From Gigantopelta aegis (taxonomy: Eukaryota > Mollusca > Gastropoda > Neomphalida > Peltospiridae), in assembly GCF_016097555.1 (NCBI RefSeq), contig NC_054703.1, forward strand, positions 7,778,435 to 7,842,434: 64,000 nucleotides of DNA. The letters run 5' to 3'. Numbering within the stretch: position 1 is the stretch's first letter; each line of letters begins with the position of its first letter. Shown here piece after piece: positions 1 to 64,000 of this stretch. The translations under genes and the position numbers were made by a program. A model generated the notes under the pieces. The model saw nothing but the letters and a program-made list of their open reading frames with translations. It did not search any database and was not told the DNA's origin.

Positions 1-5
1 ATATA

Positions 6-1408
6 CAGTTGAATCTCGTTGGCTCGAACCCCGTCGGTGCTCGAGAAAGTGTTCGACCCATCGGGTAGTTCGACCGAACCATTTGGTCAACATCGGATAT
101 TTCCGTAACATCAGTTAGAACGTTGAATTAGATAGGTGTCAGGACGTTTCGGCCCCAGTACGGCCCCAAACCGTTTCGGCCCCTAATGCAATATACGGCG
201 ATCTAGTGTTCGTGTATACAGATATATGCTGTAATTGGTATAGTAACACCGGTAATAATATAGATAAAATACAAATTTGTAACATTAATTTGTCTTTGGA
301 TATTAATGCTTTATCAGCTGTTTACTTTCTTTCAGCTGAAGCTAGGCGAAATCAACATACCGTACTCGGCGTTTTAACCTCAGCTGGGTATGTAGTATAT
401 TTAATAAGAAACCACAGTACATCAGTAGTATGCAGTGTGACTGTTCATTATCTAAGGCCTGTACGTATTTCATGTATATGGCTTGAGTAAATGATACTGG
501 AAATAAACAACATTATAATATTATTTTTATCTGTAAATATAAACACGCAATGTGTGACATCTAAAAATCAATGGATATAGGACAAATCAATGAATAAATG
601 TACTTTATTAACAAAATAAAAATTAGTGCGAATAGAAACATGGGCGAAACGACTCGGTTAGAGGTACGAATCAACCCTGTTCAAAACGACTCGGGTGAAC
701 TAGTAATGAGGGCAAAACGACCTGTTACCATATTATTTTGGTAACTGCAAACTTAAAAGTATCATCATTGTGTAATATAACAAAATATCAGAGTGAAAGG
801 ATTTATTAGAAATTACTCCGATTGTGTGATACAAAAGCCCTTGCCGAAGTGATGATAGCTGAGTACCTCGCCCCTGGTTTCATTGAAAACTGATCTGGTA
901 GACGTGTTCAGATTAACGCTTCCCGCCGAGGCCAATTGTTTGACTGGTATCACGGTTCATCGAAAAGGCACCGTGACACTAGCTGTACTTGAAATACTTT
1001 TACTGATACCTGCTGGCTGAACACACAAAACGACAGGTATGGCAAAGAAAGGATTGCTTGGCTAGTGTCGCGATTCTCCGATCCATCTATAACTCGTTCC
1101 GCCTAAATTATTATAATCCAAAGGTTGTAATAACCAACTGCGCAAGCGCGGCAGTTGTTGATCCTTGGTTGGTCGGTGGTTTTCCATTTGATATTTGATG
1201 TATCACCAGTTCGAGAGAAATATAGCTACTAACACAGACGAGACCGATAATTTAGTTCGAGCGAAGCCTTATAGTCGACTCGGGACGTATTCGACCCATC
1301 ATCAGTTAATATAAGGGTTTACCGGACACAAAAATCGGGACTTCGTTTTTGGTTCGAGCGTTGCGGTGTGATCGACCCTTCCGAGGTCGAGCCAACGATA
1401 TTCTACTG
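6..1408. mobile_element. Non-autonomous pogo/Tigger-like DNA transposon
   Basis: The ends are near-identical inverted repeats: CAGTTGAATCTCGTTGGCTC at the left, and CAGTAGAATATCGTTGGCTC when the right end is read in reverse. TA dinucleotides flank both (4-5 and 1409-1410), the target duplication expected of Tc1/mariner and pogo elements. The inner flanks on both sides are rich in TTCGA/TCGACC subterminal motifs, as in Tigger elements. No transposase-like frame is seen inside; a 94-codon frame at 206-490 matches nothing I know. This is probably an internally deleted relative of a Tigger element, distinct from the one at 42.5 kb. The pogo assignment is inferred from the TIR style. Confidence 0.75.
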
Positions 1409-1410
1409 TA

Positions 1411-1664
1411 TATATATATATATATAGATAGATAGATAGATAGATATATATCATATTTGTTTCACTTTCAGGCTTCTAACTTCTGTCGGTTCTTTGGCCA
1501 TTCCACCTGTGCCGAGTTCCAGCTTAGTGACGTTAATAATAATTCTGACGTCAATGGGCATCCCGTCTGATGGAATAAGTCTGTTGTTTGCTATCGATTG
1601 GCTTATGTATGTATACTCTGATATAACAACCATATATGGTTTATATATGTGTGAATGGGCCAAG

Positions 1665-1738
<74 letters not shown>

Positions 1739-1765
1739 AGGTAGGTAGGTAGGTAGGTAGATGTG
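1411..1765. repeat. Microsatellite cluster (TA, GATA, GT, GA, GGTA)
   Basis: A TA tract followed by GATA units lies at 1411-1448 against the right end of the pogo-like element. A second block at about 1665-1762 runs GT, then GA (about 21 units), then a G run, then GTAG units. Open frames over this block are low-complexity artefacts. Confidence 0.9.
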
Positions 1766-2441
1766 GGGGATATTTGGGCCAACTAACCATGGACCAAGAT
1801 TCACCAGTTATTTATTTTTTTCATTTACCATTAAATTAATTTAAATGATTTCTTTGTTATTTTTATAGATGACAGTATACTGTTTACATTTAAAAGTTAA
1901 AGATAATAACTAATTTTGGCGGTGAAACCGCCATTATGCACGGTTGAGATAGCGCCTTTATCTAAACAAACACGAAATAACCTGCATTTTACCGATTATT
2001 TCAGGGACCGTTTCAGAACCTGTTGCAACATTATAAGTCACACGTTTTGTGCGGCTGTGACGTACCAGTTTTGCAAGAAAGACTTGGCAAAGATCGACCA
2101 GGCAGACAGTCATCAAGAGAACCAAATAGCCTGATGCATCCAAGCTGTTAGGAGCGGATCCAGAAGTGTGTGTGGGGGTGGGGTGTGTGTGTCGAGGGGC
2201 GTGCCACCTCTTGTTCCGCCAACATAAAATGTAATAAAAGGACAGTGTAGCACCCACCCCTTTCACAAGACCCAGGATCTGAATCTTCTTGTCATTAATG
2301 CTGTGAACACATTTATCATAAAGTAAGCACGCTGTAATTCTATGGATAGATACAAAGTGAGTGCTCATTAAGGTAACAATAATTCAAATTTACTTCATTT
2401 CACGGATTGAGTTGTCAACTTTACGTCGTTTCACACGTCAT
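1766..2441. other. Intergenic stretch without recognised gene
   Basis: The sequence is mixed and moderately AT-rich. A short hairpin (GGCGGTGAAACCGCC) lies near 1919. A GT/G-rich patch lies at 2165-2200. No coding, RNA or mobile signature was recognised. Confidence 0.5.
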
Positions 2442-2724
2442 CAGGCACGGCGGAAGCAAGTAGACATTGGGAGGGTGGGGTGGCGTGGCTAACTGAGATC
2501 AAAGGCGTAAAGCAAAATATTGGTAGGGCTTCCCGGTAAAATTTTAAAAACTAGATGTCTTGAAATGCAATTTCCTGTATTCTACAAGTAAAATGCATTT
2601 TTACCTTAAGATTTACTACCAATAATATTTTTGATTCAAAATTAATGGAGGGGCTAGAGAACCCCCCCCCCCCCCCCCCCATACACACACACCTCCCCAG
2701 CCCCCACCTGCTCCGCCGTGCCTG
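2442..2724. mobile_element. Small MITE with CAGGCACGGCGGA inverted repeats
   Basis: The 283-bp block starts CAGGCACGGCGGAAGCA and, read from the other end, CAGGCACGGCGGAGCAG, so it has about 14-16 bp inverted repeats. GTCAT stands directly outside both ends (2437-2441 and 2725-2729), a 5-bp target duplication. The interior is non-coding and holds a C-homopolymer with a CA repeat near the right end. The superfamily is not resolved; the duplication length does not fit hAT (8 bp). Confidence 0.6.
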
Positions 2725-2945
2725 GTCATGAATGGAGTTATCAGCATTAGGTGAAAACCTATTTCATAAAACAGGAACAAGAGAATGTTATGTACCGGGT
2801 TTGGGGTATTTATTTTCATTCATTCATTAAATTAAAATATTTTATTCCGTATTTGATATCTGAGTATTTGTCTATAGTCCGTCCCATCCTCCTATAATTA
2901 ATTTTTGTAAATAATTTGGGTTTGTTTGACGTAAGAGGAAAAGTA

Positions 2946-3655
2946 AAAACCCCGACCATTTGTATGTGCCATTTAAAATATATTCGGTTTAGAAATAAAT
3001 AAAATTGTAATACATACCATAGTAAGAAAACGACGCTTTCGGCGTTATGGCCACCAATTTAGTTTTATGGACTCGTGTAGTCTTGATACGAGATAACTCT
3101 ATTTGATTAATTTCACTACAGAGGGAGCAACAAGAAAATAATCTGAATTATCTCATTATAGCAAGACTATACCAGTCCATAAAACCAAAATAGGGGAGGG
3201 GGAGGCTGGTCGTAGCTCAGTGGTAAAGCGCTCGCTTGATGCGCTGTTTGTCTGGGATCGATCCCCGTCGGTGGTCCCATTGAGCTATTTCTCGTTCCAG
3301 CCAGTGCACTACGACTGGTATATCAAAGGCCGTGGAATGTGTTAACCTGTCTGTGGGATAGTGATATAAAAAAATCCCTTGCTACTAATGGGAAAAAATG
3401 TTTCCTCTCTAAGACTATATGTCGAAATTACCAAATGTTTGACATCCAATAGCCGATGATTAATAAATCAATGTTCTCTAGTGGTGTCGTTAAACAAAAC
3501 AAACTTTAAACATTAAAACGAAAATGGCGGCCATAACGCTGTAAGCGTTGTTTTCTTACTGTGGTTTGTTTTACAGTTTTATTTATTTCCCTACCGAATA
3601 TTGTTTTCAATTGCACACCATTATGGTCGGGTTGGTTGTTTTGTTTTGTTTTGTT
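2946..3655. repeat. Nested inverted repeat (fold-back) interrupted by a SINE
   Basis: Left sequence from about 2946 (CCCCGACCAT, ATATTCGG, GAAATAAATAAAA, AGTAAGAAAAC, GCGTTATGGCC) returns as its reverse complement at about 3520-3650, giving arms of about 110 bp with scattered mismatches. Between the arms a second inverted repeat pairs TTTTATGGACT near 3064 with AGTCCATAAAA near 3175. The SINE at 3203-3510 separates the inner hairpin from the right outer arm. The structure suggests a fold-back or MITE later hit by a SINE. Confidence 0.65.
3203..3510 (+). mobile_element. tRNA-derived SINE (GTCGTTAAAC tail type)
   Basis: The head contains a Pol III A-box-like stretch (TAGCTCAGTGGTAAAGCG) and a B-box-like stretch (GGATCGATCCC) at tRNA spacing. 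The body contains CCAGTGCACTACGACTGG and CTGTGGGATAG, which recur in other copies in this window. The tail runs TTTGACATCCAATAGCCGAT ... GTGGTGTCGTTAAAC followed by AAAC repeats, closely matching the 3' end of the LINE family at 39-64 kb. Confidence 0.85.
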
Positions 3656-3873
3656 TTGTTTTTTGTTATTTCCAAAACACTGGAACTGGAACTGGAACTT
3701 GTGATTAACGTGCACATTCAGAGCTAGCTGTTGTAGCGCACGCCTATCTTGGGCACAGGCACCGGCCTCGGCCGCTTTCTCTGTTCAGGACAGGAAAGGT
3801 TGGCGGAGGGTGGAGGAGGGACATACTGCGCTGGAAGATGCAAGAGAGGACCAGCAGCCCGACCGTGGTCGGT

Positions 3874-3905
<32 letters not shown>

Positions 3906-4261
3906 GGGGGGGAGGTGGTGCTATGGAATTGAAAACATATTATTTCCATCTCTATATATGACATTGTGAGAGAACTATACTGAGTGAAAGAATTAAGGGA
4001 TCACATTAACACTAACAGGAATGAATGAAGGAAGGAAATGTTTTATTAACGACACACTCAACACTCAACATCCATCCCAGTAAGCCTGCACCAAGTATAT
4101 ATTATTTTTCAATACAAAATAAACACCATTCTCAAAATTTTAAAATAACTGTCTTATGTTTTTGTACATAAATTAACCCAGGTACTGAAATAATAATCGG
4201 AGTGTTTTCTTGGTTAATTGGCAGGTATATATTTAGACAGTCCCCAGGCACTGTGTCTAGA
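3656..4261. other. Non-coding stretch with G-homopolymer and SINE-tail remnant
   Basis: A run of about 24 G follows a short GT repeat at about 3880-3912. A minus-strand remnant of a SINE tail (ATGTTTTATTAACGACAC) lies near 4036-4055. The CACGCCTATCTTGGGCA segment near 3739 resembles leader sequences around the proline-rich family at 31.9-36.6 kb. No gene was recognised. Confidence 0.5.
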
Positions 4262-4479
4262 CAGAACAGAACAGAACTTTATTTCTCCAAGGCCGTTACA
4301 CAACGGCATATGGGGAATATGAAATAATAATTGACAGTGACAAGATGGGTTTTACAGGAGATAAATATATACGTATACAGTACAATGCATATATGTAATA
4401 AACTCACAATGTAATATGCAATGGTATTAACACAGCTATGTATGGTGTGGGACAATCATCATACTACACATGCACAAAC

Positions 4480-4598
4480 ATATACGCAAACACTCATACA
4501 TATACACGTATACACATACACATACACATACACATATATACATATACATACACACACATACATATTCATACATATACGCATACAAACACACACATACA

Positions 4599-4680
<82 letters not shown>

Positions 4681-4690
4681 TACATATTCG
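4480..4690. repeat. CATA/TA microsatellite
   Basis: About 200 bp of CACATA-type units grade into roughly 33 TA units. It sits in the 3' UTR of the CR1-like LINE. Several frames stay open through it on both strands only because the units contain no stop codon. Confidence 0.95.
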
Positions 4691-4754
4691 TAAATAAATA
4701 TATAATGGCAATAATGGATAGTGTATATATTTTCATTTGTAGGCAGCTGTAGTT

Positions 4755-6545
4755 TTAGAGTTTATGGAATTTGTTAATAATTTCTTTTATTAATTTGCAT
4801 AGTTTCTTAAGGGCACTTATTTTATTATTAGTCATCAAACGCTTATATTTCAGCATACTGGGTTTAATATAATAGTATGGCTTTAACAATGAGTGACGTA
4901 AATTTACGAGAAATGTGCAGGTGAATAAATAGTGAAATTCATCTCCTGTGTCATTTGTATTACATAAGGTGCATGTTCTGTGTTCCACTGGGGTGTTGTT
5001 CCAGCGCCCTGTTTCAATAGGCATATAATGGTTGTAGGTTCTAAATTTTAGTAAAGTAGTCCAAGACTTTTGTGGTAATAGGATAAAATATTTCTATAAA
5101 CTAAGATTTTCTTTAAATATAGCGTACGCTTTATCTCTTGATGATGTAGATATATCACTATTCCATTTTTGTAGATATTTACGATTTTATCGTAGCTTTA
5201 CGTGGTCAAGAAGCAGCTTTATAGAAGAAAGGTTCTGTGTCAGTCAAATATCGCTCATACCCAAGTTATTAAATATATCTTCCACATATTCCATCCATTT
5301 ATAGTTATATCCATTTAGAATTGAGTCGTGTGACATTAATTCGTGCAGCAGAAATGATGATTTCGTTCGTTTACCTGATACAATTCGGGCCCAGAAACTT
5401 ATAATTCTTTGTTGAATAACCAGGTTAAGGGGTGTTCTTCCTAATTCTCCATATAGCATGAAAAGGGGGTACCTTTTTTCATGGGTAGGATATGCCTCAA
5501 GAATGTAATATGAACGTTTTCGACAATATCAGTATTTTCATATCCCTATATTTCGCATCCATATAAAAGTACAATTGAGTCAAATAGTCTTAGTTTACAT
5601 TCCACTGAAAAGTTGTTATCTTTAGATTTTGATAGAACAAAGTACATTGCTTTTATTGCCTTTTGTTTTAGTATTTTATTTTGTTTTGGTTATATTAAAT
5701 GTGTTTAGTTTTGTAAAAGTTAAGCCTAAGTATTTATATTCTTTTACGTTTTCAAGTTCATGGTTTCCAAGTGTAAATACCTTCTTGTAATCGTTTCCAT
5801 TACCATTAAAAATGATTATTTCAGTTTTATTTGCGTTGACTTTTAGTTTCCATTTGTTACAATACTTGGAAAATACATTTAGTGACTGCTGTAAGTCAGA
5901 GGCATTAGTTGCGAGAAGCGCGGTATCGTCAGCATATAATAGACATAGGAAGTGCAGGGTCAGATCACAAAAAGTTTCCATACCATCTGTTTTTAAGGAT
6001 ACTCCATTACAATTTTGAAATTTTAAAAAGTTTTCTAGATCATTTAAATAGAGAGAGAATAGGACTGGCGACAAATTTTCTCCTTGACGGACTCCGATGT
6101 TGCAAGGGAACTGTTCTGAGGTTCCACTGACTGTACAAATACATGATTTTATTCCTTGGTACATTTGATTTGTGATTTTAAAGAATTTTCCATGTATGTT
6201 ATTGTCTAATAGTTTTTGCCACAGACATGTTCTAGAAATTAAATCAAACGCCTTTTGGAAGTCAACGAAAGCACAGAATAGTTTCTTTTTTTATTTTCTT
6301 TAAAATTTCTATCAGTGAAGGTATATTAAATAGATGGTCTGTGGTGGAATAACCTTGTCGAAAAGCAGTTTGGGTTTCGTTCAATATGTCGTTTTCTTCA
6401 ATAAATTTGTTCAATCGGTCATTTAAAATTGTTGTAAATAGTTTCGAAATGTAACATAGTAACGTTATTGGTCTATAGTTTTCTGGTAATAAGCGACATT
6501 AAAAAGACGTGCCTCTTTTATTAAGATCACAGGGTATTGTGTGAT
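4755..6545 (-). pseudogene. CR1-like ORF2 remnant (reverse transcriptase to C-terminus)
   Basis: Fragments in shifting frames on the minus strand form one reverse transcriptase. From upstream to downstream they are: PENYRPI near 6480; TAFRQGYSTTDHLF near 6350; GVRQGENLSPVLFSLYLNDLE then YADDTALLA within 5676-6164, the second holding the catalytic Asp pair; GELGRTPL within 5244-5459; and the C-terminal PIETGRW ... CTLC ... DEFHYLF region within 4755-5024, a Cys/His cluster typical of this LINE type. Frameshifts and stops separate the pieces, so this copy is dead. Motif order and spacing match the better-kept copy at 15.1-20 kb. Confidence 0.8.
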
Positions 6546-7250
6546 TTAAGCGCGCAGACACCCCTCAAATCGTAATGGACAGTATCAGCCGTCGTGCTTT
6601 ATTGCTGTAAGCAAGTCTGTATAACCCTTGATTAAGTAGACTTTCCCATCTAAAATCATAAAACTGACCAATTACGTAGTCCCAAAGAAAAGAAAATGAT
6701 CATTTGGGTTTCGTGAGTCATCGTTTTTGCTCGAACGTACCCTACCAATAGGCCTAATTATATGCATTTTTTTCTTTAGATTTTTTAAAAGCATAAAATA
6801 CCATAACTCCATTTCGTTCTATTGATGCAAATTGAAATAGATTTAGTTAAATAGTTTGTTATACTATCAAATCATTTCTTTTGTTTTACAAGTCATGTTG
6901 ATGAAAGCGAAGCGCCTTGTCGTAAATTAGAGCGTTTGTTTACACTGTGCATGGAGGCGTTGGGCGGAGCTGACGTCACTTCGCCCCAAGCTATAGCACC
7001 GGACGTCACAAAAACGAAACAAAATGGCTGCCCCCAGTTAGCAGGAATAATCACTTTTTTTTATTAACTCTAAAATTATGTGTTTTTCATTTCTTAAAGT
7101 GTCAGTATGTGTTGGTCGTCCGGGTATGCATCTTTTAAACACATCAGGCTCATATTTTAGGTACGCGATTTGCTCTATAGCCTTGGATATGCTATTTGGT
7201 ACCACCAGAAAGTTCATAACTGTTATATTTCTAACTGGAATTAAACAGAG
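6546..7250. other. No recognised gene
   Basis: No convincing coding or structural signal was found. A palindromic TGACGTCA (CRE-like) occurs near 6971 in a GC-richer patch beside a second GACGTCAC near 7003. A host promoter or CpG-rich remnant is possible but unproven. Confidence 0.4.
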
Positions 7251-7263
7251 AATGACTGACCAA

Positions 7264-7649
7264 AAGAAAGAAATGTTTTATTTAATGACGCCCTCAACAC
7301 ATTTTATTTACGGTTATATGGCGTCAGACATATGGTTAAGGACCACACAGATTTTGAGAGGAAACCTGCTGTCGCCACTACATGGGCTACTCTTTCCAAT
7401 TAGCAGCAAGGGATCTTTTATTTGCGCTTCCCACAGGCAGGATAGCACAAACCATGGCCTTTGTTGAACCAGTTATGGATCACTGGTCGGTGTAAGTGGT
7501 TTACATCTACCCACTGAGCCTTGCGGAGCACTCACTCAGGGTTTGGAGTCGGTATCTGGATTAAAAAACCTATGCCTCGACTGGGATCCGAACCCAGTAC
7601 CTACCAGCCTGTAGACCGATGGGCTAACAACGACGCCACCGAGGCCGGT
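7264..7649 (-). mobile_element. tRNA-derived SINE (GCGTCGTTAAAT tail type), minus strand
   Basis: Read on the minus strand the element starts CCGGCCTCGGTGGCGTCG, contains a B-box-like GGTTCGGATCCCAG, shares the body CAAAGGCCATGGTTTGTGC with other copies, and ends GACGCCATATAACCG ... GTTAAATAAAAC with TTTC repeats. It is flanked by a perfect 13-bp duplication AATGACTGACCAA (7251-7263 and 7650-7662), proving retroposition. The target is the 5' side of a CR1-like LINE fragment. Confidence 0.92.
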
Positions 7650-8003
7650 AATGACTGACCAATTCACCCAATCAATGTATGCTATTCTTGACACATCCTC
7701 AAAATGTTTTATATACAAATATATTGTTGATAATTTATGTTTGCAGGTTCTTTTACAAAAATATCTTGCTTTGAAGTATAAACACATATTATGTAAATAC
7801 AGACTGTCTGCACACAGCCTTGCTATTACTGCTATAGAAACGGGCAGATGTAGTAATACTGAAAGATCATGCAGGCAGGCAGTTGAAGATGAGTTCCACT
7901 TCATATTAGTTTGTCCATTGTATAGTACTCTGAGAGGCAGATATATTAAACCATATTATTATACCCCACCATCTTCATTTAAATTAATAAATTACTGTCC
8001 ATT

Positions 8004-9366
8004 GTCGCCGGCCTCGGTGGCGCAGTGGTTAAGCCATCGGACTACAGGCTGGTAGGTACGGGGTTCGCAGCCCGGTACCGGCTCCAACCCAGAGCGAGTT
8101 CTTAAGGGATCAGTGGGTAGGTGTAAGGCCACTACACCCTCTTTTCTCTCACTAAGCACTAACCAACTAACAACTAACCCACTGTCCTGGACAGACAGCC
8201 CAAAGAGCTGAAGTGTGTGCCCAGGACAGCGTGCTTGAACCTTAATTGGATATAAGCACGAAAATAAGCTCTCAGCCGAATTTGACCTTTGACCTTTGAA
8301 GTCGCGCTCTGCTCTGTGGATCTCCCCCACTCCCCCTCCCCCACCCCCCACCCCAAAGCCGGTGGCTACTCCACCGGTGGCGGTTCTTTCGCCGCCGACG
8401 CCGAAGACACCGTCCCCGCCGCGACGCAAACCGGCCAGCCTGCATCAGATGGAAGTGGACCCACCGGCCAGCCCTGGCTCTCCAGAACCCACGGTTCGAC
8501 ACCCCCAGCCGCCGGCCCTTATAAGGGCCAATCTTATGGCGCTGTTGAAAGGGTTCGAACCGGTGGTCGCACCCAGACGCAACGCAGAGAGACGCCGACC
8601 AGCTGGCAAGCTAGACACGGCCACAGCAGCGGTAAAGCGCCGGGTTAACCAGACAGGGACCAAGCCCCTGGTTGTGTACGCCCCATCGATGGAGCAGCTG
8701 CCAACAACGCCGAACAGAGTGATCTTTCCACACCGGTACGATCAACATCGTGACAGCTTCCACATCAACACCTTGAAATCCTGTACCGGGACCCTGAGTA
8801 CCATGCTGACGATGCAGCACGACAGTGTCTACCAGCAGGCATACGTGGGGGAAGGCTCCACACACCGTCAGACCCACGACATGCTACGCAGGGTTTTCGC
8901 GCAGCACTACGGGGACATCGTCAGCCGGTACCAGAGGGAGCTGCATCACTTCGCCAGCTTTGACGCCTGAACACTGCCCTAGCCCTTAAGGCTATTTAGG
9001 TTCGTATAGGTCGGTACGTTTAGGCTTAATTAAAAAAAATCCGACACCCTTTAACTTTCGGCTGAACCGTTCAAATTAGCGTTCAATAACGATAATTCTT
9101 TCGGACGTAACGCAAACAAATTACTTAAACCTTTCGGCTTAATTCTCTTGAGAAATTTCTAAATTTACCGCCGCCTCTTCCGCCTTAACTCGGTCCACCA
9201 ACAACCGGTCTTCTGCGCTCCTTCAGTGCTTAAGTCATAAGCGACAATCCCGTCTTCTCCTCCCCCTTTCCTGTCTTGGACGGAAGAGCTTGCTTCGCAA
9301 GAACCTGCGCCTACAACAGCTTGCTCTGAATGTGCACGTTAAATCTATGATCTGACCTGACCTGAC
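8004..9366 (+). mobile_element. SINE-headed retroposon carrying a proline-rich ORF
   Basis: The block is bounded by a 9-bp direct repeat CTGTCCATT (7995-8003 and 9367-9375) and interrupts a LINE reading frame. It begins with a tRNA-like SINE head: GCCTCGGTGGCGCAGTGG (A-box region) and GGTTCGCAGCC (B-box region). It continues through a SINE body (GTGTGCCCAGGACAGCGTG, GAACCTTAATTGG) into the proline-rich ORF at 8289-8970 and a 3' region, and ends with CCTGA repeats just before the duplication. One duplication around both parts implies they moved together as a chimeric RNA. A separate SINE landing exactly at the edge is the alternative. Confidence 0.7.
8289..8970 (+). CDS. Proline-rich family protein, divergent copy 4
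   Basis: A short frame from 8289 (FEVALCSVDLP) matches the N-terminal DVxxCxLxLP of the copies at 32.1, 34.8 and 38.2 kb. The main frame lies +1 to it (8296-8970, about 224 codons). It has a Pro-rich linker (PTPPPPPPTPKP), a basic VKRR motif near the middle, and a C-terminal module (YQQAYVGEGSTH, MLRRVFAQHYGD) aligning with the WELDNRSIHRML and CGPDYS region of the 34 kb copy. The position equivalent to the family ATG is TTG, so the start codon may be lost. The YTGSRATVTLVYGD block of the other copies is absent. Function is unknown and I recognise no domain family. Confidence 0.5.
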
Positions 9367-9539
9367 CTGTCCATTAATAACATAAAGCGGTTAACAACAT
9401 TGTGTAAATATTTATTAGCAGCAACAACTCCGAGAAAAGATAATTTATATTTATAATAGATCTACGTATCACTCTCTACAATGTACTGCAATATAGTATT
9501 ATGGGATTAATATATAACTATATGGTGTATTATGGTTAA

Positions 9540-9925
9540 AGGGACATTCCTGAGTTTGCTGCAATTTTTAAGATGTTATCCACTAACAGAGACTTTTTAA
9601 CGACTGTAATTACATATCAAACGTATGTTTCTGTATAAAATATTAGTGGCTGTATATTAAACGTGTTTCTGATCGTTCTAATATTTATACTAGGTTATGT
9701 TTAATTTTATTTCCTAAAATATTGTTTTTTCGTGGGTACAAAATTATTTGAAGACAAAAAATCCAGTTTGGCCTTCTTATAAATATTAAGACGACCAGAA
9801 ACACGTTGAATATACAGACACAGATATTTTAAACAAGAAAATATATTTAATATATAAGTTTAATCGTAGAAGTATATGTTTTAGTCGGAAACATCTTACA
9901 ACGCATCAAACTCAAGAATGTCCCT
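9540..9925. mobile_element. TTAA-flanked MITE, family 1
   Basis: The 386-bp element starts AGGGACATTCCTGAGTTT, ends with the inverse (CAAACTCAAGAATGTCCCT), and is flanked by TTAA on both sides (9536-9539 and 9926-9929). The arms continue inward as long imperfect inverted repeats (GTGTTTCTGATCG near the centre-left and CGACCAGAAACACG to the right). TTAA targets are typical of piggyBac and Kolobok; the AGGG terminus leans to Kolobok, but this is inference. A second copy lies at 24035-24423. Confidence 0.85.
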
Positions 9926-10269
9926 TTAATGTACAATATGTGTATGTATAATTATATGATAAACTATGAATAATGTATTATTTGTATCTATAATTATGTG
10001 ATATATATTTATGTTATGGAAAATGTACGTGTTCCTATGAACTGCATGTTTACAGCGATTCAATTATTATTAAGTTGTACCAGATGTTTATTATGCTTCA
10101 TCAGCTACAATTGCATATTTTTGCCGCCTCTGATGGGAGCGGATGTTGTATAATATGAGATTTAAACACTGAATGTTTGTAACTCTCTATTTGTCACACC
10201 TGGTCATTCAGTTCAGGTAGGAGCACTGCTAGTGAGCGGTAAGTTGATATTGCATCACAAAATATTTAA

Positions 10270-10621
10270 AGGGACATACCCTAGTTTTTAAACACTAAAG
10301 CACTTTTCTTAAAACCATTAAGAGCCGTTTTTGATAACTGAAATCACACTTCACTTAGATTTTATTGTTCAGATTATCCATTTCCGTATATTCGAAGTGT
10401 TTTTGGTCATCCAGGTGTTTGTAATATCACAAAATGCATTTCTCATATTTTTAAAAACGCACGTGCGTCTGAGAAATAACAGTTATGGAGTTGAGTTTTA
10501 GTATATTTTTAGAGGGTATTTCACCTTTTCAAAGTCACAGACTTATGTTTCACTGTGTTACAGGTTTGTAGAAACTAAACCTAGTGTTGATTTTCACGGT
10601 TTGAAACTAGGGTCTGTCTCT
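10270..10621. mobile_element. TTAA-flanked MITE, family 2
   Basis: The 352-bp element has ends AGGGACATACCCTAGTTT (left) and AGAGACAGACCCTAGTTTC (right, reversed), flanked by TTAA (10266-10269 and 10622-10625). The termini share AGGGACAT with family 1, suggesting the same transposase class. No coding frame was found. Confidence 0.8.
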
Positions 10622-10778
10622 TTAATGATATTGCCCTATGTAATATTATGATTATGATTTCTGTATGTTTCAGATAAAGTTTAAAGAATACTAATTTTCG
10701 TTACAAATGCGTACATAGAGTACCATTAACAGTTGTGGAAATACATAAAACATGTACAGTAAAATATTCATGCAAAGT

Positions 10779-11247
10779 TAAAGTTTGTTTTGCTTAACGA
10801 CACCACTAGAGCACATTGATCCACCAATCATCGGCTATTGGACGTCAAACATTTTGACTCGTAGCCTTAGGGAAACTCTGCTATATATTTCCATTGACAG
10901 CAAAATATATTTCTTTCCGATTGGAGGGGGGGGGGGGCGTAGCTCAGTGGTACAGCGCTCGCCTGATGCGTTATCGATCTAGGATCGATTCCCGTCGTTG
11001 GCACATTGGGCTCTTTCTCTTTCCAGCCAGTGCTCCACAACTGGTGTAAACAAAAAGGCCGTGGTATGTACTATCCTGTCTGTGAGATGGTGCATATAAA
11101 AGATCCCTTGCTTCTAATCGAAAAGAGTAGCCCGTGAAGTGGCGACAGCGGGTTTCCTCTCTCAATATCTAGCTCAGTCGATTGAGCACTCGCCTGAGGT
11201 GCTTGCGTCCCAGAATCGAACCACCTCAGTTGATCCGTTCGACTGAC

Positions 11248-11312
<65 letters not shown>

Positions 11313-11830
11313 CGTTCCAACCAGTGCACCACGACTGGTCGAAGGCCGTGATATGTGTGCTTTCCTGTTTGTGGGATAGTGCATATAAAACATCCCTTTC
11401 TGCATTAAGAAAAATGTAGCGGGTTTCCTCTGTTGACTACGTGTCAGAATTACTAAATGTTTGACATTCAATAGCCGATGATTAATTAATCAATGTGATC
11501 CAGTGGTGTCGTTAAAGAAATAACCATATGTCCGACGCCATATAACCGTAAATAAAATGTGTTGAGTGCGTCATTAAATAAAACATTTCCTTCCTTCTTT
11601 TCCATAGGGAAGCACATATCACGGCCTTTAGTATACCAGTCGTGGTGTACTGGTTGGGACGGGGAAAACATAGTCAGAGGATAAGGGGTGGGGATATAGC
11701 TCGCCCGGTGTAATTGGATAGTTGGATCGAACCTCCTTGGCGACCGCTTTGATTTTTCCTGTCCAAACCAATTACAAAACTGATACGTCAAAGACCATGG
11801 TATGTGCTGTCCTGTTTATTGCAAAATTCA
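10779..11830. mobile_element. Cluster of nested tRNA-derived SINE fragments
   Basis: From left to right: a minus-strand SINE 3' part (10779-10917, GTTTTGCTTAACGACACC); a plus-strand head and body (10934-11162, TAGCTCAGTGGTACAGCG and GGATCGATTCCC); another plus-strand SINE (11165-11521) with head TAGCTCAGTCGATTGAGC, an internal T run of about 60 (11251-11310) and the tail ATAGCCGATG ... GGTGTCGTTAAAG; a second tail type (11522-11597, GACGCCATATAACCG ... GCGTC); and further degraded SINE pieces to about 11830. The order implies repeated insertion of SINEs into SINEs. Confidence 0.75.
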
Positions 11831-11885
11831 CATTAAAAATTCGTTGGATGAAATTGTGTTCACAGCATAACAAAACACCACTCTC

Positions 11886-11890
11886 TTAAA

Positions 11891-11982
<92 letters not shown>
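11886..11982. repeat. TA then CA microsatellite
   Basis: About 16 TA units (with one CA interruption) run into about 28 CA units. No gene content. Confidence 0.95.
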
Positions 11983-12496
11983 CACTTCAATGCACTCTCA
12001 GAGTTTTGGTAGAGTTGGTCTTGTGAAGGTTACTGATGTTTAAATTTCATAACTGTTTTACGTGACCAGAACACGTGGTGAAGAGCTAATCATTTGACTG
12101 CTTTGACATAACTTGAATATTATGATTAGATATTTTGAAAACAAGTGTCAACGCTCACGTGGTACAAGTGGCAATTTCACAAAACATCGTAAACTTACGT
12201 CTGCGACTAGCGGTTATATACCGGACATACATTTACAAGTGTTCGGCATCTATTTCACGAAGAACATTACATCATTACGAACAATGGAGCATTTTAAGAA
12301 CAAAAGCATTAACTATATTTGTTGTACTATAATAGTAGTAAGAATTGTGGTTTTGTCGTAGATTTACGTTTACGTGAAAAACTAGGCTTACGGTAGTTTG
12401 TGAAAGTGGGACCAGAAGTTTAAACCAAATGTGTACACGTTCAAGTTAATGTTAAAGTTCAATTCTAAAATGTAACGAATTCCTGCAAGCAACTTA

Positions 12497-12860
12497 AAGA
12501 AGGAAATGTTTTATTTATCGACGCACTCAACACATTTTATTTACGGTTATATGGCGTCAGACATATGGTTAAGAAGCACACAGATATTGAATTGAAGTTT
12601 GTTTTGTTTAACGACACCACTGGATCACATTGGTTAAATAATTATTGGCTATTGGATGACTCGTAGTCAACAGAGGAAATCCGCTACCTTTTTCCTAATG
12701 CAGCAAGGAATCTTTTATATGCACTTTCCAACAGACAGGAACGCACATACCACGGCCTTTGACCAGTTGTGGTGCACTGGTTGTTTCGATAAACAAAAAA
12801 AAAATCAGTTGAACGGATCAACTGAGGTCGTTCGATTCTGCGACGCCAGGTTAAATTAAG
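12497..12860 (-). mobile_element. Two minus-strand SINE pieces in tandem
   Basis: A tail of the GACGCCATATAACCG type (12497-12590) is followed by a second minus-strand SINE (12592-12850) with the GACACCAC ... GGCTATTGGATG tail, the body AACGCACATACCACGGCC, and a head ending in an A-run and CAGTTGAACGGATCAACTG. The latter matches the head of the 11165-11521 copy. Confidence 0.75.
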
Positions 12861-13634
12861 TTGAAGTTAAAATAATATAGACCAGATTACACCAGTCGCA
12901 AGGCCGATTACTCAAGCACTAAGCAATATTATTTTGTCGATATGGCTTCGCTTCATGTAGTCAGGTCGCATTTTGCAGAAATGTGACAGGTAGGGTGTAT
13001 ACTACCAAATCAAATCCCATAGACAACAATAGTAACATATGTGGCTAAAACTAATACCTGCAGGGTATCAATCGACATAAACGCCACAGATATAAATACT
13101 ACCACCCCTCACCCTTAAAGTGAATCAGAAGAAATTGGGGTTCAAGCTGATCATTTCTGATAAAATGGGTAGCGTCTATGTGTACCCTAGTTCCGCACAA
13201 AATTCGAGTACTTTCTTAACAGGTACCCCCATACATGTTTCAAGCAAAAGCAAGGGGTCCAACCTAACCGTATGACACATGCTTGAACTTCGTAAGCCAC
13301 TTCAAAAATGGCGGATAAATCTCGCTTCGATACACGACGGTGAGTATATTTTGTCTTTGTGGTTAAAATAATATTGCGATACGGCTCTAGAAGGCATACT
13401 CTATCCATCTGTTTACTTAATTCTCGATTTTGTTCAACCAAAAAAAAGCTATTGAAGAAAAACCTCGTTGTTTTGACAGCCAAAACAAACACGATAAAAG
13501 TTGTGTGTGTTATTTTAACGAGTTATATTTATATACTTGAAAAGTGTCATGATAAAAGTTTGTATACCATGGAAGCTAAATTAAGCAAATACGTTTTGGA
13601 CAGTCATTTTATAATTATCCATACAAGAATTTTC
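12861..13634. other. No recognised gene
   Basis: Unique-looking sequence. A 101-codon minus-strand frame at 13187-13492 and a 93-codon plus-strand frame at 13359-13640 show no recognisable motif, and I do not support either as a gene. Confidence 0.4.
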
Positions 13635-14645
13635 TTATAGTTTAGGCACATCTTCGTCTGCGGAGCCTGGCCGCTTGTGGTAATGTTCTAGTATCTGCCT
13701 GGGCCGCTTGTTGTAATGCCCCAGTATGAGCCAGGGCCGCTTGTGGTAATGTTCCAGTATGAGCCAGGGCCGCTTGTGGTAATGTTCCAATATGAGCCTG
13801 GGCCGCTTGTGGTAATGCTCCAGTATCAGCCTGGGCCGCTTGTGGTAATGTTCCAGTATTAACCTGGGCCTCCTGTGGTAATGCTCCAGTATCAGCCTGG
13901 GCCTCTTGTGGTAATGCTCCAGTATCAGCCTGGGCCGCTTGTGGTAATGCTCCAATATCAACCTGGGCCTCTTGTGGTAATGCTCCAGTATCAGTCTGGG
14001 CCTCTTGTGGTAATGCTCCAGTATCAACCTGGGCCTCTTGTGGCAATGCTCCAGTATCAGCCTGGGCCTCTTGTGGTAATGCTCCAGTATCAGCCTGGGC
14101 CTCTTGTGGTAATGTTCCAGTATCAACCTGGGCCTCTTGTGGTAATTCTCCAGTATCAGCTTGGGTCGCTTGTGGTAATGCTCCAGTATCAGCCAGGGCC
14201 GCTTGTGGTAATGTTCCAGTATCAACCTGGGCCTCTTGTGGTAATGCTCCAGTATCAGCCTGTGCCTCTTGTGGTAATGCTCCAGTATCAGCCTGGGTCT
14301 CTTGTGGTAATGCTCCAATATCAACCTGGGTCTCTTGTGGTAATGCTCCAGTATCAACCTGTGCCTCTTGTGGTAATGATCCAGTATCAGCCTGGGTCTC
14401 TTGTGGTAATGCTCCAGTATCAACCTGGGTCTCTTGTGGTAATGCTCCAGTATCAGCCTGTGCCTCTTGTGGTAATGCTCCAGTATCAGCCTGGGTCTCT
14501 TGTGGTAATGCTCCAGTATCAACCTGGGTCTCTTGTGGTAATGCTCCAGTATCAACCTGGGAAACTTGTGGTAATGCTCCAGTATGAGCCTGGGCCGTTT
14601 GTGGTGATGTTCTAATATGAGCCTGGGCCGCTTGTGGTAATGTTC
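13635..14645. repeat. 33-bp minisatellite, locus 1
   Basis: About 30 copies of a 33-bp unit (consensus part CTTGTGGTAATGCTCCAGTA plus CCTGGGCC). Because 33 is a multiple of three and the unit lacks stops in several frames, three long frames stay open: a minus-strand 306-codon frame of the 11-residue unit LILEHYHKRPR, a minus-strand 134-codon frame of DTGALPQEAQ units, and a plus-strand 246-codon frame of MLQYQPGPLVV units. No splice or start context favours any of them. The same unit family recurs at 21.9-22.4 kb. Confidence 0.9.
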
Positions 14646-15100
14646 ACATTACATTATAAAGATGTGTATTAATAATATAAATACATGATATTACATTATA
14701 GAGATATATGTATTAACAATATAGATGCATTCTGCGATGTAACAGAGTAGAGGTATATTGTAAAATATAATTATTCAGAAAATTTCAGTTACAACTGTGT
14801 ACTTTATAATTATTGATATTACAATATATAGATATAAATAAAATAAATAAATAAATAATAAAATAATAATAATAATAATAATAATTAAATTGTCATAAAA
14901 TAACAATAAGACATAAAATAATGTAATACGATTTAAAATATATCAAGTATAGTTGTATGTTGACCTTTAGTTTCATTAACTGGTTAATGTATGGTAATTT
15001 TGGTTTTTGTTGGGTATTGTTGTTATGGGCGTTTAAATACTTGAAAAATTATATTCATGAATTTAGCTAATTGTTTAGTGTGCTTATTCATTTACTGCTC
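14646..15100. other. AT-rich non-coding stretch
   Basis: AT-rich sequence with AATA/ATA runs near 14825-14885, next to the 3' end of the second CR1-like LINE. It may be that LINE's 3' UTR, but no tail could be fixed. Confidence 0.4.
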
Positions 15101-15344
15101 ATAAGTTCTCTAAATTTATATATATTTGGTCGTATATAATAATATGGACGTAAACATTCTTAAATAATGAAATTCGTCTCCTATGTAGTTTTCATCACAA
15201 ATAGTACAAAGTCTATCTTTTAATAGAACTGTATCCCAACGTCCAGTCTCAACAGGTACATAATGGTTAGAAGTCCTAAATTTTATCATAACAGTCCATA
15301 ATTTTTCAGGAATAATATTAAGATAATTTTCAAAATTTAATTGG

Positions 15345-16521
15345 TGTCACGGGGATCCTATAATACCCGTAACTGAATAAAACACGTTTATCCAAATATC
15401 TCTCCTAACTGTATATCTATTAGATCTCTCTGTATCGGGCAGTTTATACCCGAGTGGCTCGTCTCTAGGTATAATCAGAGATAAGATCTTATATAAATAT
15501 GTGTTATTATAGCACGTTTAGTTCACAAGAAAGCACAACAAAAACACAATACACTTTGGAATCTGTATTAATACTACGCTGACAAATGTACTGCCGCAGT
15601 AGTTAATTAACAACAACAATACAATAACAACCCAGAACTAATCACTTAATTAGTTAATCACTAGGTGTCTAGTTTACACAATATTCTAATCACTTCACCG
15701 TGACACAACACCCACACGTGTGATAATTGAGAAACGCTTCCAGGGGAACTTAATTAATAAAGGAATTACAACTCTATTCCTACTTGGTTAATTTTTATTT
15801 AACCCTTAACTACTCATTCAGTAACCTTGTAATACAGAATTAATACTGGTACCTATCACAATAAAGACAATAACATACAGTTTACCTAGGTCCTCTAGGA
15901 TGACCGGCTAAGCTTTATATTTTTAGAACAGTGAAGCCTAGAATTTACTTCGTCAGTTACCGGAAACACTGTCTAAATAATATTGGTATAATACAGTATT
16001 AAAATATTTAAAGTCACATCAATCACATCAAGGTTATACAACAGAGCAGAAATATATATTTATCAGTCCGGACGGACAACGTTCCCCTGGAACCTTCCTT
16101 TTTGTTCTCCTCGATAAATCTCAAATCCTAGCTATTTATTACACAAACCGAATATCGCCTGGGGGCACATCGCGGTACTCCCCCTATCATGTGAATTTTC
16201 CACAGCTACCAAGACGACATTTTTTCTTAGATGGTCAGACTAGCTGTCGCCATCCGCTAGGAAAACAAGGTCGTAAAACAGAACTCGCGAAGGTATTACG
16301 TAACTACTGGCCACATGGCCTCCACACCTGGTGTGGGTGTGTAATAGGGGGGTACGGTCGCGCGGAGGTATTACGTAACAAGGTGCCCAGCTAGTCTAAG
16401 TGCATATTGATAACAGCTCGACCACCATCGCGTGGGGGTATTACGTAACCACGCCGCACACGGCCCTCTGAAACAATTAACATCGCCACAGGCGAAAAAA
16501 ATAAGAGCATGTCCCGTCACA
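15345..16521. mobile_element. Solo LTR of an LTR retrotransposon
   Basis: The 1177-bp block begins TGTCACGGG and ends CCCGTCACA, a TG...CA inverted terminus, and is flanked by a perfect 5-bp duplication ATTGG (15340-15344 and 16522-16526). The LINE reading frame ending at FKDQ on one side resumes as LNFENYL on the other once one ATTGG copy is discounted, so the block is a clean insertion. No internal gag or pol remains, hence a solo LTR formed by recombination. The three TTACGTAA sites near the right end and an AATAAA-like motif near 15800 on the minus strand suggest transcription right to left (inference). Confidence 0.9.
16291..16450. promoter_or_regulatory. Three TTACGTAA bZIP-type sites in the solo LTR
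   Basis: The 13-mer GGTATTACGTAAC occurs three times, with its palindromic core at 16296-16303, 16371-16378 and 16441-16448 (spacing 75 and 70 bp). TTACGTAA is the preferred palindrome of PAR-bZIP, E4BP4 and C/EBP-like factors. Direct enhancer repeats are typical of U3 regions. Function is inferred from the repeat alone. Confidence 0.55.
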
Positions 16522-19112
16522 ATTGGTCTTTGAAATATTCGTAGGTTTTACCTCTCGATGGTTCTGAAATATTATTTTTCCATGTTTGTAAATACTGGTC
16601 GTTTTGTCGTATGCTGATTTGTTGTGATAGCCATTTTACCGATAGAAAGGTTTGTGATAGCCACATATTACTCATTCCTAGATGATCTAAACTATTTTTA
16701 ACAGCACCAATCCAGTTATAATTAGTTCCATTGCTAATATGGTCTCTCATCATTGATTTGTATAATAATAGAGATAGTTTAGATTGTTTCCCAGAGATAA
16801 CTCGTGCCCAATAACAAAATTAATCTTTTGTGGATAGTCAACTCGACTGGCATTCTATTAAGTTCACCATATAACATTCAGATTGGGGTAGCTTTTTTCA
16901 CAGGGAGAATATGTCTAATAAAATTGATTTGAACAGTTATAGATGTCGTTGTTTTCGAATCCCCATATTTCACATCTATATAATAATATTGGCAGAACCA
17001 TCGAGTCAAACATTTTGAGTTTACATTCTACTGATAGATGACGATCTTTTGCTTTTGCCAGAACGAAATACATAGTCTTTGTCGCCTGTTGTTTAAGTCT
17101 AATGTTAGTATTTTTGAATTTATTTAGTTTGGTAAAAGTGACACCTAAATGTTTGTATTCTTTGACATTTTCGAGAGTAGTTTTTCCAATCTTAAAAATA
17201 TATTTATAATCTTTAGAATTTCCATTAAAAATTAAGACTTTTGTTTTTGTAGTATTTATTTTAAGTTTCCAAATATTACAATATTGATAGAATATATTTA
17301 ACGTGTGTTGTAAATTGACCGCACTTGTTGCTAGTAAAGCATCGTCAGCGTACAATAAGCAAATAAGATGTATTCCAATGTCTTGTGTGTTATTTATATT
17401 ATCTGCGATGGCAGAAACACCTTCATAACCGTGGTTAAGTAAATAGTTTTCTAGATCATTTAAATACAGAAAAAATAAAATCGGGGATAAATTTTCATCA
17501 TGACATACACCATTATGGCATGCGAATAATGGTGATTTATTGTTATTTACAAATATTAATGATTTTATACCTTGATACATTTGATAAATGATTCTAAAGA
17601 ATTTACCATTTTTGTTATTTTCTAGTAACTTGTGCATAGATGTGCTTTTGGGATCATATCGAAAGCTTTTTCAAAATCAACAAATGCACAATGTAGTTTC
17701 TTTTTCCTTTTTTCAGGATATCAATTAGTGAATGAAGTGTAAATAAGTGATCTGTAGTCGAATAACCTCTGCGGAAAGCAGTCTGGGCTTCGCTCATAAC
17801 ATCGTTTTCTTCAATAAAAGTAGTTAACCGGTTATTTAATACAGTTGTAAATAACTTTGAACAGCAACATAGTAATGTATTTGGTCGATAATTTTCAGGG
17901 GATGAACTACTACCTTTATTTTTAAAGATTGGTATAATTATTCCAGTCAGCCATTCTTCTGGATACACACTATGATCTAAAAGTATATTGAAGAGTTTAA
18001 CATAGAATGGGAGCAATAAATGGGCTGTCGATTTAATATATTCGTTAATTATTTTATCTACACCTGCTGCTTTATTGTTGTTTTATTGATTTTAGTATTT
18101 CGTCCTCGCTGAATTTTCCATTTATGATATCATCGTTGCTTACTTGGTCTACGAGATCATCAATATTTATGTCGGGCACTGTATCAGCCGATAGGTCCTT
18201 ATTTAATTCACTGAAATAATTAAAGTAGTCTTCAACCGATGGTGCACTTTCTGTCCTGCTTTTTGTCTCTAAATATTTTATAGAATTCTTTGGGGTCATT
18301 TGTTTTTAATAGACTCATGTTCTGCTCTGTTTTAAATTTGTAATGAGAATAAGATTTAAATATAAATTTCTTATAGCATTTACTTGCGTTTGTTAAGTTC
18401 ATTTTATTTGCTATAGTTTTAGGTTTCGAGAAACATTTTTTTGCCTCCAAATATTTTGTTCGTAGAAGCTTACACCGTTTACTAAACCAGGATCGCTTAT
18501 TATCTGGCGAAGTGCCAGATCTATGTTTTCGTGTCGGCACGTGGCCGAACTTAAGTTGGCCGAGTCTAAAAATAGCTTGTTCAGCGTGTCGACTGTTTGG
18601 TTTACACGTGTTGGGATACTGATAGATTCATCATCGAGAATTACCGATAATGATTGAAGTAAGTTTGTATTGATATTGCTAATAAATTCTTCACTTTTAT
18701 TGGCGTTCCATTTACCGATATTAATTGACTCCAACTCGTCATTTACACATTGGTTATGTTTAAATTATATGTCACGGTCCGTCTGAATCTTACAGGTAAG
18801 TACAACTGCACAGTGGCTGTCTGAAAAGAGCGGGTCAAAATTACACACTTCAAAGTCAATGACAGATTTAAAGATGTGGTGAGTACCAATAACATAATCA
18901 AACTACAATCTTTACTGGTGACTGCGCCTATATTTTTATCTGTTTCGCATCTACCGTTGAGGATATATATATTATTATGTTTGCACAAATCAAGAAGTTT
19001 AAGACCATGGCTGTTAACCTTACCCGTATCCTTGCTTGCTCTGTCCCTGGGTACATTTAAAGTATCAAGCTTTGCTATATCATTTAAAAAGGTTTTCATG
19101 TCAACATTATCA

Positions 19113-19252
<140 letters not shown>

Positions 19253-19884
19253 TATTATGTTCATCAAGTGTAGTGTAATCAGGCAAACATCTAGTTCTTG
19301 CATTAAAATCACCTATTAGGAGCAGAGGTTTTCCCGGTTCTGTCATTTGGGAAATTTCATTTACAACAATATCAAAGGTATCAACTTTTAAGTATGATGA
19401 GCCAATTGGTGGAATACACACAACACCAGCAGTTACGCTATTATCTATACACTCTTTGTCTAAAATACTAAACCAAGAAATATACTGCGAGTTATTTTTT
19501 ACCTTTATTTTAACTAGGTTGGTCAGTTCATTTCTTACACCAATAACAATACCACCAGATGATCTTTTACCTTTTCTCTTATTGAAATGTAGAGTGTAAC
19601 CTGGGATTAACTGTGATAAGCAATCACTTTCATCTGTTTTACTTTCAGTAAAGCATAGAATATCATATTGTGAGACAAACTTTAGAAAGTCAGGTATAAC
19701 CAATTTGTTTCTTAGGCCACAGACATTTAAACTAGGTATTTTTAAGTAAATACAGCTGTGTTTCATATTGGTAAAGTCTATGTTATCAGTGGTTTGGGTA
19801 TTATATACAGTGTAAGATGAAGCCTGGCTGTTTACAAAATAACTAAGGTTAGGTGCATGGGTATCACTGGTAGGTTCAATAGCA

Positions 19885-19887
19885 CAA

Positions 19888-19928
<41 letters not shown>

Positions 19929-19942
19929 GGGGGGGGGGGTTA
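19885..19942. repeat. GT repeat followed by G run
   Basis: About 18 GT units and a G run lie within the N-terminal part of the CR1-like LINE frame, where they read as a Thr-His/Pro tract on the minus strand. Confidence 0.9.
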
Positions 19943-19983
19943 CATGGCTATTTACAAAATATGTATGCTTTGCTTTAGGGAGA

Positions 19984-20560
19984 TCACTGATCACTGATCA
20001 CAGTACTGGGCTGTGTATATCCACTTGTATTACTGTGATGGGTCTCACAATTTATATGCCTATTTACATTGTACATATTGGTGGATTCGGGTGCTAGTAC
20101 ATCATTTGTCTCAACATGTTCACTTGTGCTACAATTTGGGGTCATATTTGTTACATTCTTATCCACAATATGTCCAGTTGTAGTACAATGGGGTCATATA
20201 TATTTTGTTGTTTGAATCATACATATCAATGGGTTTAGATACATCATAAGTCGTATGTTCACTCGTAGTACAATAGAGGGTCGCATGTGATATTTGGCTA
20301 TTTACATCATACATATCAATGGTTTTAGGTACATCATAGGTCACACTATGTTCACTTGTAGTACAATGGGGGGTCACATGTAATATTTGGCTATTTACAT
20401 CATGCATATGAATGGGTTTAGATACAACATAGGTCACAATATGTTCATTCGTAGTACAATAGGGGGTCACATGTGGTATTTGGCTATTTACATCATTCTT
20501 ATCAATGGGTTTAGATATATTGTGAGTCATAATATGTTCACTCATAATACAATGGGGGGG
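19984..20560 (-). repeat. 93-bp tandem repeat with open reading frame, upstream of the LINE endonuclease
   Basis: On the minus strand a 31-residue unit repeats about four to six times with decay. Conserved parts include HVTPYCTTNEH, SKPIDMYDVNSQI and MTPNCSTSEH. Unit substitutions largely keep the frame open. The reading frame leads toward the endonuclease ORF that starts near 19994, where YFVNSHVT and YFVNSQAS look like further degenerate units. It may be an ORF1-like or N-terminal extension of this LINE, or a minisatellite formed next to it. Confidence 0.6.
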
Positions 20561-21910
20561 GGGGGGGGGGGGGAGCTAAGTTGGCAATCAGTCATTTCTA
20601 TCCTAACACCCCCTTCTCAAAACGCACACACGCATACACTGAAAACACCGAGGGCTCGCACTGTCGATAGCCAAATTATCCATTGGCTAATTAAAAATTA
20701 CGTTTGCAAAAAATGGCTAATAAAATTTGCAAGTGGCTAAAATGTTGGCTAATGCCATTTTCTATCTTCTGGTGTGAACAAACGGTTACATAATCTATCC
20801 GACATCTCAAACATAATAATAATACCAAATATTCATTTAGCGTAATGGCGATCTCGCGACCGGTAACGAGAAACGGTGTTATCCAGAATACGGCATAGGC
20901 CTTATGATGTTTGCTTATTTTAATAATCACGGTTATTAATTTTAACGGCATGCATTCGACATGTATGACAGCAAGTTGACGGTTATTCAATGTCTGGAAG
21001 ATCTGTAACTTGTTATTTTAACTTTGTAAAGTCTTTGAACCAAAGTAATAAAAACAAACCGAAAATGCAAGTCAATTTGAATACACGTCAGTTCAGGGCC
21101 GAAAGACATGTAGGTTATCCCAAGGGCTGAGTTCAGCCAGACCGAGCGAAAACAAAACGTTTGCTACACTGGTTTCTGCGCTTCAGGTTAAACCAAATGG
21201 ACACGACGGACGCCAATCAAATAGTTTGCGAACGTTAGGATGAACGTTCGTTGGCTGAACTGCGGAGAACTCTCAGATCAAATATACGTCACGCTTTAGT
21301 GTCAGCTGATACCTATGTGTCAAGAGACATCGTTGCGGACATTAAACAATACGATAACACAGAAGTAAATCTTGATGTCAATTTGTAGAAAAGCAATAGT
21401 TGTTTCCATCAATGAAGACCTAACTGCAGTTTCGTTTATTTCCTTTGTCTTTGTTAATTTTGTACCTATGGTCGAGAGCACGCATGCAGATCGCGATCGC
21501 GGAAAATTAATCATATTTGTTACATAACGAGTTGACATTCAATAGTTAGCTGGATTTGAAAAAGACCGTGCATTTTAATTTTATTAACGTTTTTGTTTTG
21601 TTATATAAATGGAATATACTGTGAAGTCAGCATTCTTAGCCTAGGTATTTTACAAGCAGAAATCACAACAAGCATTTAACACGACGCTGAAATCAACAAC
21701 AACAGCATGGCGCAAATTATGAAATTGTTTGGGGTGGGGAATTGATGGGTTACTTTAAAAAAAATTAAGAAAAAAAAAACTGATTTGCTGGATTGAAGGC
21801 GAACACTTAACTGTTTTCAACCCACTACTCCACTTATTTTGGCTTGATTTGTGTTACACTGATGCTAAAAATGTAAGTGCCTTAAAAACAATCCTGGGAA
21901 AGGCCTGGAC
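20561..21910. other. No recognised gene
   Basis: A G run lies at about 20553-20572, and a patch of GGCTAAT motifs at 20690-20750. Frames of 60-100 codons on both strands carry no recognisable motif. The GAACGTTC palindromes near 21243 are isolated. Nothing else was recognised. Confidence 0.45.
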
Positions 21911-22385
21911 TGTAGGTGCCTGGAGGCTTGTAGTGATATTCCAGTAGGTGCCTGGCGCCTTGTAGTAATGTTCCAGTATCAGCCCGGGTCGCTTGTGATA
22001 ATGTTCCAGTAGGTGCCTGGCGCCTTGTAGTAATGTTCCAGTATCAGCCCGGGTCGCTTGTGGTAATGTTCCAGTAGGTGCCTGGCGCCTTGTAGTAATG
22101 TTCCAGTATCAGCCCGGGTCGCTTGTGGTAATGTTCCAGTAGGTGCCTGACCGCCTGTGCTAATGTTCCAGTATCAGACCGGGCCGCTTATGATAATGCT
22201 CCAGTATGAGCCAAGGCCGCTTGTTGTAATGTTCAAGTATCAGCCTAGGTCGCTTGTCGTAATGTTCCAGTATCAATCTGGGCTGCTTGTGGTAATGTTC
22301 AACAATCGGCCCGAGCCGCTTGTGGTAATGATTCAGTATCAGCCTGGGCCGCTTATGGTACTGCTCCAATATCAACCTGATAATG
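21911..22385. repeat. 33-bp minisatellite, locus 2
   Basis: The units match locus 1 at 13.6 kb (GTAATGTTCCAGTATCAGCC, CGCTTGTGGTAATG). Here a higher-order pair repeats with the variant GTAGGTGCCTGGCGCCTTGT, and a more divergent set of units (22157-22385) keeps LILEHYHKRP-like reading on the minus strand. Shared unit sequence at two loci 8 kb apart suggests dispersal rather than independent origin. Confidence 0.85.
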
Positions 22386-22420
22386 CGATTTTTTTGCACT
22401 TTTCAGTTTTAAAATGATCC

Positions 22421-22600
22421 AAAAGCTAATTCAAGATGTCCTAGAATGTACCTAGTCTGAACGATAAAGCTAATTCAAGATGTTCTAGAATGTACCTAGT
22501 CTGAACGATAAAGCTAATTCAAGATGTTCTAGAATGTACCTAGTCTGAACGACAAAGCTAATTCAAGATGTTCTAGAATGTACCTAGTCTGAACGACAAG
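22421..22600. repeat. 44-bp tandem repeat, four units
   Basis: A unit containing AAAGCTAATTCAAGATGTTC and GAATGTACCTAGTCTGAACG repeats at exact 44-bp spacing (GCTAATT at 22425, 22469, 22513, 22557). The units are nearly identical, so the array is young. No coding meaning was found. Confidence 0.9.
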
Positions 22601-22948
22601 GCTTCAGCACTTTCAAAAACATATCTCTGCGGAACACAGAGTCAAAAGTTTTAATTTTTGTATACACATCCGTATTTTCACGCTCTTGTTTTATAGGAAA
22701 TATTTCTGAAACTCACGGCAGGATAAAGTTCTCTGAAAAACAACAGAAAATTGGTTAGGATTGTAATAAATGAAACGTTCTTTAAGGTGATAATTTTTGA
22801 CATATTCACTATGGGTATGTAAAAAAGAACGACAAACAAGTACCCCTATTAGGTGATTATGAGTTTGGAATCTTTTTAAAATTGGACACCACATGTTATG
22901 TTTTTGACCAATTTTAAACATCAGTTCTCTTACTACAACCTTTCTAAA

Positions 22949-22949
<1 letters not shown>

Positions 22950-22991
<42 letters not shown>

Positions 22992-23003
22992 ATATATATA
23001 TCT

Positions 23004-23034
<31 letters not shown>

Positions 23035-23175
23035 TATTTAGAAATTTCCAGGGTATGTAATTTTACCCTTCGTACCCTTTGACAGAAAGCCTGACAACCC
23101 AGATAGCGAAGGTGTGTGTCAAGGGTAGTGTTCTAGAACCTTAACTGGAAATACGCACAAAGCTAAATTGAAATA
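22950..23175. repeat. TA/TATC microsatellite and SINE-body remnant
   Basis: TA and TATC units fill 22950-23038. At about 23085-23165 the sequence (GACAACCCAGATAGC, GTGTGTGTCAAGGG, GAACCTTAACTGGAAATA) aligns with the SINE body of the 8004-9366 retroposon, indicating another copy of that SINE family with its head lost. Confidence 0.6.
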
Positions 23176-23616
23176 AAATTAATGAATATGAGAGTCTGTC
23201 TATCCAGGCATGACCCCAGCACAGTATGGCTTTGTTCGCCTAGCTACTACACGGCCCGAACAATACTGTACAATGAAACATAACCACATGTATGAATATT
23301 TATATGTATAGGGATCCGGTCGTTGTAGTTGCATAAGTTTCACAGGGTTGGTATGAAAATATACAGAGCTTGTAACATAGTCACCAATTTAGCCAGTTGC
23401 TCATAGATGACGATAACCGTAGCTAAAGATTGGCGCATGAACACAAACTCTAGCAAGAAGTGAGTATTTGGTAATATAGGTTTAATACAATGCATGGATA
23501 TGAATTTGTTATTACTTTTTCATAATTTGTGCATGTAAATTAATAATTCACCACACGTATGAGACAAACAGTAAAAGTTCGTAGCTAAACATTGGGGCAT
23601 GACTCTATTAAGAATT

Positions 23617-24020
23617 TACCGGCCTCAGTGGCGTCGTGGCAGGCCATCGGTCTACAGGCTGGTAGGTACTGGGTTCGGATCCCAGTCGAGGCATGGGATT
23701 TTTAATCCAGATACCGACTCCAAACCCTGAGTGAGTGCTTCGCAAGGCTCAATGGGTAGGTGTAAACCACTTGCACCGACCAGTGATCCATAACTGGTTC
23801 AACAAAGGCCATGGTTTGTGCTATCCTGCCTATGGGAATCGCAAATAAAAGATCCCTTGCTGCTAATCAGAAGAGTAGCCCATGTAGTGGCGACAGCGGG
23901 TTTCCTCTTACAAACAGTGTCAGGATGACCACATGTTTGACGTCCAATAGCCGATGATACGGTAAAACAAATCAATGTGCTCTAGTGGCGTCGTTAAATA
24001 AAAAACTTTACTTTACTTTA
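23617..24020 (+). mobile_element. Full-length tRNA-derived SINE with 12-bp target duplication
   Basis: The head is CCGGCCTCAGTGGCGTCG with the B-box-like GGTTCGGATCCCAG. The body is GGTTCAACAAAGGCCATGG. The tail is GTTTGACGTCCAATAGCCGA ... GTGGCGTCGTTAAATAAAA. A perfect duplication CTATTAAGAATT flanks it (23605-23616 and 24021-24032). It landed immediately beside the TTAA MITE at 24035. Its head is the GGCCTCAGTGGCGTCG type but its tail is the AATAGCCGATG type, so head and tail modules recombine between SINE subfamilies. Confidence 0.93.
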
Positions 24021-24034
24021 CTATTAAGAATTAG

Positions 24035-24423
24035 AGGGACATTCCTGAGTTTTCTGCATTGTAAGATGTTTCCGACTAATAAAATATTTCTACGATTAAA
24101 TTTACATATTAAATAAATTTTCTTGTTTAGAATATCAGTGTCTGTATATTCAATGTGTTTCTGGTCGTGTTAATATATGTAAGAAGCCCAAGCTGGATTT
24201 TGTCTTTATATAATTTCGTACGTACGAAAAAAAACAATATATATATTGTAGGAAATGAAATGAAATTTAACCTAATACAAATATTAGAACGATCAGAAAT
24301 ACGTTTAATATACAGCCGCTAATATTTTATGCAGAAAAATATATTTTATATGTAATTACAGTCGTTAAAAAGTCTGTTAGTCGACAACATCTTAAAAATT
24401 GCAGCAAACTCAGGAATGTCCCT
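24035..24423. mobile_element. TTAA-flanked MITE, family 1, second copy
   Basis: The ends AGGGACATTCCTGAGTTTTC and the inverse GCAAACTCAGGAATGTCCCT match the copy at 9540-9925. Flanks are TTAG (24031-24034, one change) and TTAA (24424-24427). Length is 389 bp versus 386 bp. Confidence 0.85.
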
Positions 24424-24577
24424 TTAATGGTAAAAAGTCAGTATTTGGTAATATAGGTTTAATATAATGCATGGATATGAATTTGTTATTACTTTTCCAT
24501 AATTGTTGCATGTAAATTAATAATAACTCACCACACGGATGAGACAAATAGTAATATTTAAACATTGTAGTAAAACA

Positions 24578-24870
24578 AGAAGTTTGTTTTGTTTAACAAC
24601 ACCACTAGAACACATTGATTTATTAATCATCGGCTATTGGATTTTAGCCATTCGGTAATTCTGATATAGCCTTAAAGAGGAAACCAGCTACAGTTTTCTA
24701 TTAGTAGCAAGGGATAGTTTATATACACCATCCCACAGAAATGATAACACATACCATGGCCGTTGATATACCAGTCGTGCACTGACTGGAACGAGAAATA
24801 GCCTAATGGGCTACCGACAGGGATCGATGCTAGACCGATTACGCATTACGAAAGCGCTTTACCACTGGGA
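24578..24870 (-). mobile_element. tRNA-derived SINE, minus strand
   Basis: In minus-strand reading it has a head near 24870 (AGTGGTAAAGCGCTTTCG), a GCATCGATCCC B-box-like stretch, the body CATGGTATGTGTTATCA, and the tail ATCCAATAGCCGATGATTAA ... GTGTTGTTAAACAAAAC. It belongs to the same subfamily as 3203-3510. Confidence 0.8.
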
Positions 24871-26396
24871 CTGGGAACTATTTTCTCGTGCCCCTATCCA
24901 GAAAGGTTCAGGCACGTCCACCATGGATCCGCGTTCTGGCATCGTCAGCCCACGGTTCCATGGCGGAAGGGGGGAGGGGTGTGTGTTTGTATGTTGGGGA
25001 TATATAAAATACGGTAAGACCTTACATATAAAATTACTTAAAAGGGATAACTGCATTTATCTTTACTTATATATACCTAAATGGTATATTACCTATATTT
25101 CTATTATATTTTTGAAACACCATAAAATATGTAGTCAGGCTATATCATTTAACTTATTTATTAATTGGTGTCATTTTTGATCGGGCTGGTCAAATATTTG
25201 TTATTAACTAATAAAAAAATAAAAAAATATTATAACTTATTAGCCTAGCTTTTAGCCCTAGGGAAGGAGGTTGGTATAGGCGGGCGGGGCATCGCGTCCA
25301 ATCCAGCCCGCGCGTAACCCCAGGGTAGGGCCAGAAGCCGGCCGGATTTCCACGGGGGAGGCGTGGCGGGGGGGGGGGGGGGAAGGCCTCCTACCAGGCA
25401 TTCTATCGGTCAAAACCGCCTACGCCCTATCGCACCCAAAATAGCACCCTACCACGGCGTCCCCCCCCCCCCCCATCCCGCCTAACCCAAAGTTATCCAT
25501 ACAGCAATCTGGTCCTAGTTAAAGATGTTGGTATGAAGGGTAGGGTAGGAGGGAATGATAGGGTTGGGAATGATATGTAATGATTAACCCGCCAAGCACG
25601 TCCGGACCGCCGAGGTGGAAACGCATCTCCGGATCGTTGTTTCGGTTAGTGGCTCCGAGGTGTCTCATTGGATTTCTTCAGCATTCGTACGCCTACACCC
25701 GCAAGGGTGCGTCACCCATACACATGACATAGTCATTGCTATATAAACCCTAGGGCCGTCCAGATGACCACTTATTCGTTAGGTGGACGACCCCGGTAAC
25801 AGTCCGGTTATTTTCATTTAATAAATTAAATATGGACTGCTCAAGTTAATACCAGTTTAAAATTGTTATATAAAAAGGAAGGGTACATATATCACTAAAA
25901 CAATAGTTAAAATACTAAGAGGAAAAAATAATAAATACTAATACTATTAAAAGAGGAGGGAGCGGTCCACTCTATTTTATCATACCTAACCACTCCCTCG
26001 ACACACATTATTCTCACATTCACTCCCATCACTCAATCCGGCCGGCATACAAGCGGAGCACACACTGCCAGGTGCGCGTCCCGCTGTTGTCTGACCAAGA
26101 TACCTCATACACCCATTCATTCTTACATAATAAATATAATAAAAATATATACATTCACACACCATACCATATACAGTTAAAAGGAAAAATCCCAAGGATT
26201 ACTTACCGGGTTGGGCGCCAGCTAGTTGTGAATTAAAATTATTGCTACCGGTCATCTCCAGAGTGTGCGCGGCTATCACCTACCTGTATATCCATGTCTC
26301 ACCATCTCTATCTTGCCACCACACTAACCATTCTAGCCGCCAGCCCAGCCGACCTCCAAATCATTCTTTTATGCGTTTATTTATTAAATTACTATC
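24871..26396. other. Non-coding region left of the I-superfamily LINE
   Basis: 24873-24990 (GGGAACTATTTTCTCGTGCC, GGTTCAGGCACG) matches the reverse complement of 33445-33510 near the proline-rich family. 25240-25830 is GC-rich with G and C homopolymers (25371-25382, 25462-25474), a TATATAAA near 25741 and an AT-rich end at 25815. Part of 25800-26396 is probably the 3' UTR of the minus-strand LINE, but no tail repeat or target duplication could be fixed. No gene was recognised. Confidence 0.4.
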
Positions 26397-29300
26397 TTAT
26401 ATCTTTACACCTGTCTCTTTAATATATTTTATTATAGCCTTATTGATAGCATTATCACAGTGTTTAGGCGGATTAAACATAACTATTGGATTAAATTTTA
26501 AATTGTATTTAATAAATGTATCTTTAAGTGTAATTCTCTCCCCACTGTACCGAGTACAGTAGAATAGAAAATGACGAGCATTGTCCACTCTACCGCACTC
26601 GGTACAGTTGGGTTTACTTAAATTACTAATACGTGCTCTGCTCTCGTTCAGGCCCATAGAGACTCCCAATCGGAGTCTAGTAATTAGTTTAGTAGTCTGT
26701 GGATCTAAAAAGGTGGGACTTTTACTATTTACCTTAGGTTTAATTAAATAGTGCCACAGTCTTGTTTTCCTGTCCCACTCAGTCTGCCAAAAAGACATTA
26801 ATTTATTATGTGCTGCGGCCATAATTTCATTACAATTTAATTTAATATTAATATTAATTATTTTATGTGAAAGTGCTTTTTTAGCATTTAGATCAGCAGT
26901 CTCGTTACCAGCGATGCCCACATGGGCAGGGATCCACTCCATCACCACGGTGTGGCCTCTATCTATAATATAATTAGCAAGGTTAATAATCTGTGGTATT
27001 AAATACGAGCTGATGGTCTTGCCAGCATTTATAGCTTGAAGTAAGCTCAGAGAATCCGAAAGTATTAAAAAAAAATTGGGTTCCTTTAATTTATTAATGG
27101 TTGATAAAATCCACTTTAATGCCGACAGAATAGCCACCAGTTCAGATGTAAAGACAGATACCCGGTCGGTAAGTCGTGCACGGCATGAAAATGGTTCATC
27201 ATTAACATCTTTATTAACATAATAAGCCATACCTGTTCTGCCGGACACCGGATCCTTAGATCCGTCCGTATAGACACAGATATGGTCAAAATATAAATCA
27301 TTTAATGCTGCTTTAAATATAATATTTTTGAATGGCGGAAATTCAGTTTTTAAAGTTTCTTGTCTTAGTTTTAAATTAATTACTGCATATTTTAATCTAT
27401 CAGACGGTTTTAAAACATTACAATTATTACTAAGCTGCAGGCCCACCAGCTCTAAATTATTAGCCATGCGGTTAGTATAGTCTAGTACAGATCTATTTAA
27501 TATATTTCCAGTGTTAGTATTATCCTGTGTCATAAGAGACACAGGATGGGTTGAAACAACACTCCTAATCTTGAACCAGTACTTGAGACATTGTTTAACT
27601 CTCCTCACACTCAACGGAAGTACTCCAAGCTCCACCCTGATGCTGTCATTGGGGGTGCCGAGATGGGCCCCCGACACTATTCTGAGGGCAACATTATAGG
27701 TGGCCTCTAATTTAGCTAACTGTGTAGGAGAGGCATTGCTAAAGGCCTGAGATCCATATTGGAGACGGGAGACTATAAGCGCCTCAAATATAGCTAACAT
27801 AGTACGCCTATCAGCACCCCAGGTGGTAGCGGTGAGAATCCTGAGCATATTTATATGTTGCTTGCAGGCATTAACGACTTCAGTAATATGAATACCAAAA
27901 GTAAGAGTCTGGTCGAAGGTTACTCCCAAAAACTTAACCGATAGAACTTGTGGGATAGAGGTATCTTTATATATTAGGTTAAGTTTAGTTTTTTGTTTTT
28001 TTCCTTTATTAGAAAAAATTATCGCAACAGTCTTGGTCCTGGAAACAGTAACTCCCCAGGTATCCGCCCATTTTTCTAAGTTATTAATATCTTTTTGAAT
28101 ATCACATTTAAGTTTTTCAATACATTCTCCAGCTCTCCAAAAAGCAGTGTCGTCTGCAAAAAGGCCTAAACTAAATTTAGTGTCATTGGACTTGTGGTCC
28201 AATAATTCCTTGGCAAGGTCATTTATATATATGCCGAAGAGTGTTGGGGCTATAACAGATCCCTGTGGTATCCCGTTTTCCAGGTCCATGACCGGCGAAA
28301 GAGCCTGCGCAACATTAACAGTAAAAGAGCGTTTAGAGATAAAGCGCTCTATAAAAGTAAACACGGGGCCCCTAATTCCCATGTTATATATTTTAATTAA
28401 TAATCCGTGTCTCCAGACCATGTCGTAGGCTTTTTCTAGGTCGACAAAGACACCGACCACCTTTTCTCTCTTGCAAAAGGCTTCCGAAATTTCAGTTTGT
28501 AATCTAAAAAGGTGATCGGTAGTTGAATGATTTTTCCTAAAGCCACTTTGAAAGATGGTAAGAAGGGCATTACTTTCCAAATGTCTTGTCAGCCTATTAT
28601 TAACCATAGCCTCCATGGTCTTGCAGACACTGGAAGTAAGAGATATTGGTCTATAATTATTAGGATTAGCAAGGTCTTTGCCCCTCTTTGGCAGACTGAA
28701 AACTTCCGCATGTCGCCACTTTAGGGGCAAATACCCCTGCTTCCAGATATTATTAAACAGTTCCAGGAACAGGTGGAGGGTTTTATCAGGTAAATTTTGT
28801 AAAAAGATATAACTAAAATTATCTGGGCCCGGAGCGGTGCCCTTACGGTTTTTAAACGCCTCCACCAATTCCTGGTATATAAATGGTTTATTATAGTCAG
28901 CGTCTGAGAACTTTGAATCCAGGGGAATTTTACAATATTTTTCCATATGGGTTTTATGTTCTTGAAAACTTGATGAATAATTATTAGTTCCAGAGTTATT
29001 TTGAAAAGTTTGTCCAAAAATATTAGCCTTTTGTTGATTCGTAACATAGTTTTTATTTTTAACCAACAGAGCAGATTTAGCTATAGGTTTCCCCTGGATT
29101 CTCTTAATCTTCGACCAAACATCCTTACTACTACTCCTAACATTCATATTAGTACAAAATTGTTGCCATGATCGTTTTTTGGCATCTAATATTGCTACAC
29201 TGACTTTAATTTTACTTAATTTAAAATTCTCTAAATTAACTTTAGTATTATTTTTCTGATATTGTTTTCGTGATTTATTACGCGATTTAATTAATGTAGC

Positions 29301-30413
29301 TAGTTCCGGAGTCCACCATGGTACTGAGTTATGTTTAGTTTTGTAATTAGATCTGGGGACTGTGTATTCGGCTATATTTATGATAGCTTTAATTAAATTG
29401 TCATTAAATATATCTATATTATTATTTCGTATACTGTCAGCCTGCAAGTTTAGACATCGTTTATGGAAGTCCGGCCAATCCGCTTTTATCAAGTTCCATC
29501 TGCTTTTAGCAGCTATAGGCTCTCGCCAACAGCTGTTGATATTATAAGTAACCAGTATGGGCAGATGGTCGCTGCTAAACTCATTAACAACCTCCCACTC
29601 ACATTTAGGGGCTAACTCTACCGAGACCATGGTTATGTCGAGACATGACCAGGTGTTATAGCTATCTGAAAGATAAGTAGGGGAGCCATCATTTAAACAA
29701 ATTAAATTAGATTTCGTCATATATTGCTCTATTATGGCTCCCTGTATACAAGTTCGTTCAGCCCCCCATAAAGTATTTTTACAGTTAAAATCCCCAACTA
29801 TAATTTTTTTATTTTTACTAACTATATCAATATCACTAAAATAATCCTGTAATTGTAGTTTGCCAGAGTTGCCTGGATGGATATAGAAATTAAAAATATC
29901 TATAGATTCATCCCGGCCATGAATCGTCACCCCCATGGCCTCAATATTGTTCTTCGTCTGTTTAAGAGTTATTGGAGTATACGAGAGGTCGCTCCTGACA
30001 TAAACAGCTATACCCCCCCTACTGGTACAGTCTGTATTATGGTAAAACCCATAATAGCCAGGTAAATTATAATCTTTAAAATTTTTTATATTTTTCTTAG
30101 TATTGTTAGTAGTTTGGGATAGCCAGGTCTCCTGTATACAAACGACGTCTATTTTAAGCCCAGAATTCTGCAAATAATGTTTTAGTTCGTCTCCCCTCCC
30201 TTGGGATCTGAGGCCTCTAGCGTTCCACTGCAGCACAGCCAGCCCTTTAAATAATTTAGACAATTTTTGTCTATTATCTCCCTTTACATTATTATTATTA
30301 TTATTAATATTATTATTATTAATTATCCTTTTATTTATATCCATAATATTATTATTATTTATATTAATATTCTTTCCCCCCAATTCCCCTTTTCTATTTA
30401 TATTGTCTCCCAT
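26397..30413 (-). CDS. I-superfamily LINE ORF2: endonuclease, reverse transcriptase, RNase H
   Basis: An intact 1338-residue polyprotein that nicks target DNA, reverse-transcribes the element RNA and removes RNA. Domains: an Asn-rich head (15-42, from AAT repeats); APE-type endonuclease with QWNARGLR (62-69), QETW (94-97), GDFN (207-210) and SDHLP (281-285); RT with NYRPISL (586-592), FVDLEKAYD (656-664, catalytic D658), GIPQGS (714-719) and FADD (752-755); RNase H with YTDGS (1048-1052), E1091, SDS (1119-1121) and AHVGIAGNETAD (1163-1174), all catalytic acids present; and a Cys/His cluster CTECGRVDNARHFLFYC near the C-terminus. ORF1 lies 44 bp upstream. RNase H after RT places it in the I group. 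No stop or shift was seen, so it may be recently active. Confidence 0.93.
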   Translation of the reverse strand: MGDNINRKGELGGKNININNNNIMDINKRIINNNNINNNNNNVKGDNRQKLSKLFKGLAVLQWNARGLRSQGRGDELKHYLQNSGLKIDVVCIQETWLSQTTNNTKKNIKNFKDYNLPGYYGFYHNTDCTSRGGIAVYVRSDLSYTPITLKQTKNNIEAMGVTIHGRDESIDIFNFYIHPGNSGKLQLQDYFSDIDIVSKNKKIIVGDFNCKNTLWGAERTCIQGAIIEQYMTKSNLICLNDGSPTYLSDSYNTWSCLDITMVSVELAPKCEWEVVNEFSSDHLPILVTYNINSCWREPIAAKSRWNLIKADWPDFHKRCLNLQADSIRNNNIDIFNDNLIKAIINIAEYTVPRSNYKTKHNSVPWWTPELATLIKSRNKSRKQYQKNNTKVNLENFKLSKIKVSVAILDAKKRSWQQFCTNMNVRSSSKDVWSKIKRIQGKPIAKSALLVKNKNYVTNQQKANIFGQTFQNNSGTNNYSSSFQEHKTHMEKYCKIPLDSKFSDADYNKPFIYQELVEAFKNRKGTAPGPDNFSYIFLQNLPDKTLHLFLELFNNIWKQGYLPLKWRHAEVFSLPKRGKDLANPNNYRPISLTSSVCKTMEAMVNNRLTRHLESNALLTIFQSGFRKNHSTTDHLFRLQTEISEAFCKREKVVGVFVDLEKAYDMVWRHGLLIKIYNMGIRGPVFTFIERFISKRSFTVNVAQALSPVMDLENGIPQGSVIAPTLFGIYINDLAKELLDHKSNDTKFSLGLFADDTAFWRAGECIEKLKCDIQKDINNLEKWADTWGVTVSRTKTVAIIFSNKGKKQKTKLNLIYKDTSIPQVLSVKFLGVTFDQTLTFGIHITEVVNACKQHINMLRILTATTWGADRRTMLAIFEALIVSRLQYGSQAFSNASPTQLAKLEATYNVALRIVSGAHLGTPNDSIRVELGVLPLSVRRVKQCLKYWFKIRSVVSTHPVSLMTQDNTNTGNILNRSVLDYTNRMANNLELVGLQLSNNCNVLKPSDRLKYAVINLKLRQETLKTEFPPFKNIIFKAALNDLYFDHICVYTDGSKDPVSGRTGMAYYVNKDVNDEPFSCRARLTDRVSVFTSELVAILSALKWILSTINKLKEPNFFLILSDSLSLLQAINAGKTISSYLIPQIINLANYIIDRGHTVVMEWIPAHVGIAGNETADLNAKKALSHKIININIKLNCNEIMAAAHNKLMSFWQTEWDRKTRLWHYLIKPKVNSKSPTFLDPQTTKLITRLRLGVSMGLNESRARISNLSKPNCTECGRVDNARHFLFYCTRYSGERITLKDTFIKYNLKFNPIVMFNPPKHCDNAINKAIIKYIKETGVKI

Positions 30414-30457
30414 AATTAGTTCAACAAAGTACTATCTATTTGCTTAATACTCCTGTT

Positions 30458-31735
30458 TTAGTCAGTAGTCTGTCGATCCACTATGGAGACATCATCTGGC
30501 CTGGCTGAGTCGCAGCGGAACCACCCCATGTTGCCCTCCAGTGCCGTGGTGCCCCGCACCAGCACCCCCAAATATTGGTGCATAGACCTACAAGCAAACA
30601 TGGTGGCAGTCCGGACCACTTCCGGTGTGATCATTGGAGGTTTGGCTCCCCCCAGGGACCCGTCCAAATATAGCCCGGTCAATACTCTCATTAATTGGAA
30701 AGCCGTGACCGGGCGGTTAGGATCATGCATCGATCTTTTAGCTGGTGTGGGGGCTTTCTGGTGTCGTGTCGTACTGTTTTCCGATGGAGTGCTGTTTTGT
30801 TTACTATTTGGTAATGTTATTTTAGAGGTAGTGAGACCAGTTTTATATTGGTTGTTATATTGATTTAGTATTCCAGGGGCCCCGCTAACCTTCCTCTCCC
30901 GAGTATGGAGGAGGTGCATAGCTTTTTTATAATGGGTGCATTCTTGATCATGCGTGTAATGATTTAATTTACAATTAGCACATTTTACCATTTTGGTGCA
31001 CGGGTTCCCGGGGCCTCTTTTAGGATGTTTGTCGCCACACCGAAAGCATGTTGGTTCACCCTGAGCCCTACATTTTTTGGCGTTATGCCCCCATCGCTGG
31101 CACTGAGCGCATTTGGTAGCTTTAGGCCTGAATTTGAGCAGAGGATATGCTTCGCCTTTAAAGATGATCAGATCGATGCAGCTACCGGGATTCTTAAGCA
31201 TGATATCCCAGTAGCCATTCCGCCAAACAGTAAGGTTTTGGATATCCAGGTCCCGGTTCTCCCGCATAAGCACCGCCTGCAATTGAGCCGTGCCCATCGG
31301 GCCGATCGGCATTTTCACAAGGCGGCGCCCTGAGAAATCCTGGACCTGTGTACCCTCCACCCTAGTAGTCTTGCGCGCATTAGGTCCGACCTGTTTAAAG
31401 CTAGTATCTGCTGGGGCGCGATCCGTTTGTGCCTGAGCCACCCCAGAGCCGCCCCTGGCAGGTTGTGTTTTTACATAAAACGGGTTATTATTCACATTGA
31501 AGGTCAGAGAAGTTGGTGCCGTTAACTTAGGTGTAATTACCGGAAATTCAGTATCAAAACCAGTTGGTTTACTTCCAGATTTAGGGACGGGCGCCTCCCC
31601 CGGGCAAGTAGACCTCAGAGTAACTCTGCGTTTAGACCTGGGGGGTGCGACCGTCTTATTTGTCAACAAAAACTCACTCTTATTAGGTTTTTTGTGCTCC
31701 CCGAACAACGCACGTTTAGTTTTATTTAGTAACAT
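30458..31735 (-). CDS. LINE ORF1, gag-like zinc-knuckle protein
   Basis: The open frame runs from about 31798; the first ATG in frame is at 31735 (MLLNKTKRALFG), giving about 425 residues. It probably coats the LINE RNA in the ribonucleoprotein. Counting from 31798, three Cys/His knuckles occupy 230-243 (CAQCQRWGHNAKKC, canonical CX2CX4HX4C), 251-267 (CFRCGDKHPKRGPGNPC, stretched) and 273-287 (CANCKLNHYTHDQEC). They follow a conserved region ending PLLKFRPKATK. A basic Pro-rich N-terminus and a QKAPTPAKRSMHDP tail complete it. ORF2 follows after 44 bp, so downstream initiation or reinitiation is likely. Confidence 0.85.
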   Translation of the reverse strand: MLLNKTKRALFGEHKKPNKSEFLLTNKTVAPPRSKRRVTLRSTCPGEAPVPKSGSKPTGFDTEFPVITPKLTAPTSLTFNVNNNPFYVKTQPARGGSGVAQAQTDRAPADTSFKQVGPNARKTTRVEGTQVQDFSGRRLVKMPIGPMGTAQLQAVLMRENRDLDIQNLTVWRNGYWDIMLKNPGSCIDLIIFKGEAYPLLKFRPKATKCAQCQRWGHNAKKCRAQGEPTCFRCGDKHPKRGPGNPCTKMVKCANCKLNHYTHDQECTHYKKAMHLLHTRERKVSGAPGILNQYNNQYKTGLTTSKITLPNSKQNSTPSENSTTRHQKAPTPAKRSMHDPNRPVTAFQLMRVLTGLYLDGSLGGAKPPMITPEVVRTATMFACRSMHQYLGVLVRGTTALEGNMGWFRCDSARPDDVSIVDRQTTD

Positions 31736-31799
31736 TTTGGTTTCTGTCAGATCGTTCTGGGGAGCACTGAAGTTAGTAAGAGGACCATAGATAGCCACC

Positions 31800-32094
31800 C
31801 CCTCATTGGTATCGACTGGGAATGTGCATGTTTACGTTTGTCGGGGGAGTGCGGACCTGAACGGAACCGTATAAAGAGGAAGGTGATAGACTGTTGTTGT
31901 TGTTGTTGATACGTTTTAACGTGCATATATGCCACGGAAGCTTCACGCACGCCTGTCATGGGCTTAGTCTCTGGCCTTTGCCAGTGGCTGAGTCTAGGAC
32001 AAGGGGGGGGGGGGGGTGAGTTTGAAGTGGACAGAATTTTGAATAAGTATTTAGTTACGTCCCAGTCGATTCTTGCACTTCGAAACTGACCACG
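31800..32094. other. Leader region between LINE ORF1 and proline-rich copy 1
   Basis: It contains a GTT repeat (31892-31908), a G-homopolymer (32004-32017) and the leader motif GAGTTTGAAGTGGACAGAAT (32019-32038). That motif recurs inverted near 33375-33410 and again near 36715-36735. The 5' end of the minus-strand LINE lies somewhere in 31800-31930, and no HDV-like fold was found there. Confidence 0.4.
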
Positions 32095-32992
32095 ATGAGG
32101 ATGGACGTATGTCAATGTACTCTCGCGTTACCCCCACCTGGGGGGACTTATGGTCTCCTACGGAGCGTTGCTGGAATACCGGGTCACGTATACCGGGTCA
32201 CGGGCTTCCGTGACCTTGGTGTACGGGGACCCGGTACCACCGAAGACTGGAAGATGGAGGAGGAGGAGACATGCGACAGGAAAGGCACAGGGGGAGCCAA
32301 AACCGGCGGCTAAACCGCCGGCAGCGACTCCTTCTGTTGCGCCGCCAACCGCCGTACCCCGGAAGAAGACAGGATCGGAAGAGGCACCAGCCCCGGACGT
32401 CCCGACTTCACCCAAAGGTCTGACTAGACCCACTCCACAGGCCAGGACTTCAGCGCCTCCGGTTGTGCCGCCGACTATACAGGCAGCACCCGTTGAGGCG
32501 CAGGCCCGAAAGATTGCCATGGTGAAGCGGAAGGCAACCACTCCCCCGAGTGGCCAACCAGACAAGCCAGGCCCTCCGAGTCAACCACCGAAGCCGGACA
32601 TGGACGGGGATGAGCCTTGGTCACTGAAGGCCGGCAAACTAACAGCACACCACGCTCAGCTCTCCAAAACCAACATCGAGGACGTCAACTTCCTCTTCAC
32701 GCAACCTAAGCACGAGGCATTTCAACCATTACCAACGAGGCCGACAGAGGGAGACTACTGTTTTCACCACGTCACAATGCGGGATGGCCGAGGTATCTGT
32801 TTTACAGTACGCCGAAAAGGAATTTACAACCAAGGACTGCTACTCCCAGAAATGGACAACCCGACCATACACCGAATGATCAAGATCACAGCCGGGGAAG
32901 ATTACCGCTCAACAGCCAAGGCGTTAGCAGCATCCCCATATCGGTCGGTCATCCCGCATTTCGACGCTGTCAACTTTATCGGAACACCGTGA
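32095..32992 (+). CDS. Proline-rich repeat-family protein, copy 1, with +1 frame step
   Basis: An ATG at 32095 opens a short frame MRMDVCQCTLALPPP. The main frame (32150-32992, 281 codons) is +1 to it and starts MVSYGALLEYRVTYTGSRAS. The step lies at CCCCCACCTGGGGGGACT, which can also form a C/G hairpin. The main frame has a conserved RVTYTGSRASVTLVYGD block, a long Pro/Ala/Lys linker, a basic MVKRKATTPPS motif and a C-terminal module (FTVRRKGIYNQGLLLPEMDN, IHRMIKITAGEDYRS). The same layout recurs at 34.8 and 38.2 kb. Function unknown; no named domain recognised. It could be expressed by frameshifting, from the internal ATG at 32150, or not at all. Confidence 0.6.
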
Positions 32993-33045
32993 CGTGCTCC
33001 CCTTTACCAACCTCCTTCACCTCCGTGAGTACGATGTTTTTTTGG

Positions 33046-33840
33046 GCTAGTTAGACTTTAAAAGTTTTCGATCGAGTTCTAAATTCATATGTTTATTTTT
33101 TTGTAAATAGTCTAACGCATTTTATTTTGGCGCCCGTTCAATTGCTCAAAATCACCTTAAAACCCTTTCGGCCGAGCAGTCGTAAACTTTTTGGGTTTAA
33201 ATTTAGAGTCCGGACATGTATTTGGATGCAGTTACTCTTTGTAGACTTAGGTAAATTACAGGCTTCACCGAGGAATCGAAATTCAGCCAATCAGAGCACG
33301 GCTCCCACTCGGTGTTACTTCAAGTTTGCGAAGTGTCTGCTAGTCGGTCCGCGCTCGCGTTGACCTTACTAAATGGCTTTATTCCAAATTCTGCCCACTT
33401 CAAACTTACCTCCCCCCCCCCTGCTCCGGAGTTAGTCACTGGCGAAGTCAGAGGCTAAATCCGTAGTGGGCGTGCCTGAACCTTTTTGGATAGGGGCACG
33501 TTAATATAGTTCCCAGTTCCCAGTTACGTCCAGCGACTGCGCGGACCGACTAGTAGACACCGAAAATGGGCCGTGTTCTGACTGGCTGAATTTCGATTCC
33601 TTCGGGTCTAACTAGGAAAACCCTATAACTACAGAGAATACCTGCACCTAACATCATGTCCGGACTAGAAATTTAAACCCAAAAATAAGTTTGACTGCTC
33701 GGCCGAAAAGGTTTTAGGGTGATTTGAGCAATTGAACGGGCGCCAAAGTAAATTGCGTTGGACTATTTATAAAAAAATAAACATAAGAATTTTGAAGCTC
33801 GATCGAAAACGTTTAAAGTCCAACTAAGCCCAAAAAGGAG
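33046..33840. repeat. Inverted repeat formed by 3' flanks of two convergent family copies
   Basis: The left arm (33046-33360) holds TTTCGATCGAG, GGCGCCCGTTCAATTGCTCA, TTTCGGCCGAGCAGTC and AGTCGGTCCGCGC. The right arm (33535-33835) holds the reverse complements in reverse order (GCGGACCGACTAG, GACTGCTCGGCCGAAA, TGAGCAATTGAACGGGCGCC, CTCGATCGAAAA). Copies 1 and 2 therefore lie tail to tail with homologous 3' UTRs. The spacer (33371-33520) holds an inverted piece of the family leader. The GCTCGGCCGAA motif is also downstream of copy 3 (36815-36830). Confidence 0.8.
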
Positions 33841-33865
33841 GATACCTGTCCTAGGTAAGGTTGGT

Positions 33866-34787
33866 CTACTTCGGGGAGCTTGGAGTGTCTCGGAGTGACG
33901 GCAGTTGTTTCCTAAGTTGTTGGAGATGTTTGACCACCAGGGAATAGTCGGGGCCGCAGACCGCTTTGAGCATCCTGTGGATCGATCTGTTGTCGAGTTC
34001 CCAAAACAGGATGCACTGCCTGTAGGTCTGGTCCCTTCTGTGCGTGATGACTATTCCCTTGGTTCCACCGAAGATCTTGGAGTGGAGCTCAAAACTGCTG
34101 CCGTCCTCCATTGGTTTCCAGCTGGTGTTAAGAAATCCTCCCCGAAGTAGGCGTGGTTCGAGCGTGTCCCCCTGCATGTACTGATGGAGGTGACGGCGGA
34201 GTCCACTGATGGCAATGGTCCATTCGTCGTCAGCAGGGGGAGCGGATTCCGGCGGCGGCTTTGTCTTGGCTGGCTGGGTGGTCGGTGATGTCGCCTTCCT
34301 TTTCGCCGCCGGAACAACAAGTCCATGGGGCGACTCGACGGGAGCGGTCGTTACTGACCGCTGCACCGGAGTCGTCGTCTTTGGGGTGGAGGTAGAAGTC
34401 GGTGGTGGCACACTCGTCCGTTTGAACATCTTGATGTCCTGGGTGGTGTACGGCCGTTCCGGGGATGCTGGGGCCACGAGTGGTTCCTTCCTCTCCGGAG
34501 AACTCGGTGGGGGCGGTGTCACAGAAGGGAGCGCCACTGGCGGTTGAGCCGCCAGCTTTGTCCCCCCCTGGGCCGTCCCCAACACCGGTTTCTTCCTTCT
34601 TCTTCCTCTTCCAGTCCCCCCTTTCCTCTTCTGTGGAGGCGGGTCACCGTACACCAAAGTCACGGTCGCCCGTGACCCGGTATACGTGACCCGAAACTCC
34701 AACATAGGGCCGAAGCTGGCAATCAGTCCCCCCAGGTGGGGGGGGGGGGGGCAGCTCGAGAGCGCAGGTAGATACGTCCACCTTCAT
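33866..34787 (-). CDS. Proline-rich repeat-family protein, copy 2, with +1 frame step
   Basis: An ATG at 34787 gives MKVDVSTCALELPPPP. The main frame (34705-33866, 280 codons, MLEFRVTYTGSRATVTLVYG) is +1 to it. The C-run before ACCTGGGGGGACT is 14 here, against 5 in copy 1 and 23 in copy 3, all equal to 2 modulo 3. Main-frame features: the conserved YTGSRATVTLVYGD block, a basic GRGRRRKKP patch, Pro-rich linker, AAKRKATSPTT, and the C-terminal module (FELHSKIFGGTKGIVITHRR, ILFWELDNRSIHRMLKAVCG, PDYS). It reads intact. Function unknown. The upstream coding-like region 34722-36119 overlaps its 5' end. Confidence 0.6.
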
Positions 34788-35235
34788 GATAGACAGCTGG
34801 AGAAGTCTGTAGACTGTTGTTGACGTTATTTGGGGGAATGGAGCTTAAAACCTGGAAATGAATGTTTTGACTAAGTAGGGAGTCTTGAGTATACCCTAAC
34901 TGGGAGCAAGAGGGTGTGGGGGTGTGGGTAGGATCCAGGCTCTTGTTAACATCTATGGGCTCCTGGTAGATGGTCTCGAATAAGATCTCTACACTAAGAC
35001 TGGAGTTGGGGTCGGGGCGGAGATAGAAGTAGCTGCCTAATTTAAGAAGGGGTGTCTCTGTTTTTGAGTGAATGAAAACTCTTCCATCCGTGAGCCTGGT
35101 GAAAAAGAAAAGGGAGGTTTCTAGATTAAAAGAAGCATCTGAAGAGATAGAGTTAATGGATTCCTGCAGAAAAAAATACTCATACCTGGTTGGATTCTTT
35201 CCAACAAAAAAGACTTGTCTAATTCCAGATATGGG
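34722..35235 (-). CDS. Long ATG-less open frame upstream of copy 2
   Basis: About 170 consecutive minus-strand codons without a stop, from ISGIRQVFFVGKNPTRYEYF near 35235 through LTDGRVFIHSKTETPLLKLG, YFYLRPDPNSSLSVEILFET and SQLGYTQDSL to VYHEGG, ending in the C-run at 34735-34748 just before a TGA. There is no in-frame ATG. The frame differs from both frames of copy 2. A C-homopolymer and an A-run separate it from the ORF at 35286-35807; small length changes in these runs would connect them, so they may be one broken gene. The composition is globular (hydrophobic and aromatic), unlike the Pro-rich family. No family recognised. Confidence 0.45.
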
Positions 35236-35285
35236 GGGGGGGGGGGGGGGGTTAAGGCCGTTGAAGTGGGGGGTTTGACAAAGAT

Positions 35286-36119
35286 TTAGCTTTTTTTTGC
35301 AGTTTCATCTCCAGAGTATTTTTCGTATATATCGTCTGCCAAAAGTCTGTAACGATTGGCAGTACTAATGTTATACTTACCCAACTCTTCATCTGTTGAT
35401 GCGTGGGTCACCTCCTCCACCACCCTCCTCTTTCTCTGGCCCCCATGATGTGGTGTAGGGGGAAGGATCTTTTTCTTCCTCTTCACTGTCTTAGTTGAAG
35501 CTGGTGGTGGTGACTGTGACCCACTGGCGCTTGCTGCGTCGAGATGAGGTTTGGCGCTTACCTCGCCAATAACAACAGAGTCGGTGGTTGGATTGGGACA
35601 AGTGTTTATTTCAACGGGGGGAACTTCTGGTAGGTCTTCTCCAAGATGTATGAATAAATTATTAGATCCAGAAGAGGAGTCGGGTTCCTCATCGCCATTA
35701 CCAAAATTACTATCGAGATCAGCGGCGACCCCGACGACGTTGTTCCCCCGGGGGGGTGGGGAATCCGAAAAAGATTCGTCGGAAGGAATTTCTTCTATGG
35801 TTGACAAACAGGGTTTAGTTAATATATCAGCTATTATATTCCTAACAGGAGTCCGGAATAAGGGGGGGGGGGGGTATGGGGGTTTGCGAGCCGTCCGTTA
35901 GTGGGGTACAAGCATCACAAGGTTGTTTTTTTCCTGTTTGGGGGGTACCAAAATCATGGTCCCAAGCAAGTTGTTCATCTGAAAGTTTATTGGGGTTGTA
36001 TTGTTATTTAAAACTAAATCTAGTTTATCCGTGGATGTGTTGTTAAGATCATTCGAATCTTTTATCTCGGATGTATCGAGTACTGACTCCAACATGGCGG
36101 CTGTCATGGCGGCTGTCAT
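35286..36119 (-). pseudogene. Acidic/Ser-rich coding region, two frames (35286-35807 and 35898-36119)
   Basis: The upstream frame (36119-35898) starts MTAAMTAAMLESVLDTSEIK, from a duplicated ATGACAGCCGCC start. It is followed after a stop and a C-homopolymer by a second frame reading RTPVRNIIADILTKPCLS into MSTIEEIPSDESFSDSPPP, an acidic/Ser stretch, a basic KRKKKILPPTPHHGGQRKRR nuclear-localisation-like patch and ANRYRLLADDIYEKYSG at the end. The homopolymer between them may have shifted the frame. Function is unknown; it may be the N-terminal part of the same unit as 34722-35235. Confidence 0.4.
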
Positions 36120-36359
36120 GGCGGATAGAGGTCAAGTTGTTGTTTATTGTTAATTAACTTTTTTGATTTTACAAGATCTTCCAAGTAGAAATTATTTATT
36201 TAAATATTATAATAGTACAATATAACAATTAATACTGTCTTGGATAGTAGCTGGCACTACTATAAAACAATAATTAGGAGTTAATAGACTAATTTACAAT
36301 TACAATAAGCTACTCAAAATAAACAAAAGGCGGCCATTAGTATCTTAGCTTAGCTTAGT

Positions 36360-36673
36360 AACTGGTTTAACGTGTCCATATACCACTAGGGTTTCGAACA
36401 CGCCTATCCCGAGTCCGGCATCCGATAGGATCGGGGGTCTGACTCGGGACAGGGATAACCTAACAAATAGGGTCAATTTTGAAATTTACATCCAAAAATT
36501 AAATAGTGGGCCTTTAAAATTTTGATGCGCATCTCCAATTAAAAATAATAATTCTACTCATGAAATTTGGTCGCTAGATTAGAACGGGCGGTCAAAAAGA
36601 AATTAGATAACTAGGGCCTCGAACACGCTCATCCTGAGTAACCTCCGACAAGATCGGTGGCCTGACTCGGGAT

Positions 36674-36709
<36 letters not shown>

Positions 36710-36990
36710 GTGTTGAAAATGGGCAGAATTTTGAAAATAGAAAAAAAAAAAAGAAAAAAAAGTTAGTAGAATAATAAAAAAAGAAAAGAAAGTTGAGCCA
36801 AAAATAAAAAGAATTGACTGCTCGGCCGAATATTTATATAATTTGGAACATTTTAGACGGACAGTCCAAAAATAAATAAGAGAAAGAAGAGAGGATCGGA
36901 CTATTTAATAATATTAAAAAAAAAAAGAAGAGTAATTTCGACATAAAATTTTGAAAGGAGGTCTAAAAGTTTAAAGTCCAATCTATGTGT
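36360..36990. repeat. Tandem leader-type repeats, G-homopolymer and 3' flank of copy 3
   Basis: Two related blocks begin CTAGGGTTTCGAACACGCC (36386) and CTAGGGCCTCGAACACGCTC (36611) and contain GACTCGGGA. The second leads into a run of about 36 G (36674-36706) and GGGCAGAATTTTGAAAATAG. From 36790 to 36990 the sequence (GACTGCTCGGCCGAA, GTTTAAAGTCCAA) matches the 3' flanks of copies 1 and 2. Confidence 0.65.
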
Positions 36991-37640
36991 CCTGAAAAAG
37001 GTTGACGCCTACGGCGAGCTGATGAGGGGTCCGGTGGTCAAGTTCGGGACTTCGTGCTTCCTGTCCATAATAGCTGGTATGACCTGGTGGTAGCCGGCGC
37101 CGAAGATAGCCTTGACGATCCTGTGGATGGTCTGGCTATCCATCTCTCGTAGCAGGATCGCTTGTCAGTAGCAGTCTCGGCGCCGGTGGGTCACGAGGAG
37201 TCCCGAGTGGCCTTCCTTGGTCCGGAGATGGTGTAGTTCGTACTCGGTACCATCCTGCAGTGGTCTTCAGGCCTGGTTGAGGAACTTCCCCATCAGCTTG
37301 CCGGGGTCGGTGGTGTCCCTCTGCACGCAATGCCGGAACGCTGGCTTGATCTTCTTGACTTGAAGCTTCCATGCGTCTTCCGGCTGGGCTGGGGGGGTAC
37401 GTTGTCGGCTCGGCAGCTTGTCCGTGTCTGGCTGGATGGCAGGTGTTGTGGCCTTGCGCTTCGCCGCTGCAACAACAGGGTCCCTTTACTGCTCAACGGG
37501 AGCGGTCGAGTTGACCGCTGCACCGGAGCAGGCGTGGAAGTCGACGCAGGAGGCGGTGGCGGCGACTGAGCCATGGCGGTGTTCAGTAGGCCTGCCGTAG
37601 CGTCCAAGGTGGTCTCCGCTGGTGGCATCGTCCTCCTCTT

Positions 37641-37712
37641 CCCCTGCGTGTGCTGTAACCTCACCGTGGTGCAGGGGTGTAACATTCTCTTTGAGAATGG
37701 CCAATACAGCAC
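37641..37712 (+). ncRNA. HDV-like ribozyme of the short retroposon
   Basis: Layout as in the 60367 copy: P1 CCCCTGC with GCAGGGG, P2 GTGCTGTA with TACAGCAC, P3 ACC/GGT, P4 hairpin CATTCTC/GAGAATG, then GGCCAA. The predicted cleavage site is exactly the insertion boundary defined by the target duplication. Confidence 0.7.
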
Positions 37713-37936
37713 AAAATTGAAGTTTTGAGTAAAATTCAGTATCCGTAAAATTCTGTGATATTTGTGTTTTTGTACAGTTCTTTACACAGTTCTTTACACT
37801 GTTTTTGTTTAAGTTTTGAATTTTTATATTGATGTTGATCATCACTTTATTTATTTGCATTACCATAGTTTGACGCCCAATAGCCGATGTATTTTTCGTG
37901 CTGGGGTGTCGTTAAACATTCATTCATTCATTCATT
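37641..37936 (+). mobile_element. Short non-autonomous ribozyme-headed retroposon
   Basis: A 296-bp element flanked by the perfect duplication CGTCCTCCTCTT (37629-37640 and 37937-37948), inserted in proline-rich copy 3. Its first 72 nt equal the ribozyme-like 5' end of the LINE family at 39-64 kb. The middle (AATTGAAGTTTTGAG and on) is not LINE coding sequence. The 3' end (TTTGACGCCCAATAGCCGAT ... GGGGTGTCGTTAAAC plus CATT repeats) is the LINE tail. No Pol III promoter is visible, so it is not a classical SINE. Confidence 0.9.
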
Positions 37937-38570
37937 CGTCCTCCTCTTCGGCGAAGTTGTAGTGGGGGGCGGCGACGCAGACGGGACCGCCGCTGGTGGT
38001 TGAGCCGCCCGCTTTGTTCCCTCCTGAGCCGCCCCTGGCACACGTTCCTTCCTCCTCATCTTGCTGGAGTCCGCGTCGCTGTAAACCAAAGTCACGGTCG
38101 CCCGTGACCCGGTGTACGCGACGCGGAACTCCACAAGCATTCCGAAGCTTGCCATTAGTCCCCCCAGGTGGGGGGGGGGGGGGGGGGGGGGGCAAGTTAA
38201 GAGCGCACGACGAAACGTCCAGCTTCATAGCGATCTAACAGCGGAATATTTGTATCTTAATGCAAGGACGGTCAGAGGATGTAATCGTAAGCAATAAAAA
38301 TGAAAATTCTCAATCCCTGAACGGAGCCTGCAAAGAAAATACAATGGGAAATACAGTGGCTAGTGACTTACTCTTGTCCAATGGTGGTATACTAATATAT
38401 TTATTATAGAGAGCTCAAGGCTTTAATAAAATGGGTGAATATCTGGAAGGACCTCTCCCGTTGAAAACAAAAACCGCAAGAGCCCAAGAATCGACTGCAA
38501 GAATCGACTCCTGACAACTGATACCTGAACCATAATGGCCCAAATATTTATAGGCCAAGGGATTTGGATG

Positions 38571-38915
38571 TTCACAAAGTGTAATCTTAGTGTTGCTTTA
38601 AGGACACAGGCTGATTAGTACAAAACAAAGACAACAAAGATGAAAGAAGATGTAAAATAAACAGTTGTAAGAACTGTTCACAAAGTGTAATCTTAGTGTT
38701 GCTTTAAGGACACAGGCTGATTAGTACAAAACAAAAACAAAAAAGTGTTTACAATATTTGACATAATGACTGAAATAAATTCCCATTCAGGCAATCAGTC
38801 AAATTATAGACAAACAAAACATGAAAAAAAAGAAGAAAAAAAGAAGGTTTTTACAATACTTGACATAATGACTGAATTCAAAATTCCCTATCAGGCAATC
38901 TGTCAAACTGAGGGC
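38571..38915. repeat. Two interleaved direct repeats
   Basis: GTTCACAAAGTGTAATCTTA and the following 40 bp occur at about 38571 and 38677. A second pair (ACTTGACATAATGACTGAA against ATTTGACATAATGACTGAA, with AGGCAATC) occurs near 38753 and 38850. It looks like a local two-unit duplication of about 100 bp. No gene was recognised from 38229 to 38950. Confidence 0.75.
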
Positions 38916-38954
38916 ACTCATTTTCAGTCATCTGGCCAAATGACTGGTTTGACA

Positions 38955-39071
38955 CATTGACTGTAACATATATAATCTGAATTTATTTTAAAATGGATCG
39001 GAATACGGAAGGCCGTTGATATCAACATCAGAAAGTTCGTCGATGTATTAAACATTAATAAATTGTTTTTG

Positions 39072-39110
<39 letters not shown>
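38955..39110 (-). repeat. Segment shared in inverse orientation with 52985-53135
   Basis: The minus-strand reading ACGAACTTTCTGATG ... AACGGCCTTCCGTATTCCGA matches 53045-53100 on the plus strand, and both copies have a TA tract on the same side. Both read DELSD...NGLPYSDPF. Here the reading is followed by a stop. Confidence 0.75.
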
Positions 39111-39111
<1 letters not shown>

Positions 39112-39292
39112 AAAAGTGTATTATGCGAGCCTCTGGCGAACATAATACATTATTTGTATTCCTAATATATGATATTGACGATACCGAATTACACGAGGGT
39201 AATAATCTCTTTATCATATAAGCTCAAGCTTAATACAACGTGTTTTTGTAAACTGTACACTCAACTTTAATTCCAGTCCGCCATTACTAGAT

Positions 39293-39364
39293 CCCCTGCG
39301 GGTGCTGTAACCTCACCGTGGTGTAGGGGTGTAACATTCTCTTTGAGAATGGCCAATACAGCAC
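39293..39364 (+). ncRNA. HDV-like ribozyme of LINE copy A
   Basis: Same layout as at 60367. P1 is CCCCTGC with GTAGGGG (one G-U wobble). P2 GTGCTGTA/TACAGCAC and the P4 hairpin are perfect. Confidence 0.65.
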
Positions 39365-39899
39365 AACTCCCCTTTTGGGGCACCTTGTTGGCCATAAGGT
39401 GCATCCCGTAATGGTGGATGATGGGATCCTGGTGGTTGAGTTGGGTGCATATCTGCGGGTATGTTTTCTGTCAACACACCACTTTGGCCTGGAGTTCAGC
39501 CAGACGGGTGGTCAGGGAGGCCCGACCTGATGAATCGGCTGGTCACACCAAGCTCTGAAGCAAACAGACATTTTTTATTATATTTGCCAAGAATAACCAT
39601 TCCTTGAATGACCATGTGTATTTGTTGCTCTTGGGGCGGTGGCTAGGGTCAATCAGGTGATTTCTTTTGTTTTTTTATTACCGGAGTATATCAACCATGT
39701 ATCCCTGGCATGATTGTCTGGTGGTTATCCGCAGCTTCATGTCCCCTTGTTGGACTCTGTGATGGGTGGGGGCATGGTTGATGAATTCATGACTCTACAC
39801 TATGGGTAAAAACAAATCTCAAACTTCTGGTGAAGAATCTAGGACTAGTTTGAATTTGAAGAAGTGAATTTTTTTTACTTCTGAATCCTGGCCGAGGTT

Positions 39900-41084
39900 C
39901 CTGGTCATCAGTTCATCTGTTGATGGGGCCTTGAGCAAATTATCTCCATTTGTTATTCAGAAAGGGCTTGTCGGCTTGGCTGGCGAGCCAAAGTCTGTTA
40001 AAAAACTTAAATGTGGTTCGTTACTGGTAGAATGTTTGACTGAGAGGCATTCATCGTGTCTTCTCAAGTCTACCTCATTGTGCAATGTGCCAATAAAAGT
40101 ATCGCCTCACGCCTCCCTCAATTCATCGAAGGGGGTAATCCGGTCACGAGAACTGGAAGGAGTCACTGAAGAAGAAATAACAGAAAACTTATCATCGCAG
40201 TGTGTGATATCAGTGAAAAGGATTAAGATTCGTCGGAACAACGATTTTGTTCCAATGAATACTTTGATATGCCAGTCCTTCCTCAATCAGTTAAAGCCGG
40301 ATATCTCAGTATATGTGTTGTGCCATTTATACCGAATCCCTTACACGGTTTTAAATGTCAGAAGTTTGGCCATGGTCAAAGTGCGTGTAGAAACAAGCTG
40401 ACATGTGCTCGTTGTGGTCAGTTTGACCATGACAACAAAATATGTACTAATGACATTATTTGTATAAACTGTAAGGGAAACCATTTTGCATATTCTCGAG
40501 AATGTGCACGATGGAAATTCGAGAAAAGGGTACAACAGGTAAAAGTTGACAAAAACTTGCCATTTCCAGAGGCTAGGAAACTTGTGGAAACAGAAACTTC
40601 TGTCGTAGCAGGTAAATCATATGCTATGGTTTCTACAGGAAGTATTTCAACTAATACTGACATCACTTTGCGATATGATGAGGCGAAATATCGAAAGCTT
40701 TCTGATATAGAAAAAGCTGCTAAACAGGCTGATAAGGCAGCCCAGAAGCAGCAGGAAGCTTTACAGACACCAATACAGACACCAAAAACGTCTACACAAA
40801 TGACACAAGTATCTCTGGATTCACAGAATCCATCAGGTAGGTCGACTGCTATGGTGCCAGGCCCTAGTGGTCCTCCTGAGTCAGGAAAAGGGAAAACATC
40901 CAGTAACAAATGCTCTTCGGGACGTCTAAAACAAATTGAGATGCGTTCTGTCCCGATAAGTAATTCGTTTGATCGTTTGGTTATGGATGTGGGTGATGAG
41001 ATGGCTGATTTGCCTCAAATTCACCCACGGTCTAAGTCAAAGGAAAAAACAAAGATTAATCCCATACGTCCCCCTGATGACTAA
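39900..41084 (+). pseudogene. LINE copy A ORF1, frameshifted
   Basis: The gag-like protein is read in two frames. Up to about 40270 it reads KLSPFVIQKGLVGLAGEPKS ... RKIRRNN-like RIKIRRNNDFVPMNT. From 40269 to 41084 it reads VVPFIPNPL, the knuckles GFKCQKFGHGQSAC (first Cys replaced by Gly), CARCGQFDHDNKIC and CINCKGNHFAYSREC, then a Lys/Gln-rich tail ending NPIRPPDD. The stop overlaps the ORF2 start as ATGACTAA. Confidence 0.8.
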
Positions 41085-41412
41085 TTCAGTCATTCAGTGG
41101 AACTGCCGTGGGCTTAGGCCCAATTTTGATGAATTAAGTGTTTTAATTCAAAAACATAATCCTCTTGCAGTGTGTCTTCAGGAAACTTTCTTGAAGGACA
41201 CTGATCATATTACCATGAGAGGATTTAACCTCTATGATAAGTTTCAAGAAACTGAAAATAGAGCATCTGGGGGTGTCTCCATTCTTGTTAATGAAAACAT
41301 TCCTCAGAGTATAGTAACATTAAATACAAATTTACAAGCTGTGTCTGTAAAGGTCACGGCTCATAAAACGGTGATATTTGTGTTTTTGCACAGACTTAAA
41401 TTTTTATATTGA
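41077..41412 (+). pseudogene. LINE copy A ORF2, endonuclease start only
   Basis: Begins MTNSVIQWNCRGLRPNFDEL and keeps VCLQETFLKD and GGVSILVNENI before the deletion joins it to 3' UTR sequence, giving a short artificial C-terminus. The catalytic Asp/His motifs downstream (GDFN, SDH) are gone. Confidence 0.8.
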
Positions 41413-41589
41413 TGTTGATTTATTTTATTTATTTGCATTACCATAGTTTGACACCGAATAGCCGATGTATTTTTCGTGCTGGGGTGTCGTTAAACATTCA
41501 TTCATTCATTCATGCTTCAAAAATCACTGATAACTGTATGAGCCAAAAACAAAAAATGCAACATCGCCAGATGCATTGAATGCATATAC

Positions 41590-42198
41590 AATGCAAGAAA
41601 TTCGCAGTTGGTAGCCCCCTTGTCATTTGCAACCAATCTTTTGGTGTATTTTATAACTGGGAGTCGCAGTGCCTGCGAAATACTTTCTGGAAGCTACACT
41701 TCCATTTTAAACTGGATAAAAACCAAAAGCTGTGATCCTCTTCACTGTCCAAACGATAAGGATTGCGTCACTTTGTTTGACAATAATCAGGTGTTGGCCA
41801 GGAACTGGAGGGTACGATTTGATTACAAATCTTTAGTCAGTATGATTACTAGATTACAGGATACCATGAAGGATCTTAACATATGTTATAATAATGCATA
41901 CCGATGGATGATCGGACAACGACGACCATACAGTGCCAGCAAGATGTTTGTTAGTCATCAAGTAAAAAGCTTTGGCGCTTTACTTCGCTCAACAGCATAT
42001 TCGCTGAGCAGAATAGAAACAACTTCAAACGACCTACTTGCCCACCTGCGGTGTATAACTGTGTACGTCAAATCTGTATGTGTAAATCGCTGGCACAAAC
42101 TGCTGTATATTATGTAATCAGTTTTGTGTGTGATGTTTATATATGGTCTATGGATTTCTGATCTGAAATAAACATCTATTATTATTATTATTATTACT
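41590..42198 (+). mobile_element. 3' end of another LINE family, 5'-truncated
   Basis: The frame 41608-42117 reads NNAYRWMIGQRRPYSASKMF, SHQVKSFGALLRSTAYSLSR and CITVYVKSVCVNRWHKLLYI. This is the style of a CR1/RTE-type LINE C-terminus downstream of the RT (recognised by resemblance, not by search). About 50 bp later come AATAAA and ATT repeats (42167-42197), a typical LINE tail. It lies directly after the CATT tail of LINE copy A. Confidence 0.6.
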
Positions 42199-42529
42199 AG
42201 TCATACACATTTTTCCAAATAACAATGCATTACAAACTATTCAAAATAACCCACAATTATCACCTCACAACTGGCTTTCATTTTCAACAGAATCTATTAT
42301 GAACGCAGGAAAAAACACTTTTAGAAGCATCACACCAAACTGACACCTTTAGACAGCACCGGTTCACATTTCTGCACATGTTAATTACTAAAGTTTCTTC
42401 AGAACAATACATGCACAATGGGATCTGTAGCGATTCTTTTAACAGTTCATCCAACGATGTAACGGAAAATCGTACCCCACAGGCAGTTAAATGTCAAATT
42501 GCATATGTTACCGATGGTATATTAAAATA
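42199..42529. other. No recognised gene
   Basis: AT-rich unique sequence between a LINE tail and the Tigger element. Nothing recognised. Confidence 0.4.
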
Positions 42530-45500
42530 CAGTAAAGTACGCTTATAACGAACTGCAAGGGACCACCTTCATTGGTTCGTTATAACAGTAGTTCGTTGTA
42601 CACATTTGCAGAAGTTGGTAATTTTTATTCCGAAAGTCGGCCATTTTGAATTTTGTACTCCATATAATAGTAAAAAAAATAAAAAATGCCTTGGTGATTA
42701 TAAGACATTTATAAAAAATATATCATTTATTACAATCAATAAATACAACAAAACATTACTGAAAGATCACATCAAAAGAGTTTAGTGAATTACATGTGTG
42801 ACCTTCCCGATCCACAATAACCACTAACTGGATTAAAAACTTTAACAGACCGCAGAAGTCACGTGTACCAAGATTGATAAATCCGAATTATCCAATCATG
42901 GTACTAAACAATTGCCATGTGTACAAGTTATCACATGCAATTAAATACAATTATTAGATATAGACTGTGTGATATTTAATATCACATTATTCAATGCAAT
43001 AAACTAATTGCCCGATTAATAAATTGACTAAATAGCTAAAACATTGAGCACACACTTTCTTGACAAAATTACATAACAAGTAGCAAGTGTTTAAATGTTT
43101 TTATATAAAAAATATATGTTTAAATAAATAAAGTTTTCCCACAGAATTCTGGCATTTAAGTTATTAATTAATAGTCACCAAACGAAAATCAGTCCATCAC
43201 GAAAAGTTTCAATGCACGACTGCCAAGGGTGCTAAACAAGATGACCGGTCGCCGCTCCTTCATGCCTTGTTGACGTGGTAACTTCTGACGGTGCTGGACA
43301 GGAGATACTCTAACTTCGAGTTCTGAAGATTGTGCGTTGATTCCCAGTTTATATAGGCATCTGAAGACGTGTGCAACAGAATGCACTCCACAAGAACATC
43401 GTGCAGAACTCATAACTTACGATGTAAATTAATTCGCAGACCAATCAAATCATTCCAAAAACGAAAAGCCACCAGACAGGTGCTCCACGGATCACGGTCT
43501 GGCTATACAAACAGACAAAAACAAAATGTCAGCCACCTTGCCGAACACATGTCTGCTCTCCAGGTAAGTCATTATTTTATTATTTCAGCACGCCGTCGTT
43601 GTTTAAACACATGATAGGACATAATGAGATATGTCCGCCACAGTTATATTTTATTCTCTCCAGCCAGCGAAACACATAGTCTTCCATATTTTTACTTGAA
43701 TTTTCACCCGACGATAAAAACGTCCATATTACATAACCCAAAGCCAGATTTAACTTAAAACCAGATTATCATAACACATGTACCTAATCACGTTTCGTCA
43801 CGTAATCACTAATCGTGGTTTGTTTACTTAGCGTTGGACGCATAACTTCTAATGCCGAGTCAATGTCCGCAATGCTGTCAAATACTGGCAATCGAATATC
43901 TCCTTTGCTCTGAAAAAACAGTCTGACTGTCTCGAGTGCCTTGTGCGTTTCAACTGCTGTGGGCATTGGCTGTTCGGGTGGCTCCTGTGTATCGTCCTCT
44001 GGTTCAGAATCACTGTGGCCGTCTCGTTTTCCGATAATCTCTGAAACGATGTCGTCATCTGTCAGCTGTTCGGTGATTACAAATCGCTCGTCTGCAGTGA
44101 GATAATCTTCCAGAGTGACACCATCTGGCACTGGCATGGCTCTCACGAGTTCATTCCACACTGTCTGTAGATTTGCTAACGGGGTGCTGTCGTCTTCGTC
44201 GTCAGAACTCTCAGAACACGCAGCACTTTTGAACCCACCCTTTGCAAAACAGTTCACGATACACGATGAGGTCACGTGACGCCAAGCACGATGGGCTGTG
44301 TTGATTGCCGTCAAGATGGAAACTGAGTGCTCCTGTTGACTGTCGAATGCCTTGATGATGTCACTCATCATCTCTCGTCGATAGTTCACTTTTACGTTTG
44401 CGATTATTCCCTGGTCCATCGGCTGGATTTTCGAGGTAGTGTTCGGGGGCAAAAAAGCCAGTGTTATACTGGTTAATCCGGAAACTTTCGGATGCGCTGG
44501 ACAGTTGTCGACTAGTAAAAGGATTTTTCTTTTTTGCCTTTTCATGCTCTTGTCTAGATCTTTCACCCATTCTGTAAACAATGCTCCCGTCATCCACGCT
44601 TTCTTGTTTGATCTGTAGTCCACTGGTAAACTTCGCACATTCTTGAAGCACCTGGGTTTTGCCGATTTCCCTATCACCAATAACTTTAACTTTTCGGTAC
44701 TGGTCATGTTGGCAGTGACAAGCAGTGTTATTCGATCTTTTGATTTCTTGCCGCCGTGACACTGTTCTCCTTTCAGTTGAAGCGTTCTTTGAGGAACAAG
44801 TTTGTAGAACAGTCCTGTTTCGTCTGCGTTGAAAATATCTTTTGGATGAAACACGGCAAGGTAATTTGGAAGTTGTGAAGTCAGCAAGTTATCAACAACC
44901 AAATGGTCTACTGCGGCACTTTCACCATGCATAGCTTTGGAAATAATTCCCCGTCTTTGTTTAAAACGTTCTACCCATGCATTGTTTGCCTTAAAATTCA
45001 CATGGCCAAGTTTGGCTGCCAGTTCGTCCGCTTTTTGCATAAGTAGTGGTCCACTCAAGGCGATGTTTTTATTGCGTGCTGACTTGAACCACAAAAAGAG
45101 AGCATCATCGACATCTTGAAATTCGAACGAGCGAATTCGTTTTCTAGCTGTGTTGAATTCTGAAGATTGACATTTTGATAAAATCGTTTCCCTCTGTTTC
45201 AAGATGGTACTGAGAGTGGATTTGGGAATCCCGAACTCAGCTGCTATGTCTTTCTTTGATTTTTGTCCGAGATCAACAGCTGCAACGATTTGAAATTTCA
45301 CATCTAGATCGAGCGCTTTTTTTTTGCGTGATGTTTTCGTGTCCGTCATGATTGCATACTGAACGAAAAACTGACACGGATTTATAACAAACAAAGAGAA
45401 TCCCATTAATTACCGCTGATTAATATCATTGTATATATATATTGAGTTGAACGTGTCAGACTGTTTTTGGAGTATGGTTGATCTCACGGCTCAGCTGTCC

Positions 45501-45903
45501 GTTAACACTGATTGGTTTGATACGTAACGGTTCCGGTATAATTAGTGACTTAATCCCTTAATTGATACCTGTTCCCAAGTCCAGACAAACAAAAGTTATT
45601 TAGGCTGTTGTTTTAGTGCGGTCGTGCGGTCGATCCCACGGCTTTGCAGCGTTTTACACTGATTGGTTTGATACGTAATGCTTCCGGTATTCACGGTTCG
45701 TTATGTAAACACTTATTTACACTGGAATTAACTATTTGGGACCACAAAATTGGTTCGTTTTAACAGTTAATTCGCTATACATAGTTCGTTCTATACATTA
45801 AAATGTATTACTAATATATAGGGGAGAAAATCGGGACTTTACAATCAGTTCGTTCTAACCGGTAGTTTGTTATAAGCGTGTTCGTTCTAAACGTACTTTA
45901 CTA
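42530..45903 (-). mobile_element. Tigger/pogo DNA transposon, near-complete
   Basis: The inverted ends CAGTAAAGTACGCTTATAAC (left) and TAGTAAAGTACGTTTAGAAC (right, reversed) are flanked by TA (42528-42529 and 45904-45905). Subterminal TTCGTTATAAC-type repeats occur several times near both ends, as expected for transposase binding sites. The minus-strand transposase inside is open. Length is 3374 bp. The left terminal CAG is TAG at the right end, a possible weakening change. Confidence 0.93.
43784..45349 (-). CDS. Tigger/pogo-type transposase (CENP-B-like)
   Basis: The frame is open from 45406; the better start is the Met at 45349 (MTDTKTSRKKKALDLD), giving 521 residues, the usual size for the family. 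Numbering from 45406: N-terminal psq/CENP-B helix-turn-helix (LDLDVKFQIVAAVDLGQKSK, IAAEFGIPKSTLS, 32-70); second DNA-binding domain of Tc5/CENP-B type (about 95-165); DDE_1 catalytic core with D195 in NADETG, D300 in LLVDNCPAHP and D331 in QPMDQG, a DD30D triad as in pogo/Tigger; acidic tail (SDSEPEDD); C-terminus QTTISDYV, resembling a PCNA-binding box, known in pogo transposase. It cuts at the TIRs and inserts at TA. No inactivating change was seen. Confidence 0.92.
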   Translation of the reverse strand: MTDTKTSRKKKALDLDVKFQIVAAVDLGQKSKKDIAAEFGIPKSTLSTILKQRETILSKCQSSEFNTARKRIRSFEFQDVDDALFLWFKSARNKNIALSGPLLMQKADELAAKLGHVNFKANNAWVERFKQRRGIISKAMHGESAAVDHLVVDNLLTSQLPNYLAVFHPKDIFNADETGLFYKLVPQRTLQLKGEQCHGGKKSKDRITLLVTANMTSTEKLKLLVIGKSAKPRCFKNVRSLPVDYRSNKKAWMTGALFTEWVKDLDKSMKRQKRKILLLVDNCPAHPKVSGLTSITLAFLPPNTTSKIQPMDQGIIANVKVNYRREMMSDIIKAFDSQQEHSVSILTAINTAHRAWRHVTSSCIVNCFAKGGFKSAACSESSDDEDDSTPLANLQTVWNELVRAMPVPDGVTLEDYLTADERFVITEQLTDDDIVSEIIGKRDGHSDSEPEDDTQEPPEQPMPTAVETHKALETVRLFFQSKGDIRLPVFDSIADIDSALEVMRPTLSKQTTISDYVTKRD

Positions 45904-45905
45904 TA

Positions 45906-46122
45906 CATTAAAGTCTCAAAATCAAGCAATAAATATGACATCGTTGATAAACATGAGCGTAACGCACCAACAGTTGTTATAGGTAACCCTATAATGTGCA
46001 ACCCTTGTTCCTATTAATCAATGCACAAAGTAATTGGTGATATTCAAGACTGTGTGCAAACAGTTAGATAGGAAATGGTTAATAATTGGTTGCGGCGGTT
46101 TGCCATATAACCTTGCTTCTAG
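45906..46122. other. No recognised gene
   Basis: Short unique stretch ending in a splice-acceptor-like CCTTGCTTCTAG. Confidence 0.4.
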
Positions 46123-46885
46123 GGTCATCCAAAACAGTTTGTGTGTTCACACTGTAATGAAATTCTTGACAGTGAACTTAATATAGAATCACTATCTGAA
46201 CTTGGCCACTACCGAAAATTCAACAATGTTTTGATTGTATCTGGACCAAGACATGTTCAAATTAATATGGCTAAAGCCACATTTAAACTTATGGTAGGTC
46301 ATTCTCAAGGATTTGGCCTTAATGCTCGGATTTAGATCGCCCAATGCATTAACAACATGTGAAAAGACAACGGATCATCACAAATCTATGCAAATCATCG
46401 AAATTCCTTTGTTTGGAACCCTTGAAAAATTCTCATTCTATACATTCGAGGATGTGCATCTACACAGACAACTCCAGATGTTAATGGCTTCCACTCCTGG
46501 TTGACAAAAGTCACCAATCCAAATATCAAGTATTTGGTGGATACTTTGCTGACATATGTCTTGTGTTTGTATCTGTTTCGCGCAGGGCTGAGAAGAGGTC
46601 ACAGGCAACTGGTCACTGAATATAAAGCCAGATTTTCTGATATTTTTTTCAGCCTCAACATGACACAATACCAGGAAATAATGTTTAGAGAAATTCACAT
46701 GTATTCCCAGTGTCCAGCTCCTGTCACGGAATTCTTAAACAACACAGAGTTTCACGTGCACCGGCAGTGACAGCAAAGGTGAAGGCGGGCATTTCATATT
46801 GGAAGCCAAAAACAAACAAATGTGGATGCCTCCAGGACTGCCAACACAGGAACGATGGGAGAGAATTTGTCGCAATTTGGAACAG
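46123..46885 (+). pseudogene. Exon-like fragment of an unknown protein, frameshifted
   Basis: A pyrimidine-rich CCTTGCTTCTAG precedes the block and AACAG|GTATGT ends it, matching splice acceptor and donor. Coding pieces in three frames read as one protein: CSHCNEILDSELNIESLSEL, YRKFNNVLIVSGPRHVQINM and AKATFKLM (46141 frame); LALMLGFRSPNALTTCEKTT and SMQIIEIPLFGTLEKF (46313 frame); LTKVTNPNIKYLVDTLLTYV and LYLFRAGLRRGHRQLVTEYK (46501 frame); then PPGLPTQERWERICRNLEQ. At least three shifts make it a pseudogene. The repeated-gene style suggests a transposon-derived or multicopy protein, but I cannot name the family. Confidence 0.55.
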
Positions 46886-47706
46886 GTATGTTAATTTTTG
46901 TATACACAACACATGGCATATTGTTCTCTACATGAGTTTGAATATTCATTTCCGGTGCTACTAAAGACTGGTCTCAACACACTGTTATGTTATAGTAATG
47001 ACTGCATTGTAAATATATCATAATGTTTATATATATATATATAATGTAAAAAAAAAACCAACACATATATTTTTATTATTCATTTTATTATTTTAGGTGG
47101 GGTTTTCTAAATGGTTCGGACAATAAAATGTGATATTTTTCATGTGTGTTTTGAATTGAAATCCGGCGCAAGAAGCATGAATCCAGTAATCACATTCATT
47201 GTCATCTTCAAATTCATGTCTCCAAAATTGCTTTTGGTTCCACACAATCGACATGCATCGGCATCACATTCCAAACTGCTACTATTTGATTCTGTGTGTG
47301 GACTGGGAACGGAACGTAGTAACATCTTCTGCTTGTATCACTGCATTCTCTGCATTCTGAAATTATGTTTAATGATTCATAACAATTATAAATTATGTTT
47401 CATTATTTATATATAATAATGTAAAACACAAAAGATTATAATTATTAAAATTATTATTATAAAATGTTTTAAAAGACTGCATTACTTGCTTAAATGGAGT
47501 TGTCTTTCTTATATAGTTACTGAACAAAGTCACAACAGACTGACTTAAATATATATTAACTTGACATGCTGTAAGGTATATTATTTGTAACGTTATTGGT
47601 ATAAATAATTTTATAATATTTTAAAACAACATACGAACTTGTAAGGTTCCGTATTTACATGGCACAATATCCTTGTCTCCATAAGTGAAAGTTGTTCCAG
47701 AACTTT
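46886..47706. other. No recognised gene
   Basis: AT-rich sequence downstream of the exon-like block; it may be intron of the same pseudogene. Short frames show no motif. Confidence 0.4.
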
Positions 47707-47776
47707 ACCTGCGCGTGCTGTAACCTCACCGTGGTGCAGGGGTGTAACATTCTCTTTCAGAATGGCCATACAGCAC
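47707..47776 (+). ncRNA. Degraded HDV-like ribozyme head
   Basis: P1 is shortened (ACCTGC against GCAGGGG), and the joining segment before the 3' P2 strand lacks one A (GGCCA instead of GGCCAA). P2 and P3 are intact. It is probably inactive. Confidence 0.5.
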
Positions 47777-47976
47777 AAATTGAAATTTTGAGTAAAAGTC
47801 AGTATCTATTGCTGATATTTGTATTTTTGCACAGTTCTTTACACTGTGTTTTTACTTAAATCTTGAATTTTTATATTAATGTTGATCATTACTTTATTTG
47901 TTTGCATTACCATAGTTTGACACCCAATAGCCGATGTATTTTTCGTGTTGGGGTGTCGTTAAAACATTCATTCATG
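47707..47976 (+). mobile_element. Short ribozyme-headed retroposon, degraded copy
   Basis: Same organisation as 37641-37936: a 70-nt ribozyme-like head, AATTGAAATTTTGAG, GATATTTGTATTTTTGCACA, and the LINE tail TTTGACACCCAATAGCCGAT ... GGGGTGTCGTTAAAAC with two CATT units. No clear target duplication was found. Confidence 0.85.
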
Positions 47977-48248
47977 CGTATAGTTAAAACATTGATGACG
48001 AATTAAGTCATACACAAAATTAAATAATAATGTTTATATATTTAATGTGTTAATATAGGTTTATAAGGGGCCATTCACAATTATCAACATTATCATAAGT
48101 GTACAAAGAGTACACTTTTTCATGACCCTCCCCCCCTCCATAAGTGTACAAAATAAAAAGTTGATTTTTTTTGTCCATCTTTTATTGGCAGTTATATTAG
48201 AATGTCACTAGCCACTGGAGTGGGCCTATCGTAATCTAGAAGCCATGT

Positions 48249-48478
48249 TCAAGTGATTTTCTTGGGTCTTCCTTTCTTTTGCTTGTGATTGTCCTGGTTT
48301 TGATGTTTCAGGAGGCTGGTATCTTGTGGGATACTTCTCATTACAAATCGGGCACTTGTGGATCTTTTCATGAGCTTCGGTTGCCTTCTCTGTCCTGTCT
48401 ATCATGTTCAATGCCCGAACTCCGCCATGAATTATTTTGATGTGTCTGTCTTCATCAGCCTTGCTGGTAAAAACATAC
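48249..48478 (-). pseudogene. Zinc-finger exon of the transposon-borne gene
   Basis: After an acceptor-like TACTTTCAG the exon reads YVFTSKADEDRHIKIIHGG, the second half of a C2H2 finger (H-X4-H). It then reads RTEKATEAHEKIHKCPICNE and YPTRYQ, followed by a 1-nt frame break, after which LLKHQNQDNHKQKKGRPKKI ends at a TGA. Across the break the cysteines CPIC and the histidines KHQNQDNH have C2H2 spacing. The single-base break could be a real mutation or a sequence error. Confidence 0.5.
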
Positions 48479-48957
48479 CTGAAAGTACAATGCCATAATT
48501 ATATTTATTTTATTAAACATATGAAGAATAGTGTTTCAGTTATATATGATATTCTTCTATTTATTATTTTATTATTTTATGTTTGATGAATTAAAATCAT
48601 TGTTACCCATTTTTCAATAAATAACTGCTGCGTCCAGTTACTTCTTAAGTTGTGGTTGTGACAGACAGCTACATGTACATGTAGGTGTAAAAGTGTACAA
48701 AATATACCCCAGAGACAGGATAGTACATACCATGGCCTGTAAAATAAAAATGATTATGCCACTTTAAAATATTTAAACATTGTATAGAATGTCTTTTGAG
48801 AGAATATATAGCATTTGAGTTTCATTTAAATAAATTAATTCCCCATTTACGTTTGACTTTTGGAAATTTTTGTGTACCACGCTTTTCGATTGTACACGCA
48901 ATAATATCAGACCAGCTATTAAATAACGATAGCCATTAATATTAGGCCAATATTTAC

Positions 48958-49263
48958 CTTTGGTTGAACTGCGAAGAATGACTTTATAGTTCTCTTCTTG
49001 TTTCGAACTTGCTCCATTTTAATGATGGCGTTTTTTAGTGTAATGTCGACTTCGCCTCCGCCATGTTCACGATCACGCCACGCTTTCTGTCCTTTTGTCA
49101 CGGCATCGGCACGTTTCAGGTTGTCATTGAGGAACACAAAGGCATTGATAAACTGCATGTATTCATTGTTAGGAGTTTTATGAATAGCATCCCCTCTATT
49201 CAAAAGAAACTTTAACAAAGCTTTCATGTTTTCCCCAGGGCGATGGTAAACATTGTCCGCCAT
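48958..49263 (-). CDS. First exon of the transposon-borne gene
   Basis: ATG at 49263 (MADNVYHRPGENMKALLKFL) lies just inside the right inverted end, where a promoter would be expected. About 102 codons follow (INAFVFLNDNLKRADAVTKG, AIIKMEQVRNKKRTIKSFFA) to a donor-like AAG|GTAAAT at 48957. No known domain was recognised. The KKRTIKSFF segment resembles a PCNA-box-like tail but is internal. Inferred to be the N-terminus of the protein whose zinc-finger end lies at 48249-48478, though the apparent exon phases do not match, so an intermediate exon may be missing or unrecognised. Confidence 0.5.
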
Positions 49264-49613
49264 TCTACTTCTTTTTTGTTATGTAGTTTACCGCATTTTT
49301 TTTCGAGAGACCCGCTGTGAGGCGTAGTTATCTGTGAGGTATCGGTGTTTAAAATGGGTGCTGAATAGGTGCTGTTTATAATAACGACGATTTGGGGGGA
49401 AATAGATTTCTCGGAAAGTTATAAATCGACATTTATTTGTATTTCTAAAAAGCGTACAGCGGCTGTTGACCCCCTCCCCCCAGCGTACGGTTTGTACGCT
49501 TATGTTAATGTTGACAATTGTGAATGACCCCTAAGTTAAATCAATTTGTGCACAAAGGCACAATGGCAGGGGACTTTACTTGGTTTTAATTGTATGCATT
49601 AATAAATGTACTA

Positions 49614-49685
49614 CCCCTGCGTGTGCTGTAACCTCACCGTGGTGCAGGGGTGTAACATTCTCTTTGAGAATGGCCAATACAGCAC
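49614..49685 (+). ncRNA. HDV-like ribozyme of the 49.6 kb retroposon
   Basis: Identical layout and near-identical sequence to 37641-37712 and 60367-60438. The first nucleotide of P1 directly follows the target duplication. Confidence 0.7.
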
Positions 49686-50034
49686 AAAATTGAAGTTTTG
49701 AGTAAAATTCAGTATCCGTAAAATTCTGTGATATTTGTGTTTTTGCACAGTTCTTAGCACTGTTTTTGTTGAAGTCTTGAATTTTTGTATTGATGTTGAT
49801 CATCACTTTATTTATTTGCATTGCCATGGTTTGGCACCCGTTGGCCGGTGTATTTTTTGTGCTGGGGTGTCGTTGAGCGTTCATTCATTCATTCATTCAT
49901 TCATTCGTTTATTTAACTGTTGAATTTTTATACTAATGTTGATCATCACATTGGGTTTGCATTTACCATAGTTTGACACCCAATAGCCGATGTATTTTTC
50001 GTGCTGGTGTGTTGTTAAACATTCATTCATTCGA
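49614..50034 (+). mobile_element. Short ribozyme-headed retroposon with duplicated tail
   Basis: Flanked by the perfect 14-bp duplication TAATAAATGTACTA (49600-49613 and 50035-50048). The head is the intact 72-nt ribozyme-like sequence. The middle matches the 37.6 kb copy. It carries two successive 3' ends: one ending in CATT repeats near 49908, then a second partial copy (TTTTTATACTAATGTTGATC ... GTTGTTAAAC plus CATT). Both lie inside one target duplication. Confidence 0.92.
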
Positions 50035-50286
50035 TAATAAATGTACTAGTTATGTGATGCTGTTTTTGATAGGATAATGTTAATATATATATCACCATCG
50101 ATTTCGTTTGCAAATAAAAAACATTGTACACACTTGTATTAATAATATTTTTCAGTATAAAACATTAATGTTTTAAATTAAAGGTAACATAAATTTGAAA
50201 ACGTATTTAATAATATTATATTTTTTAAAATTAAAGATGAAAATGTATAATTTTATTATAAATATATTTAATAACACTGGAGCTGT

Positions 50287-50354
50287 GAAGTTTGACACCC
50301 AATAGCCGATGTATTTTTCGTGCTGGGGTGTCGTTAAACATTCATTCATTCATT
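50287..50354 (+). mobile_element. 68-bp micro-insertion of the LINE 3' end
   Basis: Only the terminal stem-loop and tail of the LINE (TTTGACACCCAATAGCCGAT ... GGGGTGTCGTTAAAC plus CATT units) between perfect 12-bp duplications CACTGGAGCTGT (50275-50286 and 50355-50366). It is an extreme 5' truncation by target-primed reverse transcription. Confidence 0.92.
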
Positions 50355-50385
50355 CACTGGAGCTGTAGATATCGCGGATTCACTA

Positions 50386-50580
50386 ATGAACGCGTACAAA
50401 GCTGAAGTTAAAAACGAAATAAAGGATGTTTTAATATCGTTTTTCAAAGATGCGTCACAAGTGTACGACAACATCATGGATGTCTTTCAGTGTAGCACAC
50501 CAGGCAAGCTAGACTTTGTACAATACAATATGGTGTTGGTAAAGTGTAAAAAACCCCTCACAGATTTAAAAAGACTTGGT
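50386..50580 (+). other. Possible coding fragment
   Basis: The frame MNAYKAEVKNEIKDVLISFF ... DVFQCSTPGKLDFVQYNMVL runs about 65 codons before it enters the 67-bp minisatellite. Composition is protein-like, but there is no recognisable motif and no confirmed splice context. Low confidence. Confidence 0.25.
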
Positions 50581-50582
50581 TT

Positions 50583-51345
50583 TCTTTTTGTTTGTGTTTT
50601 GTGTCTTTTTGTGGCATCATGCTGATAGGTGATTTCAATGCTTCCCTGGTGGTGTTGTTTGTGTTTTGTGTCTTTTCGTGGCATCATGCTGATAGGTGAT
50701 TTCAATGGTTCACTGGTGGTGGTGTTTGTGTTTTATGTCTTTTCGTGGCATCATGCAGATAGGTGATTTCAATGGTTCACTGGTGGTGGTGTTTGTGTTT
50801 TATGTCTTTTCGTGGCCTCATGCTGATAGGTGATTTCAATGGTTCACTGGTGGTGGTGTTTGTGTTTTATGTCTTTTCGTGGCCTCATGCTGATAGGTGA
50901 TTTCAATGGTTCACTGGTGGTGGTGTTTGTGTTTTATGTCTTTTCGTGGCATCATGCAGATAGGTGATTTCAATGGTTCACTGGTGGTGGTGTTTGTGTT
51001 TTATGTCTTTTCGTGGCATCATGCTGATAGGTGATTTCAATGGTTACCTGGTGGTGGTGTTCGTGTTTTATGTGTGGCGTTTGATATGTCTTTTCGTGGC
51101 ATCATGCTGATAGGTGATTTCAATGGTTCCCTGGTGGTGGTGTTTGTGTTTTATGTCTTTTCGTGGCGTCATGCTGATAGGTGATTTCAATGGTTCCCTG
51201 TTGGTGTTGTTTGTGTTTTATGTCTTTTCGTGGCATCATGCTGATAGGTGATTTCAATGGTTCCCTGGTGGTGTTGTTTGTGTTTTATGTCTTTTAGTGG
51301 TATCATGCTGATAGGTGATTTCAATGCTTCCCTGGTGGTGTTGTT
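50583..51345. repeat. 67-bp minisatellite, about 11 units
   Basis: The unit contains GTGTTTTATGTCTTTTCGTG, GCATCATGCTGATAGGTGAT and TTCAATGGTTCCCTGGTGGT. One unit near 51060-51085 carries an extra GTGTGGCGTTTGATATGTC. Unit variants (TGCTGATAGG/TGCAGATAGG, GCATCATG/GCCTCATG) are shared between neighbours, as in local unit spreading. Confidence 0.92.
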
Positions 51346-51412
51346 TGGATGACCATTTTGGGCTTTCCGGTTTCTACCTGGATTGTTTTAAGACGTATTT
51401 GTGCTATCAAAA

Positions 51413-51800
51413 ACCGGCCTCGGTGGCGTCGTGGTTAGGCAATCGGTCAACAGGCTGGTAGGTACTGGGTTCGGATCCCAGTCGAGGCATGGGATTTTTA
51501 ATCACGATACCGACTCCACACCCTGAGTGAGTGCTCCGCAAGGCTCAATGGGTAGGTGGAAACCACTTGCACCGACCAGTGATCCATATCTGGTTCAACA
51601 AAGGCCATGGTTTGTGCTATCCTGCCTGTGGGAAGCGCAAATAAAATATCCTTTGCTGCTAATCGGAAAGAGTAGCCCATGAAGTGGCAGCAGCGGGTTT
51701 CCTCTCAAAATCAATGTGGTCCTTAACCATATGCCTGACGCCATATAACCGTAAATAAAATGTGTTGAGTGCGTCGTTAAATAAAACATTTCTTTCTTTC
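51413..51800 (+). mobile_element. tRNA-derived SINE (GCGTCGTTAAAT tail type)
   Basis: Head CCGGCCTCGGTGGCGTCGTG with GGTTCGGATCCCAG; body CAAAGGCCATGGTTTGTGCT; tail GACGCCATATAACCGTAAAT ... GCGTCGTTAAATAAAAC and TTTC repeats. Nearly identical in plan to the minus-strand copy at 7264-7649. A possible short duplication TATCAAAA flanks it. Confidence 0.88.
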
Positions 51801-52600
51801 TTTGTCCTATCATGATTATCAAAAGGAATAAAGTAAACAAATTAGTATAAAAAATGTAAACAATTATATACAGGTAAAGTTTTTTTTTTATATTACTGGC
51901 GTGGAAGTTGAAATGTCAAGTTATGCGCAGTTCGCTGACGATAGAGATGAATGTTGTGATGATGCTGATGTTATTTTTTACATTAAAACACACCATGTAA
52001 ATATGACAATTATTAAAAAGAACATTAATGGCTTAGTAATATAATCTTGGATTTATTTATAAGGATTGAAGTGGGTAGATTGTTATTGACACTATTTGAA
52101 ATATTCATATTTGCATAAATAGTAAATATAAATAATTACAATAAATAGGTTTTTGAATGCGTATGAAATAAGAAGGGACATTTCAAAATTAGACAACAGT
52201 ACAACTTAATCAAGCCTACGTGGGTCCATACAACAATTAATAAATCATTTTGTTTTAATGTTCAATAACACATCCCTTGTGTAATGTTTTAACGGTGGAA
52301 CCATTTACCCGTATGGCATTAATTTCGTTTGTGTGATCATACATACTAGATATAACAGCAGATGTTACGGACATAAATATGCTTGACGTTTATGAATAGG
52401 AAATTATACATTACTTTAAAAATGGGTATGAAGTATTAAAAAAACATATTTGACATTTTTGAACGTATGTGATGATACCCCATAACACGTTACCTAATTG
52501 ATGGCAGGCAGCCTCCGTCACTGATAGGACTTAATTGTTTAAATGTAATATATTATTTACAGATAAAAATTAATATTATAGTAAATTGTAGTTATACATA
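51801..52600. other. AT-rich stretch without recognised gene
   Basis: No motif recognised; it may be intronic. Confidence 0.4.
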
Positions 52601-52615
52601 CTGTCTTTTTGTCAG

Positions 52616-52769
52616 GAGTGATTTGTAATGGTGGCATCTGTGTACATGTTGATGAAGAAGTTGATGCTGCTGATGATGATGTTGCGACTACAGATGTTGT
52701 TGATGTTAATACCGTTGCTGTTTCTGATGATGATGAACAGGAAGAAGAAGATAGAACGATTGGTTGCTG
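52616..52769 (+). other. Candidate terminal exon, acidic
   Basis: A good acceptor (CTGTCTTTTTGTCAG) is followed by a frame reading ICNGGICVHVDEEVDAADDD, VATTDVVDVNTVAVSDDDEQ and EEEDRTIGC before a stop. The acidic run comes from GAT/GAA-rich DNA and may be low complexity. No donor or partner exon was identified. Confidence 0.3.
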
Positions 52770-53261
52770 ACAACACCGTTTCATTATACACAACACTGAT
52801 AAGACTTCAACATGGAATTTTTATGTACAACTTATTGTGAAAAAAATCACCTTTATATGGTAGAAAGTTGTTGTGATATATCAGATGATAACCATACCTT
52901 GCATGTGTTTTGTATATTAACACCAATGAAAATAAGTGATAAAGAAGTTGCAATGATAGTTTCCATATGAACGAGTTGCAATGTAATATATATATATATA
53001 TATATATAAACCCACAAACACTATTTATTAATACTTTTTAATACATGGACGAACTTTCTGATGATGGTACCAACGGCCTTCCGTATTCCGATCCATTTGT
53101 AAATAAATTCAGATTATATATAAACTGACGTGACATCCGGGTCATGTACTAGATGTAATGGCGGCATGGAGGTTTGGTGAATTTGTGGAACACGTTATTA
53201 TCATAGTATTGTTATATTTTCGTATTTACAAGTGATTTAAGTGCTGTACATCGTTGTAGTA

Positions 53262-53333
53262 CCCCTGCGTGCGCATTAAACTCACCGTGGTGCAGGGGTG
53301 AACATTATTTTAAAGAATGGCCAATAAATGCAC
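53262..53333 (+). ncRNA. HDV-like ribozyme of LINE copy B, decayed
   Basis: P1 CCCCTGC/GCAGGGG is intact. P2 pairs GCATT with AATGC, the B/C-type version. P3 has a mismatch and P4 is imperfect (CATTATTTTAAAGAATG). Probably inactive. Confidence 0.5.
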
Positions 53334-53759
53334 AACTCCTCGTATGAGGCACCTTGTTTGCCGTGAGGTGCGACCCGTGAAAATGGATGATGGGATCCTG
53401 GTGATTGAGTTGGGGCATACCTGCGGGTTTGACTTCTGGCAATACATCACTTTGGCCCGGAGTTCATATAGACGGGTGGTCAGGGAGGCCCGACCTGATC
53501 AATCGGCTGGTCATGCCAAGCTCTAGAGCAAACGACCTTTGTTTTGTTTATATAGCCAAGAACAAACATTGTTTTAATTACCTTTTGTATTTGTTGCTCT
53601 TAGGGCGGTGGCTAGGGTCAATCGGGTGATTTATTTTTTATTGCCTGAGTATATCAATCATGTATCCCTGGCATGAATGTCTGCTGGTTATCCGCAGCGT
53701 CATGTCCCCTTGTTGGACTCCGTGGTGGGTGGGGACATGGTTGATGAACATTTGCGCTT

Positions 53760-55147
53760 ATAATTATGGCTACAAACAGCTTTATACCTTCTGATGGGGC
53801 TCTTAAACGGGTCCATACCGAGGTTTCGGACTCTTCGTCATCAGATGAAGAGTAGTTTGACACCCAATAGCCGATGTATTTTTCGTGCTGGTGTGTCGTT
53901 AAACAATCATTCATTCATTCATTCATTCAGATGAAGAGTCCATGACTTTGTACGTAAAAAAAATCAAAGGTAATTTCTGGCAAAACATGGCCAAGGTTCC
54001 TTATCATCGGATGATGGGGCCTTGCGGAAATTATCACCCTTTGCAATTGAATAGGGTCTGCAAGGGCTAGCTGGAGAGCTTAAGAATATCAAGAAACTGC
54101 GGAATGGCTCTTTGTTGGTGGAGTGCGCTACTGAGAGTCATTCGAAAAAACTTCTTATGTCGAAAGTCTTATGCAATGTGCCAATTGAGGTTACACCACA
54201 TTCCTCCCTTAACTCTTCAAAGGGAGTGATCCGTTCTAGAGACTTGGAGGGAGTAAGTGAGGATGAGATTTGCACAAATCTCACCTCACAGGGTGTTGTC
54301 TTGGTCAAACGGATAAATGTTCGTCGGAATAATGTACTTGTTCCGACGAATACTCTGATCTTGACTTTTAATGTACCAACTCTACCAAACTCTATAAAGG
54401 CAGGGTATTTAAACATCCCTGTTGTACCTTTCATACCCAATCCCTTGAGATGCTTTAAGTGTCAGAAGTTTGGTCATGGGCAGAATACGTGTCGTAACAG
54501 TTGACGTGTGCTCGCTGTGGTCAGTATGATCATGACAGCAAGGCATGTCAAGATGATATGGCATGTACCAACTGCGAAGGCCAACATTTTGCTTATTCTC
54601 GCGAGTGTCCAAGGTGATAAGTCGAAAAGCAGATACAGCAGGTGAAAGTGGAAAAACACCTGTCTTTTTATGAGGCAAGAAAACTTGTAGAGACCTCTAC
54701 GACTGTGGTGGCAGGAAGATCTTATGCTGCTGCAGTTAAGGTTTCTACAACCAGTGTTGCTATTCAGACGGATTTAACATGGTCTAATGGTGACAATCGA
54801 TTTAAGAAGATTTCTGATATGGATAAAGCTCAAAAGCAAGCTAAGAAAGCTATAAATGTTGTTCAACAGAAAGTTGTTAAATCTACGCAGGTGTCTTTGG
54901 ATTCTAGAAAGCCACCAAAAGGTTTCACTGCGGAGCCAGATCCCAGTAAGCCTAAGTCAGGAAAAGACACTAAGACTTCAAATAAGGATTGTTCTTCAGG
55001 TCGACTGAAGAAGTATGAAAAACAACTGATTCATTTAGACAATCCTTTTGAATCTTTGGATGATCAGATGGATATTTCATCACAAGATCGTCCCCAGTCT
55101 AGAAAATCGCCAAAGAAAAAGATAGTACCCGTACTTCCCCCGAATGG
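53760..55147 (+). pseudogene. LINE copy B ORF1
   Basis: Fragments include DSSSSDEE-like DSSSSDE(E) near 53830, LLVECATESHSKKLL through CFKCQKFGHGQNTCRN (54106-54503, first knuckle intact), a frame break at the second knuckle, and KAQKQAKKAINVVQQKVVKS to KIVPVLPPNG (54642-55147). Frameshifts and an insertion disable it. Confidence 0.8.
53853..53926 (+). mobile_element. 74-bp micro-insertion of the LINE 3' end in copy B
   Basis: Between perfect 12-bp duplications TCAGATGAAGAG (53841-53852 and 53927-53938) lies only TAGTTTGACACCCAATAGCC ... GTGTGTCGTTAAAC plus CATT units. It disrupts the ORF1 of copy B and so post-dates that copy. Confidence 0.93.
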
Positions 55148-55219
55148 CCCCTGCGTTTGCATTAACCTCACCGTGGTGCAGGGGTGAACATTCTTTTATA
55201 GAATGGCCAATAAATGCAC
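55148..55219 (+). ncRNA. HDV-like ribozyme of LINE copy C
   Basis: P1 CCCCTGC/GCAGGGG; P2 TGCATT/AATGCA (different sequence from copies A and D, still paired); P3 ACC/GGT; P4 CATTCT/AGAATG; joining GGCCAA. The P2 replacement is compensatory support for the fold. Confidence 0.72.
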
Positions 55220-55657
55220 AACTCCTCGTATGAGGCACCTTGTTTGCCGTGAGGTGCGACCCGTGAAAATGGATGATGGGATCCTGGTGATTGAGTCGGG
55301 GCATACCTGCGGGTATGACTTCTGACAATACATCACTTTGGCCTGGAGTTCAAATAGACGGGCGGTCAGGGAGGCCCGACCTGATCAATCGGCTGGTCAT
55401 GCCAATCTCGAGAGCAAAAAACCTTTGTTTTGTTTATTTTAGCCAAGAACAAACATTGTTTTATTTACCTTTTGTATTTGTTGCTCTTGGGGCGGTGGCT
55501 TGGGTCAATTGGGTGATTTATTTTTGTTTATTGCCCAAGTATATTAACCATGTATCCCTGGCATGGATGTCTGCTGGTTATCCGCAGCACCATGTCCCCT
55601 TGTTGGACTCGGTGGTGGGTGGGGAGCATGGTTGATGAATTAACACTCCATACTAAC

Positions 55658-56974
55658 ATGGATATTAACAAATCTCCAACATTTGATGGGACTCTGAAGA
55701 GAGTCCGCACCGAGGTTTCGGATTCCTCCTCCTCTGATGAGGAATCCATGTTGTCTAGTTTGACTGTGAAGAAATCAAGGGTTATTTCTTTGGATATTTG
55801 GCCAAGGTTCCTCGTTATCGAATCTTCAAACGATGGAGCTTTGCAAAAATTATCACCTTTTGCAGTTGAGAAGGGACTCCAAGGCTTGGCTGGTGAGCCA
55901 AAGAGTGTTAAAAAGTTAAAGAATGGTTCTCTGTTGGTAGAATGCTCCACTGAGAGTCATTCCAAATGTCTTCTCAAATCCAAAATGCTATGCAATATAT
56001 CCATCAAAGTCAGTGTGCACAAGTCCCTTAATTCATCAAAGGGTGTGATTCGATCACGAGATTTGGAAGGAGTGAGTGAAGATGAGATATGTGAAAATCT
56101 CTCTTCACAAGGTGTTTCGTTTGTTAAACGGATACGTGTTCGTCGGAACAATGAATTGGTTCCGAGGAACACATTTATCATAACTTTTGATAAACCTCTC
56201 CTTCCTGAATCCATCAAGGCTGGGTATCTAAACATACCAGTTGTACCATTCATTCCAAATCCCTTGCGGTGTTTTAAATGCCAAAAATATCGACATGGTC
56301 AAAACACCTGCCGTGGCAAAATTACATGTGCACGATGTGGGCAGTTTGACCACGAGAGCAAGACATGTCATATTGATATATCATGTACTAACTACAAGGG
56401 AAACCATTTTGCTTACTCTCGAGAGTGCCCAAGATGGCAATTGGAAAAACGGATACAACAGGTTCGGGTTGGAAAACGTGTGTCGTTTCCTGAAGCCAGA
56501 AAGTTGGTGGAGACTAAGTCAGCTGTTGCTGTGGAGAAATCCTATGCTGCAGCAGTTAAGGTCTCTACTACAAGTACTTCAGTTCAGACGGATTTAACCT
56601 GGCCTGATGGTGTTGATCGATATCAGAAATTATCGGATGTAGAGAAGGCTCAAAAGCGGGCAGCAAAGGCTGTTCAGATGCAAACTGCTGTGTCCCAAAT
56701 GTCCTTAGATTCTCAGAATGCTCCAGTGGTTTCACCAGTTGGAAAACCAGGTTGTAGCAAACCTGTCACCAAAAAGGAAACCAAAAAACAACATAAAGAT
56801 AACTTGTCAGGTAGACTAAAGAAATATGAACAGCGAACAGTTTCAACTGCTAATTCATTTGAGGCTTTGGATGATCTGGAACATGAGATGGACATCTCTC
56901 AAGATTATCCACGAACAAAAAGACCACCACCAAAGCCTACGATAACTCCCATACTTCCACCTAATGGCAAATAA
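55658..56974 (+). CDS. LINE copy C ORF1, gag-like zinc-knuckle protein
   Basis: Open from 55550; homology with copy D favours the Met at 55658 (MDINKSPTFDGTLKRVRTEV), about 438 residues. Numbering from 55550: acidic Ser patch DSSSSDEES (58-66); a globular region including EPKSVKKLKNGSLLVEC and IRSRDLEGVSEDEI; zinc knuckles 241-254 (CFKCQKYRHGQNTC), 260-273 (CARCGQFDHESKTC) and 279-293, where Tyr282 replaces the second Cys (CTNYKGNHF). A Lys/Gln-rich tail and PILPPNGK end it. The stop overlaps the ORF2 start: ATGGCAAATAA spans both, so coupled reinitiation is likely. It binds element RNA by analogy with gag-like ORF1 proteins. Confidence 0.88.
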   Translation: MDINKSPTFDGTLKRVRTEVSDSSSSDEESMLSSLTVKKSRVISLDIWPRFLVIESSNDGALQKLSPFAVEKGLQGLAGEPKSVKKLKNGSLLVECSTESHSKCLLKSKMLCNISIKVSVHKSLNSSKGVIRSRDLEGVSEDEICENLSSQGVSFVKRIRVRRNNELVPRNTFIITFDKPLLPESIKAGYLNIPVVPFIPNPLRCFKCQKYRHGQNTCRGKITCARCGQFDHESKTCHIDISCTNYKGNHFAYSRECPRWQLEKRIQQVRVGKRVSFPEARKLVETKSAVAVEKSYAAAVKVSTTSTSVQTDLTWPDGVDRYQKLSDVEKAQKRAAKAVQMQTAVSQMSLDSQNAPVVSPVGKPGCSKPVTKKETKKQHKDNLSGRLKKYEQRTVSTANSFEALDDLEHEMDISQDYPRTKRPPPKPTITPILPPNGK

Positions 56975-59900
56975 ATTCCTACAGTGGAACTGCAGTGGGC
57001 TTAGGTCCAATTTTGATGAATTAAGTATTTTAATTATAAAACACAATCCTCTTGCAGTGTGTCTTCAGGAAACTTTCTTGAAGGACACTGATCATATTAC
57101 CATGAGAGGATTTAACCTCTATCATAAGTTTCATGAAACTGAAACTAGAGCATCTGGGGGTGTTTCCATTCTTGTTAATGAAAACATTCCTCGGAGTATA
57201 GTAGCTTTAACTACAAATTTACAAGCTGTGGCTGTAAAGGTCACGGCTCATAAAACTATAACTCTGTGTTCAGTTTATTTACCTCCTCGAAACCATTTTA
57301 ATTTTAATTCTAGAGATCTTCAAGACCTCATTAACCAGCTTCCTACTCCCTTTATTATTATGGGAGATTTTAATGGTCAACACACTTTGTGGGGATGCGA
57401 GGATATCAATATTAGAGGTAAACAATTGGAAGACTTAATTCTCAAAAACGACTTACTTTTATTTAATGATAAAAGTCGTACATATCTTCATTCTGCAAGT
57501 GGATCTTTCACTTCCATAGATTTAACTCTTTGTAGTCCATCACTTTTTGTTGATTTCTCCTGGAAAGTTGGTTCAGACCTTTGTGGTAGTGACCACTTTC
57601 CCATTATTTTGGAGAATGATGGACCACCATCACTTGAAAGGATTCAAAGGTGGAAGTTGGCGAAGGCAAATTGGGGTCAGTTTCAGCATCTGTGCAGCAC
57701 TCGCCTGCAACAATTTGCCATAACTGATGCTGATGATCCCATGTCTTTGTTCACTTCCATCTTGAAGGACATTGCAGATGAAACTATTCCTAAGACTTCG
57801 GCAGTGCCAAAGCGTTTCAGTAAACCATGGTTTAATGATACGTGCAAAGATGCATTCAAAGAGCGAAACAGGTTGCTTGAGCGTTTCAAACGAGAACCTA
57901 CAGCAGACAACCTGGATGCATTTCGTATTGCTAGGGCTAAGGCTCGCAGAGAGATTAGACAGAGTAAGAAAACATCTTGGAGAACTTTTGTCTTCAAGTT
58001 GAATTCACAAACATCAGTAAAATCTGTCTGGAATAGGATCCGTAAAATCAAAGGTAAAGAATCCAGTAATACAGTTCATCATTTGTCTGTCAATGATACG
58101 GATGTCACGTCTCATCGTGACATTGCCAATGCATTGGCAGACAACTTTTCTCATAACTCATCTTCTGCTTTCAGTACAGCAGCTGAAAAGCAGTCCATTA
58201 ATTTTTCATCTGAAAATGCTGAAGTGTACAACAGGCGTTTCTCTATGGAGGAATTGCAGGATGCTCTTCGTAGAGCCCATGATACTTCAGTAGGTCCAGA
58301 TGAAATTCATTATCAGTTATTAAAGCATTTACCTGAATCATCTTTGATGGTTCTTTTGAATGTTTTTAATAACATCTGGATTTCTGGTGACTTTCCTTCT
58401 GATTGGAGGAAAGCTATTATCATTCCTATTCCCAAGCCTGGTAAGGATCCAACCAATCCCACTAGTTATCGCCCTATCGCTTTGACAAGTTGCATTTGTA
58501 AAACCATGGAACGAATGATCAATCGTAGACTTGTCTGGTATCTTGAATCTCACAAATTGCTCACTAACGTGCATTGTGGGTTCAGATCTAGACGTAGTAT
58601 GGTTGATCACCTTGTTAGATTTGAAACGTTTTGTAGGGAAGCTTTCATCCATAATCAGCACTTGGTTTCAGTGTTTTTTGATTTGGAGAAAGCTTACGAT
58701 ACCACGTGGAAGTATGGGATTTTAAACGACCTCCATGGCATGGGCCTAAGAGGTCGACTTCCAGTTTTTATATCTCAGTTTTTAAGAGATAGATCTTTTA
58801 AAGTCCGGGTGGAGTCGACTTTGTCCGACATTCACCCATAGGAGATGGGTGTGCCTCAAGGTAGTATCCTGTCTGTAACTCTATTTTCTGTGAAAATTAA
58901 TAGCATCACCCAGTGTTTAACACCTGATGTCGATTGCTCGTTATATGTCGATGATTTTCAGATTTGCTATAGATCGTCCAATATGAGTATCATTGAACGT
59001 AAGTTGCAGCTTTGTTTGAATAAACTTCATCAATGGGCAACTGACAATAGCTTTAGATTCTCAAAGGCAAAAACGGTTTGTATGCATATCTGCCAGAAAA
59101 GAGGTCTTCACTTAGATCCACAGTTGTTTTTGGACAAAAATCCAATTCCAGTTGTGGAGGAGACTAAATGTCTGGGGGTTATATTTGACAGGAAGCTATC
59201 TTTTGTGCCCCATCTTAAATATGTTAAAAAGAAGGGCTTAAAAGCTCTCAATATTTTAAAAGTTATTGGTAATACGGAATGGGGAGCAGACCGCAAGGTT
59301 ATGCTCCGTCTGTATAGATCTCTTGTGAGGTCTAAACTTGATTATGGATGCATTGTGTATGGGTCGGCACGCAAGTCTTACTTGCAAATGCTAGATCCTA
59401 TACACAATCAGGGACTTAGGCTTTGTCTTGGTGCGTTTAGAACATCACCTGTAGAGAGCTTGTACGTTGATGCACACGAACCTTGTTTGGGTGCTAGACG
59501 TGCAAAGCTTTCTCTGCAGTATGCTGCCAAGATTAAATCTTTACCAACACATCCAGCTCATGATGCTGTGTTTGACAACAAATATATGAAGTTGTTTGAT
59601 GCAAGGCTAAATGCTATTCGTACATTTGGTCTTCGCATTAAGCGTTTGATTTAACTGACACTTTGGAAACTCCATCATATTTTATTTTACCACCATGGTG
59701 TAATACAGCACCTAAAATTGTATTTGATCTGGCGCATCTGAAGAAAGATCGCACAGATGCTGTTGTGTTTAAACAGTTTTTCATGGAATTTCCGGACAAG
59801 TACCGTGATTACATTCCTGTGTATACAGATTGATCACGGGATGGAAATTCTGTGGCTTGTGCTACAGTTTTTCCATCAGACACTATCATTTCCATGAGAC

Positions 59901-60345
59901 TGCTTGACTCAGCATCGATTTTAAGTGCTGAAGTTTGGGCAGTCATTAAAGTCTTGGAACAAATTAAAGATTCCGTAGCATCCAGATTTATTATTTTTAC
60001 AGACTCACTTTCGTGTCTTCAAGCTTTACGAAATATGAAGGTGGACCATCCCTTAATTGGGATTGTTATACGAAAGTGTGTCTTTTTATCTATTGCCAAA
60101 AAAGATGTTGTATTTTGTTGGGTGCCCAGCCATGTTGACATCAGGGGTAATGAAAAGGCAGATTCAGCTGCCAAGTCTGCTTTGCATTTGCCTCATGCCA
60201 GGGTTGGTGTACCTTATACTGATTTTAAAAATAATATCAACAAATTTATCTTTTTGATTGGCAACGTGATTGGGACGGTGAGGTTGCGAGTGGCAGTCCT
60301 CCTATAGACAGTGCAGGAAGGATGAAATAGTATTGTATTGTATCA
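56964..60345 (+). pseudogene. LINE copy C ORF2: endonuclease, RT, RNase H with few lesions
   Basis: Reads FLQWNCSGLRSNFDEL, VCLQETFL, IMGDFNGQHTLWG and SDHFPI (endonuclease), then SYRPIALTS, VFFDLEKAYD, GVPQGSI and YVDD (RT). An in-frame TAG at 58839 interrupts HP*EMGVPQGS; the same frame continues 58845-59654. A frameshift near 59650 moves to the frame holding VYTD*SRDGN (a TGA in the RNase H motif), SAEVWAV, FTDSLSCLQAL and PSHVDIRGNEKADSAAKSA. A further shift precedes a DWQRDWDG motif. So: two stops and about two shifts in an otherwise well-kept ORF, indicating recent death. Confidence 0.9.
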
Positions 60346-60366
60346 TGCCCGCATCGGTCACACTTA

Positions 60367-60438
60367 CCCCTGCGTGTGCTGTAACCTCACCGTGGTGCAG
60401 GGGTGTAACATTCTCTTTGAGAATGGCCAATACAGCAC
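60367..60438 (+). ncRNA. HDV-like self-cleaving ribozyme at the LINE 5' end
   Basis: Nested double-pseudoknot layout: P1 60367-60373 (CCCCTGC) with 60397-60403 (GCAGGGG); P2 60376-60383 (GTGCTGTA) with 60431-60438 (TACAGCAC); P3 60384-60386 with 60394-60396 (ACC/GGT); L3 60387-60393 (TCACCGT); P1.1 C60388-G60405 and A60389-T60404; P4 hairpin 60409-60425 (CATTCTC/GAGAATG); GG then C60427 as the candidate catalytic cytosine and CAA before the 3' P2 strand. P1 strand positions 1-7 and 31-37 are those of the HDV fold. Cleavage would occur just before 60367, the exact element 5' end. Known analogues: R2 and trypanosome L1Tc 5' ends. Activity is inferred. Confidence 0.75.
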
Positions 60439-60870
60439 AAATCCCCTTTTGGGGCACCTTGTTGGCCGTGAGGTGCATCCCGTAATGCTGGATGATGGGA
60501 TCCTGGTGGTTGAGTTGGGGGCATATCTGCGGGTATGTTGTCTGGCAACACACCACTTTGGCCTGGAGTTCAGCCAGACGGGTGGTCAGGAAGGCCCGAC
60601 CTGATTAATCGGCTGGTCATGCCAAGCTCTAGAGCAAACAACCTTTGTTTTGTTTATATAGCCAAGAAAAAACATTGTTTTAATTACCTTTTGTATTTGT
60701 TGCTCTTAGTGCGGTGGCTAGGGTCAATCAGGTGATTAATTTTTTCTTGCCTGAGTATATCAACCATGTATCCCTGGCATGAGTGCCTGCTGGTTATCCG
60801 CAGCATCATGTCCCCTTGTTGGACTTCGTGGTGGGTGGGGGCATGGTTGATGAACCATTTGATTTCTAAT

Positions 60871-62172
60871 ATGGATATTAACCAATCTCAATCTTTTGAT
60901 GGGACCCTGAAAAGGGTCCACACCGAAGTTTCAGATTCTTCATCATCTGATGAAGAATCTAAGTCTTTGAATGTTAAGAAATCCAAAGTGATTTCTTTGA
61001 AAACCTGGCCAAGGTTTCTCGTCATCGGTTCTTCCGATGAAGGGGCCTTGAAAAAACTGTCGCCCTTAGCAATTCAGAAAGGGCTCGAAGGCTTGGCCGG
61101 AGAGCCCAAAACTGTCAAGAAATTGAGGAATGGCTCATTGTTGGTTGAATGTTCAAGAGAGAGTCATTCCAAAAATCTTCTTAAATCTAAAATGATATGC
61201 AACATTTCTATCATTGTGAGTCCTCACGCTACTCTAAATTCATCTAAAGGAGTAGTTCGATCTCGGGATTTGGAAGGAGTTAGTGAGGATGAGATTTGCG
61301 AAAATCTCTCTTCACAAGGGGTTACATCAGTCAAGCGGATTAAGGTTCGTCGGAATAATGAACTTGTGCCGACAAACACCTTGATCCTGTCATTCAATGT
61401 GCCTACACTTCCATCTTCAGTTAAAGCAGGTTACCTGAATATACCAGTTGTACCTTACATCCCCAACCCTTTACGGTGTTTCAAATGTCAAAAGTTTGGA
61501 CACGGACAGAATACATGTCGCAACAGATTGACATGTGCTCGTTGTGGTCAGTTTGACCATGATAGCAAGACATGTCAGAATGATATGATATGTACCAATT
61601 GTAAAGGGAAACACTTTGCGTACTCGCGAGAGTGCCCAAAGTGGAAAGTGGAAAAACAGGTGCAGCAGGTCAAGGTAGAAAAGCGCCTGACTTTCATTGA
61701 TGCTAGAAAACTTGTAGAGTCTTCGACAAATGTGGTATTAGGTAAATCATATGCCACGGCTGTCAAGGTTTCTACAACGAGTATAGCTACTCAAACTGAT
61801 TTAACTTGGCCCAACAGTGAGGATACATTTAAGAAGATTTCTCATCCAAAAGATGTCAAAAAACAGACTGTTCATAAACAAGTTTCAACATCTACTCAAG
61901 TGTCTTTGGATTCTAGGAATCCATCAAGAGGCTCATCGCCTGGGGAGCCAGGTCCCAGTAAGCCTCCGTCAAGAAAAGACACCAAAAAGCAGCATAAGGA
62001 TTCTTCTTCAGGACGACTGAAGAAAGCTGAAAAAAAGTTGGTTTCGACCAACAATCCATTTGAAGCTTTGGCTGATGTGGATGATCAAATGGATATAGTG
62101 CCAGATGACCGTCCACACCCACAGAGATCTCATAAGCCAAAGATAACTCCTGTACTTCCCCCTAATGACTAA
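60871..62172 (+). CDS. LINE copy D ORF1, intact gag-like zinc-knuckle protein
   Basis: Open from 60766; the likely start is the Met at 60871 (MDINQSQSFDGTLKRVHTEV), 433 residues. Same plan as copy C, with all three knuckles complete: CFKCQKFGHGQNTC, CARCGQFDHDSKTC and CTNCKGKHFAYSREC. Followed by KVEKQVQQVKVEKRL, a Ser/Pro/Lys tail and ITPVLPPND. The terminal TAA overlaps the ORF2 start in ATGACTAA (62166-62173), the same arrangement as in copy A. It probably coats element RNA. Confidence 0.9.
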   Translation: MDINQSQSFDGTLKRVHTEVSDSSSSDEESKSLNVKKSKVISLKTWPRFLVIGSSDEGALKKLSPLAIQKGLEGLAGEPKTVKKLRNGSLLVECSRESHSKNLLKSKMICNISIIVSPHATLNSSKGVVRSRDLEGVSEDEICENLSSQGVTSVKRIKVRRNNELVPTNTLILSFNVPTLPSSVKAGYLNIPVVPYIPNPLRCFKCQKFGHGQNTCRNRLTCARCGQFDHDSKTCQNDMICTNCKGKHFAYSRECPKWKVEKQVQQVKVEKRLTFIDARKLVESSTNVVLGKSYATAVKVSTTSIATQTDLTWPNSEDTFKKISHPKDVKKQTVHKQVSTSTQVSLDSRNPSRGSSPGEPGPSKPPSRKDTKKQHKDSSSGRLKKAEKKLVSTNNPFEALADVDDQMDIVPDDRPHPQRSHKPKITPVLPPND

Positions 62173-64000
62173 TTCAGTCATTCAGTGGAACTGCCGTGGG
62201 CTTAGGCCCAATTTTGATGAATTAAGTCTTTTAATTCAAAAACATAATCCTCTTGCAGTGTGTCTTCAGGAAACGTTCTTGAAGGACACTGATCATATTA
62301 CCATGAGAGGATTTAACCTCTATCATAAGTTTCATGAAACTGAAAATAGAGCATCTGGGGGTGTTTCCATTCTTGTTAATGAAAACATTCCTCAGAGTAT
62401 AGTAGCTTTAACTACAAATTTACAAGCTGTGGCTGTAAAGGTCACGGCTCATAAAACTATAACTCTGTGTTCAGTTTATTTACCTCCTCGAAACCATTTT
62501 AATTTTAATTCTAGAGATCTTCAAGATCTCATTAACCAGCTTCCTACTCCCTTTATTATTATGGGAGATTTTAATGGTCACCACACTTTGTGGGGATGCG
62601 AGGATATCAATATTAGAGGTAAACAATTGGAAGACTTAATTCTCAAAAACGACTTACTTTTATTTAATGATAAAAGTCGTACATATTTTCATTCTGCAAG
62701 TGGATCTTTCACTTCCATAGATTTAACTCTTTGTAGTCCATCACTTTTTCTTGATTTCTCCTGGAAAGTTGGTTCAGACCTTTGTGGTAGTGACCACTTT
62801 CCCATTATTTTGGAGAATGATGGACCACCATCACTTGAAAGGGTTCAAAGGTGGAAGTTGGCGAAGGCAAATTGGGGTCAGTTTCAGCATCTGTGCAGCA
62901 CTCGTCTGCAACAATTTGCCATTACTGATGCTGATGATCCCATGTCTTTGTTCACTTCCATCTTGAAGGACATTGCAGATGAAACTATTCCTAAGACTTC
63001 GGCAGTACCAAAGCGTTTCAGTAAACCATGGTTTAATGATACGTGCAAAAATGCATTCAAAGAGCGAAACAGGTTGCTTGAGCGGTTCAAACGTGAACCT
63101 ACAGCAGACAACCTGGATGCATTTCGTATTGCTAGGGCTAAGGCTCGCAGAGAGATTAGACAGAGTAAGAAAACATCTTGGAGAACTTTTGTCTCCAAGT
63201 TAAATTCACAAACATCAGTAAAATCTGTCTGGAATAGGATCCGTAAAATCAAAGGTAAAGAATCCAGTAATACAGTTCATCATTTGTCTGTCAATGATAC
63301 GGATGTCACGTCTCATCGTGACATTGCTAATGCATTGGCAGACAACTTTTCTCATAACTCATCTTCTGCTTTCAGTACAGATGCTTTTACATCTGTCAGA
63401 ACTAAAGCTGAAAAGCAGTCCATTAATTTTTCATCTGAAAATGCTGAAGTGTACAACATGCGTTTCTCTATGGAGGAATTGCAGGATGCTCTTCGTAGAG
63501 CCCATGATACTTCAGTAGGTCCAGATGAAATTCATTATCAGTTATTAAAACATTTACCTGAATCATCTTTGATGGTTCTTTTGAATATTTTTAATAACAT
63601 CTGGATTTCTGGTGACTTTCCTTCTGATTGGAGGAAAGCTATTATCATTCCTATTCCCAAGCCTGGTAAGGATCCAACCAATCCTACTAGTTATCGCCCT
63701 ATCGCTTTGACAAGTTGCATTTGTAAAACCATGGAACGCATGATCAATCGTAGACTTGTCTGGTATCTTGAATCTCACAAATTGCTCACTAACGTGCAAT
63801 GTGGGTTCAGATCTAGACGTAGCACGGTTGATCATCTTCTTAGATTTGAAACGTTTTGTAGGGAAGCTTTCATCCATAATCAGCACTTGGTTTCAGTGTT
63901 TTTTTTTGATTTGGAGAAAGCTTACGATACCACGTGGAAGTATGGGATTTTAAACGACCTCCATGGCATGGGCCTAAGAGGTCGACTTCCAGTTTTTATA
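62166..64000 (+). CDS. LINE copy D ORF2 (partial), endonuclease and start of RT
   Basis: ATG at 62166 opens 611 codons to the window edge without a stop. Endonuclease motifs: QWNCRGLRPNFDEL, VCLQETFLKD, IMGDFNGHHTLWG, DLTLCSPSLFL, GSDHFPI. RT motifs: DTSVGPDEIHYQLLKHLP, SYRPIALTSCICKTMERMIN, VQCGFRSRRSTVDHLL, then the motif A region VFFFDLEKAYD, which has one extra Phe compared with copy C (nine Ts instead of six). An insertion DAFTSVRT near 63379-63402 is absent from copy C. RNase H would lie beyond the window. Intact as far as seen. Confidence 0.9.

What the first reader, a model, noticed from the sequence alone, without database searches (positions are those of the whole stretch)
60367..60438. 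HDV-like self-cleaving ribozyme at the 5' end of an I-clade LINE family
The first 72 nt of every copy (37641, 39293, 49614, 53262, 55148, 60367; degraded at 47707) can form P1, P2, P3, P1.1 and P4, with the P1 strands at positions 1-7 and 31-37 and GGC-CAA before the 3' P2 strand, as in the HDV fold. Target duplications at 37641 and 49614 place the element boundary exactly at the predicted cleavage site. Self-cleaving 5' ends are known in R2, RTE-type and trypanosome L1Tc elements; I do not know of a description for I-clade or nimbus-like elements.
Basis: partly seen in the sequence, partly recalled or inferred. Interest (0 to 1): 0.88.

Follow-up and report, generated by a model that had tools for sequence, protein, structure and literature searches.

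The report
Self-cutting RNA heads a retrotransposon
The first 72 bases of a very abundant family of jumping genes in an animal-like genome look like a self-cutting RNA of the hepatitis-delta type, which would trim each copy's RNA to exactly the right start; such RNAs are known in other jumping genes, so this is a new and unusually numerous member of a known kind.

Summary
The heads are where stated (47707 better 47706), and 60367-60438 forms 27 of 27 pairs of an HDV-like double pseudoknot with core ACCUCACCGUGGU and J4/2 GCCAA (candidate catalytic C60427). A model built from another ribozyme family of the same genome, two of whose members pass Rfam's HDV cut-off, finds six of the seven heads (E 1.4e-4 to 0.018; next hit 1.2). 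Of 49 copies tested, 34 have a flanking repeat; 27 of these put the boundary at nt 1 or one or two bases in. The 60367 copy is a 5,679-nt LINE with such a duplication. P2 covaries at two pairs between two subfamilies; P1 does not, so P1 covariation is open. The heads stay below Rfam's cut-off, and cleavage is not shown. The LINE has APE, RT and RNase H domains (I-superfamily type; clade untested). Of 30 loci fetched with the main core, 28 look like short internally deleted forms; that core occurs 6,357 times. HDV-like 5' ribozymes are known in R2, R4, R6, RTE, SART, Baggins and L1Tc/ingi, the last also starting with C1. New member of a known kind; the abundant short form is the notable part.

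The parts
60355..60366 (+). left target-site duplication CGGTCACACTTA of the 60367 copy; the right copy starts at L069:2046, beyond the window
60367..60438 (+). HDV-like ribozyme, 5' end of the LINE; predicted cleavage between 60366 and 60367
60367..60373 (+). P1 5' strand CCCCTGC (pairs with 60397-60403)
60376..60383 (+). P2 5' strand GTGCTGTA (pairs with 60431-60438)
   Evidence: covariation
60384..60396 (+). P3 ACC/GGT with L3 TCACCGT; C60388 and A60389 form P1.1 with G60405 and T60404
60397..60403 (+). P1 3' strand GCAGGGG
60409..60425 (+). P4 hairpin CATTCTC TTT GAGAATG
60426..60430 (+). J4/2 GCCAA with candidate catalytic C60427
   Evidence: role inferred from HDV ribozymes (recalled)
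60766..62172 (+). ORF1 of the 60367 LINE (468 aa, zinc-knuckle-like motifs by eye; no Pfam match)
62165..64000 (+). ORF2 of the 60367 LINE, APE endonuclease and RT; continues beyond the window; whole element 5,679 nt
55148..55219 (+). ribozyme head, second subfamily (P2 GCATT/AATGC type); LINE lying inside ORF1 of the 53262 copy
55550..60307 (+). body of the 55148 LINE: ORF1 55550-56974, ORF2 pieces 56964-58841 and 58845-59654, RNase H 59852-60307; interrupted by the 60367 copy
53262..53333 (+). ribozyme head, degraded (P3 mismatch); LINE copy interrupted by a 3' tail fragment at 53854 and by the 55148 copy
49614..49685 (+). ribozyme head of a short element; TSD 49600-49613 and 50035-50048
47706..47776 (+). 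ribozyme head of a short element, degraded
39293..39364 (+). ribozyme head of an internally deleted LINE (about 39293-41515, ends by eye)
37641..37937 (+). short internally deleted element: ribozyme head 37641-37712 plus LINE 3' tail ending in (ATTC)n
37630..37640 (+). left TSD GTCCTCCTCTT of the 37641 element
37938..37948 (+). right TSD GTCCTCCTCTT of the 37641 element

Best explanation
The 72-nt head encodes an HDV-like self-cleaving ribozyme. The element is transcribed from outside (read-through) or from its own start; the RNA folds its first 72 nt into the double pseudoknot and cuts just before C1 (60367), so the freed RNA begins exactly with the element. The LINE proteins copy it by target-primed reverse transcription, which remakes the ribozyme at each new site. 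Internally deleted short forms keep the ribozyme head and the LINE 3' tail and are carried in trans. Shown: fold, core motifs, boundary at or next to nt 1 in most copies that have a flanking repeat, P2 covariation between two subfamilies, LINE and short-form anatomy. Inferred: cleavage, read-through transcription, mobilisation in trans.
For: All 27 pairs form in 60367. Descriptor 22 for four heads against a maximum of 20 in 1.536 Mb of shuffles; 52 of 67 heads pass starting at nt 1. Rfam RF02682 matches the stretch over its full length, 29.5 bits, E 3.3e-4 with 121 bases searched. Model R2, built from family X, of which the two loci scanned pass Rfam's cut-off (46.8 and 44.2 bits against 44), finds six of seven heads. 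Flanking repeats of 9 nt or more in 34 of 49 copies: offset 0 in 19, +1 in 6, +2 in 2, -1 in 1, -2 in 2, +8 in 4; 77 of 2352 mismatched flank pairs match. In 30 of the 34 an ATTC-like tail stands before the right copy, 24 of these at 0 to +2. P2 pair 5 is T-A in 19 and A-T in 17, pair 6 is G-C in 21 and T-A in 17 of 39 distinct heads; two or more compensated pairs among seven random substitutions have probability 0.0024 in a simple simulation.
Against: No Rfam family reaches its gathering score in the window (29.5 against 44). P1, P3, P1.1, six pairs of P4 and the outer four of P2 show no pair changed on both sides in 45 distinct heads, and no excess over column shuffles. P3, L3 and P1.1 look invariant partly because the search patterns required them. 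The P2 covariation is one change between two subfamilies. A related LINE from a Solemya velum symbiont record (51% aa) has a different head without a recognisable HDV fold. 15 of 49 copies show no flanking repeat. No RNA data.
Confidence: 0.87

Rival explanations
1. The head is chiefly an internal promoter: transcription starts at nt 1, which by itself gives precise 5' ends, and the fold is a by-product or a second function, as with trypanosome Pr77, which is both.
For: Precise 5' ends are equally expected from a fixed start site. Pr77 of L1Tc works as promoter and ribozyme (PMC4035085, section 3).
Against: A promoter does not require a double pseudoknot with the HDV core and compensated changes in P2. 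For Pol III: no tRNA gene in 37000-64000; the best A-box match of the short element (0 mismatches) is reached by 76 of 300 shuffles and the best B-box match (2) by 95 of 300. Pol II promoters were not tested.
Confidence: 0.07
2. The head is a non-catalytic RNA structure, for instance a binding site for the LINE protein, descended from a ribozyme but no longer active.
For: Only fold and sequence are shown. Rfam scores lie below the gathering score.
Against: GGCCA with the candidate catalytic C is present in 64 of 67 heads, and boundaries lie mostly at the predicted cut.
Confidence: 0.05
3. Chance complementarity in a repeated sequence.
For: All copies descend from one ancestor, so the seven heads are not independent; the shuffle maximum of 20 exceeds the score of 55148.
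Against: together.
Confidence: 0.01

Closest known systems
L1Tc/NARTc and ingi/RIME/SIDER 5' ribozymes of trypanosomatids (Pr77 hallmark)
   Same: HDV-like ribozyme about 77 nt long at the 5' end of a LINE and of its internally deleted short forms; cleavage before C1; orientation of the P1 GC pairs different from R2 and HDV (PMC4035085, sections 3, 5, 8, 9, read)
   Different: Sequences not compared here; this LINE has two ORFs; promoter activity of the head unknown; host not identified
R2 ribozyme and R2 SIDE / R2-R1 hybrid SIDE of Drosophila
   Same: 5' ribozyme plus 3' LINE end suffices for a mobile unit (PMC3414825, abstract and discussion); core CCUCCUCGUGG of R2 (PMC5035012, passages) against CCUCACCGUGG here
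   Different: R2 is site-specific in 28S genes; here flanks differ from copy to copy. SIDEs are called rare there; here the short form seems to have thousands of copies. P1 begins with C (HDV and R2 with G is recalled)
HDV-F-prausnitzii ribozyme, Rfam RF02682
   Same: Best Rfam match over the full model length; same L3/P3 core apart from the two variable bases
   Different: Bacterial, not tied to a LINE (recalled); score under the gathering threshold
Baggins and SART 5' ribozymes (Ruminski 2011, not held; listed in passages of PMC11620745)
   Same: 5' HDV-like ribozymes in LINEs that I place in the I superfamily from memory
   Different: Sequences not compared here

Membership tests
HDV-like self-cleaving ribozyme | Double-pseudoknot secondary structure P1, P2, P3, P1.1, P4 in the right order | tested here: met
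   27 of 27 pairs in 60367; 52 of 67 heads pass the descriptor
HDV-like self-cleaving ribozyme | Conserved core: L3 U and G, P1.1, catalytic C in J4/2 followed by A's | tested here: met
   ACCUCACCGUGGU, P1.1 C-G and A-U, GGCCAA; functional roles recalled; the core was part of the search patterns
HDV-like self-cleaving ribozyme | Covariation supporting P1 and P2 | tested here: inconclusive
   P2: two compensated pairs. P1: no double change in 45 distinct heads
HDV-like self-cleaving ribozyme | Rfam gathering score of an HDV family | tested here: not met
   29.5 bits against 44. Two loci of family X in the same genome do meet it
HDV-like self-cleaving ribozyme | Self-cleavage immediately 5' of P1 | not testable with these tools
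   Needs in vitro transcription; boundaries agree
Non-LTR retrotransposon (LINE) of the I superfamily | APE endonuclease, RT and RNase H, two ORFs, variable TSDs | tested here: met
   PF14529/PF03372, PF00078, PF00075; repeats of 11-16 nt in 31 of 34 copies. That this order marks the I superfamily is recalled
I clade or Nimb (nimbus) clade | RT phylogeny with reference members | not tested
   5 of the 120 listed protein hits bear a source's name, none a clade
Short internally deleted element (SIDE) | 5' ribozyme joined to the 3' end of its LINE, flanked by TSDs | tested here: met
   37641-37937 with TSD; 28 of 30 fetched main-core loci carry the short-form linker (six by eye), 25 of 30 with the 3' UTR motif within 260 nt

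The most novel reading that the evidence does not exclude
A LINE and its short form have turned self-cleavage into a high-copy strategy: thousands of SINE-like elements with a self-cleaving 5' ribozyme in place of a Pol III promoter, so that any read-through transcript, introns included, can release a mobile RNA and may be cut in the process.
Probability: 0.45. Interest if true: 0.7.

Novelty: new member of a known kind. Interest (0 to 1): 0.52.

Why it matters
It would extend 5'-terminal HDV-like ribozymes to another LINE family and to a SINE-like form with probably thousands of copies, whereas such deleted forms are called rare in the R2 paper (PMC3414825). With so many copies one can ask directly how a self-cutting element without an evident Pol III promoter spreads, whether it damages host transcripts, and whether the ribozyme is ancestral to I-superfamily LINEs. 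The genome also holds three further candidate HDV-like families, one of them with members that pass Rfam's cut-off.

Tried and rejected
P1 covariation: sought by pattern searches that free or exclude the usual P1 strand. One search gave 40 hits against 0 in the reversed control; by their letters 29 are family X and 11 are altered copies of the main family, so no subfamily with another P1 was found with that core.

Relatives elsewhere: viral contigs gave none. Genome contigs gave 8 loci. Model R1 found nothing in them, model R2 one hit at E 0.4. L031, the closest, has 108 bases upstream of the ORF2 match. The head of the Solemya velum LINE is different, and its motif GTCGTAAGAGGCGACTAA is absent from the window's genome.

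A first pair count on A3 used a misplaced structure and gave no excess of covariation; it is replaced, with the inner P2 counted by script. MAFFT places the one-base indel in P2 differently, so the inner P2 register is mine; four of the 67 heads (L006, L012, L025, L040) did not fit its expression, and identical heads were counted once, leaving 39.

Rows left out of the TSD test: 49 of 67 heads were examined. For 13 of the 29 loci L039-L067 I had fetched 3' regions; the other 16 were not examined. Window copies 53262 and 55148 were left out because they are interrupted (tested without a credible TSD). Doubtful among the 34: L019 (simple repeat) and L029 (a longer match elsewhere); L001 and L013 reach the 25-nt limit and have no ATTC tail directly before; L023 and L024 have identical flanks and look like one duplicated copy. 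The four copies at +8 lack the first bases of the head.

Clade placement: looked at only through Pfam and solved structures; no tree was made.

Full report
What was checked. The seven heads were read from the window and aligned. In the copy of the finding (60367-60438) the fold is: P1 60367-60373 with 60397-60403, P2 60376-60383 with 60431-60438, P3 60384-60386 with 60394-60396, L3 60387-60393, P1.1 C60388-G60405 and A60389-U60404, P4 60409-60425, J4/2 60426-60430 with C60427. All 27 pairs are standard. Position 47706, not 47707, is the better start of the degraded copy; 53262 has a P3 mismatch.

More than chance. A descriptor scan of both strands of the window gives 22 for four heads, 20 for 47706, 19 for 55148, nothing for 53262, and at most 18 at other places. 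In 12 shuffles of the window (1.536 Mb counting both strands) 50 hits arise, the highest 20, twice. So four heads exceed every shuffle; the heads are related copies and count as one observation. Rfam lists nothing at gathering level in the window. With only 121 bases given, RF02682 (HDV of Faecalibacterium prausnitzii) matches 60367-60440 over its whole length, 29.5 bits, E 3.3e-4, below its cut-off of 44; the next match is drz-agam-1 at 11.8 bits, E 4.6.

An independent profile. A pattern for the general core (ACCTCCNCGTGGT, 7 bases, GG) gave 43 hits against 10 in the reversed control. By their letters 29 belong to one family (X), 5 to Y, 4 to Z and 5 to a group that does not seem to form P1. 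I fetched 20 of the 43: 8 X, 5 Y, 3 Z and 4 of the last group. The descriptor is passed by 6 of 8 X loci (not L084, L086), fully by 1 of 5 Y loci (L097; L096 only weakly), by none of the 3 Z loci and by none of the last group at that place; Z rests on my reading and on Rfam. Of five loci scanned with Rfam, two X loci pass RF02682's cut-off (46.8 and 44.2 bits); Z matches drz-agam-1 (31.1 and 24.7 bits, E 0.0013 and 0.055) and Y the HDV ribozyme (30.1 bits, E 0.096), below their cut-offs. In X three pairs change on both sides, 97.6% of cells pair, and 42-56% do when the partner is slid; 19 to 131 of 500 shuffles reach the observed values. A model of seven X sequences with P1, P3 and P4 finds the window heads at 60367, 37641, 55150, 49616, 39293 and 47708 with E 1.4e-4, 1.4e-4, 5.5e-4, 0.0014, 0.0027 and 0.018; the next hit has E 1.2. 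For 55148 and 49614 the match starts two bases late; 53262 is not found.

Copies in the genome. The window lies in an unnamed 1.149 Gb genome. The core of the first subfamily occurs 6,357 times (3,216 + 3,141), the reversed control 0; the core with a one-base shorter J1.1/4 occurs 125 times, control 0. A looser pattern that overlaps both gives 7,244, control 1. These are exact matches. Of the 30 first-subfamily loci fetched, all from contig C1 in order, 28 carry the short-form linker after the head (22 by motif, 6 by eye), one is lost in N's (L006) and one is a chimera (L012). A motif of the LINE 3' UTR follows within 260 nt in 25 of the 30 (L018 has a variant by eye; L011 and L016 run into other sequence). 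'Thousands' of short forms is an extrapolation from these 30. Of the 30 loci of the second pattern, 29 have the LINE 5' UTR and one (L068) is a short form.

Boundaries. For 49 copies the sequence before the head was compared with the sequence after the element. 34 have a direct repeat of 9 nt or more. The boundary lies at nt 1 in 19, at +1 in 6 and +2 in 2 (each of these repeats ends in C, like the element's start), at -1 in 1 and -2 in 2, and at +8 in 4 copies whose first bases are replaced. 15 have none. With flanks of different copies paired, 77 of 2,352 match. In 30 of the 34 an ATTC-like tail stands before the right copy; of these 17 lie at 0, 5 at +1, 2 at +2, 1 at -1, 2 at -2 and 3 at +8. 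The copy of the finding is flanked by CGGTCACACTTA and is 5,679 nt long; it lies in the 3' part of the 55148 copy, which lies in ORF1 of the 53262 copy. Upstream flanks share no sequence by eye (one pair, L023 and L024, is identical), so nothing before nt 1 seems to belong to the element.

Covariation. Heads of the two subfamilies (60367 against L057) differ at seven bases and two indels. Four of the seven are two compensated pairs in P2: T-A to A-T and G-C to T-A (19/17 and 21/17 of 39 distinct heads; the other cells differ singly). The other three lie in the tip of P4. In a simple simulation two or more compensated pairs arise with probability 0.0024; it ignores mutation bias. P1, P3, P1.1, six pairs of P4 and the outer four of P2 show no pair changed on both sides among 45 distinct heads, with 94.1% of cells paired against 32-55% when the partner is slid, and no excess over column shuffles. 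P1 therefore has neither support nor contradiction from covariation, and the invariance of P3, L3 and P1.1 is partly imposed by the search patterns.

The element. ORF2 carries APE endonuclease (PF14529, PF03372) and RT (PF00078); an RNase H (PF00075) follows in the 55148 copy; ORF1 has no Pfam match but zinc-knuckle-like motifs by eye. The closest solved structures by sequence are LINE-1 ORF2 proteins, with the TRAS1 endonuclease among the 11. A homologue search gave 679 proteins, 120 listed, 5 with a source's name. Relatives with DNA are in bacterial genome records: a Sulfurovum MAG (84%), Solemya gill symbiont records (51, 50, 47 and 33%), a lucinid symbiont MAG (33%) and a Flavobacteriales MAG (27%, twice). 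I read these as host DNA carried over, which would make a mollusc host likely, but the host was not identified. Clade within the I superfamily was not tested.

How it most likely works. The ribozyme cuts the RNA before nt 1, so the template has the right start whatever the promoter, and reverse transcription renews the ribozyme. The short form keeps the head and the 3' tail, the two parts that PMC3414825 names as sufficient for R2 (abstract and discussion read). No tRNA gene lies in 37000-64000, and the Pol III boxes of the short element are at chance level. Cleavage, transcription and mobilisation in trans are inferred.

Comparison with what is known. HDV-like ribozymes at LINE 5' ends are listed for R2, R4, R6, RTE, SART, Baggins and L1Tc (passages of PMC11620745); R4, Dong, Baggins and L1Tc also appear in passages of PMC3774820. 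The closest in detail is L1Tc/ingi: cleavage before C1 in five tested ribozymes, a P1 junction of three GC pairs, P1 GC orientation different from R2 and HDV, and short deleted derivatives (PMC4035085, sections 3, 5, 8, 9). Searches combining such ribozymes with Nimb, bivalve or mollusc terms showed no paper describing this (listings only, save passages of PMC5035012; the paper listed was not opened; open-licence papers only). The key papers Ruminski 2011 and Sanchez-Luque 2011 are not held. Hence a new member of a known kind.

Limits. No RNA data; one genome; two subfamilies; no named references. The novelty lies in the abundance of the short form and in a possibly new clade.

Noticed in passing
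L084-L091 (G000 contigs C1, C3, C7, C10, C14): Family X: HDV-like ribozyme (P1 CTTGTTC/GAACAAG, J4/2 GCTAAC or GCAAAC); 29 dispersed hits; two loci pass Rfam RF02682's cut-off. Conserved sequence continues upstream, so it is not at an element's first base. No RT-like ORF noticed in L104.
   Followed up: partly
[not shown]
   Followed up: partly
L070 (G000:C1:19287850-19288500): Five head-to-tail copies of the ribozyme's first part (57-nt spacing), the last continuing into a complete head of a short element; only that one has J4/2 and the P2 3' strand.
   Followed up: partly
L032:5930-6015: The LINE in the Solemya velum symbiont record (ORF2 51% identical) has a similar 5' UTR by eye but a different head, TTGCCCCC...GTCGTAAGAGGCGACTAAAAGGGGGCAA, possibly another structured RNA; its fold is no better than shuffles (z -0.76).
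   Followed up: partly
L031-L038: LINE sequences inside bacterial genome records (Sulfurovum, Solemya symbionts, Thiodiazotropha, Flavobacteriales), probably eukaryote DNA carried over.
   Followed up: no
window 50287-50354 and 53854-53926: Very short 3' tail fragments of the LINE flanked by direct repeats (CACTGGAGCTGT; TCAGATGAAGAGT), i.e. strongly 5'-truncated insertions.
   Followed up: partly
window 43784-45406 (-): 540-aa transposase ORF with DDE_1, HTH_Tnp_Tc5 and CENP-B_N domains; pogo/Tigger-like is recalled.
   Followed up: partly
window 13570-14760 and 22050-22400; 50466-51481: Tandem arrays with 33-bp and 67-bp units.
   Followed up: no
L009, L019, L023/L024, L030, L040, L044, L053, L061: Heads whose first 8-17 bases are replaced, 9 of 67 heads by eye; for L019, L023/L024 and L030 the flanking repeat places the edge near nt 8.
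   Followed up: partly
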